Source of the DNA: Nitrosomonas sp.
GTDB taxonomy: Bacteria > Pseudomonadota > Gammaproteobacteria > Burkholderiales > Nitrosomonadaceae
Assembly (NCBI RefSeq): GCF_019635155.1
Contig: NZ_JAHBZY010000001.1
Span: 248,001-312,000, forward strand
Length of the DNA: 64,000 bases
Direction: 5' to 3'
A program made the translations under genes and the position numbers. Below the pieces are notes generated by a model. It searched no databases. It had not been told where the DNA came from and saw only the letters and a list, made by a program, of their open reading frames with translations. Position 1 is the stretch's first letter. The number at the start of each line of letters is the position of its first letter. Below are positions 1-64,000 of the stretch, one piece after another.

Positions 1-57
1 TATCGCCAGAAAAAGCATCGTGTAAGTTGTTAATTTATTAGTTTTACTAACCATCAT
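1..57 (-). CDS. N-terminus of a secreted or membrane protein (truncated by window edge)
   Basis: Reading leftward, an ATG at 57 follows a GGAG ribosome site with about 7 bases between them. It opens a frame of 19 codons that runs off the window without a stop. The visible residues are MMVSKTNKLTTYTMLFLAI, a basic start followed by a hydrophobic stretch, which resembles the beginning of a signal peptide. A second ATG at 54 could also be the start. The product cannot be identified from so little sequence. Confidence 0.4.
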   Translation of the reverse strand, partial: MMVSKTNKLTTYTMLFLAI

Positions 58-266
58 TGCGATTCTCCATGAAAAATTTTCAAAAAATCATTCGATTGCG
101 TAGGTTATACGCATTCTAATGACAAGCCTCTTTATCTTCCATCTGTTACCGAATAATCCGTGAAACTATCTTCATTTAATTATTATATTTATAGTGTCAT
201 GGGCTCTGCATTTTGCTGCGATGTGAACTATCACACTTTTCTAATCATAACGCAATCTAAAATAAA

Positions 267-1433
267 TTGACTAATGAGGGATTTAACGCCATAAAAAATA
301 AAAAATCCATATGCTTAATTGGCGGCGGACATAGTCATATTGCCGTTATTAAGCAGTTTGGAATGCACCCGATTCCGGAAGCAGCCCTAACGCTTATCAG
401 TTCGGAAGCGTTGACACCCTATTCGGGAATGATTCCTGGATTGATCGCCGGTCACTATGCATTTAAGGATTGTCACATTGATTTAATGAAGCTATGTCAA
501 TGGGCTGGGATACGGTTTGTTTGCAGTGAGGTGCATGCGATTAATCCTTGTGACAAGCAAGTATATTGTGATCAGCATCCTCCCTTGCGTTATGATTTTC
601 TCTCGATCAATGTTGGTTCTCAGCCGGCGCTTCACCAGATTCAGGGAGCCGCCGCCCATGGTCATCCTGTCAAACCGATCAAGCGCTTTTTTCAAGACTG
701 GCGGCATTGGTTCGAATCAATTCATCGTTTAAGCTATTCACCACGTATTGTCGTCATCGGAGGAGGCGCTGCCGGGATTGAAATTTTATTGGCCATGCAC
801 TATGCAATGCACCGCACGATTTCGATGCAATCCAACTTTACGTTGGTGTGCGCCGATCAGCAAGTTCTCAACTCGCATAATAAGCAAGTACAGGATTTTT
901 TTGATCATCACTTACAATCGTTAGGAATTGCCATCATTCATGGAAAACGAGTGGTATCGATTAATGAGCGCCAGATTATGCTCAATGATTTAACGCTGCT
1001 GAATTACGACTTCGCTGTTTGGTGCATTCATGCAGCAGCTCCGCCGTGGTTGAGAGAAAGCGGTATTCAATGCGATGAGAAAGGATTCGTTCGGGTGGAT
1101 CAATATCTTCGCAGCATTTCGCATCCGGATATTTTTGCGACTGGCGACGCGGCATCGTTTGTTCCGGTTCCATTGCCAAAAGCGGGGGTTTACGCGGTAC
1201 GTCAGGGACCGGTGCTGGTAAGAAATATTGCCGCGCTGCTAGAGAATCAACCGTTGTCTCCCTATAGGCCGCAACGGCATTATTTAAGCATAATAACCGC
1301 GGGTGATCGTTACGCCGTTGCTTCCAGAGGAAGCTTTTTTGCCAAAGGTAAGTGGGTCTGGTATTGGAAAAATATGATTGATCGTTCCTTCATGGCGCGC
1401 TTTAATCCAAAATTGCCGGGTGGATCGCAATAA
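267..1433 (+). CDS. FAD-dependent pyridine nucleotide-disulfide oxidoreductase of the SelD-associated type
   Basis: A two-dinucleotide-fold flavoprotein of 388 residues. The FAD-binding motif GGGHSH lies at about residues 19-24, a second Rossmann motif GGGAAG at 165-170 (NADH or NADPH), and an ATGDAA motif near the C-terminus contacts FAD. The GGGHSH start and the TPYSGMIPG segment are typical of the family found fused to or beside selenophosphate synthetase SelD and related to type II NADH dehydrogenases. No selD is in the window, so the substrate is unknown. The start is a TTG at 267; no ATG lies upstream of the FAD motif in this frame. It stands alone, convergent with the GTPase gene. Confidence 0.8.
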   Translation: MTNEGFNAIKNKKSICLIGGGHSHIAVIKQFGMHPIPEAALTLISSEALTPYSGMIPGLIAGHYAFKDCHIDLMKLCQWAGIRFVCSEVHAINPCDKQVYCDQHPPLRYDFLSINVGSQPALHQIQGAAAHGHPVKPIKRFFQDWRHWFESIHRLSYSPRIVVIGGGAAGIEILLAMHYAMHRTISMQSNFTLVCADQQVLNSHNKQVQDFFDHHLQSLGIAIIHGKRVVSINERQIMLNDLTLLNYDFAVWCIHAAAPPWLRESGIQCDEKGFVRVDQYLRSISHPDIFATGDAASFVPVPLPKAGVYAVRQGPVLVRNIAALLENQPLSPYRPQRHYLSIITAGDRYAVASRGSFFAKGKWVWYWKNMIDRSFMARFNPKLPGGSQ

Positions 1434-1480
1434 TCCGCAAGGTGTCGAGTTCTTATGATTCTGGAGATTGTAAAGTAGTG

Positions 1481-2884
1481 CTATGCATCCAGTAACGCCG
1501 CGACCAGTTTGGTTTCTAATTCCTGAAATTGCGCATTGCCATTGCGGGCCGGTGATGGCTCGTGCCAAGAGGGGTTTTGCCGCAGGGTGCTGATCATTTT
1601 TTGCCATTGGTCAGGCAATTTCTCAGTATCCGCTTTATCGACATGCAGCATATCTTGCGCAGCATGACCGCGATGCATCAATTTCTTTAATAAGTGTTTC
1701 TGGCGCAAGTACAAAATTTGTACAGTGGTTTCATCGGCGCATTGCCATTTGGTGCCTTTGACGGTTGCTTTGATTTCATCGCCGTATCGTCTGAAAGTGG
1801 ACCAGCTTGCGCCGGCAAGTGCGCCTAATGCACTGGCAGCCCCCAGGCTCATGCCGCCGACCATCAAATCAATACCGGCGCCGGCTGCGGCGCCTTTAGC
1901 AGCGGCGCTGCCGACATCCAAGCCATAGGCCTTAAGAATGCCGGGCGCGAAAATATCCAATTGCCACTGACCATTGCTGACAGGAATATTCTGAATCGCC
2001 ACATCCTTTTCCGAGAAATTAAAAATCGTTAATAAATCATGCAGACACTGCCGTTCCGCTTTACGGACAAATTCCTGCAGCCGGTCTTCAAGCAACGTAT
2101 GTGCGATTAAATGATTATTAACAGTTTTGCTCTCGCGATAACAAGCAACCTGGGCAATCAATTCGGCAATCCGCCTGGCACCCGATAAGCACAGCTGATT
2201 CCACAGCTTGGCGCGGTAGTCGATGAGTTTCTGCAAATGATTGTAATGCGATTCCAGCAGCGATTGCATTTTTTGGTACAGCCGTTTTTCCGCTTCAAAT
2301 GCAAAAGCAACCGTATCGAACTCCAGCGTTGCGTGCATCTGATAGGACGACAAATATTCACGCCATTTTTCAAGTTCCCGTTCATGACTGGCGATGAAAT
2401 TGAATACAGGAATGATCGGTTTTCCCGCTCGCGTCAGAACTTCCAATTCCAGGCGATATTTTTCCAGGAATGGTTCGCGAACATCGATGATGTATAACAA
2501 GATATCGCTGCGTAATACCTGGCGGATGACTTTTGCTTCTTGTTCCAGCGGATCGTTAACCGTAACTTGTGTAACAAATTGCTCCAGAATTTGCGGAGGT
2601 CGCAATGTCGCGGATTTTGCCTGAAGTTTCTTGATATGGGCGAATAATGCCCGGGAGTCCTCCAAACCGGGGGTATCGTACAAATTCAAAACAGGGGTGT
2701 TATCAGCAGAGATAGTGGCTTGTTCCACATGCCGGGTTGTGCCCGCAGCATCTTCAATCACACCAAATTCGGTGCTGCGGAGCATAGTGCGGATTAGCGA
2801 CGTTTTACCGGTATTGGTATGGCCGACAACTGCAATATGGAGTAGTGCATCGGTTTGCGTTTGTCGTGAGTTATTGACAATCAT
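1481..2884 (-). CDS. GTPase with C-terminal DUF3482 domain
   Basis: A 467-residue protein. The N-terminal Era/TrmE-like GTPase domain shows Walker A GHTNTGKT at 21-28, a GTTR switch I segment at 48-51 and DTPG at 70-73. The usual NKxD base-recognition motif is degenerate: the corresponding place reads NFIASHE. The long C-terminal half is the DUF3482 region and includes a glycine/alanine-rich hydrophobic stretch (around 335-360) that could associate with a membrane. The gene lies 3 bases downstream of the DUF2868 gene, so the two are surely cotranscribed. This pair is conserved in proteobacteria but its role is not established. Confidence 0.85.
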   Translation of the reverse strand: MIVNNSRQTQTDALLHIAVVGHTNTGKTSLIRTMLRSTEFGVIEDAAGTTRHVEQATISADNTPVLNLYDTPGLEDSRALFAHIKKLQAKSATLRPPQILEQFVTQVTVNDPLEQEAKVIRQVLRSDILLYIIDVREPFLEKYRLELEVLTRAGKPIIPVFNFIASHERELEKWREYLSSYQMHATLEFDTVAFAFEAEKRLYQKMQSLLESHYNHLQKLIDYRAKLWNQLCLSGARRIAELIAQVACYRESKTVNNHLIAHTLLEDRLQEFVRKAERQCLHDLLTIFNFSEKDVAIQNIPVSNGQWQLDIFAPGILKAYGLDVGSAAAKGAAAGAGIDLMVGGMSLGAASALGALAGASWSTFRRYGDEIKATVKGTKWQCADETTVQILYLRQKHLLKKLMHRGHAAQDMLHVDKADTEKLPDQWQKMISTLRQNPSWHEPSPARNGNAQFQELETKLVAALLDA

Positions 2885-2887
2885 GAT

Positions 2888-4270
2888 CTATCGCGTAATA
2901 ACATGTTCTGCGGGAATACCACACGCTTCCGCCAGCCGGAACCAGGCGAATTCACGTGCGCTGGTGACCGGTGCCGATGGCTTGTTCAACAAAATCAACC
3001 ACGGTTTGTCATGGCTGCTATCGACCAGCTCTTTGATCATGCGCTGTATTCCCCGATCGGGCAAGCGATGTGCGGCGACGCCCAGCAACAAGGGCGCGCT
3101 TAAAGTCCGGATCATCGCGATGGCTCGATCATGCGAATCTTGATCAATGATGTTAAAGCGGCAAGTGACCGATTCCGGCCAGTGTGTGCTGTCGTCCAGT
3201 TCCACGCCAAAAGCTTGCGCATTGGTAGGAATGGCCACATGCTCCGGTGGGCGGACAACTTCCGCAGGCTTGATGCCGGCCAACGGATCGGCGTCGATGA
3301 CTTCGGCTTTCACTTCGCGCGCCATGAGCCGCTGACGCAACTCGATGTAATAAGGCAGGTAAAGATCCAGCTTAAAGCGGCTCTCAGCCCACTGCTGCAT
3401 GATCCATGAAAAACCAAGCAGTAGCAGCCGCGGGAAAATTCCATAAACCAGCAAGGCGCCGATTAAGAAAACCGCCCATGCCGTACGTGTTTCCGCGTCT
3501 TGTTTACCTGCCCCGATGCGGCTCGCAGCGGTCTGCGGATCGTCCGGTATTTTCAATCCCAGCGCTTCCAACGGTTTACCAATCATTTGCGTCAGTTGCG
3601 GCAAAGCGCTATCGGGCAGAATGGTCGTGCCCCAGATGAAGTTGTACTGTTTAGCCATCATGATCATGATCAGCAAGACCAATCCCGCTGTCAGGTAAGC
3701 CAGCCAAAACTGGTGCGTCAAAACACTGATGCGCCATTTGCCGACAGCGCCGGTTAAACAACTTTCCCACCAGGCATGTGACGCCAGTGAAGGAATCGTG
3801 GGGTCTTTTTTGTGGCGGTAAGGCCACCAGCTGACAAATTGCGCCACGATGCCGCTGCTCAAGCTTTGTAGATTGAGCGTAATACCCGATAGCCAGAGCA
3901 ATAAAGAAATTGTGTTAAATCCGAGTAGCACCGCCAGCAACCAGTAGATATTCAATGTTGTCGACTCGCTGACCGCTTGGCTGGCCGCTAATCCACCCAA
4001 AACCACCGCGAGCGCCCAACAAACCCAGCGTGCACGGACAAAATGTTTTTTCGGCTGCCGCAGTGCATCTTCCAATGCATTTTCCCGGATCAACTGCTGA
4101 GCGCGGAATGTGAGCCTGTTGACAAACTGACGATAGTTGAAATCCCCGTTGACCGAACCGGGCATGTCGCGAATACCGGTATACGATAACTGTTCAGCCT
4201 TGGCAGATTCGATTGCTCGCAACTGTTCGATACGTACCAAATCAGCAAAAGCAAACTTTTTTACAGACAT
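2888..4270 (-). CDS. DUF2868 membrane protein
   Basis: A 460-residue protein with several membrane segments: a pair at about residues 85-130, one at about 185-205 and one at about 265-290. The C-terminal soluble part, from about residue 340, resembles a nucleotide- or partner-binding domain. The family is DUF2868, almost always encoded directly upstream of a DUF3482 GTPase as here, which suggests a membrane receptor or scaffold for that GTPase. This last point is inference from gene pairing. The ATG at 4270 is the only good start. Confidence 0.8.
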   Translation of the reverse strand: MSVKKFAFADLVRIEQLRAIESAKAEQLSYTGIRDMPGSVNGDFNYRQFVNRLTFRAQQLIRENALEDALRQPKKHFVRARWVCWALAVVLGGLAASQAVSESTTLNIYWLLAVLLGFNTISLLLWLSGITLNLQSLSSGIVAQFVSWWPYRHKKDPTIPSLASHAWWESCLTGAVGKWRISVLTHQFWLAYLTAGLVLLIMIMMAKQYNFIWGTTILPDSALPQLTQMIGKPLEALGLKIPDDPQTAASRIGAGKQDAETRTAWAVFLIGALLVYGIFPRLLLLGFSWIMQQWAESRFKLDLYLPYYIELRQRLMAREVKAEVIDADPLAGIKPAEVVRPPEHVAIPTNAQAFGVELDDSTHWPESVTCRFNIIDQDSHDRAIAMIRTLSAPLLLGVAAHRLPDRGIQRMIKELVDSSHDKPWLILLNKPSAPVTSAREFAWFRLAEACGIPAEHVITR

Positions 4271-4419
4271 TTCCCGGTTAATTCCAAATAGTGAGATTCA
4301 AAACTTTGCACTGGCTGATTGGAGGTGGCTTCACAGTTCAAGATAAAGGCGTCAGAATATTGTGCAAAACAAGCTAAAATTCGTTATCAGATCATTCAAA
4401 AATTATGCAGGAAGATTCC

Positions 4420-5121
4420 ATGAAGCCGGTTGCAATATTCAGACATATACCCATCGAAGGGCCTGGCTATTTTGCCACATTTCTCGACAACAATCATATT
4501 CCGTGGCGTTTGATCAAAATCGACGCAGGAGAAAAACTACCCAACGCTATCGATGAATTCAGCGGTCTGGTGTTCATGGGTGGAACGATGAGCGTCAACG
4601 ACGATTTGCCGTGGATTGAGCAGGAATTGACATTGATCCGCCAAGCGGTCGCTGCCGATGTGCCGGTGTTGGGTCATTGCCTCGGCGGTCAGCTCATGGC
4701 TAAAGCCTTGGGTGGCGTCGTTACCGCCAATCCGGTCAAGGAAATGGGTTGGGGTGAGGTCACCGTGTCGGATAATCCGGTGGCGCGTGAATGGTTCGGC
4801 GATTTGACCGGCTTCAATTCGTTTCACTGGCACGGTGAAGCATTTAGTATCCCGCAAGGCGCTACCTGCATTATGTCGAGTCCGTATTGTGAAAACCAAG
4901 CGTTTGCAGTGGGCGTGCATCTTGGTATGCAATGCCACGTGGAAATGACCGAGCGCCTGGTCATCGACTGGTGCAGCGTCGGTGCGGAAGAGCTCGCCAG
5001 TCTCAACGAGCCGTCAGTGCAATCGCTAGAGGAGATTGAAAAGAATCTGCCGGAACGTGTTGCTGCGTTAAATGTGGTAGCTAAAAAGTTGTATCAGAAA
5101 TGGATCGAGTATTTAAAATAA
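4420..5121 (+). CDS. Type 1 glutamine amidotransferase (GMP synthase GATase-like)
   Basis: A stand-alone class I glutamine amidotransferase of 233 residues. The nucleophile elbow GHCLGGQ carries the catalytic Cys, and a late CHVEMT motif supplies the His and Glu of the triad. No synthetase domain is fused to it, so its acceptor substrate is unknown; relatives include gamma-glutamyl hydrolase-like proteins of glutathione or polyamine metabolism. An ATG at 4405 is in frame, but AGGAAG at 4409-4414 sits just before the ATG at 4420, which I take as the start. It is monocistronic, divergent from the DUF2868 gene. Confidence 0.85.
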   Translation: MKPVAIFRHIPIEGPGYFATFLDNNHIPWRLIKIDAGEKLPNAIDEFSGLVFMGGTMSVNDDLPWIEQELTLIRQAVAADVPVLGHCLGGQLMAKALGGVVTANPVKEMGWGEVTVSDNPVAREWFGDLTGFNSFHWHGEAFSIPQGATCIMSSPYCENQAFAVGVHLGMQCHVEMTERLVIDWCSVGAEELASLNEPSVQSLEEIEKNLPERVAALNVVAKKLYQKWIEYLK

Positions 5122-5169
5122 TCTGAGCATTTGTTTAAAAAATTCAGCATCAAAATTGGAAAAACGGCC

Positions 5170-5289
5170 ATGTCAAAAATTTTTCTCAGTCACTCAAGCG
5201 CTAATAATGCGCGGGCATTGGCATTGGCATTGACGCTTGGCGGAGTTTCTGCTGGCACGGTTGTATGTCGACTACGGTATCGACGATAA
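5170..5289 (+). pseudogene. TIR-domain protein remnant (5' fragment)
   Basis: An ATG at 5170 begins a 39-codon frame whose first 20 residues, starting MSKIFLSHSSANN, match the opening of bacterial Toll/interleukin-1 receptor (TIR) domain proteins. After the ALALAL stretch the similarity stops abruptly, and the frame ends at a TAA at 5287-5289 before any of the remaining TIR strands or the catalytic Glu. The following bases to 5485 hold a short open frame without recognisable family. This looks like the 5' stump left after deletion of a TIR gene, possibly once a defence effector. Confidence 0.5.
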
Positions 5290-5461
5290 CTTAACTTGCG
5301 TTTGGATGAATGCGACGACATGGGGCGCGCGCGGCTCAATCAAAGCAGTCGCCAAAGCCGCTTTTGTCGGATCAGGATGGCCGACAGTTGTTCCAGCGAG
5401 TGGAATCGAGCGGAATGACCTGTTGCACAAGGCACAGGTGACGAAAGGCGATAGAAATTTG
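5290..5461. other. Unassigned stretch between TIR relic and DUF457 gene
   Basis: Short open frames run through here on both strands: 82 codons rightward from 5237 and 69 codons leftward to 5481. Neither has a ribosome site or a family I recognise. Together with the upstream TIR stump, the segment looks like debris of a deleted gene or genes rather than a functional locus. Confidence 0.3.
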
Positions 5462-6472
5462 CTATTCCAACATATGTTCACCTAGCAGCAACTTCAAAAA
5501 TTTTTCCCGTGTTGCGCTGGATGAATCCCGGTAAAGCTTGTATTTTGCATGCTGATCCGGTTGTTCCGGGTTGATTTCAATACCCCACAGCGGCGTGGTT
5601 GTTGTCGGTAGATTGGAATAGCGTACGTCGACCAATACATCCGGTTGTTGCGGGCGGATGGCGAGGAATCCGGCGGAGAAATGACTGAAGCGGGCGATAT
5701 CTTGCGCCAAGACAGATGAGGCAGGCAGTCTTTTCAGATCGCGTTCGAGCACGAATTTTTCTACTGATTCGCCTGGGTAGACGTGTGGATCGGAAAACAA
5801 ACCGACGCGGATGGCATCCACATGGAACCTGCCCTCAAATTCGTAGATCGAGCGCCATAGCACCAGATTGGCGAGCGTCGGTTTGACCAGAAGCTGTTCG
5901 GCTTGATGTCCGCGTTCGGCGATTAATGTTCGGGCGACAGTTTCGGCGCGTTGCAACTGCAACCAGCCAAACGATAGATAAGCGGCTGCGAGTAGCAACC
6001 CAATCCGTGCTGCAGTATAAGTGTGTTTTTTGAAAGCGAATACGGCTGCAATCAACAGAATCATCGTAAAGACCGGATCCAGTACCGAGATGATATTGAG
6101 TGCAATGCGCGCATCGCTGATCGGCCAGAGCAAATGGGTGCCATAGCTGGTAAATGCATCCAGCACGCCACTTAAACAATATCCAAGAAAAGCAAATAGA
6201 TACAGGCGGGCAAACGCTAATCGTTTTCGTAAAAACGGCCATAGCACAAGCGCAACCAACAAAGCACCGAGTGGAACGAATAGTAATGAATGCGTGAAAT
6301 GACGATGAAATTCGATGTTCAAGAGGGGATCATTTTCTGATTGAATCAGAATATCCGCATCCGCTGCAATTCCGGCAATAAAACCGATACCCGCAGCGAG
6401 GCGAGTTTCATTGCGGTGGGTCTTTGACTGCGCCATTGTGGCGCCCAGTAACCCCTGAGTTAATAAATCCAT
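5462..6472 (-). CDS. DUF457/YdjM-family membrane-bound metal-dependent hydrolase
   Basis: The chosen start (ATG at 6472) gives 336 residues opening MDLLTQGLLGA, the conserved beginning of the DUF457 (YdjM, LexA-regulated membrane hydrolase) family. An upstream ATG at 6586 would add 38 unconserved residues. The HRHFTHS motif, a D-rich AADAD segment and several membrane helices in the first half are family hallmarks and probably form a metal site in the membrane. The C-terminal soluble part is longer than in short YdjM proteins. Substrate unknown. Confidence 0.8.
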   Translation of the reverse strand: MDLLTQGLLGATMAQSKTHRNETRLAAGIGFIAGIAADADILIQSENDPLLNIEFHRHFTHSLLFVPLGALLVALVLWPFLRKRLAFARLYLFAFLGYCLSGVLDAFTSYGTHLLWPISDARIALNIISVLDPVFTMILLIAAVFAFKKHTYTAARIGLLLAAAYLSFGWLQLQRAETVARTLIAERGHQAEQLLVKPTLANLVLWRSIYEFEGRFHVDAIRVGLFSDPHVYPGESVEKFVLERDLKRLPASSVLAQDIARFSHFSAGFLAIRPQQPDVLVDVRYSNLPTTTTPLWGIEINPEQPDQHAKYKLYRDSSSATREKFLKLLLGEHMLE

Positions 6473-6843
6473 AGTTATTAAGCTAATTTTAATGCTAAAA
6501 AGTAAGAAAATTGGATGTAATATCGAAAGAAAATAGGATACAATGGCAAAAGAAAGAGTAGTGATGATTTCATTGCTTTTTCTCAATTATTATCATATGT
6601 ACTAAAGAATGCAAACGAGTGGATATTTTTTGTTTGTAAATAGCGTCTTTATTAGACGAGTGACTAGTACAATTTCTAGGACAAATGTCCTAGATAAAAG
6701 GTCGGCTAGTACTATTTTATTAAATTAATAATTAAGTTAGCATTCTCATCGTAGTTAATAAAACTATGTATGGCTTCATAATCCAACGGTTTTTTGTTTT
6801 TTTGCTGTAATGCTTTAACGTTAAGATAAAAGGAGTTTTAATT
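6473..6843. other. 371-base AT-rich intergenic region upstream of the PEP-CTERM gene
   Basis: No gene is visible. The stretch is AT-rich and holds the inverted and direct repeats described separately at 6664-6717, a palindrome TTAACGTTAA at 6815-6824, and the ribosome site AAGGAG at 6830-6835 for the PEP-CTERM gene. The length and repeats suggest a regulated promoter for that gene. Confidence 0.5.
6664..6717. promoter_or_regulatory. Candidate operator: perfect inverted repeat flanked by direct repeats
   Basis: TCTAGGAC (6675-6682) and GTCCTAGA (6687-6694) form a perfect 8-base inverted repeat around AAAT. It is bracketed by CTAGTACAATTT (6664-6675) and CTAGTACTATTT (6706-6717), which match at 11 of 12 positions. 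There is no T-run, so it is not a terminator. The geometry suits a dimeric regulator upstream of the PEP-CTERM gene; the regulator is unknown. Confidence 0.5.
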
Positions 6844-7734
6844 ATGAATTTCAAGAAAAAAACCATTTCACAAGTTGTTGCGGTTGCGTTATGTGGAACA
6901 TTCGCTGCTGCTGTCCAAGCTGGTCCAGTTGTGATCAGCAATTACACGACTTCTGCAGCGATTGCTGATGCAGGCTACTTCTCTGCAACAGAAGCGAGTG
7001 GATTGGGAATGAGCTTTAATGGTCGTGAATATGTCAATCATGGAACTTGGGCATCCAACTATTCTTTGAGCGTTGGCGGATCTCTGGTTGCTGTTGCCGA
7101 TGAAGCTGTAGGTGGCGATACAAGCAATCCATTTGGTGCGACTGCGATTCCGGTTGGCTCTGCAGTTGAAGTCAACACCAACTTGCCTTTTGGTGCACAT
7201 GGTTGGACCTTCACTCAAACAGTATCGATTCCAGCAGATGGCCATGTATCTGTTATGATTAACTTAACCAACAATTCAACATCAGTTGCTAACGATGTGA
7301 TGTGGAGCGTGGGCGTTGATCCAGATCAAGGTATTCCTGTTGGTGGTGGTTTTGGAACACACAATGAAATCTTGGCGACCGGTGGGACAGATGCTGCAGT
7401 TAGAGCAACAAGTTCGGATGGTTATATTTTAGAATTGCATAACACCACCAGCGCTTCTGCAACAGCCATTGCGGCTTATGTTGATACCGTATTCGGTTCT
7501 TGCTGCGCTCCGATAGATCCAGCGTTTATTTTCGCGACTAACCAAGCCGTTGGTGATTACGGTTTTAACGATCATTCCATTAACCTGGCATTTGATCTTG
7601 GAAACGTTAATCCAGGGCAAACTGTTACGATTGGCTATGAATATGTGATGGCTGTTCCAGAACCAGAAACCTATGCGATGTTGCTGGCAGGTCTTGGTTT
7701 GATTGGCTTCTCACTACGTCGTCGTAGTGCGTAA
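6844..7734 (+). CDS. PEP-CTERM sorting domain protein (exported)
   Basis: A 296-residue secreted protein. It has an N-terminal signal peptide (basic start, hydrophobic core, cleavage near VQA-GP at about residue 27), a Gly/Ala/Thr/Asn-rich beta-type body, and a C-terminal PEP-CTERM signal: VPEPETYAM, then a hydrophobic helix LLAGLGLIGF and the basic tail LRRRSA. Such signals are cut by exosortase (EpsH/XrtA type) and the proteins go to the envelope or exopolysaccharide matrix. No exosortase gene is in the window. AAGGAG at 6830-6835 supports the ATG, and a strong terminator follows. The body has no recognised catalytic motif. Confidence 0.88.
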   Translation: MNFKKKTISQVVAVALCGTFAAAVQAGPVVISNYTTSAAIADAGYFSATEASGLGMSFNGREYVNHGTWASNYSLSVGGSLVAVADEAVGGDTSNPFGATAIPVGSAVEVNTNLPFGAHGWTFTQTVSIPADGHVSVMINLTNNSTSVANDVMWSVGVDPDQGIPVGGGFGTHNEILATGGTDAAVRATSSDGYILELHNTTSASATAIAAYVDTVFGSCCAPIDPAFIFATNQAVGDYGFNDHSINLAFDLGNVNPGQTVTIGYEYVMAVPEPETYAMLLAGLGLIGFSLRRRSA

Positions 7735-7778
7735 TTAGATTATAAAATAGAAGCAAACAACAAAAAGCTAACAAATTT

Positions 7779-7817
7779 ACAAGCCGCGGAGAGAATATCT
7801 TCGTGGCTTGTTTTTTT
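7779..7817 (+). terminator. Rho-independent terminator of the PEP-CTERM gene
   Basis: ACAAGCC (7779-7785) pairs with GGCTTGT (7805-7811), and a T-run follows directly to 7817. It sits 44 bases after the PEP-CTERM stop codon and between convergent genes. Confidence 0.85.
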
Positions 7818-7835
7818 GCAACTATCACAAGAACC

Positions 7836-8483
7836 TTATTTTTCTAATAAATAATCAATATTAATGATGGGGGTTAGAATTTTAGGTTGATCGCGTGCCG
7901 TTTCATTAAAAGAAGGAAGAACTGTTTCAAAAAAAGGTATTATCGAACTGGTCGATCCGCTGGTATGTGTAAAACCCCGATTGTGTATTATATTTCTCAG
8001 CTTAAATATTGATTCGGTAGCGTTGTATTCCAATATTAAAGTATTGGTGAAAGTAAAAATGAGACTGGTGCTAAACGATGACAACGGATTTCTTCTTGCA
8101 CTCAAATCGGTAGCAATGGAACTGACGACAATAAATAATTCTTTGCCATTAAAGAAAGCTGTTGCATCTATTGAGTCTAGTGGTCCGGGTAATCCGTCAA
8201 ATTCGGGAATCCCGGCGTAACCAATTGCAGTATCACTATCAATGCATATCACAGGGTTGTTATTGATAATTCGCGGAATTCCACCCGTTAAATTGAGCCG
8301 ATATATCCCATTGCCGGTATCTTCTGTTAACTCGAATTTACTTTGAACGAATATGCTGCTGGGTGTGGGGTCATTTGCATCAGTGGCATTCAGGCATTTA
8401 AAGCCACTATAAGTGATGCTAACTCCTAAGGCATTTTCATGAAAGAAACATAATACAAAAAGCAGTGTCAGCGGTAATTTCAT
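7836..8483 (-). CDS. Hypothetical secreted protein
   Basis: A 215-residue product with a clear signal peptide (MKLPLTLLFVLCFFHENALG, cleavage probably near residue 20) and a beta-rich, Ser/Thr/Asn-rich body. I recognise no domain. It has two cysteines in the mature part (KCLN and VICID) that could form a disulfide. It is convergent with the PEP-CTERM gene and 73 bases downstream of the serine palmitoyltransferase gene on the same strand, so it may be read with the sphingolipid operon or from its own promoter. Confidence 0.6.
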   Translation of the reverse strand: MKLPLTLLFVLCFFHENALGVSITYSGFKCLNATDANDPTPSSIFVQSKFELTEDTGNGIYRLNLTGGIPRIINNNPVICIDSDTAIGYAGIPEFDGLPGPLDSIDATAFFNGKELFIVVSSIATDLSARRNPLSSFSTSLIFTFTNTLILEYNATESIFKLRNIIHNRGFTHTSGSTSSIIPFFETVLPSFNETARDQPKILTPIINIDYLLEK

Positions 8484-8556
8484 GGGGTTACCTCATTTCT
8501 TAAAAGAAAAGTGACGACTTCGGATTAATATAATACTTAACGATGAGACGAAGAGC

Positions 8557-9738
8557 TTATGTCAAGCTGCGCAAACGGCTAAAAACATCTCCTACATATT
8601 GAATTTGTTCGTATGTATGGGCTGCATTTACGCTGCATCGAACCAATGATTTTCCTTCCGGGGCCGCGGGTGGAAGAATCAGATTCACATAGATATTATT
8701 TTCAAGCAACTTCTGCCATAGCAGCAAAGCCTGTTGCGGAGTGTCAACGATTGCCGCGATAACCGGACCTGGATCGGGTCCGAGAACATATCCGGCATCT
8801 TTAAGCCGTGTATAAAGTTGTATGCAGTTATGCCATAGTTGTGTGCGTAAGTGATTGCCTTTTCTAAGCAATTCTAATGCGGCACGAGTTGATGCGATGG
8901 TTGCTGGTGACGGCGATGCCGTAAAAATATAAGGGTGACTGACATACCGAAGTTGATTGAGTTGCGGATGATTACTGACGCAAAATCCACCGATGCTACA
9001 TAAGCTTTTACTAAAAGTACCCGTGATAAAATCAACGTCTTTGAGTAATCCGGTTTTCTCGACTAATCCTTGTCCCGTTTCACCTAATACGCCTAGCGAG
9101 TGTGCTTCGTCGAGAAGTAAGGTGCCGCCATAAGTGTTCTTCAATTTTACAATCTCAGCTAAAGGTGCTTGGTCTCCAAGCATGCTGTAAATTCCTTCCG
9201 CGATAATGAGTGTTGTTTCGACTCGGCTGCCCAGTCGGTGTAATCGTTTCTCCATATCAATCATATCATTGTGTTTAAAACGAATGATATCCGCGCCACT
9301 TAAAATACAGCCATCATAGATGCTTGCATGGGAATCGCCATCAATCAGTACTGTGTCTCCAGGTCCGACCAACCCGGTAATTGTTCCCAAGTTAGCTTGG
9401 TAGCCCGTAGTAAATACAATGCTGGAATTGCATTGATAAAAGTCGGCAAATTCTCGTTCTAGAGCGCGATGACCAGAATAGCTACCATTTGCCATTCGCG
9501 ATCCTGTCGTTCCTGTTCCTTCGTTATCAATCGCTTCATGTGCGGCACGAATGCATTCGGGAGCAAAAGTTAATCCCAGATAATTATTTGTACCCAACAG
9601 GAGTACGCGGCGATCACCAATTCTTGCTTCGGTTGCTGAATACACTTCTTCAATCGGTATTCCAAAGGCGCCAACACCATCGGGTAACAGTGCTTTTCTT
9701 GCTGCTGCAGCAGCATCCAGTTTCTCAAGTAGATTCAT
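8557..9738 (-). CDS. spt: Serine palmitoyltransferase-like alpha-oxoamine synthase
   Basis: A PLP-dependent enzyme of 393 residues that condenses an amino acid (serine in the family) with an acyl thioester to a 3-keto sphingoid base. The PLP lysine is K244 in GTFSKS, DEAH is at 210-213, and the stacking His of DSH is at 137. Segments such as SHPYIFTAS, NNIYVNLILPPAAPEG and RCSVNAAHT align by eye with the soluble Sphingomonas enzyme rather than with BioF or KBL. It is the last gene of a four-gene operon; its ATG overlaps the ACP stop (TAATG), so translation is coupled. An alternative is a CqsA-type aminoketone synthase, but the ACP, reductase and acyl-ACP ligase neighbours favour sphingolipid synthesis. 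Confidence 0.82.
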   Translation of the reverse strand: MNLLEKLDAAAAARKALLPDGVGAFGIPIEEVYSATEARIGDRRVLLLGTNNYLGLTFAPECIRAAHEAIDNEGTGTTGSRMANGSYSGHRALEREFADFYQCNSSIVFTTGYQANLGTITGLVGPGDTVLIDGDSHASIYDGCILSGADIIRFKHNDMIDMEKRLHRLGSRVETTLIIAEGIYSMLGDQAPLAEIVKLKNTYGGTLLLDEAHSLGVLGETGQGLVEKTGLLKDVDFITGTFSKSLCSIGGFCVSNHPQLNQLRYVSHPYIFTASPSPATIASTRAALELLRKGNHLRTQLWHNCIQLYTRLKDAGYVLGPDPGPVIAAIVDTPQQALLLWQKLLENNIYVNLILPPAAPEGKSLVRCSVNAAHTYEQIQYVGDVFSRLRSLT

Positions 9739-9992
9739 TATGATGCAAATTTAATTTTATAGACTAAGTCGGCCAATTCCCTAACAGTTTGTACATCCGC
9801 TAACGCATTGATAGGAATTGAAACATCAAAAGTATCTTCAATCTCCATGATAAGATTAAGTAACTTAATTGAGTCGATTGATAATTGACTAATTAGGTTC
9901 GTGTCGGGAGTAATTTCTATATTAGAATTTGTTAAAGTGCTAAGACGATCACAGAGAAGTGATGTAATCTCGTTGTAATTACTTTCGGTCAT
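9738..9992 (-). CDS. Dedicated acyl carrier protein of the sphingolipid operon
   Basis: An 84-residue acidic four-helix carrier protein. The phosphopantetheine attachment serine is S41 in the motif IDSIKL (the classical form is DSLxx). It probably carries the long acyl chain loaded by the neighbouring acyl-ACP synthetase and delivers it to serine palmitoyltransferase, as the dedicated ACP does in the Caulobacter pathway. The stop codon overlaps the spt start. It differs from housekeeping AcpP, which normally sits in the fab cluster. Confidence 0.85.
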   Translation of the reverse strand: MTESNYNEITSLLCDRLSTLTNSNIEITPDTNLISQLSIDSIKLLNLIMEIEDTFDVSIPINALADVQTVRELADLVYKIKFAS

Positions 9993-10016
9993 AAGTAGAT
10001 CAAGTTAATTTAAGAA

Positions 10017-10931
10017 TTAGGCTAATTCCGTCAGCGCATCTTGAAAACGAATTTTTGGCCTCCAAGCTGGCAGCGCTTGCATTAGGGCCGAATTGTCGCA
10101 AACCCAATTGCTATGCTGCAACTCATTAACTTTTCCGGGTGTCAGCATCGGAGAATAATGAAATATGCGAGAAAGCATAAGATTTGAGAAAGCGATGCTA
10201 CGAATAAGCTTGTCGGGTATCGTAACACAGCGTACCGACCGCTTCCATCTCTGCTCCGCTAAATTAGCCAACTGCTGATAACTATATCCATTGGGCATAC
10301 CATCATCAAGCTCAAAGATACCGCTAACATTATTTTCTGCTACGAGACAAGCTAAAATAGCGGCGACTAAATCAAATACGTGAATTAACCCAACTCGGTT
10401 GTTGATCTTTCCCACGACGGGGAGAAATCCACGATGCATGGCGGTGAATAGTGGTTTTAGTTCTTTGTCGCCAGGTCCATATACGGCTGTTGGACGAAAA
10501 ATAACCCAATGCAGTTTGTTCGAGAAATTGATCAGTTTTTGCTCAGATAAATATTTGCTATGAGCATACCAAGATAATTCAGGTTGACGAGCTGCTAAGG
10601 ATGAAATTAATAAGAAACGTGGATAGAATTTTTGATTGGTAAGAACAGAAAGAATATTTTCTGTTCCTTTGATATTAACTTGAGAAAATTCCTTAAATGA
10701 ACTTCCTCTTACGGTAGCTGCGCAATGTATGACAACCGATGCATCTTTGACTAATAGATCCAAAGCTTTGAGGTCATCAAGATCACCACGAATCCATTGG
10801 ATTTCTTGCTCCGGATTAGGCTGATCTGTTCGGGTTAATGCTCGAACTGACCAGCCTTTCTGGATTAACTCTTGTATGAGTATGCTTCCTATGAAACCAG
10901 TAGCACCTGTAACGGCTACTAATTTAGGCAT
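10017..10931 (-). CDS. NAD(P)-dependent epimerase/dehydratase, probable 3-ketosphinganine or ketoceramide reductase
   Basis: An extended short-chain dehydrogenase of 304 residues. The nucleotide motif GATGFIG is at 9-15 and the catalytic Tyr-xxx-Lys (YAHSK) at 122-126, with SS at 110-111 as the third active-site element. Sandwiched between the FAAL-type ligase and the ACP, it fits the role of the extended-SDR reductase (CerR) of bacterial ceramide synthesis, reducing the 3-keto group. That assignment comes from context and family; the sequence alone could also be a sugar epimerase. Confidence 0.75.
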   Translation of the reverse strand: MPKLVAVTGATGFIGSILIQELIQKGWSVRALTRTDQPNPEQEIQWIRGDLDDLKALDLLVKDASVVIHCAATVRGSSFKEFSQVNIKGTENILSVLTNQKFYPRFLLISSLAARQPELSWYAHSKYLSEQKLINFSNKLHWVIFRPTAVYGPGDKELKPLFTAMHRGFLPVVGKINNRVGLIHVFDLVAAILACLVAENNVSGIFELDDGMPNGYSYQQLANLAEQRWKRSVRCVTIPDKLIRSIAFSNLMLSRIFHYSPMLTPGKVNELQHSNWVCDNSALMQALPAWRPKIRFQDALTELA

Positions 10932-10938
10932 ACACAGC

Positions 10939-12762
10939 TTATCTGTCGCCGGATTCTACAAAAGAAAGCTGACTAGAAACATTCGTTCTTTGAATATAAC
11001 CTTGTCTAGCAGCAAAGCGAGATAGCTTTCCGGATGAAGTTCTTGGTAAAGTATGAGGTGGAACCAACTCAACAACACAATTGACACCAAATGCCATATA
11101 AACAAGTTGCTGTAACCTGGTTGTCAATGATTGACGCTCTGTAACCGTGGTAAGTCTGCATTCAATAACTAAAACAATAGTTGTAGTGCCGTCCTCATCA
11201 TTGATGCCAAAAGCTGAAGCCTCACGTGATCTTACTTCTGGTTGTTGTTCCGCCAATTCCTCGATGTCTTGTGCGCGAATATTGCGGCCATTCACTATAA
11301 TGACATCTGTTCTACGCCCTGTAATATACAGATCTCCTTCAAATAAGAAGCCAATATCTCCAGTGTCGAGCCAATTACCGGCTTTAAGCGCTTTATTGGT
11401 TTCTTCAGGGTTATTGTAGTATCCGGTCATTAGGCTGTCACCTTGCACTAATACACTTCCTACCATCTTTTCAGATAATTGCTGACCTTCTTCATCTACA
11501 ATTTTAACAGTATGACCAGGTAAAGGGCGTCCGCAATTAACAAACTCATTTTGCTTGCGACCATCTGCTTGCAGTCTTGCAGCCATTTTCTTGTCAATCA
11601 GTGTTTTACTGTCGACTTGAATACTTTTACATCCTTCACCGAGGGGGGAGAAGGTTACTGCGAGTGTTGATTCTGCAAGACCATAGCATGGTAGAAACGC
11701 GTTTTTGTCGAAACCAGCCGATGCAAATTTTTCGGCGAAGTTTCTTAAAGTATCAGGGCGTATCATTTCGGCACCAATACCAGCTGCCCGCCAACAATTT
11801 AAATCGAGTTCCTTAAGATCAGATTCGCGGACTCGCAACGTGCAAAGTTTCAAGCCAAAAGGCTGACTAAATGCAACAGTACAACGATTGCGACTAATCA
11901 ACCGAAGCCATTGTAAAGGTCGAATCGCAAAATCCCTGGTTGCCAAATAATCGACGGAAATTTGTGTGACCATAGGAGCTAGAACCAATCCAACCAGTCC
12001 CATGTCATGATAAAAAGGTAGCCATGAAGCAGAGCGGTCAGTAGGCCTAATCTGCAAACCATTCCGGACAATTCCTTGCAAATTACTCATTAAAGCCCGT
12101 TCTGTGATTACAACACCTCTTGGCGTACGTGTACTGCCCGATGTAAACTGCAAATAGGCAGTTTCGTCTGGAAGATTCGGGAGAATGTTGAAATCCTTCG
12201 ATGGGGCTTCGCTTAATTTTCCTGGTGTTCCAACCCACTGCACATGATTCGCTTTTGCAGCCGCTTCTTCCAGAAAACTAATGTAATCAAGATTTGCCAG
12301 TGCAATACTAGCTTGACTGCTTTCAAGCATCCCGCGTAATTGTTGTACGTAGATCGCATGACTACCGAGATTAACCGGTATCGGCATTGCAAAAGGTACT
12401 AAACCAGCATAGCGACATGCAAAAAACAATTCGATAAACTCTGGTGAAGTATCAGCAATAATCGCAACTCGACTACCGCGTGATAACTCAAATCCAGCTA
12501 AATTCTGTGCTAAAGCGCGAGCATTCGCTCTGAGTCTGCTATAGGGCAGAACTGAGCGTAAATTACCTTTGGCATCGTAAAAGTTATAGCCTGTCGTGCC
12601 ATTTGCCGCGTATTCCAATGCACTCGTTAGAGTATCAAAACCAGCTAACCTCTGAGACAGAGAATTAAGGGTTGGCGTTGGTGTTAATTGTATTTCGCTT
12701 GAAGGTTGAAAATCAAACGCTTGCGTTAGCGGAGCGTTCAACTTGGTTATTGTCGAACTCAA
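10939..12762 (-). CDS. FAAL-type fatty acyl-AMP ligase / acyl-ACP synthetase
   Basis: An adenylate-forming enzyme of 607 residues. The P-loop-like motif TSGSTRTPRG is at 207-216, followed by SWLPFYHDMG, then CYGLAEST with TLAVTFSP, which is typical of fatty acyl-AMP ligases that pass the acyl group to an ACP and not to CoA. As first gene of the operon it would charge the ACP at 9738-9992 with fatty acid for serine palmitoyltransferase. The start is TTG at 12762, preceded by a strong GAGGGGAAG ribosome site. The downstream reductase begins 8 bases after the stop. Confidence 0.85.
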   Translation of the reverse strand: MSSTITKLNAPLTQAFDFQPSSEIQLTPTPTLNSLSQRLAGFDTLTSALEYAANGTTGYNFYDAKGNLRSVLPYSRLRANARALAQNLAGFELSRGSRVAIIADTSPEFIELFFACRYAGLVPFAMPIPVNLGSHAIYVQQLRGMLESSQASIALANLDYISFLEEAAAKANHVQWVGTPGKLSEAPSKDFNILPNLPDETAYLQFTSGSTRTPRGVVITERALMSNLQGIVRNGLQIRPTDRSASWLPFYHDMGLVGLVLAPMVTQISVDYLATRDFAIRPLQWLRLISRNRCTVAFSQPFGLKLCTLRVRESDLKELDLNCWRAAGIGAEMIRPDTLRNFAEKFASAGFDKNAFLPCYGLAESTLAVTFSPLGEGCKSIQVDSKTLIDKKMAARLQADGRKQNEFVNCGRPLPGHTVKIVDEEGQQLSEKMVGSVLVQGDSLMTGYYNNPEETNKALKAGNWLDTGDIGFLFEGDLYITGRRTDVIIVNGRNIRAQDIEELAEQQPEVRSREASAFGINDEDGTTTIVLVIECRLTTVTERQSLTTRLQQLVYMAFGVNCVVELVPPHTLPRTSSGKLSRFAARQGYIQRTNVSSQLSFVESGDR

Positions 12763-13057
12763 GATCTTCCCCTCGAAGTAATAGTGCTTGTTATCTTACT
12801 TTCTGAAGCAAGATATACCGGTTGAGCGCGCCAACTCTTTTTATTAATTGTTAATAACGGATTATTTGCTGGCTGGAAAATTTTCATTCGAACGCTCACC
12901 ACTTTCATTGCTTAAAAATATGAGTGTGTCATATTTGACCACACCGCAGCTTATATAATGAGCTTTTTCATGTCAAGGCAATATTGGGAATAGTGTTGTA
13001 CTAAAACAACATTTGCTGTTACCGGAACTATTCTTGTGTAATAACAAAATTACTTAC
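12763..13057. other. 295-base spacer upstream of the sphingolipid operon
   Basis: No gene is visible. It must hold the promoter of the leftward four-gene operon and the 3' end of the diguanylate cyclase transcript. A short perfect inverted repeat, TGTTGT (12994-12999) and ACAACA (13006-13011), lies in it; with no T-run it is not a convincing terminator. Confidence 0.3.
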
Positions 13058-14308
13058 TCAATCGTGATTGCCGATGCGACTTCTTTCTGCGGTATTTTGG
13101 GGCGAAATTTCAACACGATTTCTGCCCTTATGCTTAGCTGAATAGAGTGCCTCATCAGCACGACGTAATAGTAGATTGGTGTCTAATGTATCTGGAAGCG
13201 AATCAATGGCAATGCCCAGACTTATTGTTACAGGAATAAACGAATGGTCGACTTGTATGGGTCTGCATGCAACAGCATTACGGAGTCTTTCGGCTGCTTT
13301 TAGAGCACCGTCTTGATCATAGGGAGAAATGATCGCCAGAAATTCCTCGCCACCGTAGCGCCCGATATACTCGTGAACACGCGCTGATTGAGTTAATCGG
13401 TTAGCGATCTCGCATAGCACAGTATCGCCCGCGAGGTGACCGTAGGTGTCATTGATGTTTTTAAAATGATCGATATCGATCATGATGATAGCGATTCCAT
13501 AACCTCCTCGTTTGGCTCTCTGAATTTGTTTGTGCAAAATATCGAAAATGGCCATCCGATTCAGCAATCCGGTCAACACATCATGTGTAACACGCTGTTC
13601 CAAATATTTCTTTTGCGCTATCAGTTGCTTGTTTTGTTTTATACCTTGGTATAATTGCGCCTTTTCAATCAGGGCGGATAGCTGACTGGCAATTTGTAAA
13701 GGTAAATCTTGGTGCAGGTTCGAGTCTTTAAAGACATTCTTTTTGCGGTTGGAGAAGAAAATAAAACCGAGTACTTTTTCTGCTGCATGTAAAGGGCAAA
13801 TAAGGCACGAGTGAATTCCTTCTTGCAAAATTGCTTGAACCAGCCGGGATGAGGAATGTTCTTCAAGATGAGATTCAAGATCATCAATAATCAGCATTTC
13901 CTGAGAATTGAGAATCGTTTGTAGCGCTTTGTCGGACATTGGAATTGATTGACCGATATTCAATACTAAATGCTGATAACAAGCTCGCGACCAATGTATT
14001 TTCAGTTTACTTCCTTCACTTTCCAAGAGCGCTAAAGTGATGCGGTCATAAGACAAATGTTCCTTAAATGATTCAAAAATATGATTCAATACATCAATCA
14101 GATGAAGATTGAGATTGCACTCGCGCATTATTTGGTAAAGCGACTGAGTTCTTTCTGACTGCCTCTGAAGATAATCAGACAGCGCTTTTAGAGACTTGCC
14201 TAAGTGCCCGATTTCATCGTCGCCAATTGGAATATCCGGCGAGAAATCGCCGCGTACCATCGCTTCAGCTGCTTTTTGCAAGGCTAGGATTCGATCATTC
14301 TTTTTCAT
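13058..14308 (-). CDS. HAMP-GAF-GGDEF diguanylate cyclase
   Basis: A 416-residue cytoplasmic protein. A HAMP-like segment without membrane helix occupies about residues 1-55, a GAF sensor about 70-215, and a GGDEF domain about 240-400 with active site GGEEF at 319-323. It should make cyclic di-GMP from two GTP. The product-inhibition site normally RxxD reads RVHE at 310-313, so feedback inhibition may be weak or lost. The HAMP without a transmembrane part suggests either a soluble sensor or an N-terminus lost in evolution. It is on the same strand as and upstream of the sphingolipid operon, separated by 295 bases. Confidence 0.88.
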   Translation of the reverse strand: MKKNDRILALQKAAEAMVRGDFSPDIPIGDDEIGHLGKSLKALSDYLQRQSERTQSLYQIMRECNLNLHLIDVLNHIFESFKEHLSYDRITLALLESEGSKLKIHWSRACYQHLVLNIGQSIPMSDKALQTILNSQEMLIIDDLESHLEEHSSSRLVQAILQEGIHSCLICPLHAAEKVLGFIFFSNRKKNVFKDSNLHQDLPLQIASQLSALIEKAQLYQGIKQNKQLIAQKKYLEQRVTHDVLTGLLNRMAIFDILHKQIQRAKRGGYGIAIIMIDIDHFKNINDTYGHLAGDTVLCEIANRLTQSARVHEYIGRYGGEEFLAIISPYDQDGALKAAERLRNAVACRPIQVDHSFIPVTISLGIAIDSLPDTLDTNLLLRRADEALYSAKHKGRNRVEISPQNTAERSRIGNHD

Positions 14309-14561
14309 ATTTTATGCCTACCGATCATTAAGTAAGTTGGGGCATATGGTTGTATATGGTTGTTTTGGGTCCTTGTTGGCTGGCTTAATGGGTTTTGAGC
14401 TTTTCTCAATTCATTAATTCAAAAATATACCGCAATGAATCGTGGCGTTGTTTGGAAATATACAGGTATTCTGAAAGATTTTCAGAATAGCGCTTGATAG
14501 TTGATTATTTCCAAACTCTGTCAATGCTAAAATTATTGATACACGGATTCATGCAGACAAG

Positions 14562-14954
14562 ATGATAGGAATTTTAGTGATAACACATGAAGATTTGGGC
14601 GAACATTTAATTCGCTGCGCGAGCCATATTTTCGGTATGAGACCACCGCAGCTCATGCATCTTGGTGTTTTTGTTCAGGATGACCCCAGTACAGTGCTTG
14701 TTAATGCACGTAGCTTGTTAACGCAGTTGGATAGCGGGAAAGGCGCGTTAATTATTACGGACATACTCGGGGCCACACCCTGCAATATTGCCAGTTGTTT
14801 GATTCAACCGGGGAAAGTGGAATGTCTTGCGGGAGCTAACTTGCCGATGTTAATCAGAGCATTGACGTACCGCGCCGAATCGCTTTCGGTGGTGACTGAA
14901 AAGGGATTGAGCGGCGGTCAGTCCGGAGTGGTGCAAATCAAAGTGGAATCTTGA
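14562..14954 (+). CDS. PTS EIIA component, mannose family
   Basis: A 130-residue EIIA-Man domain. The phosphorylated His is H9 in VITHED, and the family motif TDILGATPCN lies near the middle. It is encoded immediately before HPr and Enzyme I, but no EIIB, EIIC or EIID permease is present, which is the layout of a regulatory rather than sugar-transporting PTS in betaproteobacteria. It would accept phosphate from HPr. The ATG at 14562 has only a weak ribosome site; the ATG 11 bases upstream is out of frame and stops at once. Confidence 0.88.
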   Translation: MIGILVITHEDLGEHLIRCASHIFGMRPPQLMHLGVFVQDDPSTVLVNARSLLTQLDSGKGALIITDILGATPCNIASCLIQPGKVECLAGANLPMLIRALTYRAESLSVVTEKGLSGGQSGVVQIKVES

Positions 14955-14956
14955 TC

Positions 14957-15226
14957 ATGCAAATTAAAGAAGTTGAAATTATCAATAAACTGGGATTACA
15001 CGCACGCGCATCGGCAAAGTTGACCAAACTGGCCAGCCAATTTAAATGTGAGGTTTGGGCAACGCGTAATAACCGGCGTGTTAATGCAAAGAGCATCATG
15101 GGCGTGATGACACTTGCCGCCAATAAAGGCTCCCACATTCAACTGGAAACAGAGGGGGATGATGAAGTGGAAGCGATGACGGCTCTGACCGCATTGGTTG
15201 AAGATTTTTTTGGTGAAGGTGAATGA
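14957..15226 (+). CDS. ptsH: Phosphocarrier protein HPr
   Basis: An 89-residue HPr. His15 in GLHARAS takes phosphate from Enzyme I. Ser46 in NAKSIMGVM is the classical HPr kinase/phosphorylase site, so regulation by HprK is possible, although hprK is not in the window. The ATG at 14957 gives the standard register (H15, S46); a TTG at 14951 would add two residues. It overlaps the end region of the EIIA gene and its stop overlaps the Enzyme I start (ATGA). Confidence 0.95.
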   Translation: MQIKEVEIINKLGLHARASAKLTKLASQFKCEVWATRNNRRVNAKSIMGVMTLAANKGSHIQLETEGDDEVEAMTALTALVEDFFGEGE

Positions 15227-16953
15227 GCTTTATTCTGCAAGGCATGGGCGTATCGGAAGGCATTGCCATCGGGCATGCGCACTTAGCTGCTCCCGCTGCT
15301 TTAGAAGTAATACATTATTTGATTCCCAAACATCAAGTAGAGAAAGAAATCGCCCGGCTCGATAGCGCTTTTGCGGTGGTGCGTAAGGAGTTTGAGGCAT
15401 TGCAGAAATCAGTCGCTGATGGACATGCCCGCGCGGAGTTCAGCGCTTTCTTGGATCTGCACTTGATGATTCTGGATGATCCGACTTTGTCAGAAGCCAC
15501 GCGTAGCATCATTGCACAGACTTACTGCAATGCGGAATGGGCTTTAAAGCAGCAAATGCAAGTGTTGCTGGCGCAATTTGAAGAAATCGAGGATGCTTAT
15601 TTGCGCGAACGCAAATCCGATGTAATGCAAGTAGTCGAGCGTGTGCTTAAAGCGATGATGGGACATCCCGGGTATTTGCCGGTAGCTTCGAAATTGGCCG
15701 GCGATAGTATCCTGGTGGCGCACGATTTAAGCCCTGCCGATGTTATGCAGTATAAGCAACATCAATTTACCGCGTTTCTAACCGATTTAGGCAGCCAAAC
15801 CTCGCATACTGCAATTGTCGCACGCAGCCTTAATATTCCTTCGATTGTGGCTTTGCATCACGCGCATCAGCTGATTGTGGAGAATGATTGCCTGATTGTC
15901 GACGGTACGCAAGGAAACGTCATTGTTAATCCGGATAAGTATGTTCTGGACGAGTACCGTTTGCGGCAAAGCCAGCTTGAACTGGAAAAGAAAAAGCTGC
16001 AGCGTCTTAAAAGCGTTGCCGCGGTGACTTTGGATGGCACGCCAATAGATTTATTTGCCAACATCGAACTGCCCGAAGATATCGTTCAGGTAAAAGAAAG
16101 CGGTGCAACCGGTATCGGATTATTCCGCAGCGAATTTTTGTTTCTCAACCGCGATGATTTACCGGGTGAAGAAGAACAGTTTGAAGCCTATCGGGCGGTT
16201 GCTACCAAAATGCACAAGCAGCCGGTGATCATACGCACATTTGATCTGGGCGCGGATAAGAATATTAAAGGCAGTGAGCAGGTAGCGGCCAACCCGGCAT
16301 TGGGGTTGCGCGCAATCCGCTTGAGCCTGACGGAACCAAGAATGTTTCATACGCAGCTGCGTGCGATTCTGCGCGCTTCAAAATATGGTGATGTGCGTAT
16401 TCTTGTACCGATGTTGTCGAACGCGGCGGAGATTGATCAAACCGTGCATCATATCGATTATGCGAAACAAACGTTAAGAGACGATAAGCTTCAGTTTGAT
16501 GAGCATATCAAGATTGGCGGCATGATCGAAATTCCTGCGGCTGCGTTAAGCCTCGAGTTATTCATGCGAAAATTGGATTTCTTGTCGATCGGTACCAACG
16601 ATCTTATTCAATATATGCTGGCGGTTGACCGGATAGACGATACCGTCGCGCATCTTTATGATCCGCTTCATCCTGCTGTTTTATGGATGATTTCACATAT
16701 CATTCAGAGTGCCAATCGTGCCAAGGTGCCGGTATCGATTTGCGGGGAAATGGCGGGCGATAGACACTTTACCCGGCTTTTGCTGGGATTCGGATTAAAG
16801 CAATTCTCCATGTATCCGGCGCAGATATTGACCGTAAAAAACCAGATCTTAAAAAGCCACTTGCCCGATATTCTGCCGGTGACGCAAAAAATCATGAAGA
16901 CGGACCAACCGGAAAAAATGGGTGCATTACTTGCCAAGCTGAATGATATCTAA
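15223..16953 (+). CDS. ptsI: PTS Enzyme I (phosphoenolpyruvate-protein phosphotransferase)
   Basis: A 576-residue Enzyme I that starts the phosphorelay with PEP. The active-site His is H195 in SQTSHTAIVA within the swivelling N-terminal domain. The C-terminal PEP-binding TIM barrel has the FRSEFLF signature, the IGTNDLIQY segment and the late SICGEMAGD motif with the Cys acid/base. It overlaps ptsH by four bases, so EIIA-HPr-EI form one operon. Length is normal for PtsI, without the GAF domain of the PtsP form. Confidence 0.95.
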   Translation: MSFILQGMGVSEGIAIGHAHLAAPAALEVIHYLIPKHQVEKEIARLDSAFAVVRKEFEALQKSVADGHARAEFSAFLDLHLMILDDPTLSEATRSIIAQTYCNAEWALKQQMQVLLAQFEEIEDAYLRERKSDVMQVVERVLKAMMGHPGYLPVASKLAGDSILVAHDLSPADVMQYKQHQFTAFLTDLGSQTSHTAIVARSLNIPSIVALHHAHQLIVENDCLIVDGTQGNVIVNPDKYVLDEYRLRQSQLELEKKKLQRLKSVAAVTLDGTPIDLFANIELPEDIVQVKESGATGIGLFRSEFLFLNRDDLPGEEEQFEAYRAVATKMHKQPVIIRTFDLGADKNIKGSEQVAANPALGLRAIRLSLTEPRMFHTQLRAILRASKYGDVRILVPMLSNAAEIDQTVHHIDYAKQTLRDDKLQFDEHIKIGGMIEIPAAALSLELFMRKLDFLSIGTNDLIQYMLAVDRIDDTVAHLYDPLHPAVLWMISHIIQSANRAKVPVSICGEMAGDRHFTRLLLGFGLKQFSMYPAQILTVKNQILKSHLPDILPVTQKIMKTDQPEKMGALLAKLNDI

Positions 16954-17009
16954 ACTTCTCGTAGCGTCGAATCAGAGTTTTCCTTAGTGAATGTCCCTTT
17001 TTTTGGGGA

Positions 17010-17015
17010 TATAAT
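17010..17015 (+). promoter_or_regulatory. Candidate -10 box upstream of metX
   Basis: A perfect TATAAT lies 49 bases before the metX start, inside the 110-base gap after ptsI. No good -35 hexamer is seen at the usual distance, so an activator may be needed. Confidence 0.35.
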
Positions 17016-17063
17016 GCCCCATCGATTATTCAGTCATCACTTAGATTTCTCCCAATAAGATAA

Positions 17064-18191
17064 ATGCAAGATTCAAGATCAGTCGGTATCGTAACGCCGC
17101 AGTATGTGCAAATTGACAAGCCATTGCAATTGAAAAGCGGGTTGTCGCTCGAGAATTATCATCTGGTGTATGAAACCTACGGACAATTGAATGCGGCGCG
17201 TTCCAATGCGGTGCTGATTTGTCATGCGCTGTCCGGTAATCACCATGTGGCGGGTTATTATGCGGAAAATGAGAAAAGTATCGGCTGGTGGGATAATCTG
17301 GTGGGTCCTGGTAAGCCTATTGATACCAATCGTTTTTTTGTAATCGGCGTCAATAATCCCGGCGGCTGTCATGGCTCGACCGGTCCGGCCAGCATTGATC
17401 TGCGCACTGGTAAACATTATGGTGCGAGTTTTCCGGTGGTGACGGTGGAAGATTGGGTTGAAGCGCAAGCGCAATTGGCTGAGCATTTAGGCATCAAGGA
17501 ATTCGCCGCTGTAGTGGGTGGCAGTCTGGGCGGTATGCAAGCGATGCAATGGGCGCTGGATTATCCGGAAAAAGTGCGTCATGCCTTGGTGATTGCGGCA
17601 GCACCCAAACTGACCGCGCAGAACATCGCGTTTAACGATGTGGCCCGTCAGGCGATTATGACCGACCAGGAGTTTTATGGGGGTAATTTTTACGCCCACG
17701 ATACGCTGCCGAGACGTGGCTTGCGGCTGGCGCGCATGCTCGGCCATATCACTTATTTATCCGATGATTCCATGGCGGCCAAATTTGGACGCAGTTTGCG
17801 TAAAGGCGAATTGTCTTTTGGTTTTGACATTGAATTTGAGATCGAGTCGTATCTGCGTTACCAGGGCGATAAATTTGCCGATATGTTCGATGCCAACAGC
17901 TATTTGCTGATGACCAAAGCGCTGGATTATTTCGATCCGGCTGCAGCGTATAACGGCGACTTGAGCGCCGCTTTCCGGGTGGCCACAGCGAATTTCTTAG
18001 TGGTCTCGTTTACCTCGGATTGGCGTTTTTCTCCCGAACGCTCGCGCGAGATTGTCAAAGCGCTATTGGATAATGAAATCAACGTGAGTTATGCGGAAAT
18101 CACTGCCAGTCACGGCCATGATTCATTTTTGATGGAAACGCCTTGTTATCATCAGCTTGTGCGCGCGTATATGGACAATATTTCGATTTAG
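17064..18191 (+). CDS. metX: Homoserine O-acyltransferase MetX
   Basis: An alpha/beta hydrolase-fold acyltransferase of 375 residues that acylates homoserine in methionine synthesis. It has the nucleophile elbow GGSLGGMQA with the catalytic Ser, and a late SHGHDSFL segment with the catalytic His. The [12 protein letters not shown] segment near residue 50 forms the substrate tunnel. Betaproteobacterial members paired with MetW often use succinyl-CoA rather than acetyl-CoA; the sequence alone does not let me decide. metW follows after 7 bases. Confidence 0.95.
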
Positions 18192-18198
18192 CAAGATT

Positions 18199-18816
18199 AT
18201 GACTGAAACCACCGTATCATCGACTGCTGCACTCCGTCCGGATTTTGCCGCGATTGCCGAATGGATAAAACCGGGCGCAAAAATACTCGACTTGGGTTGC
18301 GGCGATGGTTCTCTGTTACGCTATTTACGTGATACCCGCAACGTTTTTGGGTATGGTGTCGAGATCGACGATGACAATTTGCTCAGTTGTTTCCGCAATG
18401 GCATTAATGTGATTCAGAATGATTTAGAAGCGGGATTGTCAAGTTTTGCATCGGATTCGTTCGATTATGTCATTTTGTCGCAAACCCTGCAGGCGATGCG
18501 GCATACCGAAGGCATCATCAAGGAGATGCTGCGTGTCGGCAAAGAAGGTATCGTGTCGTTTCCTAATTTCGGTTACTGGAAAAACCGCATGCAAGTCATC
18601 GCCGGTCACATGCCGGTATCGGAAACGTTGCCGTATCGCTGGTACGATACTCCCAATATCCATCTCTGTACGCTGGGTGATTTTGAAGCATTATGCCAGC
18701 AATGCGATGCGCGGATTCTGGAACGAAAAGTGATGAACAATCATGACCGGCCGGTTAATTTCTTACCGAATCTGCGAGGAATGTTGGCTTTTTACCGGTT
18801 CGAACGGTTTGCGTAA
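18199..18816 (+). CDS. metW: Methionine biosynthesis protein MetW
   Basis: A 205-residue class I methyltransferase-fold protein with the SAM motif LDLGCGDGSLL early in the sequence. MetW is encoded with MetX in many proteobacteria and forms a complex that activates it. The start at 18199 (MTETTV) was chosen because it follows the metX stop; an in-frame upstream TTG or ATG-like start at 18157 would overlap metX by 35 bases. It ends convergent with the DUF455 gene. Confidence 0.93.
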   Translation: MTETTVSSTAALRPDFAAIAEWIKPGAKILDLGCGDGSLLRYLRDTRNVFGYGVEIDDDNLLSCFRNGINVIQNDLEAGLSSFASDSFDYVILSQTLQAMRHTEGIIKEMLRVGKEGIVSFPNFGYWKNRMQVIAGHMPVSETLPYRWYDTPNIHLCTLGDFEALCQQCDARILERKVMNNHDRPVNFLPNLRGMLAFYRFERFA

Positions 18817-18855
18817 TAGCGCAAACATTTGATTGAAAGCTCTCAGGCGCGATCC

Positions 18856-19719
18856 TTAACATTCAGGATTGTCCGGCGCGAAGTGCTCCGGTTGCGCTTG
18901 AAAAGAATTCATAGTCTCCAATGCGTGTAATTCCGCCGGGCTAAATCCGGCTTTCTGTCTCGCCTCGTAATGAAAGGGACCGGTTATCTGACCGGTGAAG
19001 TATTGCGCGATCAATTCGCGAAATGTTCGTTCGGAATCCAATCCACGCTGCAGGCATAAGTATTTGAACCAGTGCGAACCGATGGCGACATGCCCGATTT
19101 CATCCCGCAAGATGATTTCAAGGACCGCGGTTGTGTTGTCATCGCCGGCTTGCCGCAAGCGTTTGATCATCCTCGGCGTAACGTCCAGCCCTCTGGCTTC
19201 CAATACGCGCGGCACCAGTGCCATGCGTACCAAGGGATCGAACGACGTGCGCATCGCCATATCCCACAAACCATTATGCGCCGGGAAATCGCCGTAATCG
19301 CCGCCAAGTTCGTTCAACCGTTCGCGTAGCAATTGAAAGTGATACGCTTCTTCAACGGCTACCTGAATCCAATCACTGTAAAATTGTGATGGTAAATCAC
19401 GATAACGATAGACCGCGTCCCACGCCAGATTGATCGCGTTGAATTCGATATGCGCTATGGCATGAATGAGCGCGATGAGTCCGGCCTTGGTGCCAAGGCG
19501 GCGTTTAGGCACTTCGCCGGGTGCGACCAAAATCGGTTGCGCTGGCCGCCCGGGTTCATCGATCAATTCCGGTTCGTTTTCCGATTCCAGTGTCAGTAAA
19601 CCTGCGTGCCAAGCTTGCGCGGTTTGCTGCGTCAAATGCAGCTTTTCTGCGATTTCGCAGGCTCTCAGGCATGATTCGGCAGCAGCAGACAGGGATTGCA
19701 TACTCTTTGTATTCTGCAA
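18856..19719 (-). CDS. DUF455 ferritin-like protein
   Basis: A 287-residue helical protein of the DUF455 family, related to ferritin-like di-iron proteins such as MiaE. Likely metal ligands are the Glu and His of AHIEFNAI, VEEAYHFQ and RDEIGHVA, spaced as in four-helix di-iron sites. The reaction is unknown. An N-terminal ATG at 19719 fits; a second Met at residue 7 (19701) is also possible. It is convergent with metW and divergent from yciA. Confidence 0.85.
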   Translation of the reverse strand: MQNTKSMQSLSAAAESCLRACEIAEKLHLTQQTAQAWHAGLLTLESENEPELIDEPGRPAQPILVAPGEVPKRRLGTKAGLIALIHAIAHIEFNAINLAWDAVYRYRDLPSQFYSDWIQVAVEEAYHFQLLRERLNELGGDYGDFPAHNGLWDMAMRTSFDPLVRMALVPRVLEARGLDVTPRMIKRLRQAGDDNTTAVLEIILRDEIGHVAIGSHWFKYLCLQRGLDSERTFRELIAQYFTGQITGPFHYEARQKAGFSPAELHALETMNSFQAQPEHFAPDNPEC

Positions 19720-19835
19720 TTCGATTGGTATTTAAGAAAAAGCAGGTCAGATTTTAACCAAAACGTTATTATAGCCTTGCATTGCGTGCGGACGCATGTG
19801 TGCAACCCGAATAATACTTGGACGAATAAACAATC

Positions 19836-20258
19836 ATGCCTAATATTCCTTACGATCCTTCGTTACATGTTTCATTGCCGGAAGGGCAACCGGTCCTGCG
19901 CACCGTGCCGATGCCGTCGGATACCAACTACGCGGGCGATATTTTCGGCGGCTGGATCATGTCACAAGTCGACATGGCGGGTAGTATCCCGGCCATCCGC
20001 CGCGCCTGCGGACGGGTTGCAACGGTCGCGGTCAATTCCTTCGTGTTCAAGCACCCGGTTTTCGTCGGTGACCTCGTCAGCATTTATGCCGATATCGTCA
20101 AAATCGGACGCACTTCGATTGCCGTTGAAGTTGCCGTCTACGCTCAGCGTGGCGTGCGCGAAGGCGGCGAGGAAATCTGCATCAAAGTCACCGAAGCGGT
20201 GTTGACGTATGTCGCCATCGACAGCAACCGCAAGCCAAGGGTGGTGCCGGTGGAGTGA
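19836..20258 (+). CDS. yciA: Acyl-CoA thioesterase YciA
   Basis: A hotdog-fold thioesterase of 140 residues. The family signature is DTNYAGDIFGGWIMSQVD, with the catalytic Asp at the start of the long helix, followed by VAVNSFVFKHPV. It hydrolyses short- to medium-chain acyl-CoA. Length and motifs match E. coli YciA. It stands alone between two leftward genes. Confidence 0.92.
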   Translation: MPNIPYDPSLHVSLPEGQPVLRTVPMPSDTNYAGDIFGGWIMSQVDMAGSIPAIRRACGRVATVAVNSFVFKHPVFVGDLVSIYADIVKIGRTSIAVEVAVYAQRGVREGGEEICIKVTEAVLTYVAIDSNRKPRVVPVE

Positions 20259-20380
20259 TTATTTGCCGGAGAACTTTTTCGATTACTTTATTTTCGCTGA
20301 TTTGTCGGAGTGCATACTCAGATCGAGTATTCAACGCCATTCCTGCGGCGATTACCGGTGAATCGCTTGGTTTTGCCGCT

Positions 20381-21061
20381 TTAATTCCCATCAGCTTCAA
20401 GAATGGTGATGTTTGAGTTCGCAAGTTGCGATAGCCAAGTGAAAGGTATTTTCGAATCGGGATCTCTTGTCAATTTATCCAGCAACCGCCGCTTTTTTTC
20501 ACCTGCTACCACCAGCGCAATCCGCTCGCTGTTTGCCAATATTTCCAGTGAAAGACTGATGCGTAGCGAAGGTGCAATCGGGGGGGCGACGGCGATGCAG
20601 TGATGCGCCGATAGCGAATTGGGATTCATGCCCGGGAATAACGAGGCAATGTGGCCGTCTTCACCTAAACCTAACACGGTCAGACTGACCGGTAACGGCA
20701 GGCGATCCAAGCGTTGGTGAATCGTTTCGATGGCGTCGAACGGATTGTCATGCGCGGTTTTCAATCCGACGAAGCGGGCATGTTCCGGAAGGTGTTGCAT
20801 CAAGCATTGTTTTACCAATCGTTCGTTCGATTGCTCGTCATTAGTGTCGACCCAGCGTTCATCCGACACCGTGACGGTGATCCGGTCCCAGGGTAGCTGA
20901 CATTTCACCAATGCGGGCAGGTAATGGCGCGGGGTGCCGCCGCCGGGAACGACGAGCGTGGCTTGCGGTTTCCGGCTTAAGGTGTCGCGTAGTGCGGCTG
21001 CGGCAAAATCGGCAAAGCCTTGGCTTAACGATTCAATATCCGGGTAGGTGCGTCTTTGCAT
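20381..21061 (-). CDS. pgl: 6-phosphogluconolactonase
   Basis: A 226-residue DevB/NagB-fold enzyme with VPGGGTPRHYLPAL near the start, SDERWV in the middle and the LGLGEDGHIASLFPG signature. It hydrolyses 6-phosphogluconolactone in the pentose phosphate route. Unusually it is the last gene of the sugar-acid operon and not beside zwf, 16 bases after the HAD phosphatase gene. Either it is carried there by chance or it serves a lactone intermediate of that pathway. Confidence 0.88.
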   Translation of the reverse strand: MQRRTYPDIESLSQGFADFAAAALRDTLSRKPQATLVVPGGGTPRHYLPALVKCQLPWDRITVTVSDERWVDTNDEQSNERLVKQCLMQHLPEHARFVGLKTAHDNPFDAIETIHQRLDRLPLPVSLTVLGLGEDGHIASLFPGMNPNSLSAHHCIAVAPPIAPSLRISLSLEILANSERIALVVAGEKKRRLLDKLTRDPDSKIPFTWLSQLANSNITILEADGN

Positions 21062-21077
21062 CGTGGCGCTGCCAACG

Positions 21078-21719
21078 TTATTGCACTAATCCGCGTAAAT
21101 TCGGAACGACTTCGATATGTGCCGGAAACGGGTTGGGGTCGCCGGGAAAGACGCGGCCCAGGAAAGCGGTGTTGTTGGCTTGCGCGCCTTCCAGGTCGGC
21201 CATGGCGTCGCCGATCATCAGTACTGATCCGGGTTTCAAGCCGTGTACCGATAGGATTTCCGCAATGATGGTTTTTTTCAATGCCGGAGCGCCGCGTACA
21301 TCGGTGAAATAAGGCGCGAGGCCGCGGCGCTCGACGATCACCTTGAGCTCGGCTTCCGGAGTGCCGGAGGCGACAAACAATGGGATTCTGCCGGATTGTT
21401 GGCGAATCAATTCGATTGCGCCAGGCACCGGCTCGGCGGCGACCACGGCTTCGACCACCAGTTCGGAAAAACGGATATCGAGCTGTTGCTCTTCCGCTTC
21501 GGTCAATGGCGGTTGGTGCAGGAAATGTTCCTGAAAATGGCGGAATTTACGGTAGCGCGACATGCCGCCGTTTTGCGTATGGAATTGCACCACTTGCGCG
21601 ACGATGTCGTCACCGTAAGAGCGGTAGAGCTCGGCGAACGCTTGGGTTTTGATTTTACCGGATTCGACCACGACGCCGTCGAAATCGAAAATGATCGCCT
21701 GCCAGTTGAATGATGGCAT
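21078..21719 (-). CDS. HAD-superfamily phosphatase
   Basis: A 213-residue subfamily IA HAD hydrolase. Motif I FDFDGVVVES carries the nucleophile Asp and acid/base Asp. Motif II is the Ser of VASGTPE, the Lys of motif III is in PALKKTI, and motif IV is the GDAMADLEGA acidic pair. It probably dephosphorylates a sugar phosphate. It lies 4 bases after the SDR gene, inside the operon running from 25122 down to 20381. Confidence 0.85.
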   Translation of the reverse strand: MPSFNWQAIIFDFDGVVVESGKIKTQAFAELYRSYGDDIVAQVVQFHTQNGGMSRYRKFRHFQEHFLHQPPLTEAEEQQLDIRFSELVVEAVVAAEPVPGAIELIRQQSGRIPLFVASGTPEAELKVIVERRGLAPYFTDVRGAPALKKTIIAEILSVHGLKPGSVLMIGDAMADLEGAQANNTAFLGRVFPGDPNPFPAHIEVVPNLRGLVQ

Positions 21720-21723
21720 CGCA

Positions 21724-22662
21724 TCAAGCCCGGTTATCCGGCGTGGCCGGGGTGGCGTCGCCGTTTTCGTCGCCGTGGTGCAGATCCTGGTGAATTTCCC
21801 GCAAGCAATCGAGCATGCCTTGCCCCAGATCGACGTGTTCGTTCAGTACCAATTTGCGGCCGATCTTCGGTTGGAATGCATACGGCGTAATTTTGTAGTG
21901 ATGCACGGTATTGGCTTCGTCAAAATGTAATTCGACCGGCCACGGCATCATTTCCGAAATCATCGTCATGACATCCCTGATGCGTAATTTTTCCTGACCG
22001 GTCAGGATCAAGTGGCGGTTAGCGAATTCCGGCGCCAGCACTTGCACGCTCATGCGCGCCGCGTCTTCGACATGAATGTATTCGCGCATGGCTTCGCCGC
22101 TGCCTTTGTAGGTAATCGAATGGTGCTCGATCGCTTCGCGCAGCATGCGGTAAATACCGTTGCGCTGGTCGGCGCGGCGGCCGTACAGCGAGCCGTAGCG
22201 CAGAATGTTGTAATCCAGGCCGTAACGTTCGTGGTAAGTTTCGGTAAAGCGTTCCGCCGCTTGCTTGCTGGCGCGGTAAAACGAACCGGATTCGGAGTAC
22301 ACGTATACGGTGCTGGCAAACACAAACCGCCGGGCGCCAGCGATGCGGGCGGCTTCGAGCGTGTGCATATTGCCAAGTACATTGATGGTCGCGGTTGGGA
22401 TCGGTTTGTCGTGTGCTTCGTCGATGTCAGCAATCGCTGCAAAGTTATACACGATCGAGGCACCCTTGGCGGCTTCGATAACTTGTTCAAGATTCATGAT
22501 ATCGCCGACGATCATTTCCTGATTGCTTTTCAGAAAAGGCGATGCGACCCGGTCGAATAATCGCACCTGATATCCCGCTGCCGTCAAGGCATCGGCGACA
22601 TGACTGCCGAGAAAACCGCTGGCGCCGAATACGATCACTTTTTCATTGGAAATGGCTGTCAT
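21724..22662 (-). CDS. NAD-dependent sugar epimerase/dehydratase (extended SDR)
   Basis: A 312-residue extended SDR. The NAD motif is GASGFLGS near residue 14 and the catalytic YRASK has Tyr and Lys in the usual spacing, with FASTVYVY supplying the Ser/Thr. It resembles nucleotide-sugar 4-epimerases and UDP-glucuronate-type enzymes. The start overlaps the dehydrogenase stop (ATGA type), so it is translationally coupled to it. The C-terminal tail is acidic and rich in Asp/Asn/Ala. Confidence 0.85.
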   Translation of the reverse strand: MTAISNEKVIVFGASGFLGSHVADALTAAGYQVRLFDRVASPFLKSNQEMIVGDIMNLEQVIEAAKGASIVYNFAAIADIDEAHDKPIPTATINVLGNMHTLEAARIAGARRFVFASTVYVYSESGSFYRASKQAAERFTETYHERYGLDYNILRYGSLYGRRADQRNGIYRMLREAIEHHSITYKGSGEAMREYIHVEDAARMSVQVLAPEFANRHLILTGQEKLRIRDVMTMISEMMPWPVELHFDEANTVHHYKITPYAFQPKIGRKLVLNEHVDLGQGMLDCLREIHQDLHHGDENGDATPATPDNRA

Positions 22663-23591
22663 GAGATTGCACCTGTTTTGATGAGGCCTTGCAATAAATT
22701 GTCCGCTGCTTCGATTTCCATGCGTTGACGCGATTCCCGGGCCAGCGATCCGACATGCGATGTCAGGGTGATGTTGTCAATATCGAGCAGCGGGCCTTGA
22801 TACGGCTCCTGTTCAAACACGTCGAGCGCTGCAGCGCTGACTTTGCCGGATTTGAGCGCATCGGCCAGCGCATTCTCGTCGATCAATCCGCCGCGCGCGG
22901 CGTTGATGACGATCGCTTCCGGTTTCATCGCCGCGAATGCTCCGGTATTCAACAAGTGATGCGTATCGGTGGAATACGGCAGGTGCAGCGTGATGATATC
23001 GGCGCTTGCGAGCAGTCGCTCCAGGGATACTAATGCCACGCCATCCGGCACTTGCGATGCAAACGGGTCGTGCGCGATCACGCTGGCTTCAAACGCTTGG
23101 CACAAGCGCGCGATGCGGCGGCCAATATGCCCCAAGCCGATGATGCCGATGGTTTGCGCCGCTAACAGACGGCCTTGCGTGCGCGGCCATTCTTTTTGGC
23201 GAACGGCACGATCGATACTGGCGGTTTGCCGCAGCAAGCTCAAAATAAATCCCATCGTTAATTCAGCAACCGCCTGTGCCGGTGCTTCCGGCGTGTTCAA
23301 CACCGTGATGCCGCGCTGTTTGGCGGCACTCAAATCGACGCTATCCAGCCCGGCGCCACAACGGGAAACAACTTTCAGTTGCGGCGATGCGTGAAAAACC
23401 CGTTCGGTTAACGGTTCGATTCCGGCGATCAGGCCGACCGCGCCATCGCCCAGTAGCTCGATAATTTCATCTTCGGTGAGCTTGCGTTTGTGCGGGTTGG
23501 TGACGATGCGCATGCCTTTTTGCCGCAATTGTTGCAGCGGTGGGTTGTTGTCGATGTCAAACGACGAAGTGGAAATAACCAAAGTGTTCAT
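22659..23591 (-). CDS. D-2-hydroxyacid (phosphoglycerate-type) dehydrogenase
   Basis: A 310-residue NAD-dependent D-isomer-specific dehydrogenase with the Rossmann motif GLGHIGRRI, NAARGGLID holding the catalytic Arg region, ALDVFEQEP with the Glu, and SHVGSLARES with the catalytic His. It lacks the ACT regulatory domain of SerA, which argues for a biosynthetic role on a sugar acid. The ATG at 23591 was preferred over one at 23636 because the TAATG overlap with the aldolase stop couples the two genes. Confidence 0.88.
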   Translation of the reverse strand: MNTLVISTSSFDIDNNPPLQQLRQKGMRIVTNPHKRKLTEDEIIELLGDGAVGLIAGIEPLTERVFHASPQLKVVSRCGAGLDSVDLSAAKQRGITVLNTPEAPAQAVAELTMGFILSLLRQTASIDRAVRQKEWPRTQGRLLAAQTIGIIGLGHIGRRIARLCQAFEASVIAHDPFASQVPDGVALVSLERLLASADIITLHLPYSTDTHHLLNTGAFAAMKPEAIVINAARGGLIDENALADALKSGKVSAAALDVFEQEPYQGPLLDIDNITLTSHVGSLARESRQRMEIEAADNLLQGLIKTGAIS

Positions 23592-24358
23592 TATTTTTTC
23601 AGTGCGGTGCGGATGATTTGTAAGTGGTTGCGGCAAATGGCGTCGAGAATGCGGATATCCAACGCGTAGCCGAGGAAATTGAAGCCGGCTTCGATGCGTT
23701 GTTGCAAGGCTTGCGGATCGGGTTCGATGACATGAATGCCGCCGGGCTTGCCAGCGCGGTGACCGGCTTCGAGCACTTGCGCGATGGCGGCTTGCACGTC
23801 AGAATGGTTCAAGTCGCCGGGACGCCCCATCGAACCGGATAAATCGTATGGACCGATGATATACGCATCGATGCCGGGTACTGCAAGGATTTCATCGATG
23901 GCTTTGACCGCATCGACATGCTCGATCATAACGACGATTACCGCATTTTCTTCCAACCAGGCGCGGTAGGTAGGAAAGCTGGCGCCGTAGCCTTGCGCGC
24001 GCGCCAATCCGACACCGCGTTGCCCGCGCGGCGGGTAATAGACGCCGTCGACTGCGGCTTTGGCATCGGCAGCGGACTTGATCATCGGCACCATAATGCC
24101 GGTCGCACCGGCATCCATGACGCGCTTGATTTGATCGGGATGGTTCGAGGTCAGGCGCACGATCGCCGGGCATTGCTTGGCGTCGAGCACCTGGATAATG
24201 GCTTGTACTTCGTTCAGTTCCAACACGCTGTGCTCGGTATCCAGCACCAGCCAGTCGAACCCGGCGGACGCCATGATTTCGGCGATCGATGGATGGCCCA
24301 GCGTGACCCAGGAGCCGATGGTCAATTCAGACCGGTTCAATTTTGTTTTTAATGACAT
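23591..24358 (-). CDS. HpcH/HpaI-family class II aldolase
   Basis: A 255-residue metal-dependent pyruvate aldolase, like HpaI or 2-dehydro-3-deoxyglucarate aldolase. Key residues are His in LDTEHS (catalytic base), the Arg of VRLTS, and metal ligands Glu in MIEHVDAV and Asp in GPYDLSGS. The family joins pyruvate to an aldehyde to give a 2-keto-3-deoxy or 4-hydroxy-2-keto acid. Catabolic partners (hpa or gar genes) are absent; instead it lies next to a cytidylyltransferase, so I infer synthesis of a keto-deoxy sugar acid. Confidence 0.87.
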   Translation of the reverse strand: MSLKTKLNRSELTIGSWVTLGHPSIAEIMASAGFDWLVLDTEHSVLELNEVQAIIQVLDAKQCPAIVRLTSNHPDQIKRVMDAGATGIMVPMIKSAADAKAAVDGVYYPPRGQRGVGLARAQGYGASFPTYRAWLEENAVIVVMIEHVDAVKAIDEILAVPGIDAYIIGPYDLSGSMGRPGDLNHSDVQAAIAQVLEAGHRAGKPGGIHVIEPDPQALQQRIEAGFNFLGYALDIRILDAICRNHLQIIRTALKK

Positions 24359-24372
24359 GATGAATTCGGATT

Positions 24373-25122
24373 CTAGTAGTGGGAAAGCAACGGATCGGAT
24401 GCCATCAATTTCTCGACGCGTTGCAGATCGGCCGTGGTATCGACCGCTTGCGTGTTGTATTCGGTATGCACCATGCGCACCGGCAGGCCGTGTTCGAGTA
24501 AACGCAACATATCGATCGATTCTAATTGCTCCAAGGGCGTCGGCGTCAGGCGGGTGTATTGAAACAGCAGGTCACGGCGGAACGGGATGATACATACTTG
24601 CTTATAGGCGGCGGTATTGGCAAAGCCGTTTTTGGCCAGGGTCGGGATCGGACGGCGCGACATATACAGCGCATTGCCGTTTTGATCCATCACGACTTTG
24701 ATGGTGTTGACGTCGAGATAGTCGGCTTCATGATCGATTTTTTTGACCAGATTGACGCAACCAAGCTGCGGATCGTGTTTGAACGGCGCAACCGCGGTAT
24801 CGACCATGTTCGGGTGCGTCATCGGCTCGTCGCCTTGCACCATCACGATTAAATCCGCATCCAGATTGGTTACCGCCTCGGCAACGCGATCGCTGGCGCG
24901 TTCATGGGTATCGGCGGTCATAATGACCCTGGCGCCAAAACCTTCCGCAATGTCACGGATTTCTTCGTCGCAAGTGGCGATATAGGTAGCATCGATCGAT
25001 TGACTCATGGCTACGCGTTTATAGATATGCTCGATCATCGGACGGCCGAGGATTTTCGCGACCGGTTTGCCCGGAAAACGGGATGAGCCCATGCGGGCCG
25101 GAATAACAGCGATTGTTTTCAT
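24373..25122 (-). CDS. KdsB-like CMP-sugar (3-deoxy-ulosonate) cytidylyltransferase
   Basis: A 249-residue nucleotidyltransferase. The CTP-binding start is IPARMGSSRFPGKP, HERASDRVAEA corresponds to the KdsB substrate segment, and VQGDEPM is the metal-binding motif. Length is that of KdsB (CMP-KDO synthetase), but the first motif leans towards NeuA/SpsF relatives. The aldolase neighbour suggests a substrate other than ordinary KDO. The ATG at 25122 (MKTIAVIPA) was chosen over one at 25176. It is the first gene of the leftward operon. Confidence 0.85.
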   Translation of the reverse strand: MKTIAVIPARMGSSRFPGKPVAKILGRPMIEHIYKRVAMSQSIDATYIATCDEEIRDIAEGFGARVIMTADTHERASDRVAEAVTNLDADLIVMVQGDEPMTHPNMVDTAVAPFKHDPQLGCVNLVKKIDHEADYLDVNTIKVVMDQNGNALYMSRRPIPTLAKNGFANTAAYKQVCIIPFRRDLLFQYTRLTPTPLEQLESIDMLRLLEHGLPVRMVHTEYNTQAVDTTADLQRVEKLMASDPLLSHY

Positions 25123-25397
25123 GGAAATTTCGTAGATTGAGTGAATGGCTGGGTTAAAAAAACTGGTCAAAAACAATGTGCTGATTATCAGGTTTTTCTA
25201 CTGTTCTGGGCAATATTTATTGCTGGATTTTTAGATTTGTTGCGTCGGCCGTATTATTTTGAGCAGGAGTCCGCTGCGCTGCTGGTAATTGAGAGGTTGC
25301 CAGAGTAAAATGGCGCGCTTCACAGAATCTACTGTTAAATTTAGGAAAAATTTGCGATGGTGCGTTTCCTGAAAATTATGATCATCTAACGACAGTC

Positions 25398-26663
25398 ATG
25401 AAAGCTCTTTTTTTTCTCCGCCACTATAACGATATCGATCATGTGACACCGGTCATATACAAATGGATCAGTTCCGGTCATCAATGCGATGTCGTATTGA
25501 TCGGTTCCGCGCAGTTCCGCCGTGATTTTCGTGTCAAATATCTGAGTCAGTTGCAGGGTGTGCGCGTTGCGCATATGAAAGAACTGTTCCCGTTGCTTGA
25601 ATATATCAAATGGCGCTTGCAAATGTTAATGCTGACACGCAATGTGCGGCGCATCAAAGTGATCGGCAGGATCGCCGAGAAATTGGCCGAACGTATTGAC
25701 GAGCGGCAGCGCGAACCGTTGTGGCGGCATACCGCCGAATTTCTGCTGAATCGTTGTTTTGGCAACGATACCAAAGGTGTGGTGGCGTTTGATTGGATCG
25801 AAAGAAATTCGGTAATTTGCGTGGAATGGGTGGAAGTCGTCGTCGCTATTGCCAGACACCGGGGGTTCGGCACGGTATCGTTGCCGCACGGTGATAGCCC
25901 CCATTACAGCCAATTAATCCGCCGCGGCGAACGGCGCGTCGAACCGGATGTCACGTTTTCGGCAGCGACTATTTTCGACCGGGTGGTCGTTCCTAACGAG
26001 TTATGCTCGGTGCGCTTCCGTCCTTTTATGAACGAGGGCCGGTTGGCAGTGTTGGGATCGCCTCGCTACTGCGAAGAATGGTTAAAAATCCTTTCCGGCT
26101 TGATGCCGCCGTCGCCGCTGGTACGCTCCGATAGCCGGTTGAAAATTGTCATGTTCTTGCGCAAAGCCAATTTCACCACTTTCTGGGAAGAGGTGAGCGA
26201 AGTGGTGCATCTGATCGCCGAATTTCCCGATGTGGAATTGATTATTAAACCGCATACCCGTAGTGGTTGGAAGCAATCTCTCACAACCGACAGCTCCATC
26301 AAAAAATTGCCGAATGTCCGGGTTGCCAGCGATGATGCGCATTCGGTGCATTTGATGAATTGGGCTGATGTCATTATCGATTTGGCGACGTCTGTGGTGT
26401 TCGAAGCGGTGCGGGCGAAAAAGCCGGTTTTGGCGGCTGATTATTTAATCGCGGCGCGCTCCGCCGTTGCTTATTACATGCCGGAAACGGAATTGAAATG
26501 CCGCGATGATGTGTACGAAAAGATTAATGGTTTTCTAACCAGTGGAGTCAATTCTTTCTATATCGAGGAACACCGGCAGCGTTTCTTAGAGGAAATGCTG
26601 GATTATCCGGATGCCAATGTGTTACCTCGTTATGTATCCTTGCTGGAACAACTGGCGAGTTGA
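25398..26663 (+). CDS. Putative glycosyltransferase / CDP-glycerol glycerophosphotransferase-like protein
   Basis: A 421-residue protein with two Rossmann-like halves of GT-B type. The N-terminal half opens MKALFFLRHYNDIDHV. The C-terminal half has LPHGDSPH, then KPHTRSG and WADVIIDLATSVVFEAV, which resemble capsule glycosyltransferases (KpsC/KpsS-like) and CDP-glycerol glycerophosphotransferases. It is divergent from the CMP-sugar operon, so it is a good candidate for the enzyme that uses the activated sugar. The donor and acceptor are not visible from sequence. Confidence 0.65.
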   Translation: MKALFFLRHYNDIDHVTPVIYKWISSGHQCDVVLIGSAQFRRDFRVKYLSQLQGVRVAHMKELFPLLEYIKWRLQMLMLTRNVRRIKVIGRIAEKLAERIDERQREPLWRHTAEFLLNRCFGNDTKGVVAFDWIERNSVICVEWVEVVVAIARHRGFGTVSLPHGDSPHYSQLIRRGERRVEPDVTFSAATIFDRVVVPNELCSVRFRPFMNEGRLAVLGSPRYCEEWLKILSGLMPPSPLVRSDSRLKIVMFLRKANFTTFWEEVSEVVHLIAEFPDVELIIKPHTRSGWKQSLTTDSSIKKLPNVRVASDDAHSVHLMNWADVIIDLATSVVFEAVRAKKPVLAADYLIAARSAVAYYMPETELKCRDDVYEKINGFLTSGVNSFYIEEHRQRFLEEMLDYPDANVLPRYVSLLEQLAS

Positions 26664-26720
26664 CAAGTGAGTTGCCATACCGGTGCATAGTTTTTACCGA
26701 TGAAACCATAAGGTGGTGAG

Positions 26721-27485
26721 ATGCGGGCAAAAGATATTTTAAACGAACTGGTGGTGGCGGCTTACAAATTGAAAGGCGGTTATTCGGATGTCATAGTCCG
26801 AGGCCAGCATTTGCGAATTTCCGTCGATCACTTGCGTACGCTTAATCGCGCCCGGACTTATTCTAAGAAAGAGCCGGATACGCTCGACTGGCTGGATAGT
26901 TTTGAACCGGATTCAAGTTATTTCGATATCGGCGCCAATATCGGCCAGTATTCGCTGTATCCTGCGAAGAAATACGGCGATCAGGTGAAAACTTTCGCGT
27001 TCGAGCCGCAGAGCAGTAATTACTACGCATTGAACAAAAATATCTATCTGAACAATCTGAGCAATTACATTTTGTCTTACTGTGTTGCGGTTTCCGGGAA
27101 AAGCGAGTTTTCCAAATTGTATATTCCCAAATTTATTCCCGGCAGCAACCGTGCGCAGTTCGGACATGAAGATCTGGAAAACATGAAAATGGCGGCCACG
27201 CATGTGCAAGGAATGTTCGGTGTGACATTGGATGATTTGTGCGCGCATTGGGGGTTTCCGTATCCCAATTACATGAAAATCGATGTCGACGGCATCGAAA
27301 TCCCGATCCTCGAAGGCGCAGCGGCGGTGTTGAAAAATCCGGCGTTGAAGTCGGTCATCATCGAGCTTGGAACCGTCACCGAACAAGAAAAAGCGATTGC
27401 ATTGATGCGGCAGGCCGGGCTTGCCGTTACTCAACGGCCTTCGAAGAATTGGGGTGAAGCCTACTTGATTTTCGGTAGAGCTTGA
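26721..27485 (+). CDS. FkbM-family SAM methyltransferase
   Basis: A 254-residue methyltransferase of the FkbM type. The SAM motif is FDIGANIGQYSL, followed by FAFEPQSSNY and the family's YMKIDVDGIEIPIL with the Asp pair. FkbM proteins O-methylate sugars or polyketides. In this polysaccharide block, methylation of a sugar hydroxyl is the likely role. It follows the glycosyltransferase after 57 bases and is probably in the same transcript. Confidence 0.88.
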   Translation: MRAKDILNELVVAAYKLKGGYSDVIVRGQHLRISVDHLRTLNRARTYSKKEPDTLDWLDSFEPDSSYFDIGANIGQYSLYPAKKYGDQVKTFAFEPQSSNYYALNKNIYLNNLSNYILSYCVAVSGKSEFSKLYIPKFIPGSNRAQFGHEDLENMKMAATHVQGMFGVTLDDLCAHWGFPYPNYMKIDVDGIEIPILEGAAAVLKNPALKSVIIELGTVTEQEKAIALMRQAGLAVTQRPSKNWGEAYLIFGRA

Positions 27486-27631
27486 TTTGTCGGGTACCTT
27501 TAAAAATTCAGTGTTTTAAACAAGACGAGGCGGGAACAAAAAATATTGACGTAACATATAAATGATATGTAAGGAATAATTTTTGTGAGCAATGATGTAT
27601 TGTGACGAGATATGAATTTTTAGGTTAGCCG

Positions 27632-28660
27632 ATGAGTAATCTCATTACTCCCATCATCGATGTTGTAATTCCCGTTTACAACGCACCGGAATTAACCCGG
27701 CGATGCATTGATTCCGTAGTGGCGCATCTTGGCGCATCAATCCGCACCATTCATATTCAGAACGATGCATCCGCTGAAGAAACGCGAACGATGCTCGACC
27801 GTTTGACGTATCCGCAAGTACAGATTTTCCATGCACCGGTCAACCAAGGGTACGGTCGATCGGTGAACGACGCGATGGCGCGTTCGGATGCCGAATTAGT
27901 ATTGGTGCTCAATTCCGATAGCGAGGTGACCGCGAATTTTTTACCGCTACTGTGCAATGCCTTGGCTGCCGATTCAAAATTAGCGGTGATCAATCCAACC
28001 GAAGGGGAAATGCCGCGCGGCACAGCTAACCGCTACCTGCAACAGCCGGGCGGTTATATCGAAACTTATCGTTTCCGCGGCTATGCTTTCTTGATTCGCC
28101 ACGCCGTGTTCCAAGCTTTAGGCGGATTCGACGTGCAATTTGAGCGGGGATATTACGAAGATACCGACCTCGGGCGCCGCTTGGAACAGCAGGGATGGCG
28201 CATGGGTATACATCCGCAAGCGGCCATCAAGCATAAAATCGGTGCTTCTTTCGGGCGTGGCCGGCCGTATCTTGAGTTGGTGCGCAAAAACCGCAATCTT
28301 TATCTTTCGCGCTACCCGCGGGCGCGGCAGAATGTGTTGGTGGTTTCGGGTGTATCGACGTTGACCGGTTTGCCGCTTCCGGCAGTGGATGCAATAGAGC
28401 AAGTGATGCGGCAAGGCGGGCGGGTGGAGTGGTTAACACCGGAAAGTTTGCCGCAGCTTTCCTGCCTGCAAATGCGCAACAGCAAAATCCGATCGAATAG
28501 AATTATCAAACTGATGGTGCGCGGCTGGTCACGTAAAGATAAACGCGTCACCGATCTATGGTTTTTTCCCGGCACGGCCATCTGGCTGCGTTGGTTGCTA
28601 CGAATATGGGCGCGCTTGCGCGGCATAAGGATACGCGAATGGGAAGCGGCGGTGTCTTAG
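27632..28660 (+). CDS. Family 2 glycosyltransferase
   Basis: A 342-residue GT-A enzyme. The GT2 start is VVIPVYNAPELT, the DXD-like nucleotide-sugar motif sits in LNSDSEV, and GYYEDTDLGRRLEQQG (acceptor-side ED motif) resembles rhamnosyltransferase-type GT2 proteins. The C-terminal 60 residues are basic with a hydrophobic tail, which would place it on the inner membrane. The 146-base gap before it contains TTGACG and an inverted repeat ACATAT/ATATGT, so it may have its own promoter. It overlaps the O-antigen ligase gene by 22 bases. Confidence 0.88.
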   Translation: MSNLITPIIDVVIPVYNAPELTRRCIDSVVAHLGASIRTIHIQNDASAEETRTMLDRLTYPQVQIFHAPVNQGYGRSVNDAMARSDAELVLVLNSDSEVTANFLPLLCNALAADSKLAVINPTEGEMPRGTANRYLQQPGGYIETYRFRGYAFLIRHAVFQALGGFDVQFERGYYEDTDLGRRLEQQGWRMGIHPQAAIKHKIGASFGRGRPYLELVRKNRNLYLSRYPRARQNVLVVSGVSTLTGLPLPAVDAIEQVMRQGGRVEWLTPESLPQLSCLQMRNSKIRSNRIIKLMVRGWSRKDKRVTDLWFFPGTAIWLRWLLRIWARLRGIRIREWEAAVS

Positions 28661-29868
28661 CGGAATCCGGACAATCGTCCGGCGGCAAGCGTGAATGGTT
28701 TATCCGGCTAACGCTGGTGGCCGTGTGCGCGGGATTTTGGTATGGTCCGCTGAACGCGGTTTCTTTTCCGTTACTGGTGATTGCCTGTTTGATCGACGGT
28801 GGCTTGCAGCGATTCGGACAAGCGCTCAAATTGCCGCTGGTGCAGGCATTGCTCGTGCTGTGCGTGCTGTTGCTGATAAGACTACCTTGGAGCGAACTGC
28901 CGCTCGACGGGCGCATGAAATGGCTTAAGTATTTCATGCTGCTGTTTATTATTCCGTTTTATTTGCTGTTAAACCGGCAGCGCCTATTTTGGGCATTGGC
29001 AGGCTTGGTTACGGGTTACTTCGGCGTGCTGGCAATGGGGTTTTATCAATGGCAAGTGATGGGGGTGCAAGGGATTCCGTGGCTTAACATGTCGTATCTG
29101 AGTTTCTCGGCGATGCTGGGCGTCGGTGTGATCGTTGCAGCCAATTTTGCATGCGCCAGCCGCTCGATTGCCGGGCAACTGGCCGGTGCAACCGTGGCGT
29201 TGGCATTGTTATTTATTCAGTTTCATCAAAGTGGCCGGGTGTTGCTGCTGGCGACGTTGATTTCGGTATTGTTGCTGATCATGCTGCGTTATCGTCACGC
29301 ACTCAAGAATATGCTGGTCATCGCGTTGGCCGTTATCACGGCTGCGGTGGTTTTCGCACTCAGCAGCCCGGTGTTTCAGGAACGGTTGGCGTTGATTAAC
29401 GACGACATGGCCTTGTTGCAACAAGGCCAGTACAACTCCAGTCTGGGTTATCGGCTGGCGATGTGGGATGTGGGCGTGCATGCCATCGCCGAGCGGCCTT
29501 GGACCGGGTACGGCACCGGCATGGCGAGGCGATACTTCGATCAAGCGATCGAAACCTACAAGGGTGGAATTTACAAAGATTTGCCGGCATTTCAGCCGAC
29601 CTCGCATTTTCATAACGATTGGATTGAAATCGGCGTACATATCGGTGTTCCGGGCATGGCAGTGTTATTATTCTTATACTGGGGTTGGTACCGGGCGTTC
29701 CAGTCCGCCAGGATGGCGCTATTGGGCGCCGGTTTGATCGGTTTTTTAGGGCTTGCCGGATTGACTGACACTTTTTTGATCTTTAGCCGCACACCAATCC
29801 TGGTCTTGCTGATCACCGGGATTGCGCTGCATTGGTCCATCGCTAACCGCAACGATGCAGCCGCCTGA
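28639..29868 (+). CDS. O-antigen ligase / polymerase family membrane protein
   Basis: A 409-residue protein with about ten or more membrane helices and a large periplasmic loop carrying HFHNDWIEIGVHIG, the Wzy_C/RfaL (WaaL) family signature with the essential His. It joins or polymerises undecaprenyl-linked glycans on the periplasmic side. I chose the ATG at 28639 because AAGGA at 28627-28631 precedes it; an earlier in-frame start at 28558 would overlap the GT2 gene by over 100 bases. Confidence 0.87.
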   Translation: MGSGGVLAESGQSSGGKREWFIRLTLVAVCAGFWYGPLNAVSFPLLVIACLIDGGLQRFGQALKLPLVQALLVLCVLLLIRLPWSELPLDGRMKWLKYFMLLFIIPFYLLLNRQRLFWALAGLVTGYFGVLAMGFYQWQVMGVQGIPWLNMSYLSFSAMLGVGVIVAANFACASRSIAGQLAGATVALALLFIQFHQSGRVLLLATLISVLLLIMLRYRHALKNMLVIALAVITAAVVFALSSPVFQERLALINDDMALLQQGQYNSSLGYRLAMWDVGVHAIAERPWTGYGTGMARRYFDQAIETYKGGIYKDLPAFQPTSHFHNDWIEIGVHIGVPGMAVLLFLYWGWYRAFQSARMALLGAGLIGFLGLAGLTDTFLIFSRTPILVLLITGIALHWSIANRNDAAA

Positions 29869-30838
29869 TTTACCAGCCGATCCGATCGGCACCGAAGCAC
29901 AACCGCATTGCTATCTTTGCGGCAGCGAGGGTCAACTGTTGCATCGGAATCGCGTCGATTATTTGTTTGGCGCGCCCGGGGAGTGGCATTTCAAACGCTG
30001 CGTCAATGCCGATTGCGGTTTGGTGTGGCTTGATCCCAGACCGACGCCGGATGAAATCGGCAAGGCCTACCGGCAATATTACACCCACGACGAAACCAAT
30101 GCCGCGCGGCCATCGCGCGCTGTCCGGTTGCTGCGCGCCGTGCTGCACGGCGGTAGTGTGCGCTTGCTGGGATTGCAGTCGGAGCGTAAACGTTACAAAC
30201 GCATATATTTGGACGATGTGCCGACGGGCCGGTTACTCGAAGTGGGGTGCGGTAACGGTAAACGCTTGGCGCGGTTACGGGCGCTGGGCTGGAGCGTGAC
30301 CGGGCAAGAGATCGATCCGCTGGCGGCGGCGTATGTGCGCCGGGAAAAGGGCATCGACGTTCACTTGGGGCCGCTCGAAACGATGCCGGAAACGGAACAA
30401 TACGATGTCGTGATTCTGAGCCATGTGATCGAACATGTGCACGATCCGGTTGCGTTGCTGAGCCACTGTCATCGTTTGTTGCGCACAGGCGGCGTGCTGA
30501 TGATGCTGACGCCGAATGCCGAGAGCTTGGGACACCGCACATTCGGCGGCGGCTGGCGCGGGCTGGAACCGCCGCGGCATTTGCATTTGTTCACCTGCCG
30601 CACGCTGTCGCTGCTTCTGCAGAAAGCGGGTTTTGCGCAACCGCGCTGCCGGACCACAGTCGTCGGTGCTTACGGCATCGGCGAGAGCAGCGTGCCCGGC
30701 GATCCAGCGGTCCGGCAATTACCGGCGCGTTCCATCCAAGACGTCTGGCGCGGTTTTTGGTTTCAATGGCTAGCGCGGTGGGCATTATTATTCGATAAAA
30801 ATTCGGGGGAAGAATGTGTAGCGATTGCTCAAAAATAA
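29855..30838 (+). CDS. Class I SAM methyltransferase with N-terminal zinc-binding motif
   Basis: A 327-residue protein in the chosen frame (ATG 29855; 29822 is also open). The N-terminus has CYLCG and a later C-x4-C (CVNADC), then LVWLDPRPT, a small zinc-ribbon that precedes many sugar methyltransferases in polysaccharide clusters. The SAM motif is LLEVGCGNGKRL, and SHVIEHVHDP is the post-II motif. It probably methylates a sugar or the chain end. It overlaps the ligase stop and the next methyltransferase start. Confidence 0.85.
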   Translation: MQPPDLPADPIGTEAQPHCYLCGSEGQLLHRNRVDYLFGAPGEWHFKRCVNADCGLVWLDPRPTPDEIGKAYRQYYTHDETNAARPSRAVRLLRAVLHGGSVRLLGLQSERKRYKRIYLDDVPTGRLLEVGCGNGKRLARLRALGWSVTGQEIDPLAAAYVRREKGIDVHLGPLETMPETEQYDVVILSHVIEHVHDPVALLSHCHRLLRTGGVLMMLTPNAESLGHRTFGGGWRGLEPPRHLHLFTCRTLSLLLQKAGFAQPRCRTTVVGAYGIGESSVPGDPAVRQLPARSIQDVWRGFWFQWLARWALLFDKNSGEECVAIAQK

Positions 30839-31515
30839 ACGATGCGGCGAACAATGCCAATCGCATCACGCCGGTCGATCCGGCGATTGAAGCGTATCAA
30901 CGCGATTTGGCGGTGCAAACCGATCATCCGGTGTTGACGGCAATGGAAGACTACGCGCAGGCGCATCATTTTCCGATCGTCAACCGCCTGGCCGGGATCT
31001 TTCTGGAAACCCAAGCAAAAATGATCGGCGCCCGGCGGGTATTCGAATTCGGTAGCGGCTATGGCTATTCCGCGTACTGGTTTGCGCGAGCGGTCGGCGA
31101 AAATGGCCGCGTTATTTGCAGCGACTCGGATCCGCAAAACCGCGAACGCGCGAAACATTATCTATCGCAAGCGGATTTATGGCCGCGCATCGAATTCCAC
31201 ACCGGCCTGGCGCAAGCGGTGTTCGAGCAGACTGAAGGCCTGTTCGATATTTGTTACAACGATGTCGACAAGGGTGATTACCCGCTCATCTGGCGCATGG
31301 CCAAAAACAGAATCCGCCCCGGCGGGCTGTACATCGCCGACAACGTGCTGTGGCAAGGCCGCGTCACCATGCCCGCATACCACGACCCCGCCATGGGCTC
31401 AACCGCAGCCATCGTCGAACATAACCACCTCATATTCAACGACCCGGACTTCGATGCGTTCATCAACCCGACTCGCGATGGGTTGGTCGTGGCAAGGAAG
31501 AAAACTGTTAGTTAA
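30814..31515 (+). CDS. O-methyltransferase (class I SAM, catechol-OMT-like)
   Basis: A 233-residue O-methyltransferase of the caffeoyl-CoA/catechol family. VFEFGSGYGYSAYW is the SAM motif, CSDSDPQNRERA follows, and YNDVDKGDY supplies metal-binding acids. The late ADNVLWQG segment is diagnostic of the family. The GGGGGAAG ribosome site supports the ATG at 30814, which overlaps the upstream gene by 25 bases. It closes the rightward polysaccharide operon. Substrate unknown. Confidence 0.87.
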   Translation: MCSDCSKINDAANNANRITPVDPAIEAYQRDLAVQTDHPVLTAMEDYAQAHHFPIVNRLAGIFLETQAKMIGARRVFEFGSGYGYSAYWFARAVGENGRVICSDSDPQNRERAKHYLSQADLWPRIEFHTGLAQAVFEQTEGLFDICYNDVDKGDYPLIWRMAKNRIRPGGLYIADNVLWQGRVTMPAYHDPAMGSTAAIVEHNHLIFNDPDFDAFINPTRDGLVVARKKTVS

Positions 31516-31599
31516 ATGATGGGGTTTTTTGTCATTGCAACTTATCGTGCTAATGTTACGGTAAGGGGCAGGCTGAATTTGCCAGTGCTCTTCTTTGGT

Positions 31600-32196
31600 T
31601 TACATTACTTGGTCACGGGTGGCTCTGTACCATCGTTTGAAGTATGGTTCACTCAGAAGTGTTGGGGCACGGTCGATTTGCTGGACGAACCAACCAAGCA
31701 AACCATCCCAAGCGCCGAAGTCACCGGGAGGTAACAGTTCCCACCCAAGCTGTTCGAGTGTCCAATTCGCTTTGATGCTGTTGGTGATCATTGAGCACGA
31801 GACCCAATTGTCTTCTGAGTCATTTCCTCCACGCGCTACAGGATGAATGTGATCAATGGTAGGAAGCAACTCCCAGAAGGCAATGTGACCTTCGGTCATT
31901 TTTCCATTTTTGTGATAGGGAAACTCGCTAGGGAGAAAGTATGAAATCAGACGAAGAGCCGGTGGAAAGACAAGTTTGGTTCCGCGATATCGGTCAATAA
32001 AGCCATCTCGCAAAAAAACCGCAGTCATCTGACGAGGCGTGTATTGCCGCCCCAATTTTTTTACTGGTACAAAAGGGTAGCGCTCACGAATGAGCGCGGA
32101 CGCAGAATCAAGCTGACCCAGTGAAATGAGCACGCTGACATCACGCACGATGTCAGCATTGGTGTCAAGAGGCATGTTTAATAATGCAAAATTCAT
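31600..32196 (-). CDS. HNH endonuclease
   Basis: A 198-residue protein. The HNH core is DHIHPVARGG, then the Asn of EDNWVS and a later conserved SIKANW segment, without the CxxC zinc knuckles of other HNH groups. The N-terminal 100 residues have no recognised domain. It could be a small defence or mobile-element nuclease. It lies at the start of an accessory patch next to the polysaccharide genes and runs convergent with them. Confidence 0.78.
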   Translation of the reverse strand: MNFALLNMPLDTNADIVRDVSVLISLGQLDSASALIRERYPFVPVKKLGRQYTPRQMTAVFLRDGFIDRYRGTKLVFPPALRLISYFLPSEFPYHKNGKMTEGHIAFWELLPTIDHIHPVARGGNDSEDNWVSCSMITNSIKANWTLEQLGWELLPPGDFGAWDGLLGWFVQQIDRAPTLLSEPYFKRWYRATRDQVM

Positions 32197-32298
32197 TTTG
32201 TCCCCTTAACTTTATTGAGTTGCTACTGATTTAGGTTTCATTGCGTGAAGGTGTTAGATCCTCAGCTCAAAATTCTATCGTTGCGAGATTGATGGTAT

Positions 32299-32688
32299 TT
32301 ATCCTGATAATTGATAAAGTTTGATATTAATTGCTTGGGCGAGCATTTGGAAGTGTTTGTCGAGCGAGAATACCTCGCAATGATTAGCCTTAGCATTTTG
32401 TGCGATGATGAGATCGGGAATGCCTATTCCGTTGGATCCGGCTTTCAAACACTGCCATTGCGATTCGATGATATCGCCCCAATCAATTTGCAATGGCAGG
32501 CGTTTTATTTCACACAACAATTCGATGACTCTCGTTTGATGTTTCAGTTTTAAGAAAGGAATTAATTCGGCCAATATCAAATCATTGGTAACGATGGCGT
32601 TCTCATCAATGAGGTAACTCAATTCGGCGGATTGCTGGCCGCTTCGGAAATAATCGATCCAGACGGAGGTATCCACCAACACTGCCAT
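32299..32688 (-). CDS. vapC: VapC-family PIN-domain toxin
   Basis: A 129-residue PIN-domain ribonuclease. The four acidic residues of the active site are visible: Asp in LVDTSVWIDYF, Glu in LILAEL, Asp in GIPDLIIA and the last Asp in SLDKHF. Type II toxins of this family cut RNA (often initiator tRNA or rRNA). The ATG overlaps the antitoxin stop codon (TAATG), the normal VapBC arrangement. Confidence 0.9.
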   Translation of the reverse strand: MAVLVDTSVWIDYFRSGQQSAELSYLIDENAIVTNDLILAELIPFLKLKHQTRVIELLCEIKRLPLQIDWGDIIESQWQCLKAGSNGIGIPDLIIAQNAKANHCEVFSLDKHFQMLAQAINIKLYQLSG

Positions 32689-32882
32689 TACCGGCGCGCC
32701 CGAATATTATCGAGGTCGATATCCAGTTCGATTTTCCCCCTGAATTGCTTGAGTTCGGAGATTTTTGCCTTACGGATTAATTCTTCCAACGCCAATACGA
32801 TCACCGCTGTTTTAGTTTCGGTGTGGGTTACGCGCATTGCTTCGTTTAACAGATTTTCAGGTAAATCCAGGGTTGTTCTCAT
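32688..32882 (-). CDS. vapB: VapB-like antitoxin
   Basis: A 64-residue protein beginning MRTTLDLPENLL, a ribbon-helix-helix DNA-binding segment of the VapB type II antitoxin family, with a basic C-terminal arm that would cover the toxin. GGAGG lies immediately upstream of the ATG at 32882, which is therefore preferred over 32903. It is the first gene of the toxin-antitoxin operon and probably represses it. Confidence 0.87.
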   Translation of the reverse strand: MRTTLDLPENLLNEAMRVTHTETKTAVIVLALEELIRKAKISELKQFRGKIELDIDLDNIRARR

Positions 32883-32991
32883 AATACCTCCTTTGCGATG
32901 CATAAAAGCATAGACAATTATGCATAATGGATCAAGCTCCTATTGAGATTTCGCATTCTTGCGGGGGTATGGTCCGCATTAAGATTGCACC

Positions 32992-33213
32992 CTAACGAAA
33001 GATTCTATCGACTAAGCGTCTGAATACCGGGGAGAGCGATATTAAGAGCACGAATCCGACGGGGAAGGCGATGCTCCAGGAATAGAGCCATTCTTCGAGA
33101 TAGCCATTGGAAAAGCCGAGGTTGACGGCTGTTACGGTCGCCGATACGCAGCCGGTCATGGTTGCCGACATGATGAGGCAATAGAGGCAGTGCTGTAACA
33201 ATTGACGCTTCAA
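32992..33213 (-). CDS. DUF2798 small membrane protein
   Basis: A 73-residue protein with two membrane helices (about residues 10-30 and 46-63) and a basic C-terminal tail, fitting the DUF2798 family. The function of the family is unknown. It is not clearly in an operon; the gap to vapB is about 110 bases. Confidence 0.7.
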   Translation of the reverse strand: MKRQLLQHCLYCLIMSATMTGCVSATVTAVNLGFSNGYLEEWLYSWSIAFPVGFVLLISLSPVFRRLVDRIFR

Positions 33214-33266
33214 CGATTAATCCTTAGGTCTGTAACGATGGGTATCTGGCATGTCGATCACACAAG

Positions 33267-33851
33267 TCAGTCATTCGAATTTAAACCCGGTAGCTGGCTG
33301 TTATAAAGTTCTCCGGTGTAGCTTTGCAATATTTCCACGGATTGCGGCCGCATGATTCCGGTCGTTACAGCGATGCCTCTTTTTTGCAGTTCCTGGATCC
33401 AATCGGCGGGGCGCGGGCCTTCTTCAAATCCGATGGCCTGCGCGTCCTCCGAATGCGCGCCGCAGACGACCGAGACCACGCCGGCCCATATTAATGCACC
33501 CAGACATTGACAGCAAGGTTCGACACTGGTGACCAGCTCAAACGAGCCAAACTGGGCCAGTTCGTAATTGCCGAGCGATTGTTCCGCCAATGCGAGCGCC
33601 ATTATTTCTGCATGCAGCAGCGAGGATTTTCCCGGAACAACCCAATTGACACCGGGTGCAATAAGTTTTCCGGAACCGGATTCAAAAACAGCCGCGGCAA
33701 AGGGTCCACCGCCTTGCTGCACATTGATTCTCGCTAAATCGATTGTCAACATCATTCGTTTTTTTTGCGTGGGAAAGTGTGTCGGTATGCTCATAACCCA
33801 GGTATTCAGCCAATCCGGGATTGACAATGAGATGTTGGTCCATTTTTTCAT
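33267..33851 (-). CDS. Nucleoside/guanine deaminase family protein
   Basis: A 194-residue zinc-dependent deaminase of the cytidine/deoxycytidylate superfamily. LLHAEIMAL contributes the ligand His and the catalytic Glu, and EPCCQCLGAL supplies the PCxxC zinc cysteines. Its size is near that of guanine deaminase-type or TadA-related proteins. The extended N-terminus (about 30 residues) is not conserved, and a start at the Met pair near residue 33 is possible. Substrate uncertain. Confidence 0.8.
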   Translation of the reverse strand: MKKWTNISLSIPDWLNTWVMSIPTHFPTQKKRMMLTIDLARINVQQGGGPFAAAVFESGSGKLIAPGVNWVVPGKSSLLHAEIMALALAEQSLGNYELAQFGSFELVTSVEPCCQCLGALIWAGVVSVVCGAHSEDAQAIGFEEGPRPADWIQELQKRGIAVTTGIMRPQSVEILQSYTGELYNSQLPGLNSND

Positions 33852-34283
33852 TCAGCAAATAGCAGGGTTAGGTTCATTATCAGTAAATCGTTCAATAAAC
33901 GCTTATAAAGGGGATTCGTTGCATTGGACGGTGCTTGTAAAATTGCATTTGTTTTGATCGGTTCATTGTCTGCGGACTGCTTGTCTTTGTATATTACCTT
34001 GCTCACCGGATTATTCAGCATTTCTCTGATAGAGACTAGCCCCACTCTGTTCCGAGGCATTAATCATCCATTTTTGCGACTTCGTTCGCTGTGACGTTGT
34101 GATTAAAGGATTTCTTAGGGGAATAACGATGCGATTAAATTTTCGGCTTCGGAGGTATGGCTATATCTCCTGGCAGTTTGGTGTATTAATTGGTAGTATA
34201 GTTGGGAATGAAAAATGAGCGGATGGATAGGCCGCTATGCTGCGTAAGGATTGTTTGTCAATTAATTTTTTGGAAGGGATGTT
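33852..34283. other. 432-base gap without a convincing gene
   Basis: Open frames here are short and lack family resemblance. One tiny frame, 34129-34218 rightward (29 residues, MRLNFRLRRYGYISWQFG...), has an AGGGGA ribosome site 7 bases upstream and ends in TGA. It could be a small protein or a relic, but nothing else supports it. The rest is AT-rich spacer with no clear promoter or terminator. Confidence 0.25.
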
Positions 34284-34538
34284 ATGCAAATTCATGTTTA
34301 TGATACGTATGTTAAGGCTAAAGATGGGCATACAATGCACTTCGATGTGTTTACGGCGGTGAAGGATGATCAAAAAGCGGTCGAGTACGCTAAACAATGG
34401 CTTGCGACTGTCGGGGAAGGCGATGCCGTAGTTTCGAGTAAGGAATGCAGTTTTTGCCATAGCCAAAGTGCCCCGCCAAATGTTGTTGATGAAATTAACA
34501 AAAATGGTTTCTACATCTATAAAATGGAAGGTTGTTGA
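34284..34538 (+). CDS. DUF2024 family protein
   Basis: An 84-residue protein that starts MQIHVYDTYVKAKDG and fits the DUF2024 family. It has a CSFC pair in the second half that might bind metal. The ribosome site GGAAGGGATG lies just before the ATG. The function of the family is unknown. It is transcribed alone or with the IalB-like gene 104 bases downstream. Confidence 0.8.
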   Translation: MQIHVYDTYVKAKDGHTMHFDVFTAVKDDQKAVEYAKQWLATVGEGDAVVSSKECSFCHSQSAPPNVVDEINKNGFYIYKMEGC

Positions 34539-34642
34539 TTTTTGCTTGCCAGTGAATGGTAAGTTATATTTGTAAGACTTCAATGTCTTGCGTCGGTCAA
34601 CTGCTGAGATCGTAACGATATAGTTTTTAAGGTCATTAAAAT

Positions 34643-35158
34643 ATGAAGCTGAAATTTAATGAATTAATATTTGCGAGTGCTGTTATGGCATTTTGTGGTT
34701 CGGTGCAAGCGACCGAACCGAAGCTTTTAGGGCAGCATGGTGATTGGACGGCTTATATGTTCATGGAGAACAATAACAAAGTTTGCTATATGGTGAGCCA
34801 ACCGAAAAAATCTGAAGGAAATTATACAAAGCGCGGCGATGTTTATGCATTGGTTACGCATCGCCCTTCAGAGAAAAGTACTAATGTTTTCAGTTATATT
34901 GCAGGCTATCCTTATAAACCGGGTAGCGATGCGACAGTTACCGTTAATAATCAGAATTTTCGTCTGTTTACTCAGGATGATTCGGCTTGGGCACCGGATG
35001 AGGCGACCGACAATAAGATAACGGATGCGATTAAACGTGGTAATTCGTTGATCGTGAAGGGTGCATCGGCACGCGGCACTAACACCGTCGATACGTTTGG
35101 ACTGAGTGGATCAACAGCGGCTTATAAGGCAATATCGGCGGAATGCGGTATCAAATGA
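34643..35158 (+). CDS. Invasion-associated locus B (IalB)-like periplasmic protein
   Basis: A 171-residue exported protein. The signal peptide covers about residues 1-23 (cleavage at VQA-TE), followed by GDWTAYMF and CYMVSQPKK, typical of the IalB family. It has two cysteines, one in CYMVS and one in ECGIK at the C-terminus, which could pair. The family was named in Bartonella; in free-living bacteria its role is undefined. Confidence 0.82.
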   Translation: MKLKFNELIFASAVMAFCGSVQATEPKLLGQHGDWTAYMFMENNNKVCYMVSQPKKSEGNYTKRGDVYALVTHRPSEKSTNVFSYIAGYPYKPGSDATVTVNNQNFRLFTQDDSAWAPDEATDNKITDAIKRGNSLIVKGASARGTNTVDTFGLSGSTAAYKAISAECGIK

Positions 35159-35180
35159 TTGTGTGTTTTTTTGTTATGTT

Positions 35181-35528
35181 ATGAGCGAAAAGATTGTTAT
35201 TTATCAGAAACCCACTTGCAGTAAGTGCAGGGCGACCATTTCTTTGCTGAAAGAAAACGGTCAAGAGTTCGATTCTGTGAATTATTATGAAGTCCCTTTA
35301 ACTGTCGAGGAGTTGCGGAAGCTCATTCAAAAACTGAATGTACCCGTACGCGATGTGCTTCGCAAAGACGAGCCGGCAGCGCATGGTCTGAACTCGGCTT
35401 CCGATGACGAGATTATCAAAGCAATGGTCGAGAATCCGGATTTGATGCAGCGCCCTATTGTGGTTCGGGGCGACCAGGCTAAGTTATGCCGGCCTCCGGA
35501 GAATGTGATGGAGCTACTTAAGAAATAA
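35181..35528 (+). CDS. arsC: ArsC-family arsenate reductase (thioredoxin fold)
   Basis: A 115-residue ArsC/Spx-fold protein. The catalytic CSKC lies in PTCSKCRATISLL near the N-terminus, and RPIVVRGDQAKLCRPPE is the C-terminal family signature with the substrate Arg. It uses glutathione and glutaredoxin to reduce arsenate. No ars operon surrounds it, so it may be a general ArsC-like protein. The ATG at 35181 was chosen; the upstream in-frame region overlaps the IalB gene. A terminator follows. Confidence 0.85.
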   Translation: MSEKIVIYQKPTCSKCRATISLLKENGQEFDSVNYYEVPLTVEELRKLIQKLNVPVRDVLRKDEPAAHGLNSASDDEIIKAMVENPDLMQRPIVVRGDQAKLCRPPENVMELLKK

Positions 35529-35558
35529 ATAACGAGAACAGTGGCTTAACTTATAAAA

Positions 35559-35597
35559 TCCCCGTCATGATTGGAAGCAATGGACGGGGGTTTTTTC
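35559..35597 (+). terminator. Terminator between arsC and rplS, possibly bidirectional
   Basis: CCCCGTC (35560-35566) pairs with GACGGGG (35583-35589) around a 16-base loop, then a T-run at 35591-35596. The opposite strand reads GGGGATTTTA after the stem, so it may also stop leftward rplS transcripts. Confidence 0.85.
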
Positions 35598-35635
35598 TAT
35601 CTATAATATTGCGATGAAGTTTGCTTACTAGAGAT

Positions 35636-36055
35636 TTATTCTGAAGCGGTAGTGTCTTGTGGTTCCACCGCTGCGCTATTATTCGCGCTACTGCCAAGGC
35701 GGGCCGGAAGCTTCTCGCGGATACGGGCTGATTTTCCTGCGCGATCTCTCAGATAGTAGAGTTTTGCACGGCGAACAGCACCGCGACGTTTAATTTCAAC
35801 ACTTGATATTAACGGGGAGTATGTTTGGAAGGTACGTTCCACGCCTTCTCCGCTTGAAATCTTACGGACTGTGAAGGCCGAGTTAAGGCCGCGATTGCGT
35901 TTAGCGATAACAACGCCTTCATAGGCCTGCACCCGTTTACGATCACCCTCAACAACGTTAACGTTAACAATAATGGTATCGCCCGGAGAGAAATCAGGTA
36001 TTTCTTTATTCAGGCGTTTTATTTCTTCTGCTTCCAATTGTTCAATAATATTCAT
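35636..36055 (-). CDS. rplS: Ribosomal protein L19
   Basis: A 139-residue L19 of the 50S subunit, with the family block [16 protein letters not shown] and the conserved [18 protein letters not shown]. The C-terminus carries about 25 extra, low-complexity residues after the usual end ([12 protein letters not shown]), rich in Ser/Ala/Asn. It is the last gene of rpsP-rimM-trmD-rplS, 22 bases after trmD. Confidence 0.97.
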
Positions 36056-36077
36056 TTTCTTCTCCTCTCTGCTGATT

Positions 36078-36851
36078 CTATCTGAATTTACAAGTCTGTT
36101 TGAATTCTTCCAATAATTCTTTTTCGTCTACGGTAATGCCACGTTGTTCTAATTTTAGTTCCAATAGATCCGGGCGTTTTAGCCAGGTTCTGCCCAGTGC
36201 TTGCTGCAACCGCCAACGGCGGATTTGCGCATGATTCCCTGACATTAATATTTCAGGTACACGATCACCTTGGTAGGCCTCGGGACGTGTGTAATGCGGA
36301 AAATCCAATAGCCCATCAACAAACGAATCCTGACTGGCCGATTCGGGATCACCCAAGCTGCCCGGTATTTGTCTGATGATGCAATCAATTAAAACCATTG
36401 CCGCCAATTCGCCACCGGAAACAACATAATCGCCAATGGAAATTTCCATATCCACTTGGCGATTGATTAAACGTTCATCTATGCCCTCGTAGCGACCACA
36501 TAGCAAAATTAAGCCCGGCATTTCACTCAGTGTCGTAACCATACGATGGTCAAGCCGGTTTCCCTGAGGTGTCATGTAAGCAACAGTAGTTTGCGACACA
36601 CCTGACCCGATTTGCCTCGCTCTTGCCTGAATGATGGCATCCTCCAGCGGCTGCGCCATCATGACCATTCCCGGCCCGCCCCCGTAGGGGCTATCGTCTA
36701 CCGTATGACGATTATCATATGCAAACCTGCGCGGATTCCAAGTGGTCAAGTTGATAATGCCGTTTCTACACGCTTTTCCAGTCACGCCGTAATTGGTCAG
36801 AGCCTCGAACATTTCAGGAAACAACGTGATGACATCGCACTCAAAAGGCAT
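36078..36851 (-). CDS. trmD: tRNA (guanine37-N1)-methyltransferase TrmD
   Basis: A 257-residue SPOUT methyltransferase that modifies G37 of tRNAs reading CNN and prevents frameshifting. Seen are [13 protein letters not shown] at the start, [14 protein letters not shown], and the knot segment [26 protein letters not shown] forms the SAM-binding knot. Length and gene order are standard. Confidence 0.97.
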
Positions 36852-36863
36852 TGTTAGACCATC

Positions 36864-37376
36864 TCAATAATCCATACCCCAATCAACCGTAATTTTTGAG
36901 AGCTTAAGATCCACTTTAATGACAAACTGTTCAATAAAAGGGATCAGAATCTCTTTTTGCTCAGTATCGATTGTCTGGATGCATAAAACATCGTTAGCGC
37001 CCGTTTCAAGTAAACCGATGACTTTACCTAACAGCTCGCCTTTTAAATTGATGACCTCAGTTCCGATTAAGTCAGACCAGTAGTAACCATCTTTGCCGTC
37101 TTCCGGGAGTGTCGGCAGTTGGCTTCTCAAAATTGCAATCTGCAATCCTTTAAGCTCTGAAGCTTGCGTGCGATCAGTGTATCCCTCTAATTGTGCTACT
37201 AGCAAATTACCATTAACATGACCGGCTTTCACATGTACTTGCCGCCATTTTATATTATCGCTGCCGAGCCACCATATTGAGTAATCCATTAATCCATCGA
37301 TGAATTCCGTGTATGGATTTACCTTTATCCAACCATACACACCAAATGGGCCCATGATATGGCCCATTATTACCAT
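36864..37376 (-). CDS. rimM: Ribosome maturation factor RimM
   Basis: A 170-residue 16S rRNA processing protein that binds S19, here starting MVIMGHIMGPFGVYGW, with a PRC-barrel at the C-terminus (YYWSDLIGTEVINL). An in-frame start at 37475 would overlap rpsP by 86 bases, so I prefer the ATG at 37376, 13 bases after the rpsP stop. It is cotranscribed with trmD 12 bases downstream. Confidence 0.93.
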   Translation of the reverse strand: MVIMGHIMGPFGVYGWIKVNPYTEFIDGLMDYSIWWLGSDNIKWRQVHVKAGHVNGNLLVAQLEGYTDRTQASELKGLQIAILRSQLPTLPEDGKDGYYWSDLIGTEVINLKGELLGKVIGLLETGANDVLCIQTIDTEQKEILIPFIEQFVIKVDLKLSKITVDWGMDY

Positions 37377-37389
37377 CGACTCGTTTGGA

Positions 37390-37665
37390 TTATTTTGTGG
37401 GGGTGCTGTCGGAAGTTTCTTTATTGGCGACAAATTGTTTGACGAGTCGGGATACGGTTGCTGATAATTGCGCACCTTGAGACTGCCAGTATGCTACTCG
37501 ATCCAACTGAACTCGCAGTGGCTCTTCACCACCCGCTGCTCTGGGATTATAAAAACCGATGCGCTCTAAAAAACGGCCATCACGAGGGAAGCGAGAATCC
37601 GCTACTACCATGTTAAAAAAAGGACGTTTTTTTGCACCACCTCGTGCCAATCTGATAATAACCAT
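37390..37665 (-). CDS. rpsP: Ribosomal protein S16
   Basis: A 91-residue S16 of the 30S subunit, with the family start [18 protein letters not shown] and [19 protein letters not shown]. It is the first gene of the rpsP operon, reading leftward from a promoter near 37700-37729. Confidence 0.97.
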
Positions 37666-37699
37666 AGAATTTTGTAGCGAAAGTATTATGTAATCCTAT

Positions 37700-37729
37700 A
37701 TTTTACAATAATTTCTGTAAAAATGACAA
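37700..37729 (-). promoter_or_regulatory. Candidate sigma-70 promoter of the rpsP operon
   Basis: On the leftward strand, TTGTCA (37729-37724) and TAAAAT (37705-37700) are 18 bases apart, 35 bases upstream of the rpsP start. This fits a housekeeping promoter, read divergently from glcF. Confidence 0.5.
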
Positions 37730-37822
37730 GTGATAAGATGCTCAAAATTGATGAAACGGATTGGTTTGCATGGATAATAGGGTGCTTAGATAAATTGTCA
37801 TTTTTATACAAGTATTAATCAA

Positions 37823-39112
37823 TTGTCTCCAAATATTACAAAAAAACTAATTATTGAAGAATCCAATCGATGTGTTTCTTGCGGGTTATGTTTGCCGCAT
37901 TGTCCGACCTATCGATTGTTAAAATCAGAAGCCGATTCTCCGCGTGGGCGTATCGCTTTAATGAATGGAGTTGCTAGTGGCCGGATTCCTCTGAATTCAA
38001 GATTCATTTTACATATGGATCGGTGCTTGACATGTCGATCATGTGAGGCTGTTTGTCCAAATGACGTTCAATACGGAACATTAATTGATGAGACTCGCAA
38101 TCTCATTAGACAATCAAAATCGGATAAATCAAGAGGAAAGTCATCGTCATCGCTGCAAGATTTATTCCTGCGATTACTATTATCTCACCCGATTCGATTG
38201 GATTATTTGCGCCGCTTATTTTATTTTGTGCAAAAAAGAACCTGGTTTCACCGGATGGCCAAGGTAAATTTTTTTGCTAAGAATGCATTGTTGAGATCGA
38301 TCTTGCAACTTCCGCCAATAAAGTTTCCACTTGCGAAAGTCGGTATCGGCAAAATGACGGTTGGTAATCGATGGCAAAAGATCTATCCCGCTATTGGCAA
38401 GTGCCGTGGCGAGGTTGCCTTGTTTCTGGGTTGCGTGGCAAGGATAACGGATACCCGATCATTAAATGCGAGCATCGTGGTAATGAATTATCTGGGTTAC
38501 ACTGTTCATGTACCTGCTGATCAAACTTGTTGCGGTGCGCTGTATCAGCATCGTGGTGAGATTGATAAGGCCGATGTATGTGCAAGAAAAAATCAATCGG
38601 CTTTTGCTCATCTCAATATTCAAGCGATTATCAACACAGCATCGGGGTGCGGAGCGCAACTACTTGAATCTGGTATGAGCGGAGTGAATGATCGGATTAT
38701 CGACATTAACAAATTTCTTGTTTTGAGTGAAGGGTGGGAAGGCATTCAAGTCACACCGCTGTCTGAGAAAATTCTGGTGCATGATCCTTGCAGTCTCCGT
38801 AATGTTCTGGATGAGCAGCGATATCCGTACAAATTACTCGAACATATACCTGGTGTTCAAATACTGCCTTTGGCGGGTAATGGCCAATGTTGCGGTGCTG
38901 CCGGAACTTATTTTATTGATCAACCTGAAATTTCAAATATGTTACTCAATGATAAGATAACCGCAATCAAGGAAAGCGGAGCTCGTTATCTGGTGACTTC
39001 CAATGTTGGTTGCAGCATGCATATCGCAAATGGATTGCATGAGAAGGGAATGGAGATTGAAGTGTTGCATCCGGTTACATTACTGGCAAGACAGATGGGT
39101 TTGGAATTATAA
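37823..39112 (+). CDS. glcF: Glycolate oxidase iron-sulfur subunit GlcF
   Basis: A 429-residue protein with two 4Fe-4S ferredoxin motifs: CVSCGLCLPHCPT near residue 17 and CLTCRSCEAVCPN near residue 68. The C-terminal half has two CCG domains (TCCGALYQ and QCCGAAGTY), matching GlcF or related heterodisulfide-type subunits. It passes electrons from glycolate oxidation to quinone. glcD and glcE are not adjacent. The start is TTG at 37823; the gene diverges from rpsP. Confidence 0.87.
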   Translation: MSPNITKKLIIEESNRCVSCGLCLPHCPTYRLLKSEADSPRGRIALMNGVASGRIPLNSRFILHMDRCLTCRSCEAVCPNDVQYGTLIDETRNLIRQSKSDKSRGKSSSSLQDLFLRLLLSHPIRLDYLRRLFYFVQKRTWFHRMAKVNFFAKNALLRSILQLPPIKFPLAKVGIGKMTVGNRWQKIYPAIGKCRGEVALFLGCVARITDTRSLNASIVVMNYLGYTVHVPADQTCCGALYQHRGEIDKADVCARKNQSAFAHLNIQAIINTASGCGAQLLESGMSGVNDRIIDINKFLVLSEGWEGIQVTPLSEKILVHDPCSLRNVLDEQRYPYKLLEHIPGVQILPLAGNGQCCGAAGTYFIDQPEISNMLLNDKITAIKESGARYLVTSNVGCSMHIANGLHEKGMEIEVLHPVTLLARQMGLEL

Positions 39113-39185
39113 TAAAAACAAATTTTTAGTAGTTGTGTCTAGGAAATTCTAGAAACCTGTTTTCCTTATACGGAACATAGAGATT

Positions 39186-39812
39186 ATGATTAATATTGAT
39201 AAGCTTATCATTGGTTTCGATGGTGCGTTGAGAACGTTGTTAACGCCGGCGCAAACAGTGCGGCCAGTGCCTGGAAATGAATTACCGGAAGCCGACTTGT
39301 CGGAAGCGGAAAAGCGGTTGTCGTGTGCGCTGATGCGTATCAATCATGTGGGTGAGGTCTGCGCTCAAGCGCTGTATCAAGGGCAAGGTCTAACCGCGAG
39401 AGACGGAGCTGTACAGCAAACGCTGATGCAGGCGGCGAGAGAGGAAACGGAGCATCTGGCATGGACTGAGCGTCGTATTGCGGAGCTGGGCGGGCGTAAA
39501 AGCTTCTTGAATCCGTTGTGGTATGGTGGATCATTTACAATCGGGGTAATAGCCGGATTATTGGGAGATAAATGGAATCTTGGTTTTCTCGCTGAAACAG
39601 AACATCAAGTAGGAGAGCATTTGGCAGGGCATTTGCAGCGCTTGCCCAATCAGGATGAAAAGAGCCGTGCAATCGTTACACAAATGAAGATTGATGAAGC
39701 CAGCCATGCAACGATGGCGCTGTCATATGGTGGTGCGGAATTGCCGCTTCCGATAAAAATCACGATGAAATTTGGGTCAAAAGTAATGACTCATACATCG
39801 TATTGGGTATAA
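39186..39812 (+). CDS. coq7: Demethoxyubiquinone hydroxylase Coq7
   Basis: A 208-residue di-iron monooxygenase of ubiquinone synthesis. Iron ligands are the Glu and His of [26 protein letters not shown] and [11 protein letters not shown]. It hydroxylates 2-polyprenyl-3-methyl-6-methoxy-benzoquinol. Like other proteobacterial members it has an extra N-terminal segment of about 40 residues compared with animal Coq7. It sits alone, 73 bases after glcF. Confidence 0.95.
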
Positions 39813-39876
39813 GTCGTTTTGTAACTTGCTGGAAAAGAGAAGCAGAATGTTCACATGATCATTGAGAGCCTTCGCT

Positions 39877-40437
39877 ATGAAAAATATCAATCTGACGCAC
39901 CATTTTTTGATTGCAATGCCGACAATGGTGGATTCTGTATTTTCCAAAACACTAACTTACATTTGTGAGCATAATGAGCAAGGGGCTTTAGGCATTGTCA
40001 TTAATCGGCCTACGGATCTCACATTGGTAAGCCTTTTTAAACAGCTTGGCATTCCGCAAACGTATTCTCAAGCCGAGGCGATACCGGTATTGTTCGGTGG
40101 CCCGGTTCAGTTGGATTGCGGGTTTGTATTGCATCATCCCATCGGAAATTGGCAGTCAACTCTTACGGTTAATAAGGAAGTGGGGTTAACGACCTCTTTG
40201 GATATCTTGAGGGCGATTGCGAATGCGGAAGGTCCGGATCAGGTTTTAATAGCAATGGGTTATGCAGGTTGGGCCGCTGGTCAGATTGAACATGAATTGG
40301 CGCAAAATGCATGGTTGACGGTACCGGCCACGGCAGGTGTTTTATTTGACTTGCCGTCGGAAGAACGATTGCCGGCAGCGATGCAATTGCTGGGAATTCA
40401 TGACGCGAATATCTCGAATGAAGTTGGACACGCATAA
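39877..40437 (+). CDS. yqgE: YqgE/AlgH family protein
   Basis: A 186-residue UPF0301 (YqgE/AlgH) protein starting [17 protein letters not shown]. The conserved segments [11 protein letters not shown] and [17 protein letters not shown] are visible. Its function is unknown; AlgH in Pseudomonas influences alginate. It is the first gene of a five-gene run with ruvX, pyrR, pyrB and pyrC'. A TTG at 39862 would add five residues. Confidence 0.93.
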
Positions 40438-40443
40438 TTACCC

Positions 40444-40941
40444 GTGGAATCAATGACGGAATTTTTTTCTCAGGGTTTCGCAACGCATCAACAATCAGAG
40501 AAGCAATTGCCGAGTGGGGTTGTTTTGGCGTTTGATTTTGGGAAGAAACGCATTGGTGTGGCGATAGGCAATACTGCGCTTGGTGTGGCAAATCCATTAG
40601 TAACCATTGACACGGAAGTGACGGAACGGCGTTTTGCAAAAATTGCAACATTGATCGAGACTTGGCAACCTGTATTGCTGGTAGTGGGATTGCCATTGCA
40701 TAGTGACGGAACCACGCATGAGATTACGCGCCTTAGTCAGCGCTTCGCTCGTCGTTTAGAAGGCCGGTTTAAAATTAAAGTGGTAATGAAAGATGAGCGG
40801 TATACCAGTGAAATAGCAAGTGCTTCATTGAATGCAGCCGGGATTTTTGGAGTAAAGCAAAAACCTTTATTGGATCAATTTTCTGCGCAACAAATTCTAC
40901 AATCATTTTTTAATGAACAACATACAACTACCAGACGCTGA
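40444..40941 (+). CDS. ruvX: Holliday junction resolvase-like RuvX (YqgF)
   Basis: A 165-residue RNase H-fold nuclease of the YqgF family, involved in pre-16S rRNA 5' end processing. LAFDFGKKRIGVAIG carries the first catalytic Asp, VVGLPLHSDGT follows, and DERYTSEIAS supplies later acidic residues. The start may be GTG at 40444 or ATG at 40453. It overlaps pyrR by 29 bases. Confidence 0.93.
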   Translation: MESMTEFFSQGFATHQQSEKQLPSGVVLAFDFGKKRIGVAIGNTALGVANPLVTIDTEVTERRFAKIATLIETWQPVLLVVGLPLHSDGTTHEITRLSQRFARRLEGRFKIKVVMKDERYTSEIASASLNAAGIFGVKQKPLLDQFSAQQILQSFFNEQHTTTRR

Positions 40942-41428
40942 GGAAGTTTTCAGAAGCTTCGCGCAAAAGATACGGGCGAATCGATCGAGAGATTTTTCGC
41001 TGATAGGCATTCATACGGGCGGTGTTTGGCTGGCGGAACGCTTGCATCGGGAGTTGGCGATTGCAAAACCTTTAGGCATATTGAGCGTATCTTTTTACCG
41101 GGATGATTTCGACAAGATCGGATTACATTCACAAACCAAGCCTTCTGAAATACCGTTTGAGGTGGATGGAGCACATATTTTGTTGGTGGATGACGTGTTA
41201 AATACGGGGCGAACGACACGTGCGGCAATTAACGAATTATTTGATTATGGCCGGCCCGCTTCAATTAGTTTGGCGGCTCTGGTAGATCGGGGAGGCAGAG
41301 AGCTTCCGATTGCGGCGCAATATGTCGGAATAGAAATCGCACTGCCTGCGGATAAGATGCTGGAGCTCAAGTGTGACGAGAGCGGAAAGTTGAGTTTTGA
41401 TCTATACGATAAGAACCTTCCAGAATGA
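40913..41428 (+). CDS. pyrR: PyrR pyrimidine regulator / uracil phosphoribosyltransferase
   Basis: A 171-residue phosphoribosyltransferase-fold protein. The PRPP motif is [16 protein letters not shown], and [14 protein letters not shown] lies near the start. In Gram-positives PyrR attenuates pyr transcripts by binding RNA; in the Pseudomonas-type operon order found here its regulatory role is less certain. No attenuator hairpin is visible upstream. pyrB starts in an ATGA overlap with its stop. Confidence 0.93.
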
Positions 41429-42378
41429 TCAATAGAAACCCGCAATTGGATGAGAACGGAGTATTGCAGCATTTGCTGACCACGGAAGGATTGCCGGCTT
41501 CGATTCTGCTGAATATCCTGGATACTGCGGAATCATTTGTAGGGGTTACCGAGCGGGATGTTAAAAAAATTCCCTTGTTGCGGGGTAAGTCGATCTTTAA
41601 TCTATTTTTTGAGCCCAGCACGCGCACACGAACAACGTTTGAAATCGCCGCTAAGCGCTTGTCAGCAGATGTCATCAATTTGAATATTGCCGTTTCGGCG
41701 CAATCCAAGGGTGAAACATTGCTCGATACGGTTAATAATCTTTCCGCAATGAATGCAGACATGTTTGTTGTCCGTCATGCGCAAAGCGGCGCGGCCCATT
41801 TAATTGCAAAACATGTCCGTTCTGACATTCATGTAATCAATGCGGGCGATGGCAGTCATGCGCATCCGACACAAGCGTTGTTGGATATGTTCACAATTCG
41901 CCGGTATAAACAGGATTTCCGTAAGCTGCGCGTGGCAATAATCGGAGATATTTTACATTCCAGGGTGGCGCGTTCGCAGATCCATGCTTTGACGACTTTG
42001 GGTGTTCCGGAAGTGCGTGTGATTGCGCCTAAAACATTGCTCCCGAGAATGGTGGAACGTTTGGGTGTGCATGTTTATCATGATATGGTGAAAGGGCTAA
42101 AGGATATCGATGTATTAATGATGCTACGCCTGCAGAATGAACGGATGAAAGGCGCCAATTTACCCAGTGCGGAGGAATATTTTAAATATTACGGTTTGAC
42201 CCCTGAGAAACTGTCCCTTGCACGGCGTGATGCCATTGTAATGCATCCCGGGCCGATGAATCGCGGAGTAGAGATTGATTCGGCTGTGGCAGATGGCGGA
42301 CAATCTGTCATTTTACCGCAAGTGACGTTCGGCATCGCGGTTCGCATGGCAGTGATGTCTATTTTGGCGGGCGCTTAA
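41425..42378 (+). CDS. pyrB: Aspartate carbamoyltransferase catalytic chain
   Basis: A 317-residue ATCase, joining carbamoyl phosphate and aspartate in pyrimidine synthesis. Seen are [12 protein letters not shown] (carbamoyl phosphate site), a later [14 protein letters not shown] (the HPTQ motif) and MRLQNERM in the aspartate domain. Overlap with pyrR and the short spacing to the dihydroorotase-like gene are typical of the complex-forming PyrB/PyrC' class. No pyrI regulatory chain is present. Confidence 0.97.
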
Positions 42379-42387
42379 CGTAGTGTT

Positions 42388-43662
42388 ATGAAAATTCATA
42401 TTAAAAACGGACGCTTGATCGATCCCAAGAATGGCGTTGATGAAATTCAGGATCTCTTCATTTCCAAAGGTAAAATTTTATCCATCGGCACAGCTCCGCA
42501 TGAATTTCAAGCGAACCGTGTTATTAATGCGCAATCATTGATCGTGTGCCCTGGATTGGTGGATTTGTCGGTACGTTTACGTGAACCCGGTCTTGAATAT
42601 AAGGCGACTTTGGAATCCGAAATGAGAGCGGCAGTGGCTGGTGGTGTGACCAGTATCGCTTGTCCGCCGGATACGGATCCACCGCTGGATGAACCCGGTT
42701 TGGTCGAAATGCTGAAGCATCGTGCTAAAAATCTGAATCAAGCGCATGTATACCCGATTGGTGCTTTGACGCAAGGATTGAAGGGCGAGCGTTTGACAGA
42801 GATGGCCGAATTGAACGACGCCGGGTGTGTGGTTTTTGGGCAACCGGATGGTTTATTGAGTAATTTGCGGGTATTGATGCAGGCGATGCGCTATGCATCT
42901 ACATTTGGGTTTAGTGTATGGTTGCGTCCTCAGGATATGACGCTTACGAGTGATGGGGTTGCTCATGACGGCGAAGTCGCGACTCGCTTAGGCTTACCGA
43001 CTATTCCTGTGTGTGCCGAAACGGTTGCTATTTCGAATATTATTTTATTAATGCGAGAAACGGGTGTCAGAGTCCATTTGTGCCGAATTGCCAGCGCGGA
43101 AGGTTTGGCAATGATTCGTAACGCTAAACAACAAGGTTTGCCGGTGACGTGCGATGTAACGATTAATCATCTTCATTTATCGGATATGGATATTGGTTTT
43201 TTTGATTCCAATTGCCATTTGATGCCGCCGTTACGGGGCTCCAGTGACCGGGATGCATTGCGCCATGGTTTGCTGGACGGTACTATTGACGCAGTTTGTT
43301 CCGATCATGCGCCGGTCGATGAGGATGCAAAATTATTACCATTCGGACAATCCGAGGTTGGCGCAACGGGCGTGGAGTTGTTGTTGCCTCTGACGTTGAA
43401 ATGGGGTGTTGAAATGCGTTTGCCTTTAGCGAAAGCTTTGGCCAGGATTACTTCCGAACCAGCCGGGATATTGGGAATAGATGCAGGTCATTTATCAATA
43501 GGCAGCGCTGCGGATATTTGTATTTTTGATTCGGATCAGTACTGGAAAGTGACACCGCCGGCGATTCTGAGTCAGGGCAAGAATACGCCGTTCATGGGAA
43601 TGGAATTGCCTGGAAAGATAAAATATACCTTGGTGAATGGTCAAATTGTCTATGAGCATTGA
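42388..43662 (+). CDS. pyrC': Dihydroorotase-like PyrC' (probably catalytically inactive)
   Basis: A 424-residue amidohydrolase-fold protein of the dihydroorotase family, 9 bases after pyrB. The N-terminal metal motif, HxH in active enzymes, reads S61-V-R63 in VDLSVRLREPG. The later histidine ligands are also altered (VWLRPQDM, VHLCRIASAEG), although the final Asp in VCSDHAPVD remains. It thus matches the pseudo-dihydroorotase of Pseudomonas, which holds ATCase together structurally. A real dihydroorotase must be encoded elsewhere. Confidence 0.88.
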   Translation: MKIHIKNGRLIDPKNGVDEIQDLFISKGKILSIGTAPHEFQANRVINAQSLIVCPGLVDLSVRLREPGLEYKATLESEMRAAVAGGVTSIACPPDTDPPLDEPGLVEMLKHRAKNLNQAHVYPIGALTQGLKGERLTEMAELNDAGCVVFGQPDGLLSNLRVLMQAMRYASTFGFSVWLRPQDMTLTSDGVAHDGEVATRLGLPTIPVCAETVAISNIILLMRETGVRVHLCRIASAEGLAMIRNAKQQGLPVTCDVTINHLHLSDMDIGFFDSNCHLMPPLRGSSDRDALRHGLLDGTIDAVCSDHAPVDEDAKLLPFGQSEVGATGVELLLPLTLKWGVEMRLPLAKALARITSEPAGILGIDAGHLSIGSAADICIFDSDQYWKVTPPAILSQGKNTPFMGMELPGKIKYTLVNGQIVYEH

Positions 43663-43735
43663 TTGCCGTGACCCTCAATTCACTTGTGAGTAATCAAGTA
43701 AAACTAACCTTTATAACTGAATTCTTGAAACAGAT

Positions 43736-45829
43736 ATGTCAAACCCCTTACTAGATTTTTCCGGATTGCCCCGTTTTGCTGAAATTAAAAATGAACATAT
43801 TACGCCGGCCGTTGAAATGCTGATAGCGGAAAATCGCGCAGTAATAGAGAAAGTGCGAGCTGACGATGGTGTGGCTACCTGGCAAACATCCGTTCAACCG
43901 ATCGTGAATGCCAATGAACGCTTATCTCGAGCTTGGGGACAGGTGTCGCACTTGAATGCAGTGATGAATAGCCCGCAACTGCGCGAAATTTATAACGCCA
44001 ATCTTCCAGCGATTACTCAATTTTATGCCGAATTGTCGCAGGATTTGCTGTTATTCGAGAAATATAAAAAATTAAGTGCAAGTAGGGAATTTGAGCAACT
44101 GACACCGGCGCGCAAAAAAATTATTGAGAATGAATTGAGAGATTTCCGTTTGGGCGGTGCGGAATTGCCGGCGGAGAAAAAACGGCGGTTTTTACAAATT
44201 CAGGAAGAGTTATCGAAACTGTCTTCCGAGTTTAGTGACAATTTGCTCGATGCTACAAATGCTTATTCATTGATTATTGAGGATGAAGCATCTGTGGCGG
44301 GTATTCCAGCAGATGTGTTGGAAGCGGCGGCGCAGCTTGCGGCATCCGATAACAAGCGCGGCTGGAAATTCACCTTGCATATGCCATCCTATTTGCCGGT
44401 AATGCAATATGCGGATAATCGTAGCGTTCGTGAGCGGTTGTATCGCGCATACGCGACGCGTGCCAGTGAATTTGATAGCGAAGCTGGGTTAGGTAACGAT
44501 AATATGCCGCTTATCAATAAGATATTGGAACTCCGCCGGGAAGCAGCGCAGTTGTTGGGATATGAGAATTTTGCCGAGGTTTCTTTGGTTACGAAAATGG
44601 CAACTTCTCCACAGCAAGTGCTCGATTTTCTGAGGGAATTAGCCGGAAAAGCAAGACCGCACGCGATGGGCGATCTACAGGCATTGCAACAATTTGCTGC
44701 GGAGAAATTGAATCTGACTAAACTCGAAGCATGGGATCTGGCGTATGTTAGCGAGAAACTTCGCGAAGAGCGCTATGCATTTTCTGATCAGGAAGTTAAA
44801 CAGTACTTTCCCGAGAATAAAGTATTGAATGGAATGTTCAGTGTAGTGGAAAAAATGTATGGCATCCGTATTACTTTAGCGGATTCAGCGCGTAATATTC
44901 AGTGCTGGCATCCCGATGTTAAGTTTTTTGATATTCATGATGCTGATGGTCAATTGATCGGTCAATTTTATTTGGATTTATACGCGCGGCCGAATAAGCG
45001 TGGGGGTGCCTGGATGGATGATGCCATTACACGCAGGCGGGTTGATGATTCTGAAGCTGTGCAACAAACAATACAGATACCGGTTGCGTATCTAACGTGT
45101 AATTTCTCGGCGCCTGTCGCAATAAATGGCCAACTACGCCCGGCATTGTTTACGCACGCGGAGGTGATCGTTCTGTTTCATGAGTTTGGGCACGGCCTGC
45201 ATCATTTATTGACGAGAGTCGAAGATCTTGGGGTATCCGGCATTAATGGCGTGGAATGGGATGCAGTGGAATTGCCGAGCCAGTTTATGGAGAATTTTTG
45301 CTGGGAATGGGATGTGTTGGCTGGCATGACCCAGCATATTGAGACAGGAGATTCCCTACCCAGAATGTTATTCGATAAAATGTTGAAAGCAAAAAATTTC
45401 CAAAGCGGATTGCAAATGCTGCGGCAGATTGAGTTTGCGTTGTTTGATATGCGCGCGCATTTCGACTATAAACCGAATGGTGATAAAACTGTATTGCAGT
45501 TGCTCGATGATATTCGCAGCGAGGTCGCGGTGGTTATTCCACCGGCCTTTAATCGTTTTCCAAACAGCTTTGCGCACATTTTTGCGGGAGGTTATGCGGC
45601 TGGTTATTACAGTTATAAGTGGGCGGAAGTGCTGTCAGCGGATGCTTATAGTATGTTTGAAGAAACTGCTGCTGATGGAGTGATCAATGCGTCAACAGGT
45701 GCTCATTTTCTTGAAGAGATTCTTGCTGTGGGGGGAAGTCGTTCCGCACTGGAGTCATTCGTTGCTTTTCGTGGGCGTGAACCGGAGTTGGATGCGTTAT
45801 TGCGGCATAATGGCATGGAAGTGTCTTAA
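43736..45829 (+). CDS. prlC: Oligopeptidase A (M3 metallopeptidase)
   Basis: A 697-residue cytoplasmic zinc peptidase of family M3. The HExxH motif appears as FHEFGHGLHHLL near residue 482, with the third ligand Glu in the downstream GVEWDAVELPSQFMENF helix. It degrades peptides, including cleaved signal peptides. Length agrees with E. coli PrlC (680). It starts 73 bases after pyrC'. Confidence 0.95.
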   Translation: MSNPLLDFSGLPRFAEIKNEHITPAVEMLIAENRAVIEKVRADDGVATWQTSVQPIVNANERLSRAWGQVSHLNAVMNSPQLREIYNANLPAITQFYAELSQDLLLFEKYKKLSASREFEQLTPARKKIIENELRDFRLGGAELPAEKKRRFLQIQEELSKLSSEFSDNLLDATNAYSLIIEDEASVAGIPADVLEAAAQLAASDNKRGWKFTLHMPSYLPVMQYADNRSVRERLYRAYATRASEFDSEAGLGNDNMPLINKILELRREAAQLLGYENFAEVSLVTKMATSPQQVLDFLRELAGKARPHAMGDLQALQQFAAEKLNLTKLEAWDLAYVSEKLREERYAFSDQEVKQYFPENKVLNGMFSVVEKMYGIRITLADSARNIQCWHPDVKFFDIHDADGQLIGQFYLDLYARPNKRGGAWMDDAITRRRVDDSEAVQQTIQIPVAYLTCNFSAPVAINGQLRPALFTHAEVIVLFHEFGHGLHHLLTRVEDLGVSGINGVEWDAVELPSQFMENFCWEWDVLAGMTQHIETGDSLPRMLFDKMLKAKNFQSGLQMLRQIEFALFDMRAHFDYKPNGDKTVLQLLDDIRSEVAVVIPPAFNRFPNSFAHIFAGGYAAGYYSYKWAEVLSADAYSMFEETAADGVINASTGAHFLEEILAVGGSRSALESFVAFRGREPELDALLRHNGMEVS

Positions 45830-46069
45830 AGATAAAATGATATATTGTTATGGGTTTATTTAACGTATTAACAAGCCTATTAAGCATCATAATCAGGTTG
45901 TCGTATATACAAAACATTTAATGTCTGTTTTAATGAAGGCGTGTAAATTTCTGAGATTAAACAAGAGTGATATTGGTTGATGGTTTGAAATGCTTAATAT
46001 TGAAGCATATTGAACCTCCTTTATAAATGTGGCAAGATTCGTTGAATTTTTACTAAAAGAAATAAGAAC

Positions 46070-46834
46070 ATGATTAATATGATTCGTTCCAAAGCTGCTG
46101 TTATACTTGTTTCTGGTTTATTTTTAAGTGGTTGTGCTTCAACAAAGGTGAATGACCAAAATGGTCCGTATGATCCTTTGGAGTCAATGAATCGTGCTGT
46201 TTTTAATTTTAACGAAACGGTTTACGATAATTTATTTGATCCAGCAGTAAGACAGTATAAGCGGATCATGCCTGATCCACTTGAATTGATGGTAGGGAAT
46301 TTTTTCTCAAACCTCAATGAAGTTGTCGTGATTACCAATTCAGTTCTGCAGTTAAATTATGAGAGCGCATTGGCTAGTAGCGCAAGACTGTTAGTTAATA
46401 CGACATTCGGAGTATTTGGCCTGATTGATATTGCAAGTGATATTAGTGCGGTGAGCGATGTCAATCTCAACAAGCGTAATGAGGATTTCGGCCAGACATT
46501 AGGCCGATATGGGGTCGGAAGCGGACCTTATATCGTATTGCCTCTATTAGGTCCGAGTTCCGTTCGTGATACATTCGGGATGGCGGTGGATAGCTTCTTT
46601 ATGGATCCTGTCACGCAAGGGGTAACGGGTGTATTCTTGAATCATGTCAGTTATATTAATTCACCGGCGTTACGCCTTCCTGTTGCGACAGCACGCACAT
46701 TTAACAATCGCGCGGAATTTCTAGAACAAGACAAGACACTTGAAGAAGCTGCTTTAGACAAATATGAGTTTATTCGCGATGCTTATACCCAGAGAAGAGA
46801 GAGCCTGGTTAATAACAGTAGCGAGGATAAATAA
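46070..46834 (+). CDS. mlaA: MlaA (VacJ) outer-membrane lipoprotein
   Basis: A 254-residue lipoprotein with lipobox LSGC at residues 19-22, followed by DPLESMNRAVFNFNETVYD, the VacJ family signature, and GPYIVLPLLGPSSVRD. MlaA removes surface-exposed phospholipids from the outer membrane and works with MlaC and the MlaFEDB transporter, none of which is encoded here. A Met at residue 4 is an alternative start. A strong terminator follows. Confidence 0.95.
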   Translation: MINMIRSKAAVILVSGLFLSGCASTKVNDQNGPYDPLESMNRAVFNFNETVYDNLFDPAVRQYKRIMPDPLELMVGNFFSNLNEVVVITNSVLQLNYESALASSARLLVNTTFGVFGLIDIASDISAVSDVNLNKRNEDFGQTLGRYGVGSGPYIVLPLLGPSSVRDTFGMAVDSFFMDPVTQGVTGVFLNHVSYINSPALRLPVATARTFNNRAEFLEQDKTLEEAALDKYEFIRDAYTQRRESLVNNSSEDK

Positions 46835-46905
46835 AGAGAAATCGAATCTTTTAACTTTGAGTGCAATATCGTATGTGTATTCAAGTTTAATGGATCGAAA
46901 ACAAG

Positions 46906-46954
46906 GCACACCGGCTTTGTGGAGTTTTCCAATAGCCAGTGTGCTTTATTTTTT
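46906..46954 (+). terminator. Rho-independent terminator after mlaA
   Basis: GCACACCGGCT (46906-46916) pairs with AGCCAGTGTGC (46934-46944) at 10 of 11 positions and is followed by TTTATTTTTT to 46954. It lies 72 bases after the mlaA stop. Confidence 0.88.
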
Positions 46955-47059
46955 CGGGTCTGGGAAATGAGTGTCAAAGGAGAAGAGATTCCGGAAATTC
47001 TGATTTTCGTGGATTTGTGAGATATCAGGTGATTCCTGGAATGTTGGAGAAGTAAATAA

Positions 47060-48211
47060 ATGATCAAACAGATAGTGATAGTTGGAAGTGGATTGGCTGG
47101 CTATGGGGTCGCGCGGGAGTTTCGCAAGCTGGATGCCGAAACACCGATTTTAATGTTGTCAGCGGATCATGGCGGTTTTTATTCCAAACCCATGCTATCG
47201 AATGCTTTATCATCCGGCAAAACTCCAGAATCCATTTTAAATGGCGATGCCGCTCAAATGTCGGCGCAGTTAAAAATTGTAATACGTCCTCATTGCTGTG
47301 TAGCGTCCCTGAATCAACCTAAGAACGAAGTAATTTTAGCTGATGGTGAAAGCGTGCTCTATGATCGGTTGGTTCTGGCGCTAGGCGCAGATCAAGTGCG
47401 CTTGCCATTATCAGGCAGTGGTGTGGAGAAGGTACTGACGGTCAATGACCTGGATGATTATAAAAAATTTCGTGCAGAGTTAGATGAAAAAAAAAGAGTA
47501 AGCATTATTGGAGCAGGGTTGATCGGATGTGAATTTGCAAATGACTTGGCCTTAACCGGTCATCACGTCGATGTGATTGATATTAGTTCACAACCGCTCG
47601 GGCGGCTTCTACCTCCGGCCGGAGGCGCTTTTATTCAAAGAAAGCTTGAGGGAATTGGTGTTACTTTTCATTTAAATACTTCAGTCAACTCCATTGATCA
47701 GGTACAAGAGCATTTGTATTTGACTTTTGCGAATGGCAACTCAATAGAGTCAGATGTTGTCTTATCAGCAGTTGGGTTGCGGCCGCGTACTCAGCTTGCG
47801 GCATCGACAGGGATTTCGGTTAATCGGGGAATCATTGTGAATAGGTATCTGCAAACGCAATTGAATGATATTTATGCTTTGGGTGATTGTGCTGAGGTTG
47901 AAGGGAAAGTATTGCCGTTCGTGATGCCTATTTCTCATGCTGCTCGAGCGCTTGCTGCAACACTCGCGGGAAATCCTACGCCTGTTCATTATCCGGCGAT
48001 GCCTGTGATTGTTAAAACTTCGTCGTGTCCAACCGTGGTTTCGCCACCGGACTTTGGCATTATAGGTGCATGGAATGTAGAGGCGGATGAAAATGGCATT
48101 AAGGCGCTTTATGAAGATAATGCCGGCAATTTAATCGGATATGCATTATTGGGAGATGCAACGAAGGAAAGAAACAGTTTAACGGCGCGATTGCCGGCAG
48201 TTTTGCAGTAA
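47060..48211 (+). CDS. Rubredoxin reductase-like FAD-dependent oxidoreductase
   Basis: A 383-residue two-dinucleotide-domain flavoprotein. The FAD motif is IVGSGLAGYGVAREF at the N-terminus, the NAD motif IIGAGLIGCEFAND near residue 150, and the second FAD motif YALGDCAEVEG near residue 275. The size and C-terminal VKTSSCPTVVSPP segment match rubredoxin-NAD reductase (AlkT/RubB-like). No rubredoxin gene is adjacent, so the partner is unknown. Confidence 0.85.
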   Translation: MIKQIVIVGSGLAGYGVAREFRKLDAETPILMLSADHGGFYSKPMLSNALSSGKTPESILNGDAAQMSAQLKIVIRPHCCVASLNQPKNEVILADGESVLYDRLVLALGADQVRLPLSGSGVEKVLTVNDLDDYKKFRAELDEKKRVSIIGAGLIGCEFANDLALTGHHVDVIDISSQPLGRLLPPAGGAFIQRKLEGIGVTFHLNTSVNSIDQVQEHLYLTFANGNSIESDVVLSAVGLRPRTQLAASTGISVNRGIIVNRYLQTQLNDIYALGDCAEVEGKVLPFVMPISHAARALAATLAGNPTPVHYPAMPVIVKTSSCPTVVSPPDFGIIGAWNVEADENGIKALYEDNAGNLIGYALLGDATKERNSLTARLPAVLQ

Positions 48212-48269
48212 AACCAATTTAGAATATTTTTTACGGATAGTTTTCGATATCAATTGATGGTTATTGCTG

Positions 48270-48887
48270 ATGAAGCTATTGTTTGATTTATTTCCGGTTG
48301 TATTATTTTTTCTTGCTTATAAGTTGTACGATATTTTCGTTGCAACTGCGGTTGCAATAGTTGCAACGGTTGTGCAAATCGGCTGGCTTTGGATACGCCA
48401 TCGTCAAGTTGAAAAAATGATGTGGATAAATTTGGCAGTAATTATTGTATTTGGTGGTGCGACATTGGTTTCTCAGGATGAGACGTTTATTAAATGGAAG
48501 CCGACGGTTTTTTACTGGCTTATTGGATCGGCGTTGCTGATATCCAATTTGCTATTTAATAAGAATTTGATAAAGCTGGCTCTTGAGAAACAGGTGTCAC
48601 TTCCACCAGCCATTTGGAATTACCTCAATCTGAGTTGGGTTGTTTTTTTTGTAGTAATGGGTTGTGTCAATCTTTTTGTCGCGTTTAGCTTTTCTTTGGA
48701 TGCATGGGTTTCTTATAAACTTTTTGGAGCAACCGGCTTAATGCTTATTTTTATCGTGGCGCAGATAATTTTGTTGGGAAAATATATAGAAGATGCAAAA
48801 GCATTGGTGACTGAAAATGAGAATGACGTTAGCCAGGAAAAAGTGAAAGACGAAATCAAAAATCCAAATCCAGCGAGCAAAAAATAA
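48270..48887 (+). CDS. yciB: YciB (septation protein A / IspZ-like) inner-membrane protein
   Basis: A 205-residue integral membrane protein with about five helices. The start [19 protein letters not shown] and the segments WLWIRHRQ and [11 protein letters not shown] are the YciB family blocks. It is implicated in envelope and division integrity. The ATG at 48270 gives the conserved start; a TTG at 48264 would add two residues. The C-terminus is a charged tail of about 30 residues. Confidence 0.92.
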
Positions 48888-48889
48888 AG

Positions 48890-49192
48890 ATGTTATATAT
48901 GATTAACGGAGAGGATGTGCCGGATAGCCTGGAAAGAAGAATGGCGGTGCGTTCGCAGCATCTGAGTAGAATCCAGATTTTACAGAATGAAGGCCGGTTA
49001 ATTTTAGCGGGTCCTTTTCCTGCGATTGATAGTTTGGAGCCCGGACCGGCAGGTTTCTCGGGTAGCTTGATTGTGGCAGAGTTTGAGTCTTTGGAGGCTG
49101 CTAAAGCTTGGGCAAATGCAGACCCTTATGTAAGTGCCGGGGTGTATCAGAAAGTGATTGTTAAGCCATTTAAAAAGGTATTGCCAAGTTAA
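48890..49192 (+). CDS. yciI: YciI-like protein
   Basis: A 100-residue ferredoxin-like-fold protein of the YciI (YCII domain) family. [13 protein letters not shown] provides the conserved His, [14 protein letters not shown] the central segment and [12 protein letters not shown] the conserved Asp and Tyr. The biochemical role is unknown. It starts 2 bases after yciB and is cotranscribed. Confidence 0.9.
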
Positions 49193-49344
49193 TTTCTACT
49201 GAGTGTTGCTTTTCCCAGGGATTAAAATACTTTTGTAGATAACGCGTTAGGTAAAGATTCACGTATATTCAGTTAAAGCGTATACTTTCTTGGTCTTATA
49301 GTATGAAGAATGTATTTTTATTTAATTACAGTAGAGGAAATTCC

Positions 49345-50139
49345 ATGCGTTTGATGAGATTCTCACAAATTATATTAGTTAGTTTTCTAAGCTTTGCCGC
49401 CATGTCAGCTCATTCTCAATCGGGCGGTGTGATGGCGAAAGTTAATGGTGTTGCGATTCCGCAAGCGCGTTTGGATCTGATGGTAAAGGCGAATGTAGCA
49501 CAAGGACAGCCCGATGGACCTGAAATGCGAAAAGCGCTACGTGAAAATTTAATCGCCGAAGAAATCCTGGCTCAGGAAGCTGTTAAAAAAAGATTGGATC
49601 TGGATCCAGAAGTTATTGCACAGCTAGAAATCGCCCGGCAGGCTGTATTGGTGAGAGCATTTCAGGCTGATTACATCAAAAATAATATTGTCAGCGAAGA
49701 TACTTTGCGCAAGGAATATGAGATGCTGAAAGTCCAAATGGGCGATAAGGAATATAAAGCACGTCATATTCTCGTAGGGACTGAGAGTGAAGCGCTTGAT
49801 ATCATTGCTCAGCTCAAGAAAGGCGGCAATTTTGCTAAATTAGCCGAGCAAAAATCACTGGATGACGGTAGTAAGGAAAACGGAGGCGAACTTAACTGGA
49901 GTCCACCGGCAGCTTATGTTCGGCCTTTTTCTGAAGCGCTCGTGAAATTGTCAAAAGGTGGAAGAACAGACTTGCCCGTTCAAACTTCTTTCGGTTGGCA
50001 TGTGATCGAATTAATGGATATTCGCCCGATGGCGATCCCGCCTTTTGAAGAAGTGAAGCAAAATATTCAGCAACGTGTATTGCAACGTGAATTCGGTACC
50101 GTAGTTCAAGATTTGCGCAGTAAAGCAAAAGTCGAATAA
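49345..50139 (+). CDS. Parvulin-type peptidyl-prolyl isomerase, exported
   Basis: A 264-residue periplasmic chaperone. The signal peptide is about residues 1-24 (MRLMRFSQIILV..., cleavage near AHS-QS). A SurA-like N-terminal helical domain (VNGVAIPQARLDLMVK) precedes a rotamase core YKARHILVGTESEA, with GELNWSPPAAYVRPFSEAL and FGWHVIELMD. It folds exported proteins. The strong ribosome site GAGGAAAT before 49345 decides the start over 49303. Confidence 0.92.
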   Translation: MRLMRFSQIILVSFLSFAAMSAHSQSGGVMAKVNGVAIPQARLDLMVKANVAQGQPDGPEMRKALRENLIAEEILAQEAVKKRLDLDPEVIAQLEIARQAVLVRAFQADYIKNNIVSEDTLRKEYEMLKVQMGDKEYKARHILVGTESEALDIIAQLKKGGNFAKLAEQKSLDDGSKENGGELNWSPPAAYVRPFSEALVKLSKGGRTDLPVQTSFGWHVIELMDIRPMAIPPFEEVKQNIQQRVLQREFGTVVQDLRSKAKVE

Positions 50140-50178
50140 TTTTCTGCAATACAGGGTTGAATGGACGTGGATACGCTT

Positions 50179-51252
50179 CTAGTGCGAAATTTGTCTTTCA
50201 ACCCTTGGAGCGACAGCACAAAGCAGTTCATAGCTGTTAGTGTTTGCATGGCAAGCCACTTCGTCAACAGGCAACCCCTTTCCCCATAAGATTACCGCAC
50301 TGCTTAATCCAGCGTCTCTAATATCTGTAAGATCTACTGCGATCATATCCATTGACACTCGTCCTAATAATCTGCTTCGTTGATTATTGACTAATACCGG
50401 TGTATTTGTGGGCGCATGTCGAGGGTATCCGTCGGCATAGCCACATGCCACGATTCCTATACGCATCGGACGATCCGCTTCGAAAAGACCGTGATAACCA
50501 ACTTTATCGCCGATTTGCAAATCATGGATAGCAATAATTTTACTTGAGAGTGTCATTACAGGTTTCAACTGAAGATTGGATGCTGTTTTGTCCGGAAAAG
50601 GTGATGAGCCGTATAACATGATTCCGGGACGAATCCAGTCAGACTGTGTTTCAGGGTAGCGGATGATTGCTGCAGAGTTTGCGACTGAACAAGGGTAATG
50701 ATAATCCTTGGTAATTGAACGGAAAATTTCAAACTGCCGAGAAACACTCTCTTTTTCCGCAGGAATATCGGCGCTTGCAAAGTGGGTCATTAACGTCAGG
50801 CTTCTTGCGCATTGATTATCGATGAGATACTTGATTATCCGGGCGAGTTGATTAGGGTGCAGACCAAGGCGATTCATTCCGGTGTTAATTTTCAGGAATA
50901 TGTCCAGCCTATGCTTCGATTTAGATAACATGGCGACTTGTTCTTCGTGGTGAATAACCGCACTCAGCTTATAGCGTTGAAACTCGGGTAATTCTTCAAT
51001 GGAAAAGAAGCCTTCCAAAAGAAGAATCGGTTGCTGATAGCCCGCCTTTCGTAATGCGATAGCCGCATTCAATTCGAGTAACGCAAAACCATCCGCATCT
51101 TTGAGTGCGCTTACAACCGGAAAAAGCCCGTGTCCGTATGCATCCGCTTTTATAACAGCCATAATCCGGGCTTTCGTTGCATATTGACGTACCATTGCTA
51201 AATTTTGAGTGAGAGCGGATAAATCGATTGTTGCTTGTATCGGGCGTGACAT
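50179..51252 (-). CDS. alr: Alanine racemase
   Basis: A 357-residue PLP enzyme making D-alanine for peptidoglycan. The PLP lysine is in MAVIKADAYGHG near residue 34, and the C-terminal catalytic Tyr lies in IGDKVGYHGLFEA. RVSMDMIAVDLTD is the family block near the active site. The start is the ATG at 51252; a TTG just upstream is in frame. It is convergent with the parvulin gene and divergent from lplT. Confidence 0.95.
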   Translation of the reverse strand: MSRPIQATIDLSALTQNLAMVRQYATKARIMAVIKADAYGHGLFPVVSALKDADGFALLELNAAIALRKAGYQQPILLLEGFFSIEELPEFQRYKLSAVIHHEEQVAMLSKSKHRLDIFLKINTGMNRLGLHPNQLARIIKYLIDNQCARSLTLMTHFASADIPAEKESVSRQFEIFRSITKDYHYPCSVANSAAIIRYPETQSDWIRPGIMLYGSSPFPDKTASNLQLKPVMTLSSKIIAIHDLQIGDKVGYHGLFEADRPMRIGIVACGYADGYPRHAPTNTPVLVNNQRSRLLGRVSMDMIAVDLTDIRDAGLSSAVILWGKGLPVDEVACHANTNSYELLCAVAPRVERQISH

Positions 51253-51470
51253 CAATTTAAAAAGTAAAATATTTCGAGTAAATTAGGATAAGAAGCAAAT
51301 GATAGTCTTTATTTTCGTGCACCAATTATTCTTTGAAGCGTTCGTGAGATGATGATTGGCATTATGTGCTAATCTCACGGACTGTTAACGCTTAGCGGCT
51401 AATACTATCACTTTGATCGGTTTCGTGCGAAAGCCTGTTATTGACTGACTAATAAAAATAAGGAAAAAGT

Positions 51471-52745
51471 TTGGAACGAGGCTTTTATACAATCATGGCG
51501 GCGCAATTTTTCTCATCGTTAGCAGATAATGCGCTGTTGGTTGTGGCGATTGCATTGTTGATTGATTTGCATGCTCCAGCCTATTTAACACCGATGCTTA
51601 AGTTTGTTTTTGTGGTGTTTTACGTCATTCTCGCGCCTTTCGTGGGGGCTTTTGCAGATTCGATGCCAAAAGGGCGGGTAATGTTTTTTAGTAATACCAT
51701 TAAAATAATAGGTTGCGGTTTTCTATTTATTGCTATGAGTCAGTACTTTGCATTGATGGCCTATGCAATTGTCGGCTTGGGTGCAGCCGCGTACTCTCCA
51801 GCCAAATATGGCATTTTGACCGAGTTATTACCACCTGAAAAATTAGTGATTGCGAATGGCTGGATTGAAGGATTGACAGTTGCTTCAATTGTTTTGGGGA
51901 CTGTTCTGGGTGGAGTCCTGATTACACCGGCAGTTGCTAACCTGTTATTAGAGTTGGATCTTCCGGTGATTGATACTGGAATAGATAATGCTCTGGAAAG
52001 TAGTATCTTAATCATCGCCGCTATCTATTCCGTAGCGGCGGTATTTAATTTGTATATCCCGAATACTGGTGTCGATCATCGAATTCCCAAAAAAAATCCG
52101 CTCTATCTGGTTCATGAGTTCAGTCATTGTGTAAAGTTATTATGGACTGACAAACTCGGTCAGATATCGTTAGCGGTAACCACCTTGTTCTGGGGAGCTG
52201 GTGCTACATTGCAATTTATTGTCTTAAAATGGGCGGAAGTGGCGATGGGTTATCCGTTGAATCAGGCTGCCCAGCTTCAAGGAGTGGTGGCTCTGGGTAT
52301 CGCAGTAGGTGCTATCTTGGCTGCAAAGTGGATTTCATTGAGGCAATCAGTAAAAGTTATTCCTCTTGGAATTGCGATGGGTATCGTTGTAATCGTGATG
52401 ATTCTTGTCAGGGATTTATGGATTGCGATTGCGCTGTTAATGTTGATCGGTGGTTTGGCCGGTTTTTTCGTGGTGCCGATGAATGCGTTATTACAACATC
52501 GCGGGCATATTCTCATGGGTGCCGGTCATTCGATTGCGGTACAAAATTTTAATGAGAATTTAAGTATCCTGGTAATGCTATTGCTTTATGCCTTATTGAT
52601 TTTTCTTGAAGTTCATATCTATGCTGTGATCGCGGCATTCGGTTTGTTCGTATCGGTGATGATGACGCTGATCAGGAAATGGCATTTAACGAATCAAAGT
52701 AAAGAAGACTCGCTACATTTGATTGGTGCGAGAAAAATTCACTAA
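51471..52745 (+). CDS. lplT: Lysophospholipid transporter LplT
   Basis: A 424-residue major-facilitator protein with about 12 helices. The start GFYTIMAAQFFSSLADNALL and PAKYGILTELLPPEKLV are LplT signatures. It flips lysophospholipids inward, in enterobacteria together with the Aas acyltransferase, which is absent here. The start codon is TTG at 51471, after AAGGAAAAAG. Confidence 0.9.
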   Translation: MERGFYTIMAAQFFSSLADNALLVVAIALLIDLHAPAYLTPMLKFVFVVFYVILAPFVGAFADSMPKGRVMFFSNTIKIIGCGFLFIAMSQYFALMAYAIVGLGAAAYSPAKYGILTELLPPEKLVIANGWIEGLTVASIVLGTVLGGVLITPAVANLLLELDLPVIDTGIDNALESSILIIAAIYSVAAVFNLYIPNTGVDHRIPKKNPLYLVHEFSHCVKLLWTDKLGQISLAVTTLFWGAGATLQFIVLKWAEVAMGYPLNQAAQLQGVVALGIAVGAILAAKWISLRQSVKVIPLGIAMGIVVIVMILVRDLWIAIALLMLIGGLAGFFVVPMNALLQHRGHILMGAGHSIAVQNFNENLSILVMLLLYALLIFLEVHIYAVIAAFGLFVSVMMTLIRKWHLTNQSKEDSLHLIGARKIH

Positions 52746-52783
52746 CTTTTTTGTAAATGACTCATTGTTCGGGTCGAAGAACT

Positions 52784-53518
52784 TCATTTCAAAGATTGCA
52801 TCGTCGTATTTGCGAAACATAAATCCTTCCAAGCTTTTGCTTTCTCCGGTAGCGATCGCAGCAAATAAGCCGGATGGTAGGTAACAATTAGCGGAATGTC
52901 AGAATAATGATGCACTTTTCCGCGTAAGCTTGAGATGCTGTCGTCGCATTTGAGAAGGTTTTGCGCGGCAACCTTTCCCAATGCGACGATGAGTTTCGGT
53001 TTAATTAATTCGATTTGTTTTATTAGATAGGACTCGCATTGCCGAGCTTCGTTTAGAGTGGGATTCCTGTTGCCGGGCGGGCGGCATTTTACGATGTTTG
53101 TAATATAGACGTTATCGCCTCTTTTTAATCGGATTGCCGCTAGCATTTGATCCAGCAGTTTGCCCGCTTGTCCGACAAAAGGTTCACCTATTTCGTCTTC
53201 TCTTGCGCCGGGACCTTCGCCGATAAATAACCAATCCGCATGTTCGTCGCCGACACCGAAAACAGTATGGATTCTGGTATGGCTTAATTGGCAGCGGAAA
53301 CAATCGGTGACCGCTTGTTTTAACTGATTCCAGCTTGTTTGATCAGATTCTTTGATGAGCTGACTATCCTCGACCGGATGAAATGTGTTTGGCGGAGTCT
53401 CCTGGATGGATGGTTCTTCATGAGAGAACTTACCACCGTACTCGGAAATATTCGATTTCTGGCGCCATACCGGAAGCAAGTTTAATTCTTTAAGCCTGTA
53501 TGCGTGCTTACTATTCAT
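52784..53518 (-). CDS. Family 4-type uracil-DNA glycosylase (4Fe-4S)
   Basis: A 244-residue UDG of the thermophile-type family with an iron-sulfur cluster. [10 protein letters not shown] supplies two Cys, [12 protein letters not shown] a third, and [17 protein letters not shown] is the uracil-pocket motif. [10 protein letters not shown] supplies the late active-site His. It removes uracil from DNA. The ATG at 53518 overlaps the rimI stop (ATGA). About 60 residues at the N-terminus, before the cysteine motif, are unconserved. Confidence 0.9.
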
Positions 53519-53970
53519 AGCATTAATTGCATGACGCGCGCATCTTCGCGGCCACACATTGCGGGGTAATAGCCTTTGCGTGTCGCAATTTGCTGAAACC
53601 CCATTTGTTGATAGAGTTGCGCTGCGCCGTGATTGGATTCTCTAACATCCAGTAAGATCGACTTTGCATTCATGCTGCGAGCACTTTGTATGAGATGTTG
53701 CAGTAATTTTCTTCCAAAGCCCTTGTTCTGCCAATTTGCGGCGATTCCTAGTGTGAGTATATGAGCTTCATCAGGACTCATCATCATGATTCCATACCCT
53801 ACGATCGTGCCCGCTTGTTCCATGACCTGGCATAGATAGTCCGCTTTAATTGAATCCGAGAAATTCCCGGGTGACCATGGAAAAAGGAAGATTTCCCGTT
53901 CGATCAGGATGATGTGCTCCAGGTCGGTTGGATGCATTGTTCTAATTTCAAAGGCTTGTTGCGACGTCAT
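53515..53970 (-). CDS. rimI: Ribosomal protein S18-alanine N-acetyltransferase RimI
   Basis: A 151-residue GNAT acetyltransferase. The acetyl-CoA loop lies in ANWQNKGFGRKLLQHL, ILDVRESNHGAAQLYQQMGF is the conserved C-terminal block, and the start LEHIILIEREIFLFPWS is typical of RimI. It overlaps the stop of tsaB by four bases and forms a tsaB-rimI-UDG operon, as in many bacteria. Confidence 0.92.
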   Translation of the reverse strand: MTSQQAFEIRTMHPTDLEHIILIEREIFLFPWSPGNFSDSIKADYLCQVMEQAGTIVGYGIMMMSPDEAHILTLGIAANWQNKGFGRKLLQHLIQSARSMNAKSILLDVRESNHGAAQLYQQMGFQQIATRKGYYPAMCGREDARVMQLML

Positions 53971-54647
53971 ACTTTGCGCTCATTTTCTGTTAATGCAACT
54001 TTATTACGGATATAAACTGGACTGGCATCCGCGGGATTCAGGCGAATACCTTCGCGGAATTTATACAAAGCAAGTTGCGCTATTTCTGTGGCATGAGGAT
54101 GAAATCCGCTGTGAATCTGTTGGATAGTATCAGAATAGAATGCCGCCAGCTTTGGGCGATAAACATCAAAACCACTGCCGCATGCTATCCATTCATGACC
54201 GGGTAATAAGGGCACATTGTCGGGCGAGCACAGCATGGGCGGACTAATAATTTTCCAATTAAAGCGAGTGATTTTCTGATATGCGGCATGATAGATTTCT
54301 CCCATGCGGGCATCAAGTGCTGTCACTACAAAATGTGCAGCCGTCTTCTGTGCTAACGCTTCGAGGGTATTAATTCCAACAACGGGCAGGTTGGCGGCAT
54401 AAGCTAATCCTTGCGCTACGCCGCACGCGATGCGCAAACCGGTAAACGAGCCTGGGCCCGCACCAAAAGCGATGCCATCCATTTGGTGCAAGGTTAATTG
54501 GGTGGTTTTCAGTAATTCTTGCACCATTTCCAGCAGCATTTCAGAATGTTTCTGGCCGGCATGAACCTCTTTTGCGACGATGCCATCGTCCATTAATAAT
54601 GCAACGGAACAGAATTCCGTTGAGGTTTCAATTGCAAGAATTTTCAA
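53967..54647 (-). CDS. tsaB: tRNA threonylcarbamoyladenosine protein TsaB
   Basis: A protein of the ASKHA fold (226 residues from the chosen start) that partners TsaD and TsaE in t6A tRNA modification. KILAIETSTEFCSVAL and AGPGSFTGLRIACGVAQGLAY are family blocks. The start is uncertain: TTG at 54647 gives the usual MKILAIE start, while another TTG at 54674 is also open. Neither has a strong ribosome site. Confidence 0.9.
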   Translation of the reverse strand: MKILAIETSTEFCSVALLMDDGIVAKEVHAGQKHSEMLLEMVQELLKTTQLTLHQMDGIAFGAGPGSFTGLRIACGVAQGLAYAANLPVVGINTLEALAQKTAAHFVVTALDARMGEIYHAAYQKITRFNWKIISPPMLCSPDNVPLLPGHEWIACGSGFDVYRPKLAAFYSDTIQQIHSGFHPHATEIAQLALYKFREGIRLNPADASPVYIRNKVALTENERKV

Positions 54648-54701
54648 CGCCGGTACTCGATAAAATGGATGCAAAGATTTGCTGAATGGCGCAAATGGAG
54701 T

Positions 54702-55250
54702 TTATTTCAAGGGCCAATGGGCAAGGGAGATATAATCGATTCCCTTTTGACCGGGTTTTGACTGTACGAGATGCCATTCATTGATATGCCACAGAATCGG
54801 TTTCATCAGTTGGCTAGTGATCGGGTGAGAAGCTTTTTTGATAAGCGTGATATGAGGCTTGTAGTGACGTTTGTCAAATAAGAATCCGGCTTCCGTGAGT
54901 GAATTCCTTAGCGATTCTACCAGTAAAAATAATTCATTGGGATAATGTTCCGCTTCTGCAAATATGATTTGGTTGTGTTTCCAATAGCTGATTTTATTAA
55001 GCTCCAATTCAAATTTCTGTGCCGAAATTTTTCTCATCGTTTCTCGCAATATATCAATGCGACAAATATCTACGTTGCCGAGGAATAAAAGTGTGAGATG
55101 AATGTGACGTGTTTTGATGATTCGTCCACCGCATGTTGTATGGAGTTCCACGGCTTGTTGCGTTAATTTCTTTTGTAGAATTTCATTTGGAAAAGCAGCT
55201 AGAAATACGCGGCTTGATTCTTTTTCCGATGCGCTGTTGTTATCAACCAC
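54702..55250 (-). CDS. thpR: RNA 2',3'-cyclic phosphodiesterase ThpR (2H family)
   Basis: A 182-residue 2H phosphoesterase with two HxT/S motifs: HIHLTLLFLG in the first half and HYKPHITLIK in the second. It opens 2',3'-cyclic phosphates, as LigT does in E. coli. The start is a GTG at 55250, 1 base after the ispF stop. It is read with ispD and ispF. Confidence 0.88.
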   Translation of the reverse strand: MVDNNSASEKESSRVFLAAFPNEILQKKLTQQAVELHTTCGGRIIKTRHIHLTLLFLGNVDICRIDILRETMRKISAQKFELELNKISYWKHNQIIFAEAEHYPNELFLLVESLRNSLTEAGFLFDKRHYKPHITLIKKASHPITSQLMKPILWHINEWHLVQSKPGQKGIDYISLAHWPLK

Positions 55251-55251
55251 T

Positions 55252-55740
55252 CTATTGTGGTGCTCGGATGATCAAACAAACAACTTCTGCAGCGATACCT
55301 TCTTGGCGGCCAAGCGCTCCCAATTTTTCCGCTGTTTTAGCTTTGATGTTGATATTGCCGGTGTGGGTTTCCAGATCCTGTGCAATATTGTTTCTCATAG
55401 CTGGGATATGGGGTGCCATTTTGGGAGCTTGAGCGATAATGGTTGCGTCCAGGTTACTAAGCGTATAGTGGTGTTTTTTCAGTAAGCTGTAGACTTCGCG
55501 AAGCAATAAGCGGCTATCAATGTTTTTAAAACGGGGATCCGAATCGGAAAAGTGTTGACCGATGTCCCCTAGAGCGGCAGCGCCGAGCAGTGCATCACAA
55601 ATCGCGTGCAAGAGTACATCTGCATCCGAATGCCCAAGCAATCCTTTATCATGCGGAATCGTAACGCCGCCGATAATCAGTTGGCGCCCTTCAACTAATT
55701 GATGTATGTCGCACCCTTGTCCTATTCTCATTGCGTTCAC
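55252..55740 (-). CDS. ispF: 2-C-methyl-D-erythritol 2,4-cyclodiphosphate synthase
   Basis: A 162-residue trimeric zinc enzyme of the MEP isoprenoid route. GQGCDIHQL provides the metal Asp and His, and [22 protein letters not shown] is the family signature. GTG at 55740 has AAGGA seven bases before it; ATG at 55731 is the alternative. It overlaps ispD by four bases. Confidence 0.95.
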
Positions 55741-56441
55741 TGGTTATTCCTTTGTTGTAATATTAATTCCGCTAGTGCCAGATCATTGGGGTAGGTGACT
55801 TTGAAATTGTAAGAGTCACTCGCAACAAGTTTGGGGTGAAATCCAATAGCTTCAACTGCGCTGGCATCATCCGTGATGGGTGTTTCGATCGTATTTTGCA
55901 GTGCCTGAGTGAGAAGCGCATGGCGAAACATTTGAGGTGTTTGCGCTTGCCAGAGATTCTCACGAGGCTCCGTGCATGCTACCCGGGTTTCTTTGTTACT
56001 GCGTTTTAGCGTGTCGGCGACGGGAACCGCCAGTAATCCTCCTACTGCATCATTCGCCAGCTCGTCAATCAGTTTGTCGAGATGCCAACGGGATAAGCAT
56101 GGCCGGGCTGCATCATGCACAAGAATCCAATCCTCCGGGTCGATTTGAAGTTCATGTTGCGCAGCAATGAGACCATTAAGGACGCTATCCGCACGTGTTG
56201 CCCCACCGCATCTAAATACATTTAATTTATCGGAAAACTTAGACCAGTCGAATTTATTCCACTCGGTATCGTGGGGTGAGAGAACGACCAGAACATGAGC
56301 GATTGACGGGTTCTTGCAAAGCGTATGGATTGCATGATAGATCATCGGTTTGCCGCTCAACGATAAATACTGTTTGGGGATATCGTTACCCATCCGGGAT
56401 CCCGAGCCTGCTGCCGGAATTAATGCGAGGAACTTGGACAT
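55737..56441 (-). CDS. ispD: 2-C-methyl-D-erythritol 4-phosphate cytidylyltransferase
   Basis: A 234-residue nucleotidyltransferase of the MEP pathway. The CTP-binding start is [21 protein letters not shown], and [13 protein letters not shown] is the substrate site. It joins CMP to MEP before IspF cyclises the later product. It is the first gene of ispD-ispF-thpR and diverges from prfB. Confidence 0.96.
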
Positions 56442-56642
56442 GGCGGGATCTTCAGGGAAAATAAATCTATCAACGAAATAATTGAGTTACTAGCAACCTA
56501 GGGGGCTATTATATTTTTTTTAGCTTGCGATTGCTTGGAATTTATGACTTTTACTTGGAATGAGTCACTCGCTTTCGAACATGGTTGCCATATTGAAAAT
56601 TCGTAACAGGTATAATGTATGTCTTTAAACGAGGTGAAATTT

Positions 56643-57747
56643 ATGGAAGCTGAACGTATTAATGCATTATCGAATCAACTTCAGGATCTCGGTGATCGAA
56701 CCAAAGAATTACGGGGGTTTCTTTGACTTCGAGAACAAGCAAACCAGACTGAGTGAGCTGGCGCTAGTCCTTGAGGATCCGGCGATTTGGAATGATAGCA
56801 AGCGAACTGAAGAGATCGGCCGCGAGAAGAAATCGTTGGAAGACATCGTGTTAACCCTGGAATCATTGGATCAGCAACTGCAGGATGCTCAAGAATTGTT
56901 TGAGTTGGCCAAGTCGGAAGAAGACGATTCGGCACTTGAAAGTATCGCGGTTGATGTCGAGAGTATTGAGAAAACCGTTGCGAATCTTGAATTTCGGCGG
57001 ATGTTCTCCGGTCCGATGGATCCAAGCAATTGTTTTCTGGATATTCAATCCGGCTCGGGAGGGACGGAAGCTCAAGATTGGGCGGCAATGCTGGAACGTA
57101 TGTACCTGCGCTATTGTGAAAGGGAAGGGTTGCAAGTGGAAGTAATGGAAGAATCACCGGGAGATGTTGCCGGAATAAAAAGCGCAACCTTAAAAGTGAT
57201 GGGTGACTATGCTTACGGATATTTAAGAACGGAAACCGGGGTACATCGTCTGGTACGGAAATCACCTTTTGATTCGGGCAATCGCCGACATACATCGTTT
57301 GCGAGTGTTTTTGTGTATCCGGAGGCAGACGATAACATTGAAATTGAAATCAACCCCGCCGATTTAAGGATCGACACATTTCGTGCTTCGGGTGCGGGCG
57401 GGCAACATATTAACAAGACCGACTCCGCCATTCGGATTACGCACAATCCAACCGGGATCGTAGTTCAATGCCAAAGCGGACGTTCGCAGCATCGAAACAA
57501 AGCGGATGCGCTGGCAATGCTGAAATCGAGATTGTACGAAGCGGAATTGCGTAAGCGCAATGAAGAGAAACAAGCGGTTGAGGAATCCAAAACGGATATT
57601 GGCTGGGGTCATCAAATCCGATCGTACGTTTTGGATCAATCCCGGATTAAGGATTTGCGCACCAATGTTGAAGTTGGAAATACCCAAAGCGTGCTGGATG
57701 GCGATTTAAATGGTTTTATCGAAGCGAGCCTGAAGCAAGGTGTTTGA
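56643..57747 (+). CDS. prfB: Peptide chain release factor 2, with programmed +1 frameshift
   Basis: The gene reads 27 codons from the ATG at 56643 to CTT (56721-56723), meets an in-frame TGA at 56724-56726, then continues in the +1 frame from GAC at 56725 to the stop at 57747, giving about 367 residues (E. coli RF2 has 365). The shifted part has the RF2 stop-recognition SPF in VRKSPFDSG and the GGQ motif in [14 protein letters not shown]2 releases peptides at UGA and UAA; the frameshift lets RF2 control its own synthesis. A GAGGTG ribosome site precedes the ATG. Confidence 0.96.
56711..56727 (+). promoter_or_regulatory. prfB: RF2 programmed frameshift site
   Basis: ACGGGGG acts as an internal Shine-Dalgarno-like sequence, three bases before CTTTGAC at 56721-56727. 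The slip from CTT onto TTT, skipping one T, avoids the TGA stop. The layout matches the known bacterial prfB site. Confidence 0.93.
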
Positions 57748-57871
57748 TAGAGTTTGACTGGATTGTCGATAAGGCGCTAGGTACCGGATAAGCGTACAAT
57801 TTACGAAATTCTGAAAAAACGGCAGAGATACGGTAGCATAGCGGCATTTTTAACACCGCAAAGATTTTACT

Positions 57872-59095
57872 ATGCCAGTCAATATTCCCTCTTTATCTCC
57901 TGAACAGTTGTTGCCCGTTGCCGGTGTGGCGCTTGGTATTGCCGAAGCGGGTATCAAGAAACCCGGCCGCAAGGATTTGCTGGTGATGGTATTGGCCGAA
58001 GGCACTCAGGTTGCCGGTGTGTTTACGCAGAATCGTTTTTGTGCGGCACCGGTCGTCGTGGCAAAGCGGCATCTGGCGCAGTCGGTGCGAGCATTAGTGA
58101 TCAATACCGGCAATGCCAATGCCGGAACCGGAGAACCGGGAATTGCCCATGCGCAAACTACCTGTGCGGCATTGGCCAGTCGTCTGGGCTTGGCTCCGCA
58201 GCAGGTGTTACCGTTTTCAACCGGTGTGATCATGGAACCGTTGCCGGTGGAACGGATTATCCAAGGATTACCCGCTGCTGTGACGGATTGCAAAGCAGAT
58301 AACTGGTTCCATGCGGCGCATGCGATCATGACCACCGATATCGTGCCGAAAGCGGCGTCAAGACAAGTACAAATCAATGGTAAAACCATCACGATTACCG
58401 GTATTGCGAAAGGATCCGGCATGATCCGTCCGAATATGGCGACGATGCTCGGGTATGTCGCGACTGATGCGGCGATTAGCCAACCGATGTTGCAAAGGCT
58501 GATCCAACATGCAGCGGATCGTTCGTTCAATCGCATTACCGTGGATGGTGATACTTCGACCAACGATGCCTTTATCGTGATGGCGACCGGCAAAGCGGGT
58601 AATAAGGAGATTTTCAATCCACATACCGAAGAATTCTGCTTGCTGCAGGATGCGATTACCGAGGTGGCGGCAGGGCTTGCGAAAATGATTGTGCGTGACG
58701 GTGAAGGCGCGACCAAATTCATTACCGTCCAAGTTGAAAACGGTAAAAGCAAGAACGAATGCGCCAAAGTGGCTTATGCCGTCGCGCATTCACCGCTGGT
58801 CAAAACTGCCTTTTTTGCGTCTGATCCGAATTTGGGCAGGATTCTCGCAGCGATCGGTTATGCCGGGATTGATGACTTGAATGTTGATGATATTCAACTC
58901 TATCTCGATGATGTGCTGGTGGCGGAAAAAGGCGGCCGGGCAGCGGATTATCGCGAGGAAGATGGTCAGCGGGTGATGAATCAGGCTGAAATCGTCATTC
59001 GTGTCGTGCTTAATCGGGGTAATGCTTCGACGACAGTATGGACCTGCGATTTTTCCTATGATTACGTGAAGATTAATGCGAGCTACCGGAGTTAA
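57872..59095 (+). CDS. argJ: Bifunctional ornithine acetyltransferase / N-acetylglutamate synthase
   Basis: A 407-residue self-cleaving enzyme of the arginine pathway. It cuts itself between Ala190 and Thr191 in PNMATMLG, making Thr191 the nucleophile. [12 protein letters not shown] near residue 77 forms the oxyanion region. It recycles the acetyl group from acetylornithine to glutamate. It follows prfB by 124 bases; no lysS is seen. Confidence 0.95.
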
Positions 59096-59113
59096 GAGCC
59101 GGTAGGATATACG

Positions 59114-59980
59114 ATGAGTGATTGGGATAAGTGGTATAAGCGGGCGAACAAACTATTGGATCGCCTGGAACATTTACTGCCACAGTCGCATCCGGAACCC
59201 GACTGGCAGGCATCGTCGGCTTTTCGTTGGTGCCGTCAGGGAAATTCGGGTTTTATCGAGGCGGTTACGCATCCGCATCGTATTGCACTCGATGCGTTGT
59301 GTGGTATCGATCGGCAGAAGCGGCGTATCGATCAGAATACGCGGCAGTTTGTGCGGGGTTTCCCGGCGAATAATGTGCTGCTGACCGGTGCGCGCGGTAC
59401 CGGTAAGTCATCGTTGATTAAAGCATTGCTGAATCAATATGCCAAAGATGGTTTACGCTTAATCGAGGTGGAAAAACATCATCTGGTCGATTTGCATGAG
59501 ATCGTGCAAAAAATTTATCAGCGTCCGGAGCGGTTTATTCTGTTTTGCGATGACTTGTCATTTGAAACCGATGAACCAGGCTACAAAGCATTGAAAGTGG
59601 TGCTGGATGGTTCGATTGCGACGGTTTCCGATAATGTGCTGATTTATGCGACGTCGAACCGCCGCCATATGGTACCGGAATTCATGCGCGATAATCTCGA
59701 CACGAAACATATGGGTGAAGAGATACACCCGAGCGAAGCAGTCGAGGAGAAGATTTCACTGTCCGAACGCTTTGGTTTGTGGGTGTCGTTCTATCCGTTT
59801 AATCAGGATGAATATCTGGATATCGTGCGTTACTGGTTGGGCTATTTCGGAATAGCCAGAATGACTGAGACGGCTCGTACCGAGGCCTTGCAATGGGCGA
59901 TTGAGCGCGGTTCGCGCAGCGGCCGGGTGGCGTGGCAATTTGCGCGGGATTTTTCTGGTCGGCAAAACACACGGCGTTAG
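59114..59980 (+). CDS. DUF815 AAA-type ATPase
   Basis: A 288-residue P-loop ATPase. Walker A is LLTGARGTGKSSLIKAL near residue 95, and Walker B is FILFCDDLSFE near residue 145. IYATSNRRHMVPEFM corresponds to sensor 1. This is the DUF815 family, related to AAA+ proteins of unknown duty. It begins 18 bases after argJ and 12 bases before the Nudix-ThiE gene, so the three are probably one transcript. Confidence 0.88.
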   Translation: MSDWDKWYKRANKLLDRLEHLLPQSHPEPDWQASSAFRWCRQGNSGFIEAVTHPHRIALDALCGIDRQKRRIDQNTRQFVRGFPANNVLLTGARGTGKSSLIKALLNQYAKDGLRLIEVEKHHLVDLHEIVQKIYQRPERFILFCDDLSFETDEPGYKALKVVLDGSIATVSDNVLIYATSNRRHMVPEFMRDNLDTKHMGEEIHPSEAVEEKISLSERFGLWVSFYPFNQDEYLDIVRYWLGYFGIARMTETARTEALQWAIERGSRSGRVAWQFARDFSGRQNTRR

Positions 59981-59992
59981 AAGCAGAAACTC

Positions 59993-60970
59993 GTGAATTC
60001 CATTGCACAAGCTGCCATTCATTCAAATCCGGTTGTGGAAGTCGTCGCTGCGGTGATATTCCAGCCGGATGGGCGGTTTTTACTGGCACAGCGGCCGGAA
60101 GGCAAAGTGTATTCCGGTTATTGGGAGTTTCCCGGTGGTAAGGTAGAGCCGGGTGAGTCGCTGATGCATGCACTGACACGTGAACTGTGGGAAGAGCTCG
60201 GTATTCATGTTTGTCATGCGTTTCCTTGGGTAACCAGGGTATTTGCCTATTCACATGCGACAGTGCGCTTGCATTTTTTCCGGGTCGGGGAATGGGAAGG
60301 CAATTTGACGCCGAGAGAAAAACAAGATGTAAGCTGGCAATGGCCGCACCAGATTGCAGTATCTCCAATACTTCCGGCGAATGGCGCAATTCTGCAATCG
60401 TTGCTGCTACCGCCGGTTTATGCCATTACGCATGCTGCTGAGATGGGTGTTCAATCGGAATTAGGAAAGATTGAACGAGCGTTGTTGCATGGCGTGCGCT
60501 TATTACAAATCCGTGAGAAGCGGATGGCCAAAGACGATTTAAGAAATTTTGCGCGAGATGTATTGGTAATGGCGCGTCATTCACAAGCAAAGGTGTTGAT
60601 TAACGGCGATTTAGAGTTGGCGCGCGAACTTGGGGCGGATGGCGTGCATTTGACCTCATCGCAACTGATGACTCTGTTATCTCGTCCGGAGCCGGCCTAC
60701 GGATTGTGCGGTGCGTCCTGTCATAACATCGAAGAGCTTTTTGCAGCGGAGCGGCTGGGTTTGGATTTTGCCGTGCTGGGACCGGTGCAACCAACGCTAA
60801 CGCATCCGGGGTTGCTGTCATTAGGCTGGCGCAAATTTGCCGCCTTGATCCGCGATTATTCGTTGCCGGTTTATGCACTGGGAGGATTACGTTTTGATGA
60901 TCTGGTGACTGCGAAGGAGTTCGGTGCGCATGGTATTGCGATGATGCGCGGAATCGGAGAGCCGAATTAG
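59993..60970 (+). CDS. Nudix (MutT) - thiamine phosphate synthase-like fusion
   Basis: A 325-residue two-domain protein. Residues about 15-140 are a Nudix domain with a full box: GGKVEPGESLMHALTRELWE, then ELGI. Residues about 150-325 are a ThiE/TenI-like TIM barrel with LLQIREKRM, GADGVHLTSSQL and FAVLGPVQPT. The Nudix half probably clears 8-oxo-dGTP, as MutT does. The second half lacks nearby thi genes and may be TenI-like instead of a true ThiE. The start is GTG at 59993. Confidence 0.9.
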   Translation: MNSIAQAAIHSNPVVEVVAAVIFQPDGRFLLAQRPEGKVYSGYWEFPGGKVEPGESLMHALTRELWEELGIHVCHAFPWVTRVFAYSHATVRLHFFRVGEWEGNLTPREKQDVSWQWPHQIAVSPILPANGAILQSLLLPPVYAITHAAEMGVQSELGKIERALLHGVRLLQIREKRMAKDDLRNFARDVLVMARHSQAKVLINGDLELARELGADGVHLTSSQLMTLLSRPEPAYGLCGASCHNIEELFAAERLGLDFAVLGPVQPTLTHPGLLSLGWRKFAALIRDYSLPVYALGGLRFDDLVTAKEFGAHGIAMMRGIGEPN

Positions 60971-62088
60971 GAAATACGATCGGCGTAAACTGCGACCTGG
61001 TTTCTGCCGCCTTCTTTGGCTTCGTACAAAGCCTTATCCGCGCTATCGAGCATGGCTGAACAGATAAAGTCCACATCGTGTTGCTGTGCGGTTAACATAT
61101 TTCTCAGGCTGGCCATGCCGATCGAAACAGATACTGTAAATTGTTTATTCATAAAATTCATGGTCGTAGAACATATTGCCTGGCGCAAACGTTCCGCAAT
61201 TTCATGTGCCGCTTGTAAGGATGTGGATGGCAGTGCGACCACGAATTCTTCTCCGCCATAACGCGCGACGATATCGCACGATCTTACTTGCTCTTTGATT
61301 AAGCTGACCATGCGCCGCAATACTAGATCGCCGATTTGATGGCCATAGGTGTCATTGATTTTCTTGAAATAATCAACGTCGAGAAACATACAGATCAGAT
61401 CATCGTCCCAACGGATGCATCGAGCGATTTCATCTTTAAATCGCAGATCAAAGTAGCGCCTGTTATACGCTTGTGTTAGAACGTCTTGATAACTGATTTC
61501 TTTCAGTCTTTGTTGATTAAGGCAATTTTCTACCGCTACAGCGGTCATTGCCGATAATTTCTGCAAAAATAGTGTTCCTACGCCTTCTTGGTAACGATGC
61601 GGATCGTGACTGAGCATCATCAGTGCGCCAGTAATGCGATCGCTGCGCAAAAGTGGTAGAAACGCAGCGCTTTTGATTTGATTTCTGGTTTTTAGATTGG
61701 CGATCATCCAGGGATATCTTTTTAGTGCTTCCACACCCAGCAGGGGATGACTCACGAGAGTGTGGATGATTTCCACATCTTTTAAGGTATCGAGTATCAA
61801 TAGCTTATTTTCAAGCAGTAAGCGCGCTTCTTCGTCGTGATCAAAAAATAACCGTTCAGCATCTTTGTGATGATCGACAAGGCACAATACGACATCCAAT
61901 AACTGGAAACGGGAAATGATTTGAGATAACAGCAAATCGCGCAGCTGCTTGGGTGTATTGGCACCGATAATTTCAAAGCCGAATGTTTCGTATAATTCTT
62001 GTTTCTTTTCATTGGCTCTGGCTTGCTTGAGAAATTGATCCAGTTTGCGCTGTAGTTCTCGATTCTGATCGTAGATTGATTCACCCAT
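60967..62088 (-). CDS. GAF-GGDEF diguanylate cyclase
   Basis: A 373-residue soluble cyclase from the ATG at 62088 (MGESIYDQNREL); the earlier start at 62175 would run through yacG. A coiled coil at about 8-35 leads into a GAF/DUF484-like sensor (about 40-190), then GGDEF with active site GGEEF at 278-282. The product-inhibition site RSCD at 269-272 is intact, unlike in the cyclase at 13058. Its stop overlaps the Nudix-ThiE gene end. Confidence 0.9.
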   Translation of the reverse strand: MGESIYDQNRELQRKLDQFLKQARANEKKQELYETFGFEIIGANTPKQLRDLLLSQIISRFQLLDVVLCLVDHHKDAERLFFDHDEEARLLLENKLLILDTLKDVEIIHTLVSHPLLGVEALKRYPWMIANLKTRNQIKSAAFLPLLRSDRITGALMMLSHDPHRYQEGVGTLFLQKLSAMTAVAVENCLNQQRLKEISYQDVLTQAYNRRYFDLRFKDEIARCIRWDDDLICMFLDVDYFKKINDTYGHQIGDLVLRRMVSLIKEQVRSCDIVARYGGEEFVVALPSTSLQAAHEIAERLRQAICSTTMNFMNKQFTVSVSIGMASLRNMLTAQQHDVDFICSAMLDSADKALYEAKEGGRNQVAVYADRIS

Positions 62089-62089
62089 T

Positions 62090-62275
62090 TTATGATTCAG
62101 AGTTTTTGTTATCTTCAGGATCCGTTTGAGAGTCAGGAATCCGGTAAGATTCTTGCGCCCATTGCGACAAATCATTCACCTTGCAACGTTCAGAACAAAA
62201 CGGTCGAAAACGGTTAGCGGTTTCCCACACAACTGGCTTGCCGCATTGCGGGCAGGTAACTATGCGCCGTTGCAT
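62090..62275 (-). CDS. yacG: DNA gyrase inhibitor YacG
   Basis: A 61-residue zinc protein. [10 protein letters not shown] gives one Cys pair and [16 protein letters not shown] the second, making the four-Cys zinc finger of YacG. It binds GyrB and inhibits supercoiling. It is just upstream of the cyclase gene, 1 base away, and not beside coaE as in E. coli. Confidence 0.93.
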
Positions 62276-62441
62276 AATAGTAAACCTTTATTCGGATTAT
62301 TGGCGATAGTGAAGTTTCCGTCTACTAACATAGAGGAGAATTTTGAAACTATAGTATGACTTTGGATAAAGAGATAGCGACTTTTATGGGTGCGCTACTG
62401 GTTATTTTACAAAAATTTTACATGGGTTATTTTAAACTTTC

Positions 62442-63038
62442 TTGTTTACGTTTTATATATGGATTGATATCCTGGTTACTCGACAAGAATTTTCGGATTT
62501 TCTGGCTGGAACCGAGAAGCGTGCCTATAAGCAAGCCATGTTTGCGGTTCATGATGAGCAAGCTGCATTGGATATCGTGCAGGATTCTATGATGAAACTC
62601 ACAGCAAAGTATGCAACACGTCCCGCTGAGGAACTACCGTTGCTGTTTCAGCGCATTCTGCAGAATACCATTCGCGATTACTACCGTCGACAAAAAATCC
62701 GTACGTTATGGACAACACTATTTTCAGCGTTTACACCCAAAGATCAGGATAAAAATCAGGAAGATTTCGATATTCTCGAGACTTTACTGGTTAAACAGGA
62801 TTCCAATGATCCCGATGTTCAATTTGAAAGAGCGCAGCTAATTGCATTAATAGAAGAGGCACTAGAAATTCTTCCTCCTCGTCAACGTGAAGCCTTTATA
62901 TTGCGTTATTGGGAAGAGATGAGTTTGGCGGAGACAGCTGACATCATGAAATGTTCGGAAGGAAGTGTAAAAACACATTGTTCCCGTGCAGTTCATTCTT
63001 TAGCTACAATACTCAAAGCAAAGGGAGTGGAATTATGA
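62442..63038 (+). CDS. Sigma-70 family RNA polymerase factor (ECF type)
   Basis: A 198-residue sigma factor with regions 2 and 4 only. Region 2 includes DIVQDSMMKLTAKYA and IRDYYRRQKIR; region 4 is LPPRQREAFILRYWEEMSLAETA followed by a helix-turn-helix CSEGSVKTHCSRA. The start is unclear: TTG at 62442 is open, but conservation seems to begin at about VTRQEFSDF. The DUF3619 gene overlaps its stop (ATGA), suggesting that the small membrane protein controls it. Confidence 0.87.
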   Translation: MFTFYIWIDILVTRQEFSDFLAGTEKRAYKQAMFAVHDEQAALDIVQDSMMKLTAKYATRPAEELPLLFQRILQNTIRDYYRRQKIRTLWTTLFSAFTPKDQDKNQEDFDILETLLVKQDSNDPDVQFERAQLIALIEEALEILPPRQREAFILRYWEEMSLAETADIMKCSEGSVKTHCSRAVHSLATILKAKGVEL

Positions 63039-63409
63039 ACGAACATGAATTTGGGGAAAAAATTGCCAGGATACTGGATCAAAGTGCTAATGAAACGATA
63101 AAGCAAAGTACTTTGTATCGGTTGCAATCGGCCCGCCGGGCTGCGCTCGAACAATGTGAATATGATGAATCGGTGCGATTAATCAATTCCGGTCGTGGCA
63201 GCTCGGTTTATGGGCGGCATGGCGGCCATCTTAATGCCGGAAGGCTGTTATTACTATTGACCGTGCTGTATATAGTAATGAGTGTTTTCCTCACCCAATT
63301 TTTTGAACACGATCGTAATGCAGCAATTGATGCTCAGATTTTAGCGGATGAATTGCCAGTGGACGCCTATATAAACAATGAGTTTGAGAAATGGCTGGAT
63401 ATCGATTAA
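63035..63409 (+). CDS. DUF3619 membrane protein (possible anti-sigma partner)
   Basis: A 124-residue protein with a cytoplasmic N-terminal half (MNEHEFGEKIARILDQSANE), one membrane helix at about residues 70-93 and a short periplasmic tail ending WLDID. It fits DUF3619. The overlap with the sigma factor and the single-helix topology resemble anti-sigma factors; no sequence motif proves that. The start at 63035 was chosen over 62951. Confidence 0.8.
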   Translation: MNEHEFGEKIARILDQSANETIKQSTLYRLQSARRAALEQCEYDESVRLINSGRGSSVYGRHGGHLNAGRLLLLLTVLYIVMSVFLTQFFEHDRNAAIDAQILADELPVDAYINNEFEKWLDID

Positions 63410-63819
63410 TTGCTCTTTGCGGTTTGTGTTTGTTTCTTTCTTTTGAAGCTGTTGCTGAGTCCGGTAGATTACGTTGGAAAGAATTGACTGATCAGCAGCA
63501 GAGAATTTTGGAGCCGCTGGCGGAATTCTGGGACGGTATGGAGTTCGCACGTAAGAAAAAATGGTTGAGTATTGCAAAGCGCTATCCTAATATGAGTCCG
63601 CTTGAACAGCAGCGGATTCAGTCACAGATGCAAGGCTGGTACTCGCTGACCGCTGAACAGCGAAAGCAAGCAAGGGAAAGATTCAAGAAGATGGAGCAGT
63701 TGCCGCCTCAGAAACGCCAAGAAATCAAGCAACGCTGGTACGAGTACGAGCAATTGCCGAGTAACTCGAAGAAAAGTTCTAAATCCAGATTTCGATTAAC
63801 TGCCAATGGATTGGTATAA
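63391..63819 (+). CDS. DUF3106 secreted protein
   Basis: A 142-residue exported protein with signal peptide at about 1-22 (cleavage at VAES). It has repeats of the type W-x-x-L-x-P-x-E-Q-x-R (LTDQQQRIL, MSPLEQQRI, LTAEQRKQA, LPPQKRQEI), giving an Arg/Gln-rich helical chain. The family is DUF3106, function unknown. It overlaps the DUF3619 gene by 19 bases and completes the sigma module. Confidence 0.85.
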   Translation: MAGYRLIALCGLCLFLSFEAVAESGRLRWKELTDQQQRILEPLAEFWDGMEFARKKKWLSIAKRYPNMSPLEQQRIQSQMQGWYSLTAEQRKQARERFKKMEQLPPQKRQEIKQRWYEYEQLPSNSKKSSKSRFRLTANGLV

Positions 63820-63833
63820 AAACCAGCTGTTTG

Positions 63834-64000
63834 TTATTTTCCTATACAAAAATGGGAAAAAATTTCACCCAATAAGTCATCGGCGGTAAATTCCCCGGTA
63901 ATGGATGATAAAGCATCTTGTGTCAGTCTCAGTTCTTCGGCGAGGATTTCCAATTGATATTGGTGCTGCATCGCTGATTGTGCACATACTATATGCGCAT
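63834..64000 (-). CDS. mnmE: tRNA modification GTPase MnmE, C-terminal end (partial)
   Basis: The last 54 codons of a leftward gene. [20 protein letters not shown] and FCIGK before the TAA stop (63836-63834) are the unmistakable MnmE (TrmE) C-terminus; the Cys is the conserved CIGK cysteine. MnmE with MnmG modifies the wobble uridine of several tRNAs. The rest lies beyond the window. Confidence 0.93.

Follow-up and report, generated by a model that had tools for sequence, protein, structure and literature searches.

The KDO pathway (KdsD, KdsA, KdsC and KdsB) and its capsule version (KpsF and KpsU) have in common with the Nitrosomonas operon described here a CMP activation of the KdsB/KpsU type, a phosphatase step and a link to surface glycans. 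The nonulosonic acid pathways (NeuB/NeuA, Pse, Leg and Kdn) involve a 2-keto sugar acid, its CMP activation, in some cases a phosphatase, and an adjoining glycosyltransferase. To our knowledge, CMP-activated sugar acids are built by PEP synthases. The HpaI, GarL and 2-keto-3-deoxyrhamnonate aldolases are catabolic; together with the hydroxyketoacid aldolase SwHKA they share PF03328 and the catalytic residues with an aldolase encoded in the operon. The operon differs from the KDO pathway in adding this HpcH aldolase, a dehydrogenase and an SDR in a family where KdsA, KdsD and WaaA were not detected, and from the nonulosonic acid pathways, which it resembles in the features above, in that it contains no NeuB. 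Unlike its catabolic relatives, its aldolase lies in an anabolic-looking set. We predict, with a probability of about 0.6, that the product of this cassette is a CMP-activated 2-keto sugar acid distinct from KDO, whose carbon chain involves the aldolase and which is destined for a surface glycan of cells that lack lipid A. The initial annotation knew of no named pathway with this combination, and we too found neither a name for the route nor the gene set in the open-licence literature, outside which most subscription papers lie.

Operon layout and encoded proteins

Open reading frame calling in the window (the whole 64-kb stretch of DNA that was analysed) gave six adjacent leftward genes at positions 20381-25122, each running from ATG to stop, and Pfam and NCBIfam profile searches supplied their family names. 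All on the minus strand, they encode a KdsB/KpsU-like cytidylyltransferase (24373-25122, 249 aa, PF02348), an HpcH/HpaI class II aldolase (23591-24358, 255 aa, PF03328), a phosphoglycerate-dehydrogenase-like D-2-hydroxyacid dehydrogenase without an ACT domain (22659-23591, 310 aa, PF02826 and PF00389; its ATG lies within a longer TTG reading frame), an extended SDR (21724-22662, 312 aa, PF01370), a HAD phosphatase (21078-21719, 213 aa, PF00702) and a 6-phosphogluconolactonase (Pgl) family protein (20381-21061, 226 aa, TIGR01198). The gaps from the KdsB-like gene to Pgl are 14, -1, -4, 4 and 16 bp. The reading frames and profiles thus bear out the tightly coupled six-gene leftward set, with overlaps or spacings of 4-16 bases, that had been read from the DNA at the outset. 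The dehydrogenase had rightly been described as lacking ACT, as it matched both 2-Hacid_dh domains, overlapped by NAD_binding_2, and no ACT domain.

Judging from the alignments, the catalytic residues of the first five genes are intact. The aldolase belongs to the HpcH/HpaI superfamily by PF03328 and by its catalytic His, Arg, Glu and Asp (H43, R68, E146 and D172, invariant in 18 aligned rows), and scored well below the equivalog cut-offs for HpaI, GarL and 2-keto-3-deoxyrhamnonate aldolase. The roles of His45 and Arg70 are those described in part of PMC8560999, and those of Glu and Asp as metal ligands in part of PMC10099721, all mapped to the cassette aldolase by eye. The cassette aldolases also have in common a two-residue insertion, absent from three other members of the aldolase family compared. 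Likewise invariant were R233, E262 and H279 of the dehydrogenase, whose closest solved structure is the phosphoglycerate dehydrogenase 1wwk, S117, Y129 and K133 of the SDR, and D12, D14, K148, D171 and D175 of the HAD phosphatase. Pgl exceeded the TIGR01198 cut-off (144 against 124 bits).

NeuB had no match among the six operon genes, and a separate operon with NeuB plus a cytidylyltransferase/KdsC-like gene lies on another contig (C13) of the same genome. The gene divergent from the operon (25398-26663, plus strand) encodes a protein of no Pfam family, with a weak match to the glycosyltransferase model NF046086 (34.5 of 200 bits) and, by sequence search against solved structures, no useful match. 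Its structure model is a GT-B fold; the fold search returned GT-B-like matches, none indicating the donor. In 70 of the best 80 of 130 family loci, a homolog lies divergently no more than 1.2 kb from the KdsB-like gene, and the genome itself has a 60% identical paralog next to NeuB and a cytidylyltransferase. We propose this protein as a candidate transferase for the CMP sugar acid.

The cytidylyltransferase and the KDO genes

The KdsB-like protein passed NF009905 (311 bits, cut-off 255) and NF003952 (287.6, cut-off 193) and stayed below the kdsB equivalog cut-offs (TIGR00466, 150.2 against 155.2; NF003948, 172 against 281). Its closest solved structure is 1gq9 (171 bits), a capsule-specific CMP-KDO synthetase. 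It carries the CTP_transf_3 domain and the Gln/Asp/Asp residues whose metal-binding roles in KdsB are given in part of PMC2901514: Q96 and D98 are retained, and D228 is conserved in 14/14 cassette proteins. R10, R15, K19, K142 and R156 are kept as well. Thirteen positions conserved in 41 ordinary KdsBs are switched in the cassette protein, ten of which are unchanged in 41/41 ordinary KdsBs and kept even in the capsule copy L195; the 41 are a non-random set, namely those nearest to the query among the class and order matches given loci, plus the second copy of genome G436. The copy of a further genome, G717, left out when the switches were defined, agrees with the cassette at 11 of the 13 positions and with ordinary KdsB at the other 2. 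By equivalog cut-off and by ordinary-KdsB residues alike, the protein does not have the sequence of a CMP-KDO synthetase.

In a midpoint-rooted tree of 64 hand-chosen rows, out of 169 KdsB-like proteins kept (at least 75% query coverage and a reading frame of suitable length, free of X), the cassette cytidylyltransferases, including that of G436, share one side of a branch with support 99/88, while the second KdsB of G436 falls among ordinary KdsBs; the plasmid rows L183, L195 and L196 form long branches of unsure place. On these sequences, the KdsB-like protein is a separate clade and not the housekeeping KDO enzyme.

The KDO genes were sought in the genome itself and across Nitrosomonadaceae. 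KdsA (TIGR01362) had no match in the organism's own genome and none over the cut-off of 314 bits in 100 family genomes; the weaker matches to this model in 83 of them (best 111 of 314 bits) are probably other DAHP-type synthases. The KDO transferase WaaA (PF04413) was found in 0/100 family genomes. Over cut-off, the arabinose-5-phosphate isomerase KdsD/KpsF (TIGR00393) and LpxC were each found in 0/61; weak TIGR00393 matches occurred in 57/61, nearly all, among the matches listed, falling in the model's C-terminal half. E. coli was among the positive controls and was detected in each of these searches, and of 150 genomes from the order, 137 had KdsA and 133 had WaaA over cut-off. As these four genes are missing over cut-off from the sampled family genomes, the cytidylyltransferase is not a housekeeping KDO enzyme; with its place outside the ordinary KdsB clade, this also upholds the initial annotation, which would have given way had the protein grouped with a sole housekeeping KdsB. 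The absence of most lipid A genes was reported in 2010 for Nitrosomonas europaea and Nitrosospira multiformis (in part of PMC3087551); among the family genomes sampled here, LpxC is missing from 61/61 and KdsA and WaaA from 100/100.

Conservation within and outside Nitrosomonadaceae

Of 80 related loci (the best 80 of 130), 74 contain all of the first five genes, from the KdsB-like gene to HAD, and each of these 74 has them collinear on a single strand, which places their grouping far beyond chance and rules out mere chance neighbours. Five of the other six loci reach a contig end; the sixth, L008, shows no HAD match in 14.8 kb and counts against our main reading, as do the two KdsB subfamily cut-offs passed by the KdsB-like protein, the two ordinary residues of the G717 copy and the sub-cut-off KdsA matches. 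The KdsB-like protein occurred at at least 69% identity in 98 of 100 Nitrosomonadaceae genomes, partly the same genomes as those of the 80 loci, and in all 89 that were at least 90% complete. Pgl is more variable: it follows HAD in 55 of these best 80 loci and had no match in 16 with at least 2.3 kb beyond HAD, among them all sufficiently long loci titled Nitrosospira or Nitrosovibrio.

Outside the family, homologs of five cassette genes were found in G436, which among the matches listed also has an ordinary KdsB, and in G717. An Acuticoccus plasmid carries homologs of four, with a PseF/NeuA-type cytidylyltransferase in place of the KdsB-like one. Since the neighbours are co-conserved in other genomes, the gene set stands as a conserved unit within the family and beyond it, as the neighbourhood comparison suggested with the first description had been meant to decide. 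That the set recurs with cytidylyltransferases of two different types suggests that the cassette serves CMP activation.

SDR copies in other lineages had 44-54% identity, one of the searches being restricted to E 1e-50. Among nine such distant SDR loci the dehydrogenase was present in eight, CTP_transf_3 in only four (some are short contigs) and the aldolase in two. Near the seven without an aldolase match lay NeuB (one locus), transketolase (two) and radical SAM-SPASM proteins (two), and the remaining two had none of these, apart from a B12-binding radical SAM or a cyclase-family protein. As seven of nine lack it, the aldolase may be dispensable as the chain-building step. Pgl genes over the TIGR01198 cut-off lay near the module in three distant loci: L209, L210, where Pgl is 1 bp from the dehydrogenase, and L214, where it is on the opposite strand several genes off. 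The idea of Pgl as an unrelated passenger, raised by the 16 family loci without it, is weakened by these three.

Besides, a Leisingera plasmid has a triplet resembling the cassette, in which an 'aldolase catalytic domain' protein, a KdsB (35%) and a HAD adjoin among glycan genes, and its KdsB has Q175 and C177 in common with the cassette. It differs in the name of its aldolase, in having no annotated 2-hydroxyacid dehydrogenase in 20 kb and in SDRs annotated as GDP-fucose enzymes. On a Leisingera plasmid, a phosphoglycerate dehydrogenase adjoins an NTP transferase without an aldolase, and on a Streptomyces plasmid an HpcH aldolase and a phosphoglycerate dehydrogenase stand together in a set that looks catabolic. 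No annotated cassette genes were present in Azospirillum plasmid stretches around HAD matches or near the plasmid KdsB copies of Streptomyces, Bacteroides, Fusobacterium and Parabacteroides, and two more stretches carried no annotation at all. Of two capsule KdsB copies examined, one sits with kdsA and KpsF and the other with KpsF.

Predicted route and competing readings

In the route that we favour, a phosphorylated sugar would be prepared or oxidised by the SDR and the dehydrogenase, together with the lactonase in loci that have one. Instead of a PEP synthase like KdsA or NeuB, the HpcH-type aldolase would build or rebuild the carbon chain, using pyruvate or hydroxypyruvate; HAD would take off the phosphate, and the KdsB-like enzyme would join the acid to CMP. 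Its transfer to a glycan or glycolipid on the surface of a lipid-A-free outer membrane may fall to the divergent GT-B protein. The initial annotation had proposed a pyruvate aldolase and a 3-deoxy acid; our results support it in part, for the conserved gene unit and the distinct cytidylyltransferase.

The operon might instead make KDO or KDO 8-phosphate by its aldolase rather than KdsA, with the KdsB-like protein as a diverged KDO enzyme. The two KdsB subfamily models over cut-off and the kinship to 1gq9 speak for this, and aldolase and HAD could conceivably replace KdsA and KdsC. It is nevertheless quite improbable, given the lack of KdsD, WaaA and LpxC over cut-off in the sampled family genomes, the switching of the ten positions otherwise invariant down to the capsule copy, the coexistence in G436 of the cassette with an ordinary KdsB, and a dehydrogenase and SDR that would have no evident role. 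That the compound activated with CMP is no sugar acid but, for instance, a phosphonate or small hydroxy acid is very improbable indeed: nucleotidyl activation has been described for phosphonates (in part of PMC6697681), but none of the six genes matches PEP mutase, and the protein clusters with KdsB enzymes and keeps the seven residues listed above (R10 to R156).

Unlikely, if less so, is a route in which a 2-ketoaldonic acid arises by way of the oxidoreductases alone: the SDR would oxidise its substrate to a lactone, the lactonase, the 2-hydroxyacid dehydrogenase and the phosphatase would act on it before CMP is attached, and the aldolase would only reshape the acid. The frequent Pgl after HAD in the family, its occurrence in three of nine distant loci, in one next to the dehydrogenase, and the dehydrogenase outlasting the aldolase in those loci are in keeping with it, against which stand the 16 family loci long enough to show a Pgl and the weak resemblance of the SDR to the NAD-dependent glucose-6-phosphate dehydrogenase Azf (34 bits, against up to 83 for other SDR models). 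A broader and tentative idea, which we likewise hold doubtful, is a previously unnamed modular class of pathways to CMP-activated ulosonic acids via hydroxypyruvate chemistry. Here SDR, lactonase and 2-hydroxyacid dehydrogenase would yield 2-ketoaldonate phosphates, formally aldols of hydroxypyruvate and an aldose, with the chain set by the HpcH aldolase or elsewhere by transketolase, NeuB or a radical SAM enzyme, and CMP added by a KdsB-like or NeuA/PseF-like enzyme. The Nitrosomonadaceae product would then be an envelope sugar acid of the lipid-A-free outer membrane, and, instead of being 3-deoxy, would have a hydroxyl group at position 3, as Ko does.

From the genomes sampled, it looks as if ammonia oxidisers without the usual lipid A genes nearly all keep a set for an aldolase-assisted, CMP-activated sugar acid. 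Such an aldolase-containing set, near-universal in these ecologically central organisms, would add a route to CMP sugar acids, and the cassette offers a handle on what covers the outer membrane of Nitrosomonadaceae.

The six-gene cassette and its divergent neighbour

Six minus-strand genes at 20381-25122 encode a KdsB-like cytidylyltransferase, an HpcH/HpaI aldolase, a D-2-hydroxyacid dehydrogenase, an SDR, a HAD phosphatase and a 6-phosphogluconolactonase (Pgl), separated by gaps of 14, -1, -4, 4 and 16 bp, and Pfam and NCBIfam both returned the family names that the initial annotation had given to this leftward run. Judged from sequence, the best explanation of the cassette is a predicted route that ends in the CMP-activated form of a 2-keto sugar acid distinct from KDO. 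Its conservation was assessed in the best 80 of 130 related loci found via the aldolase, all but 6 of these 80 being labelled Nitrosomonas, Nitrosospira, Nitrosovibrio or Nitrosomonadaceae. The first five genes (all but Pgl) were all present in 74 of the 80 and were collinear on a single strand in every one of the 74, Pgl was present in 55, and in 70 a divergent copy of the gene at 25398-26663 (plus strand) lay no more than 1.2 kb from the gene for the KdsB-like protein. The contig end was reached in five of the six incomplete loci; the sixth, a 14.8 kb Nitrosomonas locus (L008), encoded the KdsB-like protein, aldolase, dehydrogenase and SDR, and HAD and Pgl were not found there despite sufficient length. 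The KdsB-like protein was detected at an identity of at least 69% in 98/100 Nitrosomonadaceae genomes, including all 89 that were at least 90% complete, the two misses being G021 (89% complete) and G029 (74%).

No Pfam family was found for the divergent gene, the proposed transferase for the sugar acid. Its predicted structure (pLDDT 83.9) matches GT-B-fold proteins, which fits a candidate glycosyltransferase, the donor not being indicated by this fold. A 60% paralog on contig C13 of the same genome adjoins NeuB and a fusion of a cytidylyltransferase with a KdsC-like phosphatase. Together with a paralog of the 27632 gene of the window, these apparently form a second CMP-ulosonate operon (1320-5810 of the C13 locus L124).

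The KdsB-like protein and its partner enzymes

The KdsB-like protein scored over the cut-off for two KdsB subfamily models and under it for the kdsB equivalogs of NCBIfam. The nearest solved structure was 1gq9 (171 bits; other KdsBs 115-136), described in the relevant text of PMC2901514 as a capsule-specific enzyme. Matches occurred in 349/369 genomes of a class-wide sample and, among the matches listed, those outside the family exceeded 43% identity only in G436, a genome of another order (60%), and G265 (46%). In the tree, the 14 proteins of the cassette set, G436's among them, fell on one side of a branch (support 99/88), the addition of two further relatives (L123 and L179) gave a branch with support 100/97, and the second KdsB of G436 was placed among ordinary KdsBs.

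At 13 switched positions one residue prevailed in at least 90% of 41 ordinary KdsBs and another in at least 90% of the cassette set; at 10 of them the ordinary residue was present in 41/41, among these D51C, G76A, N94M, H175Q, G177C, Y179I, E204D and Q205M. The copy in genome G717, left out when these positions were defined, carried the cassette residue at 11/13 and the ordinary residue at 141 and 154. Asp at 228 occurred in 14/14 cassette proteins and 35/41 ordinary KdsBs, and two residues that bind metal in the capsule enzyme according to that part of PMC2901514, Q96 and D98, were kept in all cassette and ordinary proteins compared.

The catalytic residues of the dehydrogenase (R233, E262, H279), SDR (S117, Y129, K133) and HAD phosphatase (D12, D14, K148, D171, D175) were invariant across the Nitrosomonadaceae and distant copies. 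The same held for aldolase residues H43, R68, E146 and D172, whose catalytic roles follow portions of PMC8560999 and PMC10099721. A two-residue insertion (pattern G-x-H-[VI]) was common to the cassette aldolases, the G436, G717, G744 and Acuticoccus plasmid copies among them, and was absent from L123, L179 and L185.

Distant loci and the aldolase substrate

Outside the family, G436 encoded five homologs within 7 kb (KdsB-like 59%, SDR 52%, dehydrogenase 42%, aldolase 37%, HAD 36%) amid polysaccharide-like genes, judged by eye from ORFs, one of which matches the surface carbohydrate family TIGR04326. Genome G717 held the complete first-five set. On plasmid NZ_CP094833.1 of Acuticoccus sp. I52.16.1 an aldolase (41%), dehydrogenase (47%), HAD (44%) and SDR (50%) formed one row together with a cytidylyltransferase matching PseF (82 bits, under the cut-off) and CTP_transf_3 and not a KdsB model. 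Two KdsB copies of the capsule type were also examined and had different neighbours: kdsA and KpsF beside one, KpsF beside the other. On a Leisingera plasmid (L183, 7646-10648) a KdsB-like gene stood in a triplet with genes for an annotated "aldolase catalytic domain" protein and a HAD hydrolase, which may represent a further route to a CMP sugar acid through an aldolase. In Marivivens (L196, 5557-8388) kdsB was directly followed by a HAD-IA hydrolase, which may take the place of KdsC, with a "glycosyltransferase N-terminal domain" protein alongside.

A phylum-wide SDR search at 1e-50 matched 10/398 genomes, 8 of the 10 outside the family. The nine distant SDR loci of these 8 genomes contained the dehydrogenase (8), HAD (6), CTP_transf_3 (4), Pgl (3, in L210 1 bp from the dehydrogenase), aldolase (2), transketolase (2), radical SAM-SPASM (2) and NeuB (1); thus the oxidoreductase pair is constant and the carbon-carbon enzyme variable, absences being uncertain where contigs were short. 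In L209, L212, L213, L214 and L215 the SDR was in most cases accompanied by the dehydrogenase, and genes for a radical SAM protein (SPASM or B12-binding), a transketolase or a carbamoyltransferase stood nearby.

The distant loci without an aldolase are a main result against the pathway reading. The initial annotation suggested that a pyruvate aldolase may build the carbon chain; the product would then be a 3-deoxy acid. Hydroxypyruvate could instead be the aldolase substrate, which would explain the frequent phosphoglycerate-dehydrogenase-like and phosphatase partners and the presence in two loci of transketolase, an enzyme that can use hydroxypyruvate. A related aldolase, SwHKA, converts hydroxypyruvate, as noted in a passage of PMC10099721.

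KDO, lipid A and sphingolipid genes

KdsA had no match in the window's own genome, which measures 3.09 Mb, is rated 100% complete and carries the window at 248001-312000 of contig C1. Among 100 family genomes KdsA passed the 314-bit cut-off in none, 83 showing weaker matches that did not exceed 111 bits, and WaaA was found in none; among 61, LpxC was found in none and KdsD passed its cut-off in none, with weak partial matches in 57. Positive controls including E. coli were recovered in each of these searches. Across 150 genomes of the order, KdsA passed in 137 and WaaA in 133. The same 5 Nitrosomonadaceae, together with G505 and G548 of another family (f221), were missed for both, along with 6 others for KdsA (one with KdsA split across two contigs) and 10 others for WaaA (8 of them genomes less than 90% complete). 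A KdsB match was also not found in G505 and G548 among the order-wide matches listed, and they may form another lineage that lacks lipid A. A lack of Kdo2-lipid A genes was described in 2010, in the pertinent section of PMC3087551, for Nitrosomonas europaea, where lpxK alone is kept, and for Nitrosospira multiformis, where lpxA alone is.

The window also carries a ceramide (sphingolipid) gene set on the minus strand (8557-12762), comprising a serine palmitoyltransferase, a small ORF resembling an acyl carrier protein by eye (9738-9992), an SDR and a fatty acyl-AMP ligase. The serine palmitoyltransferase scored 568 bits against NF047599 (cut-off 500), and its best matches among solved structures were SPTs. 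Parts of PMC9386255 and PMC11324152 describe genes of this type in Nitrosomonas eutropha, and the set is consistent with an outer membrane without lipid A.
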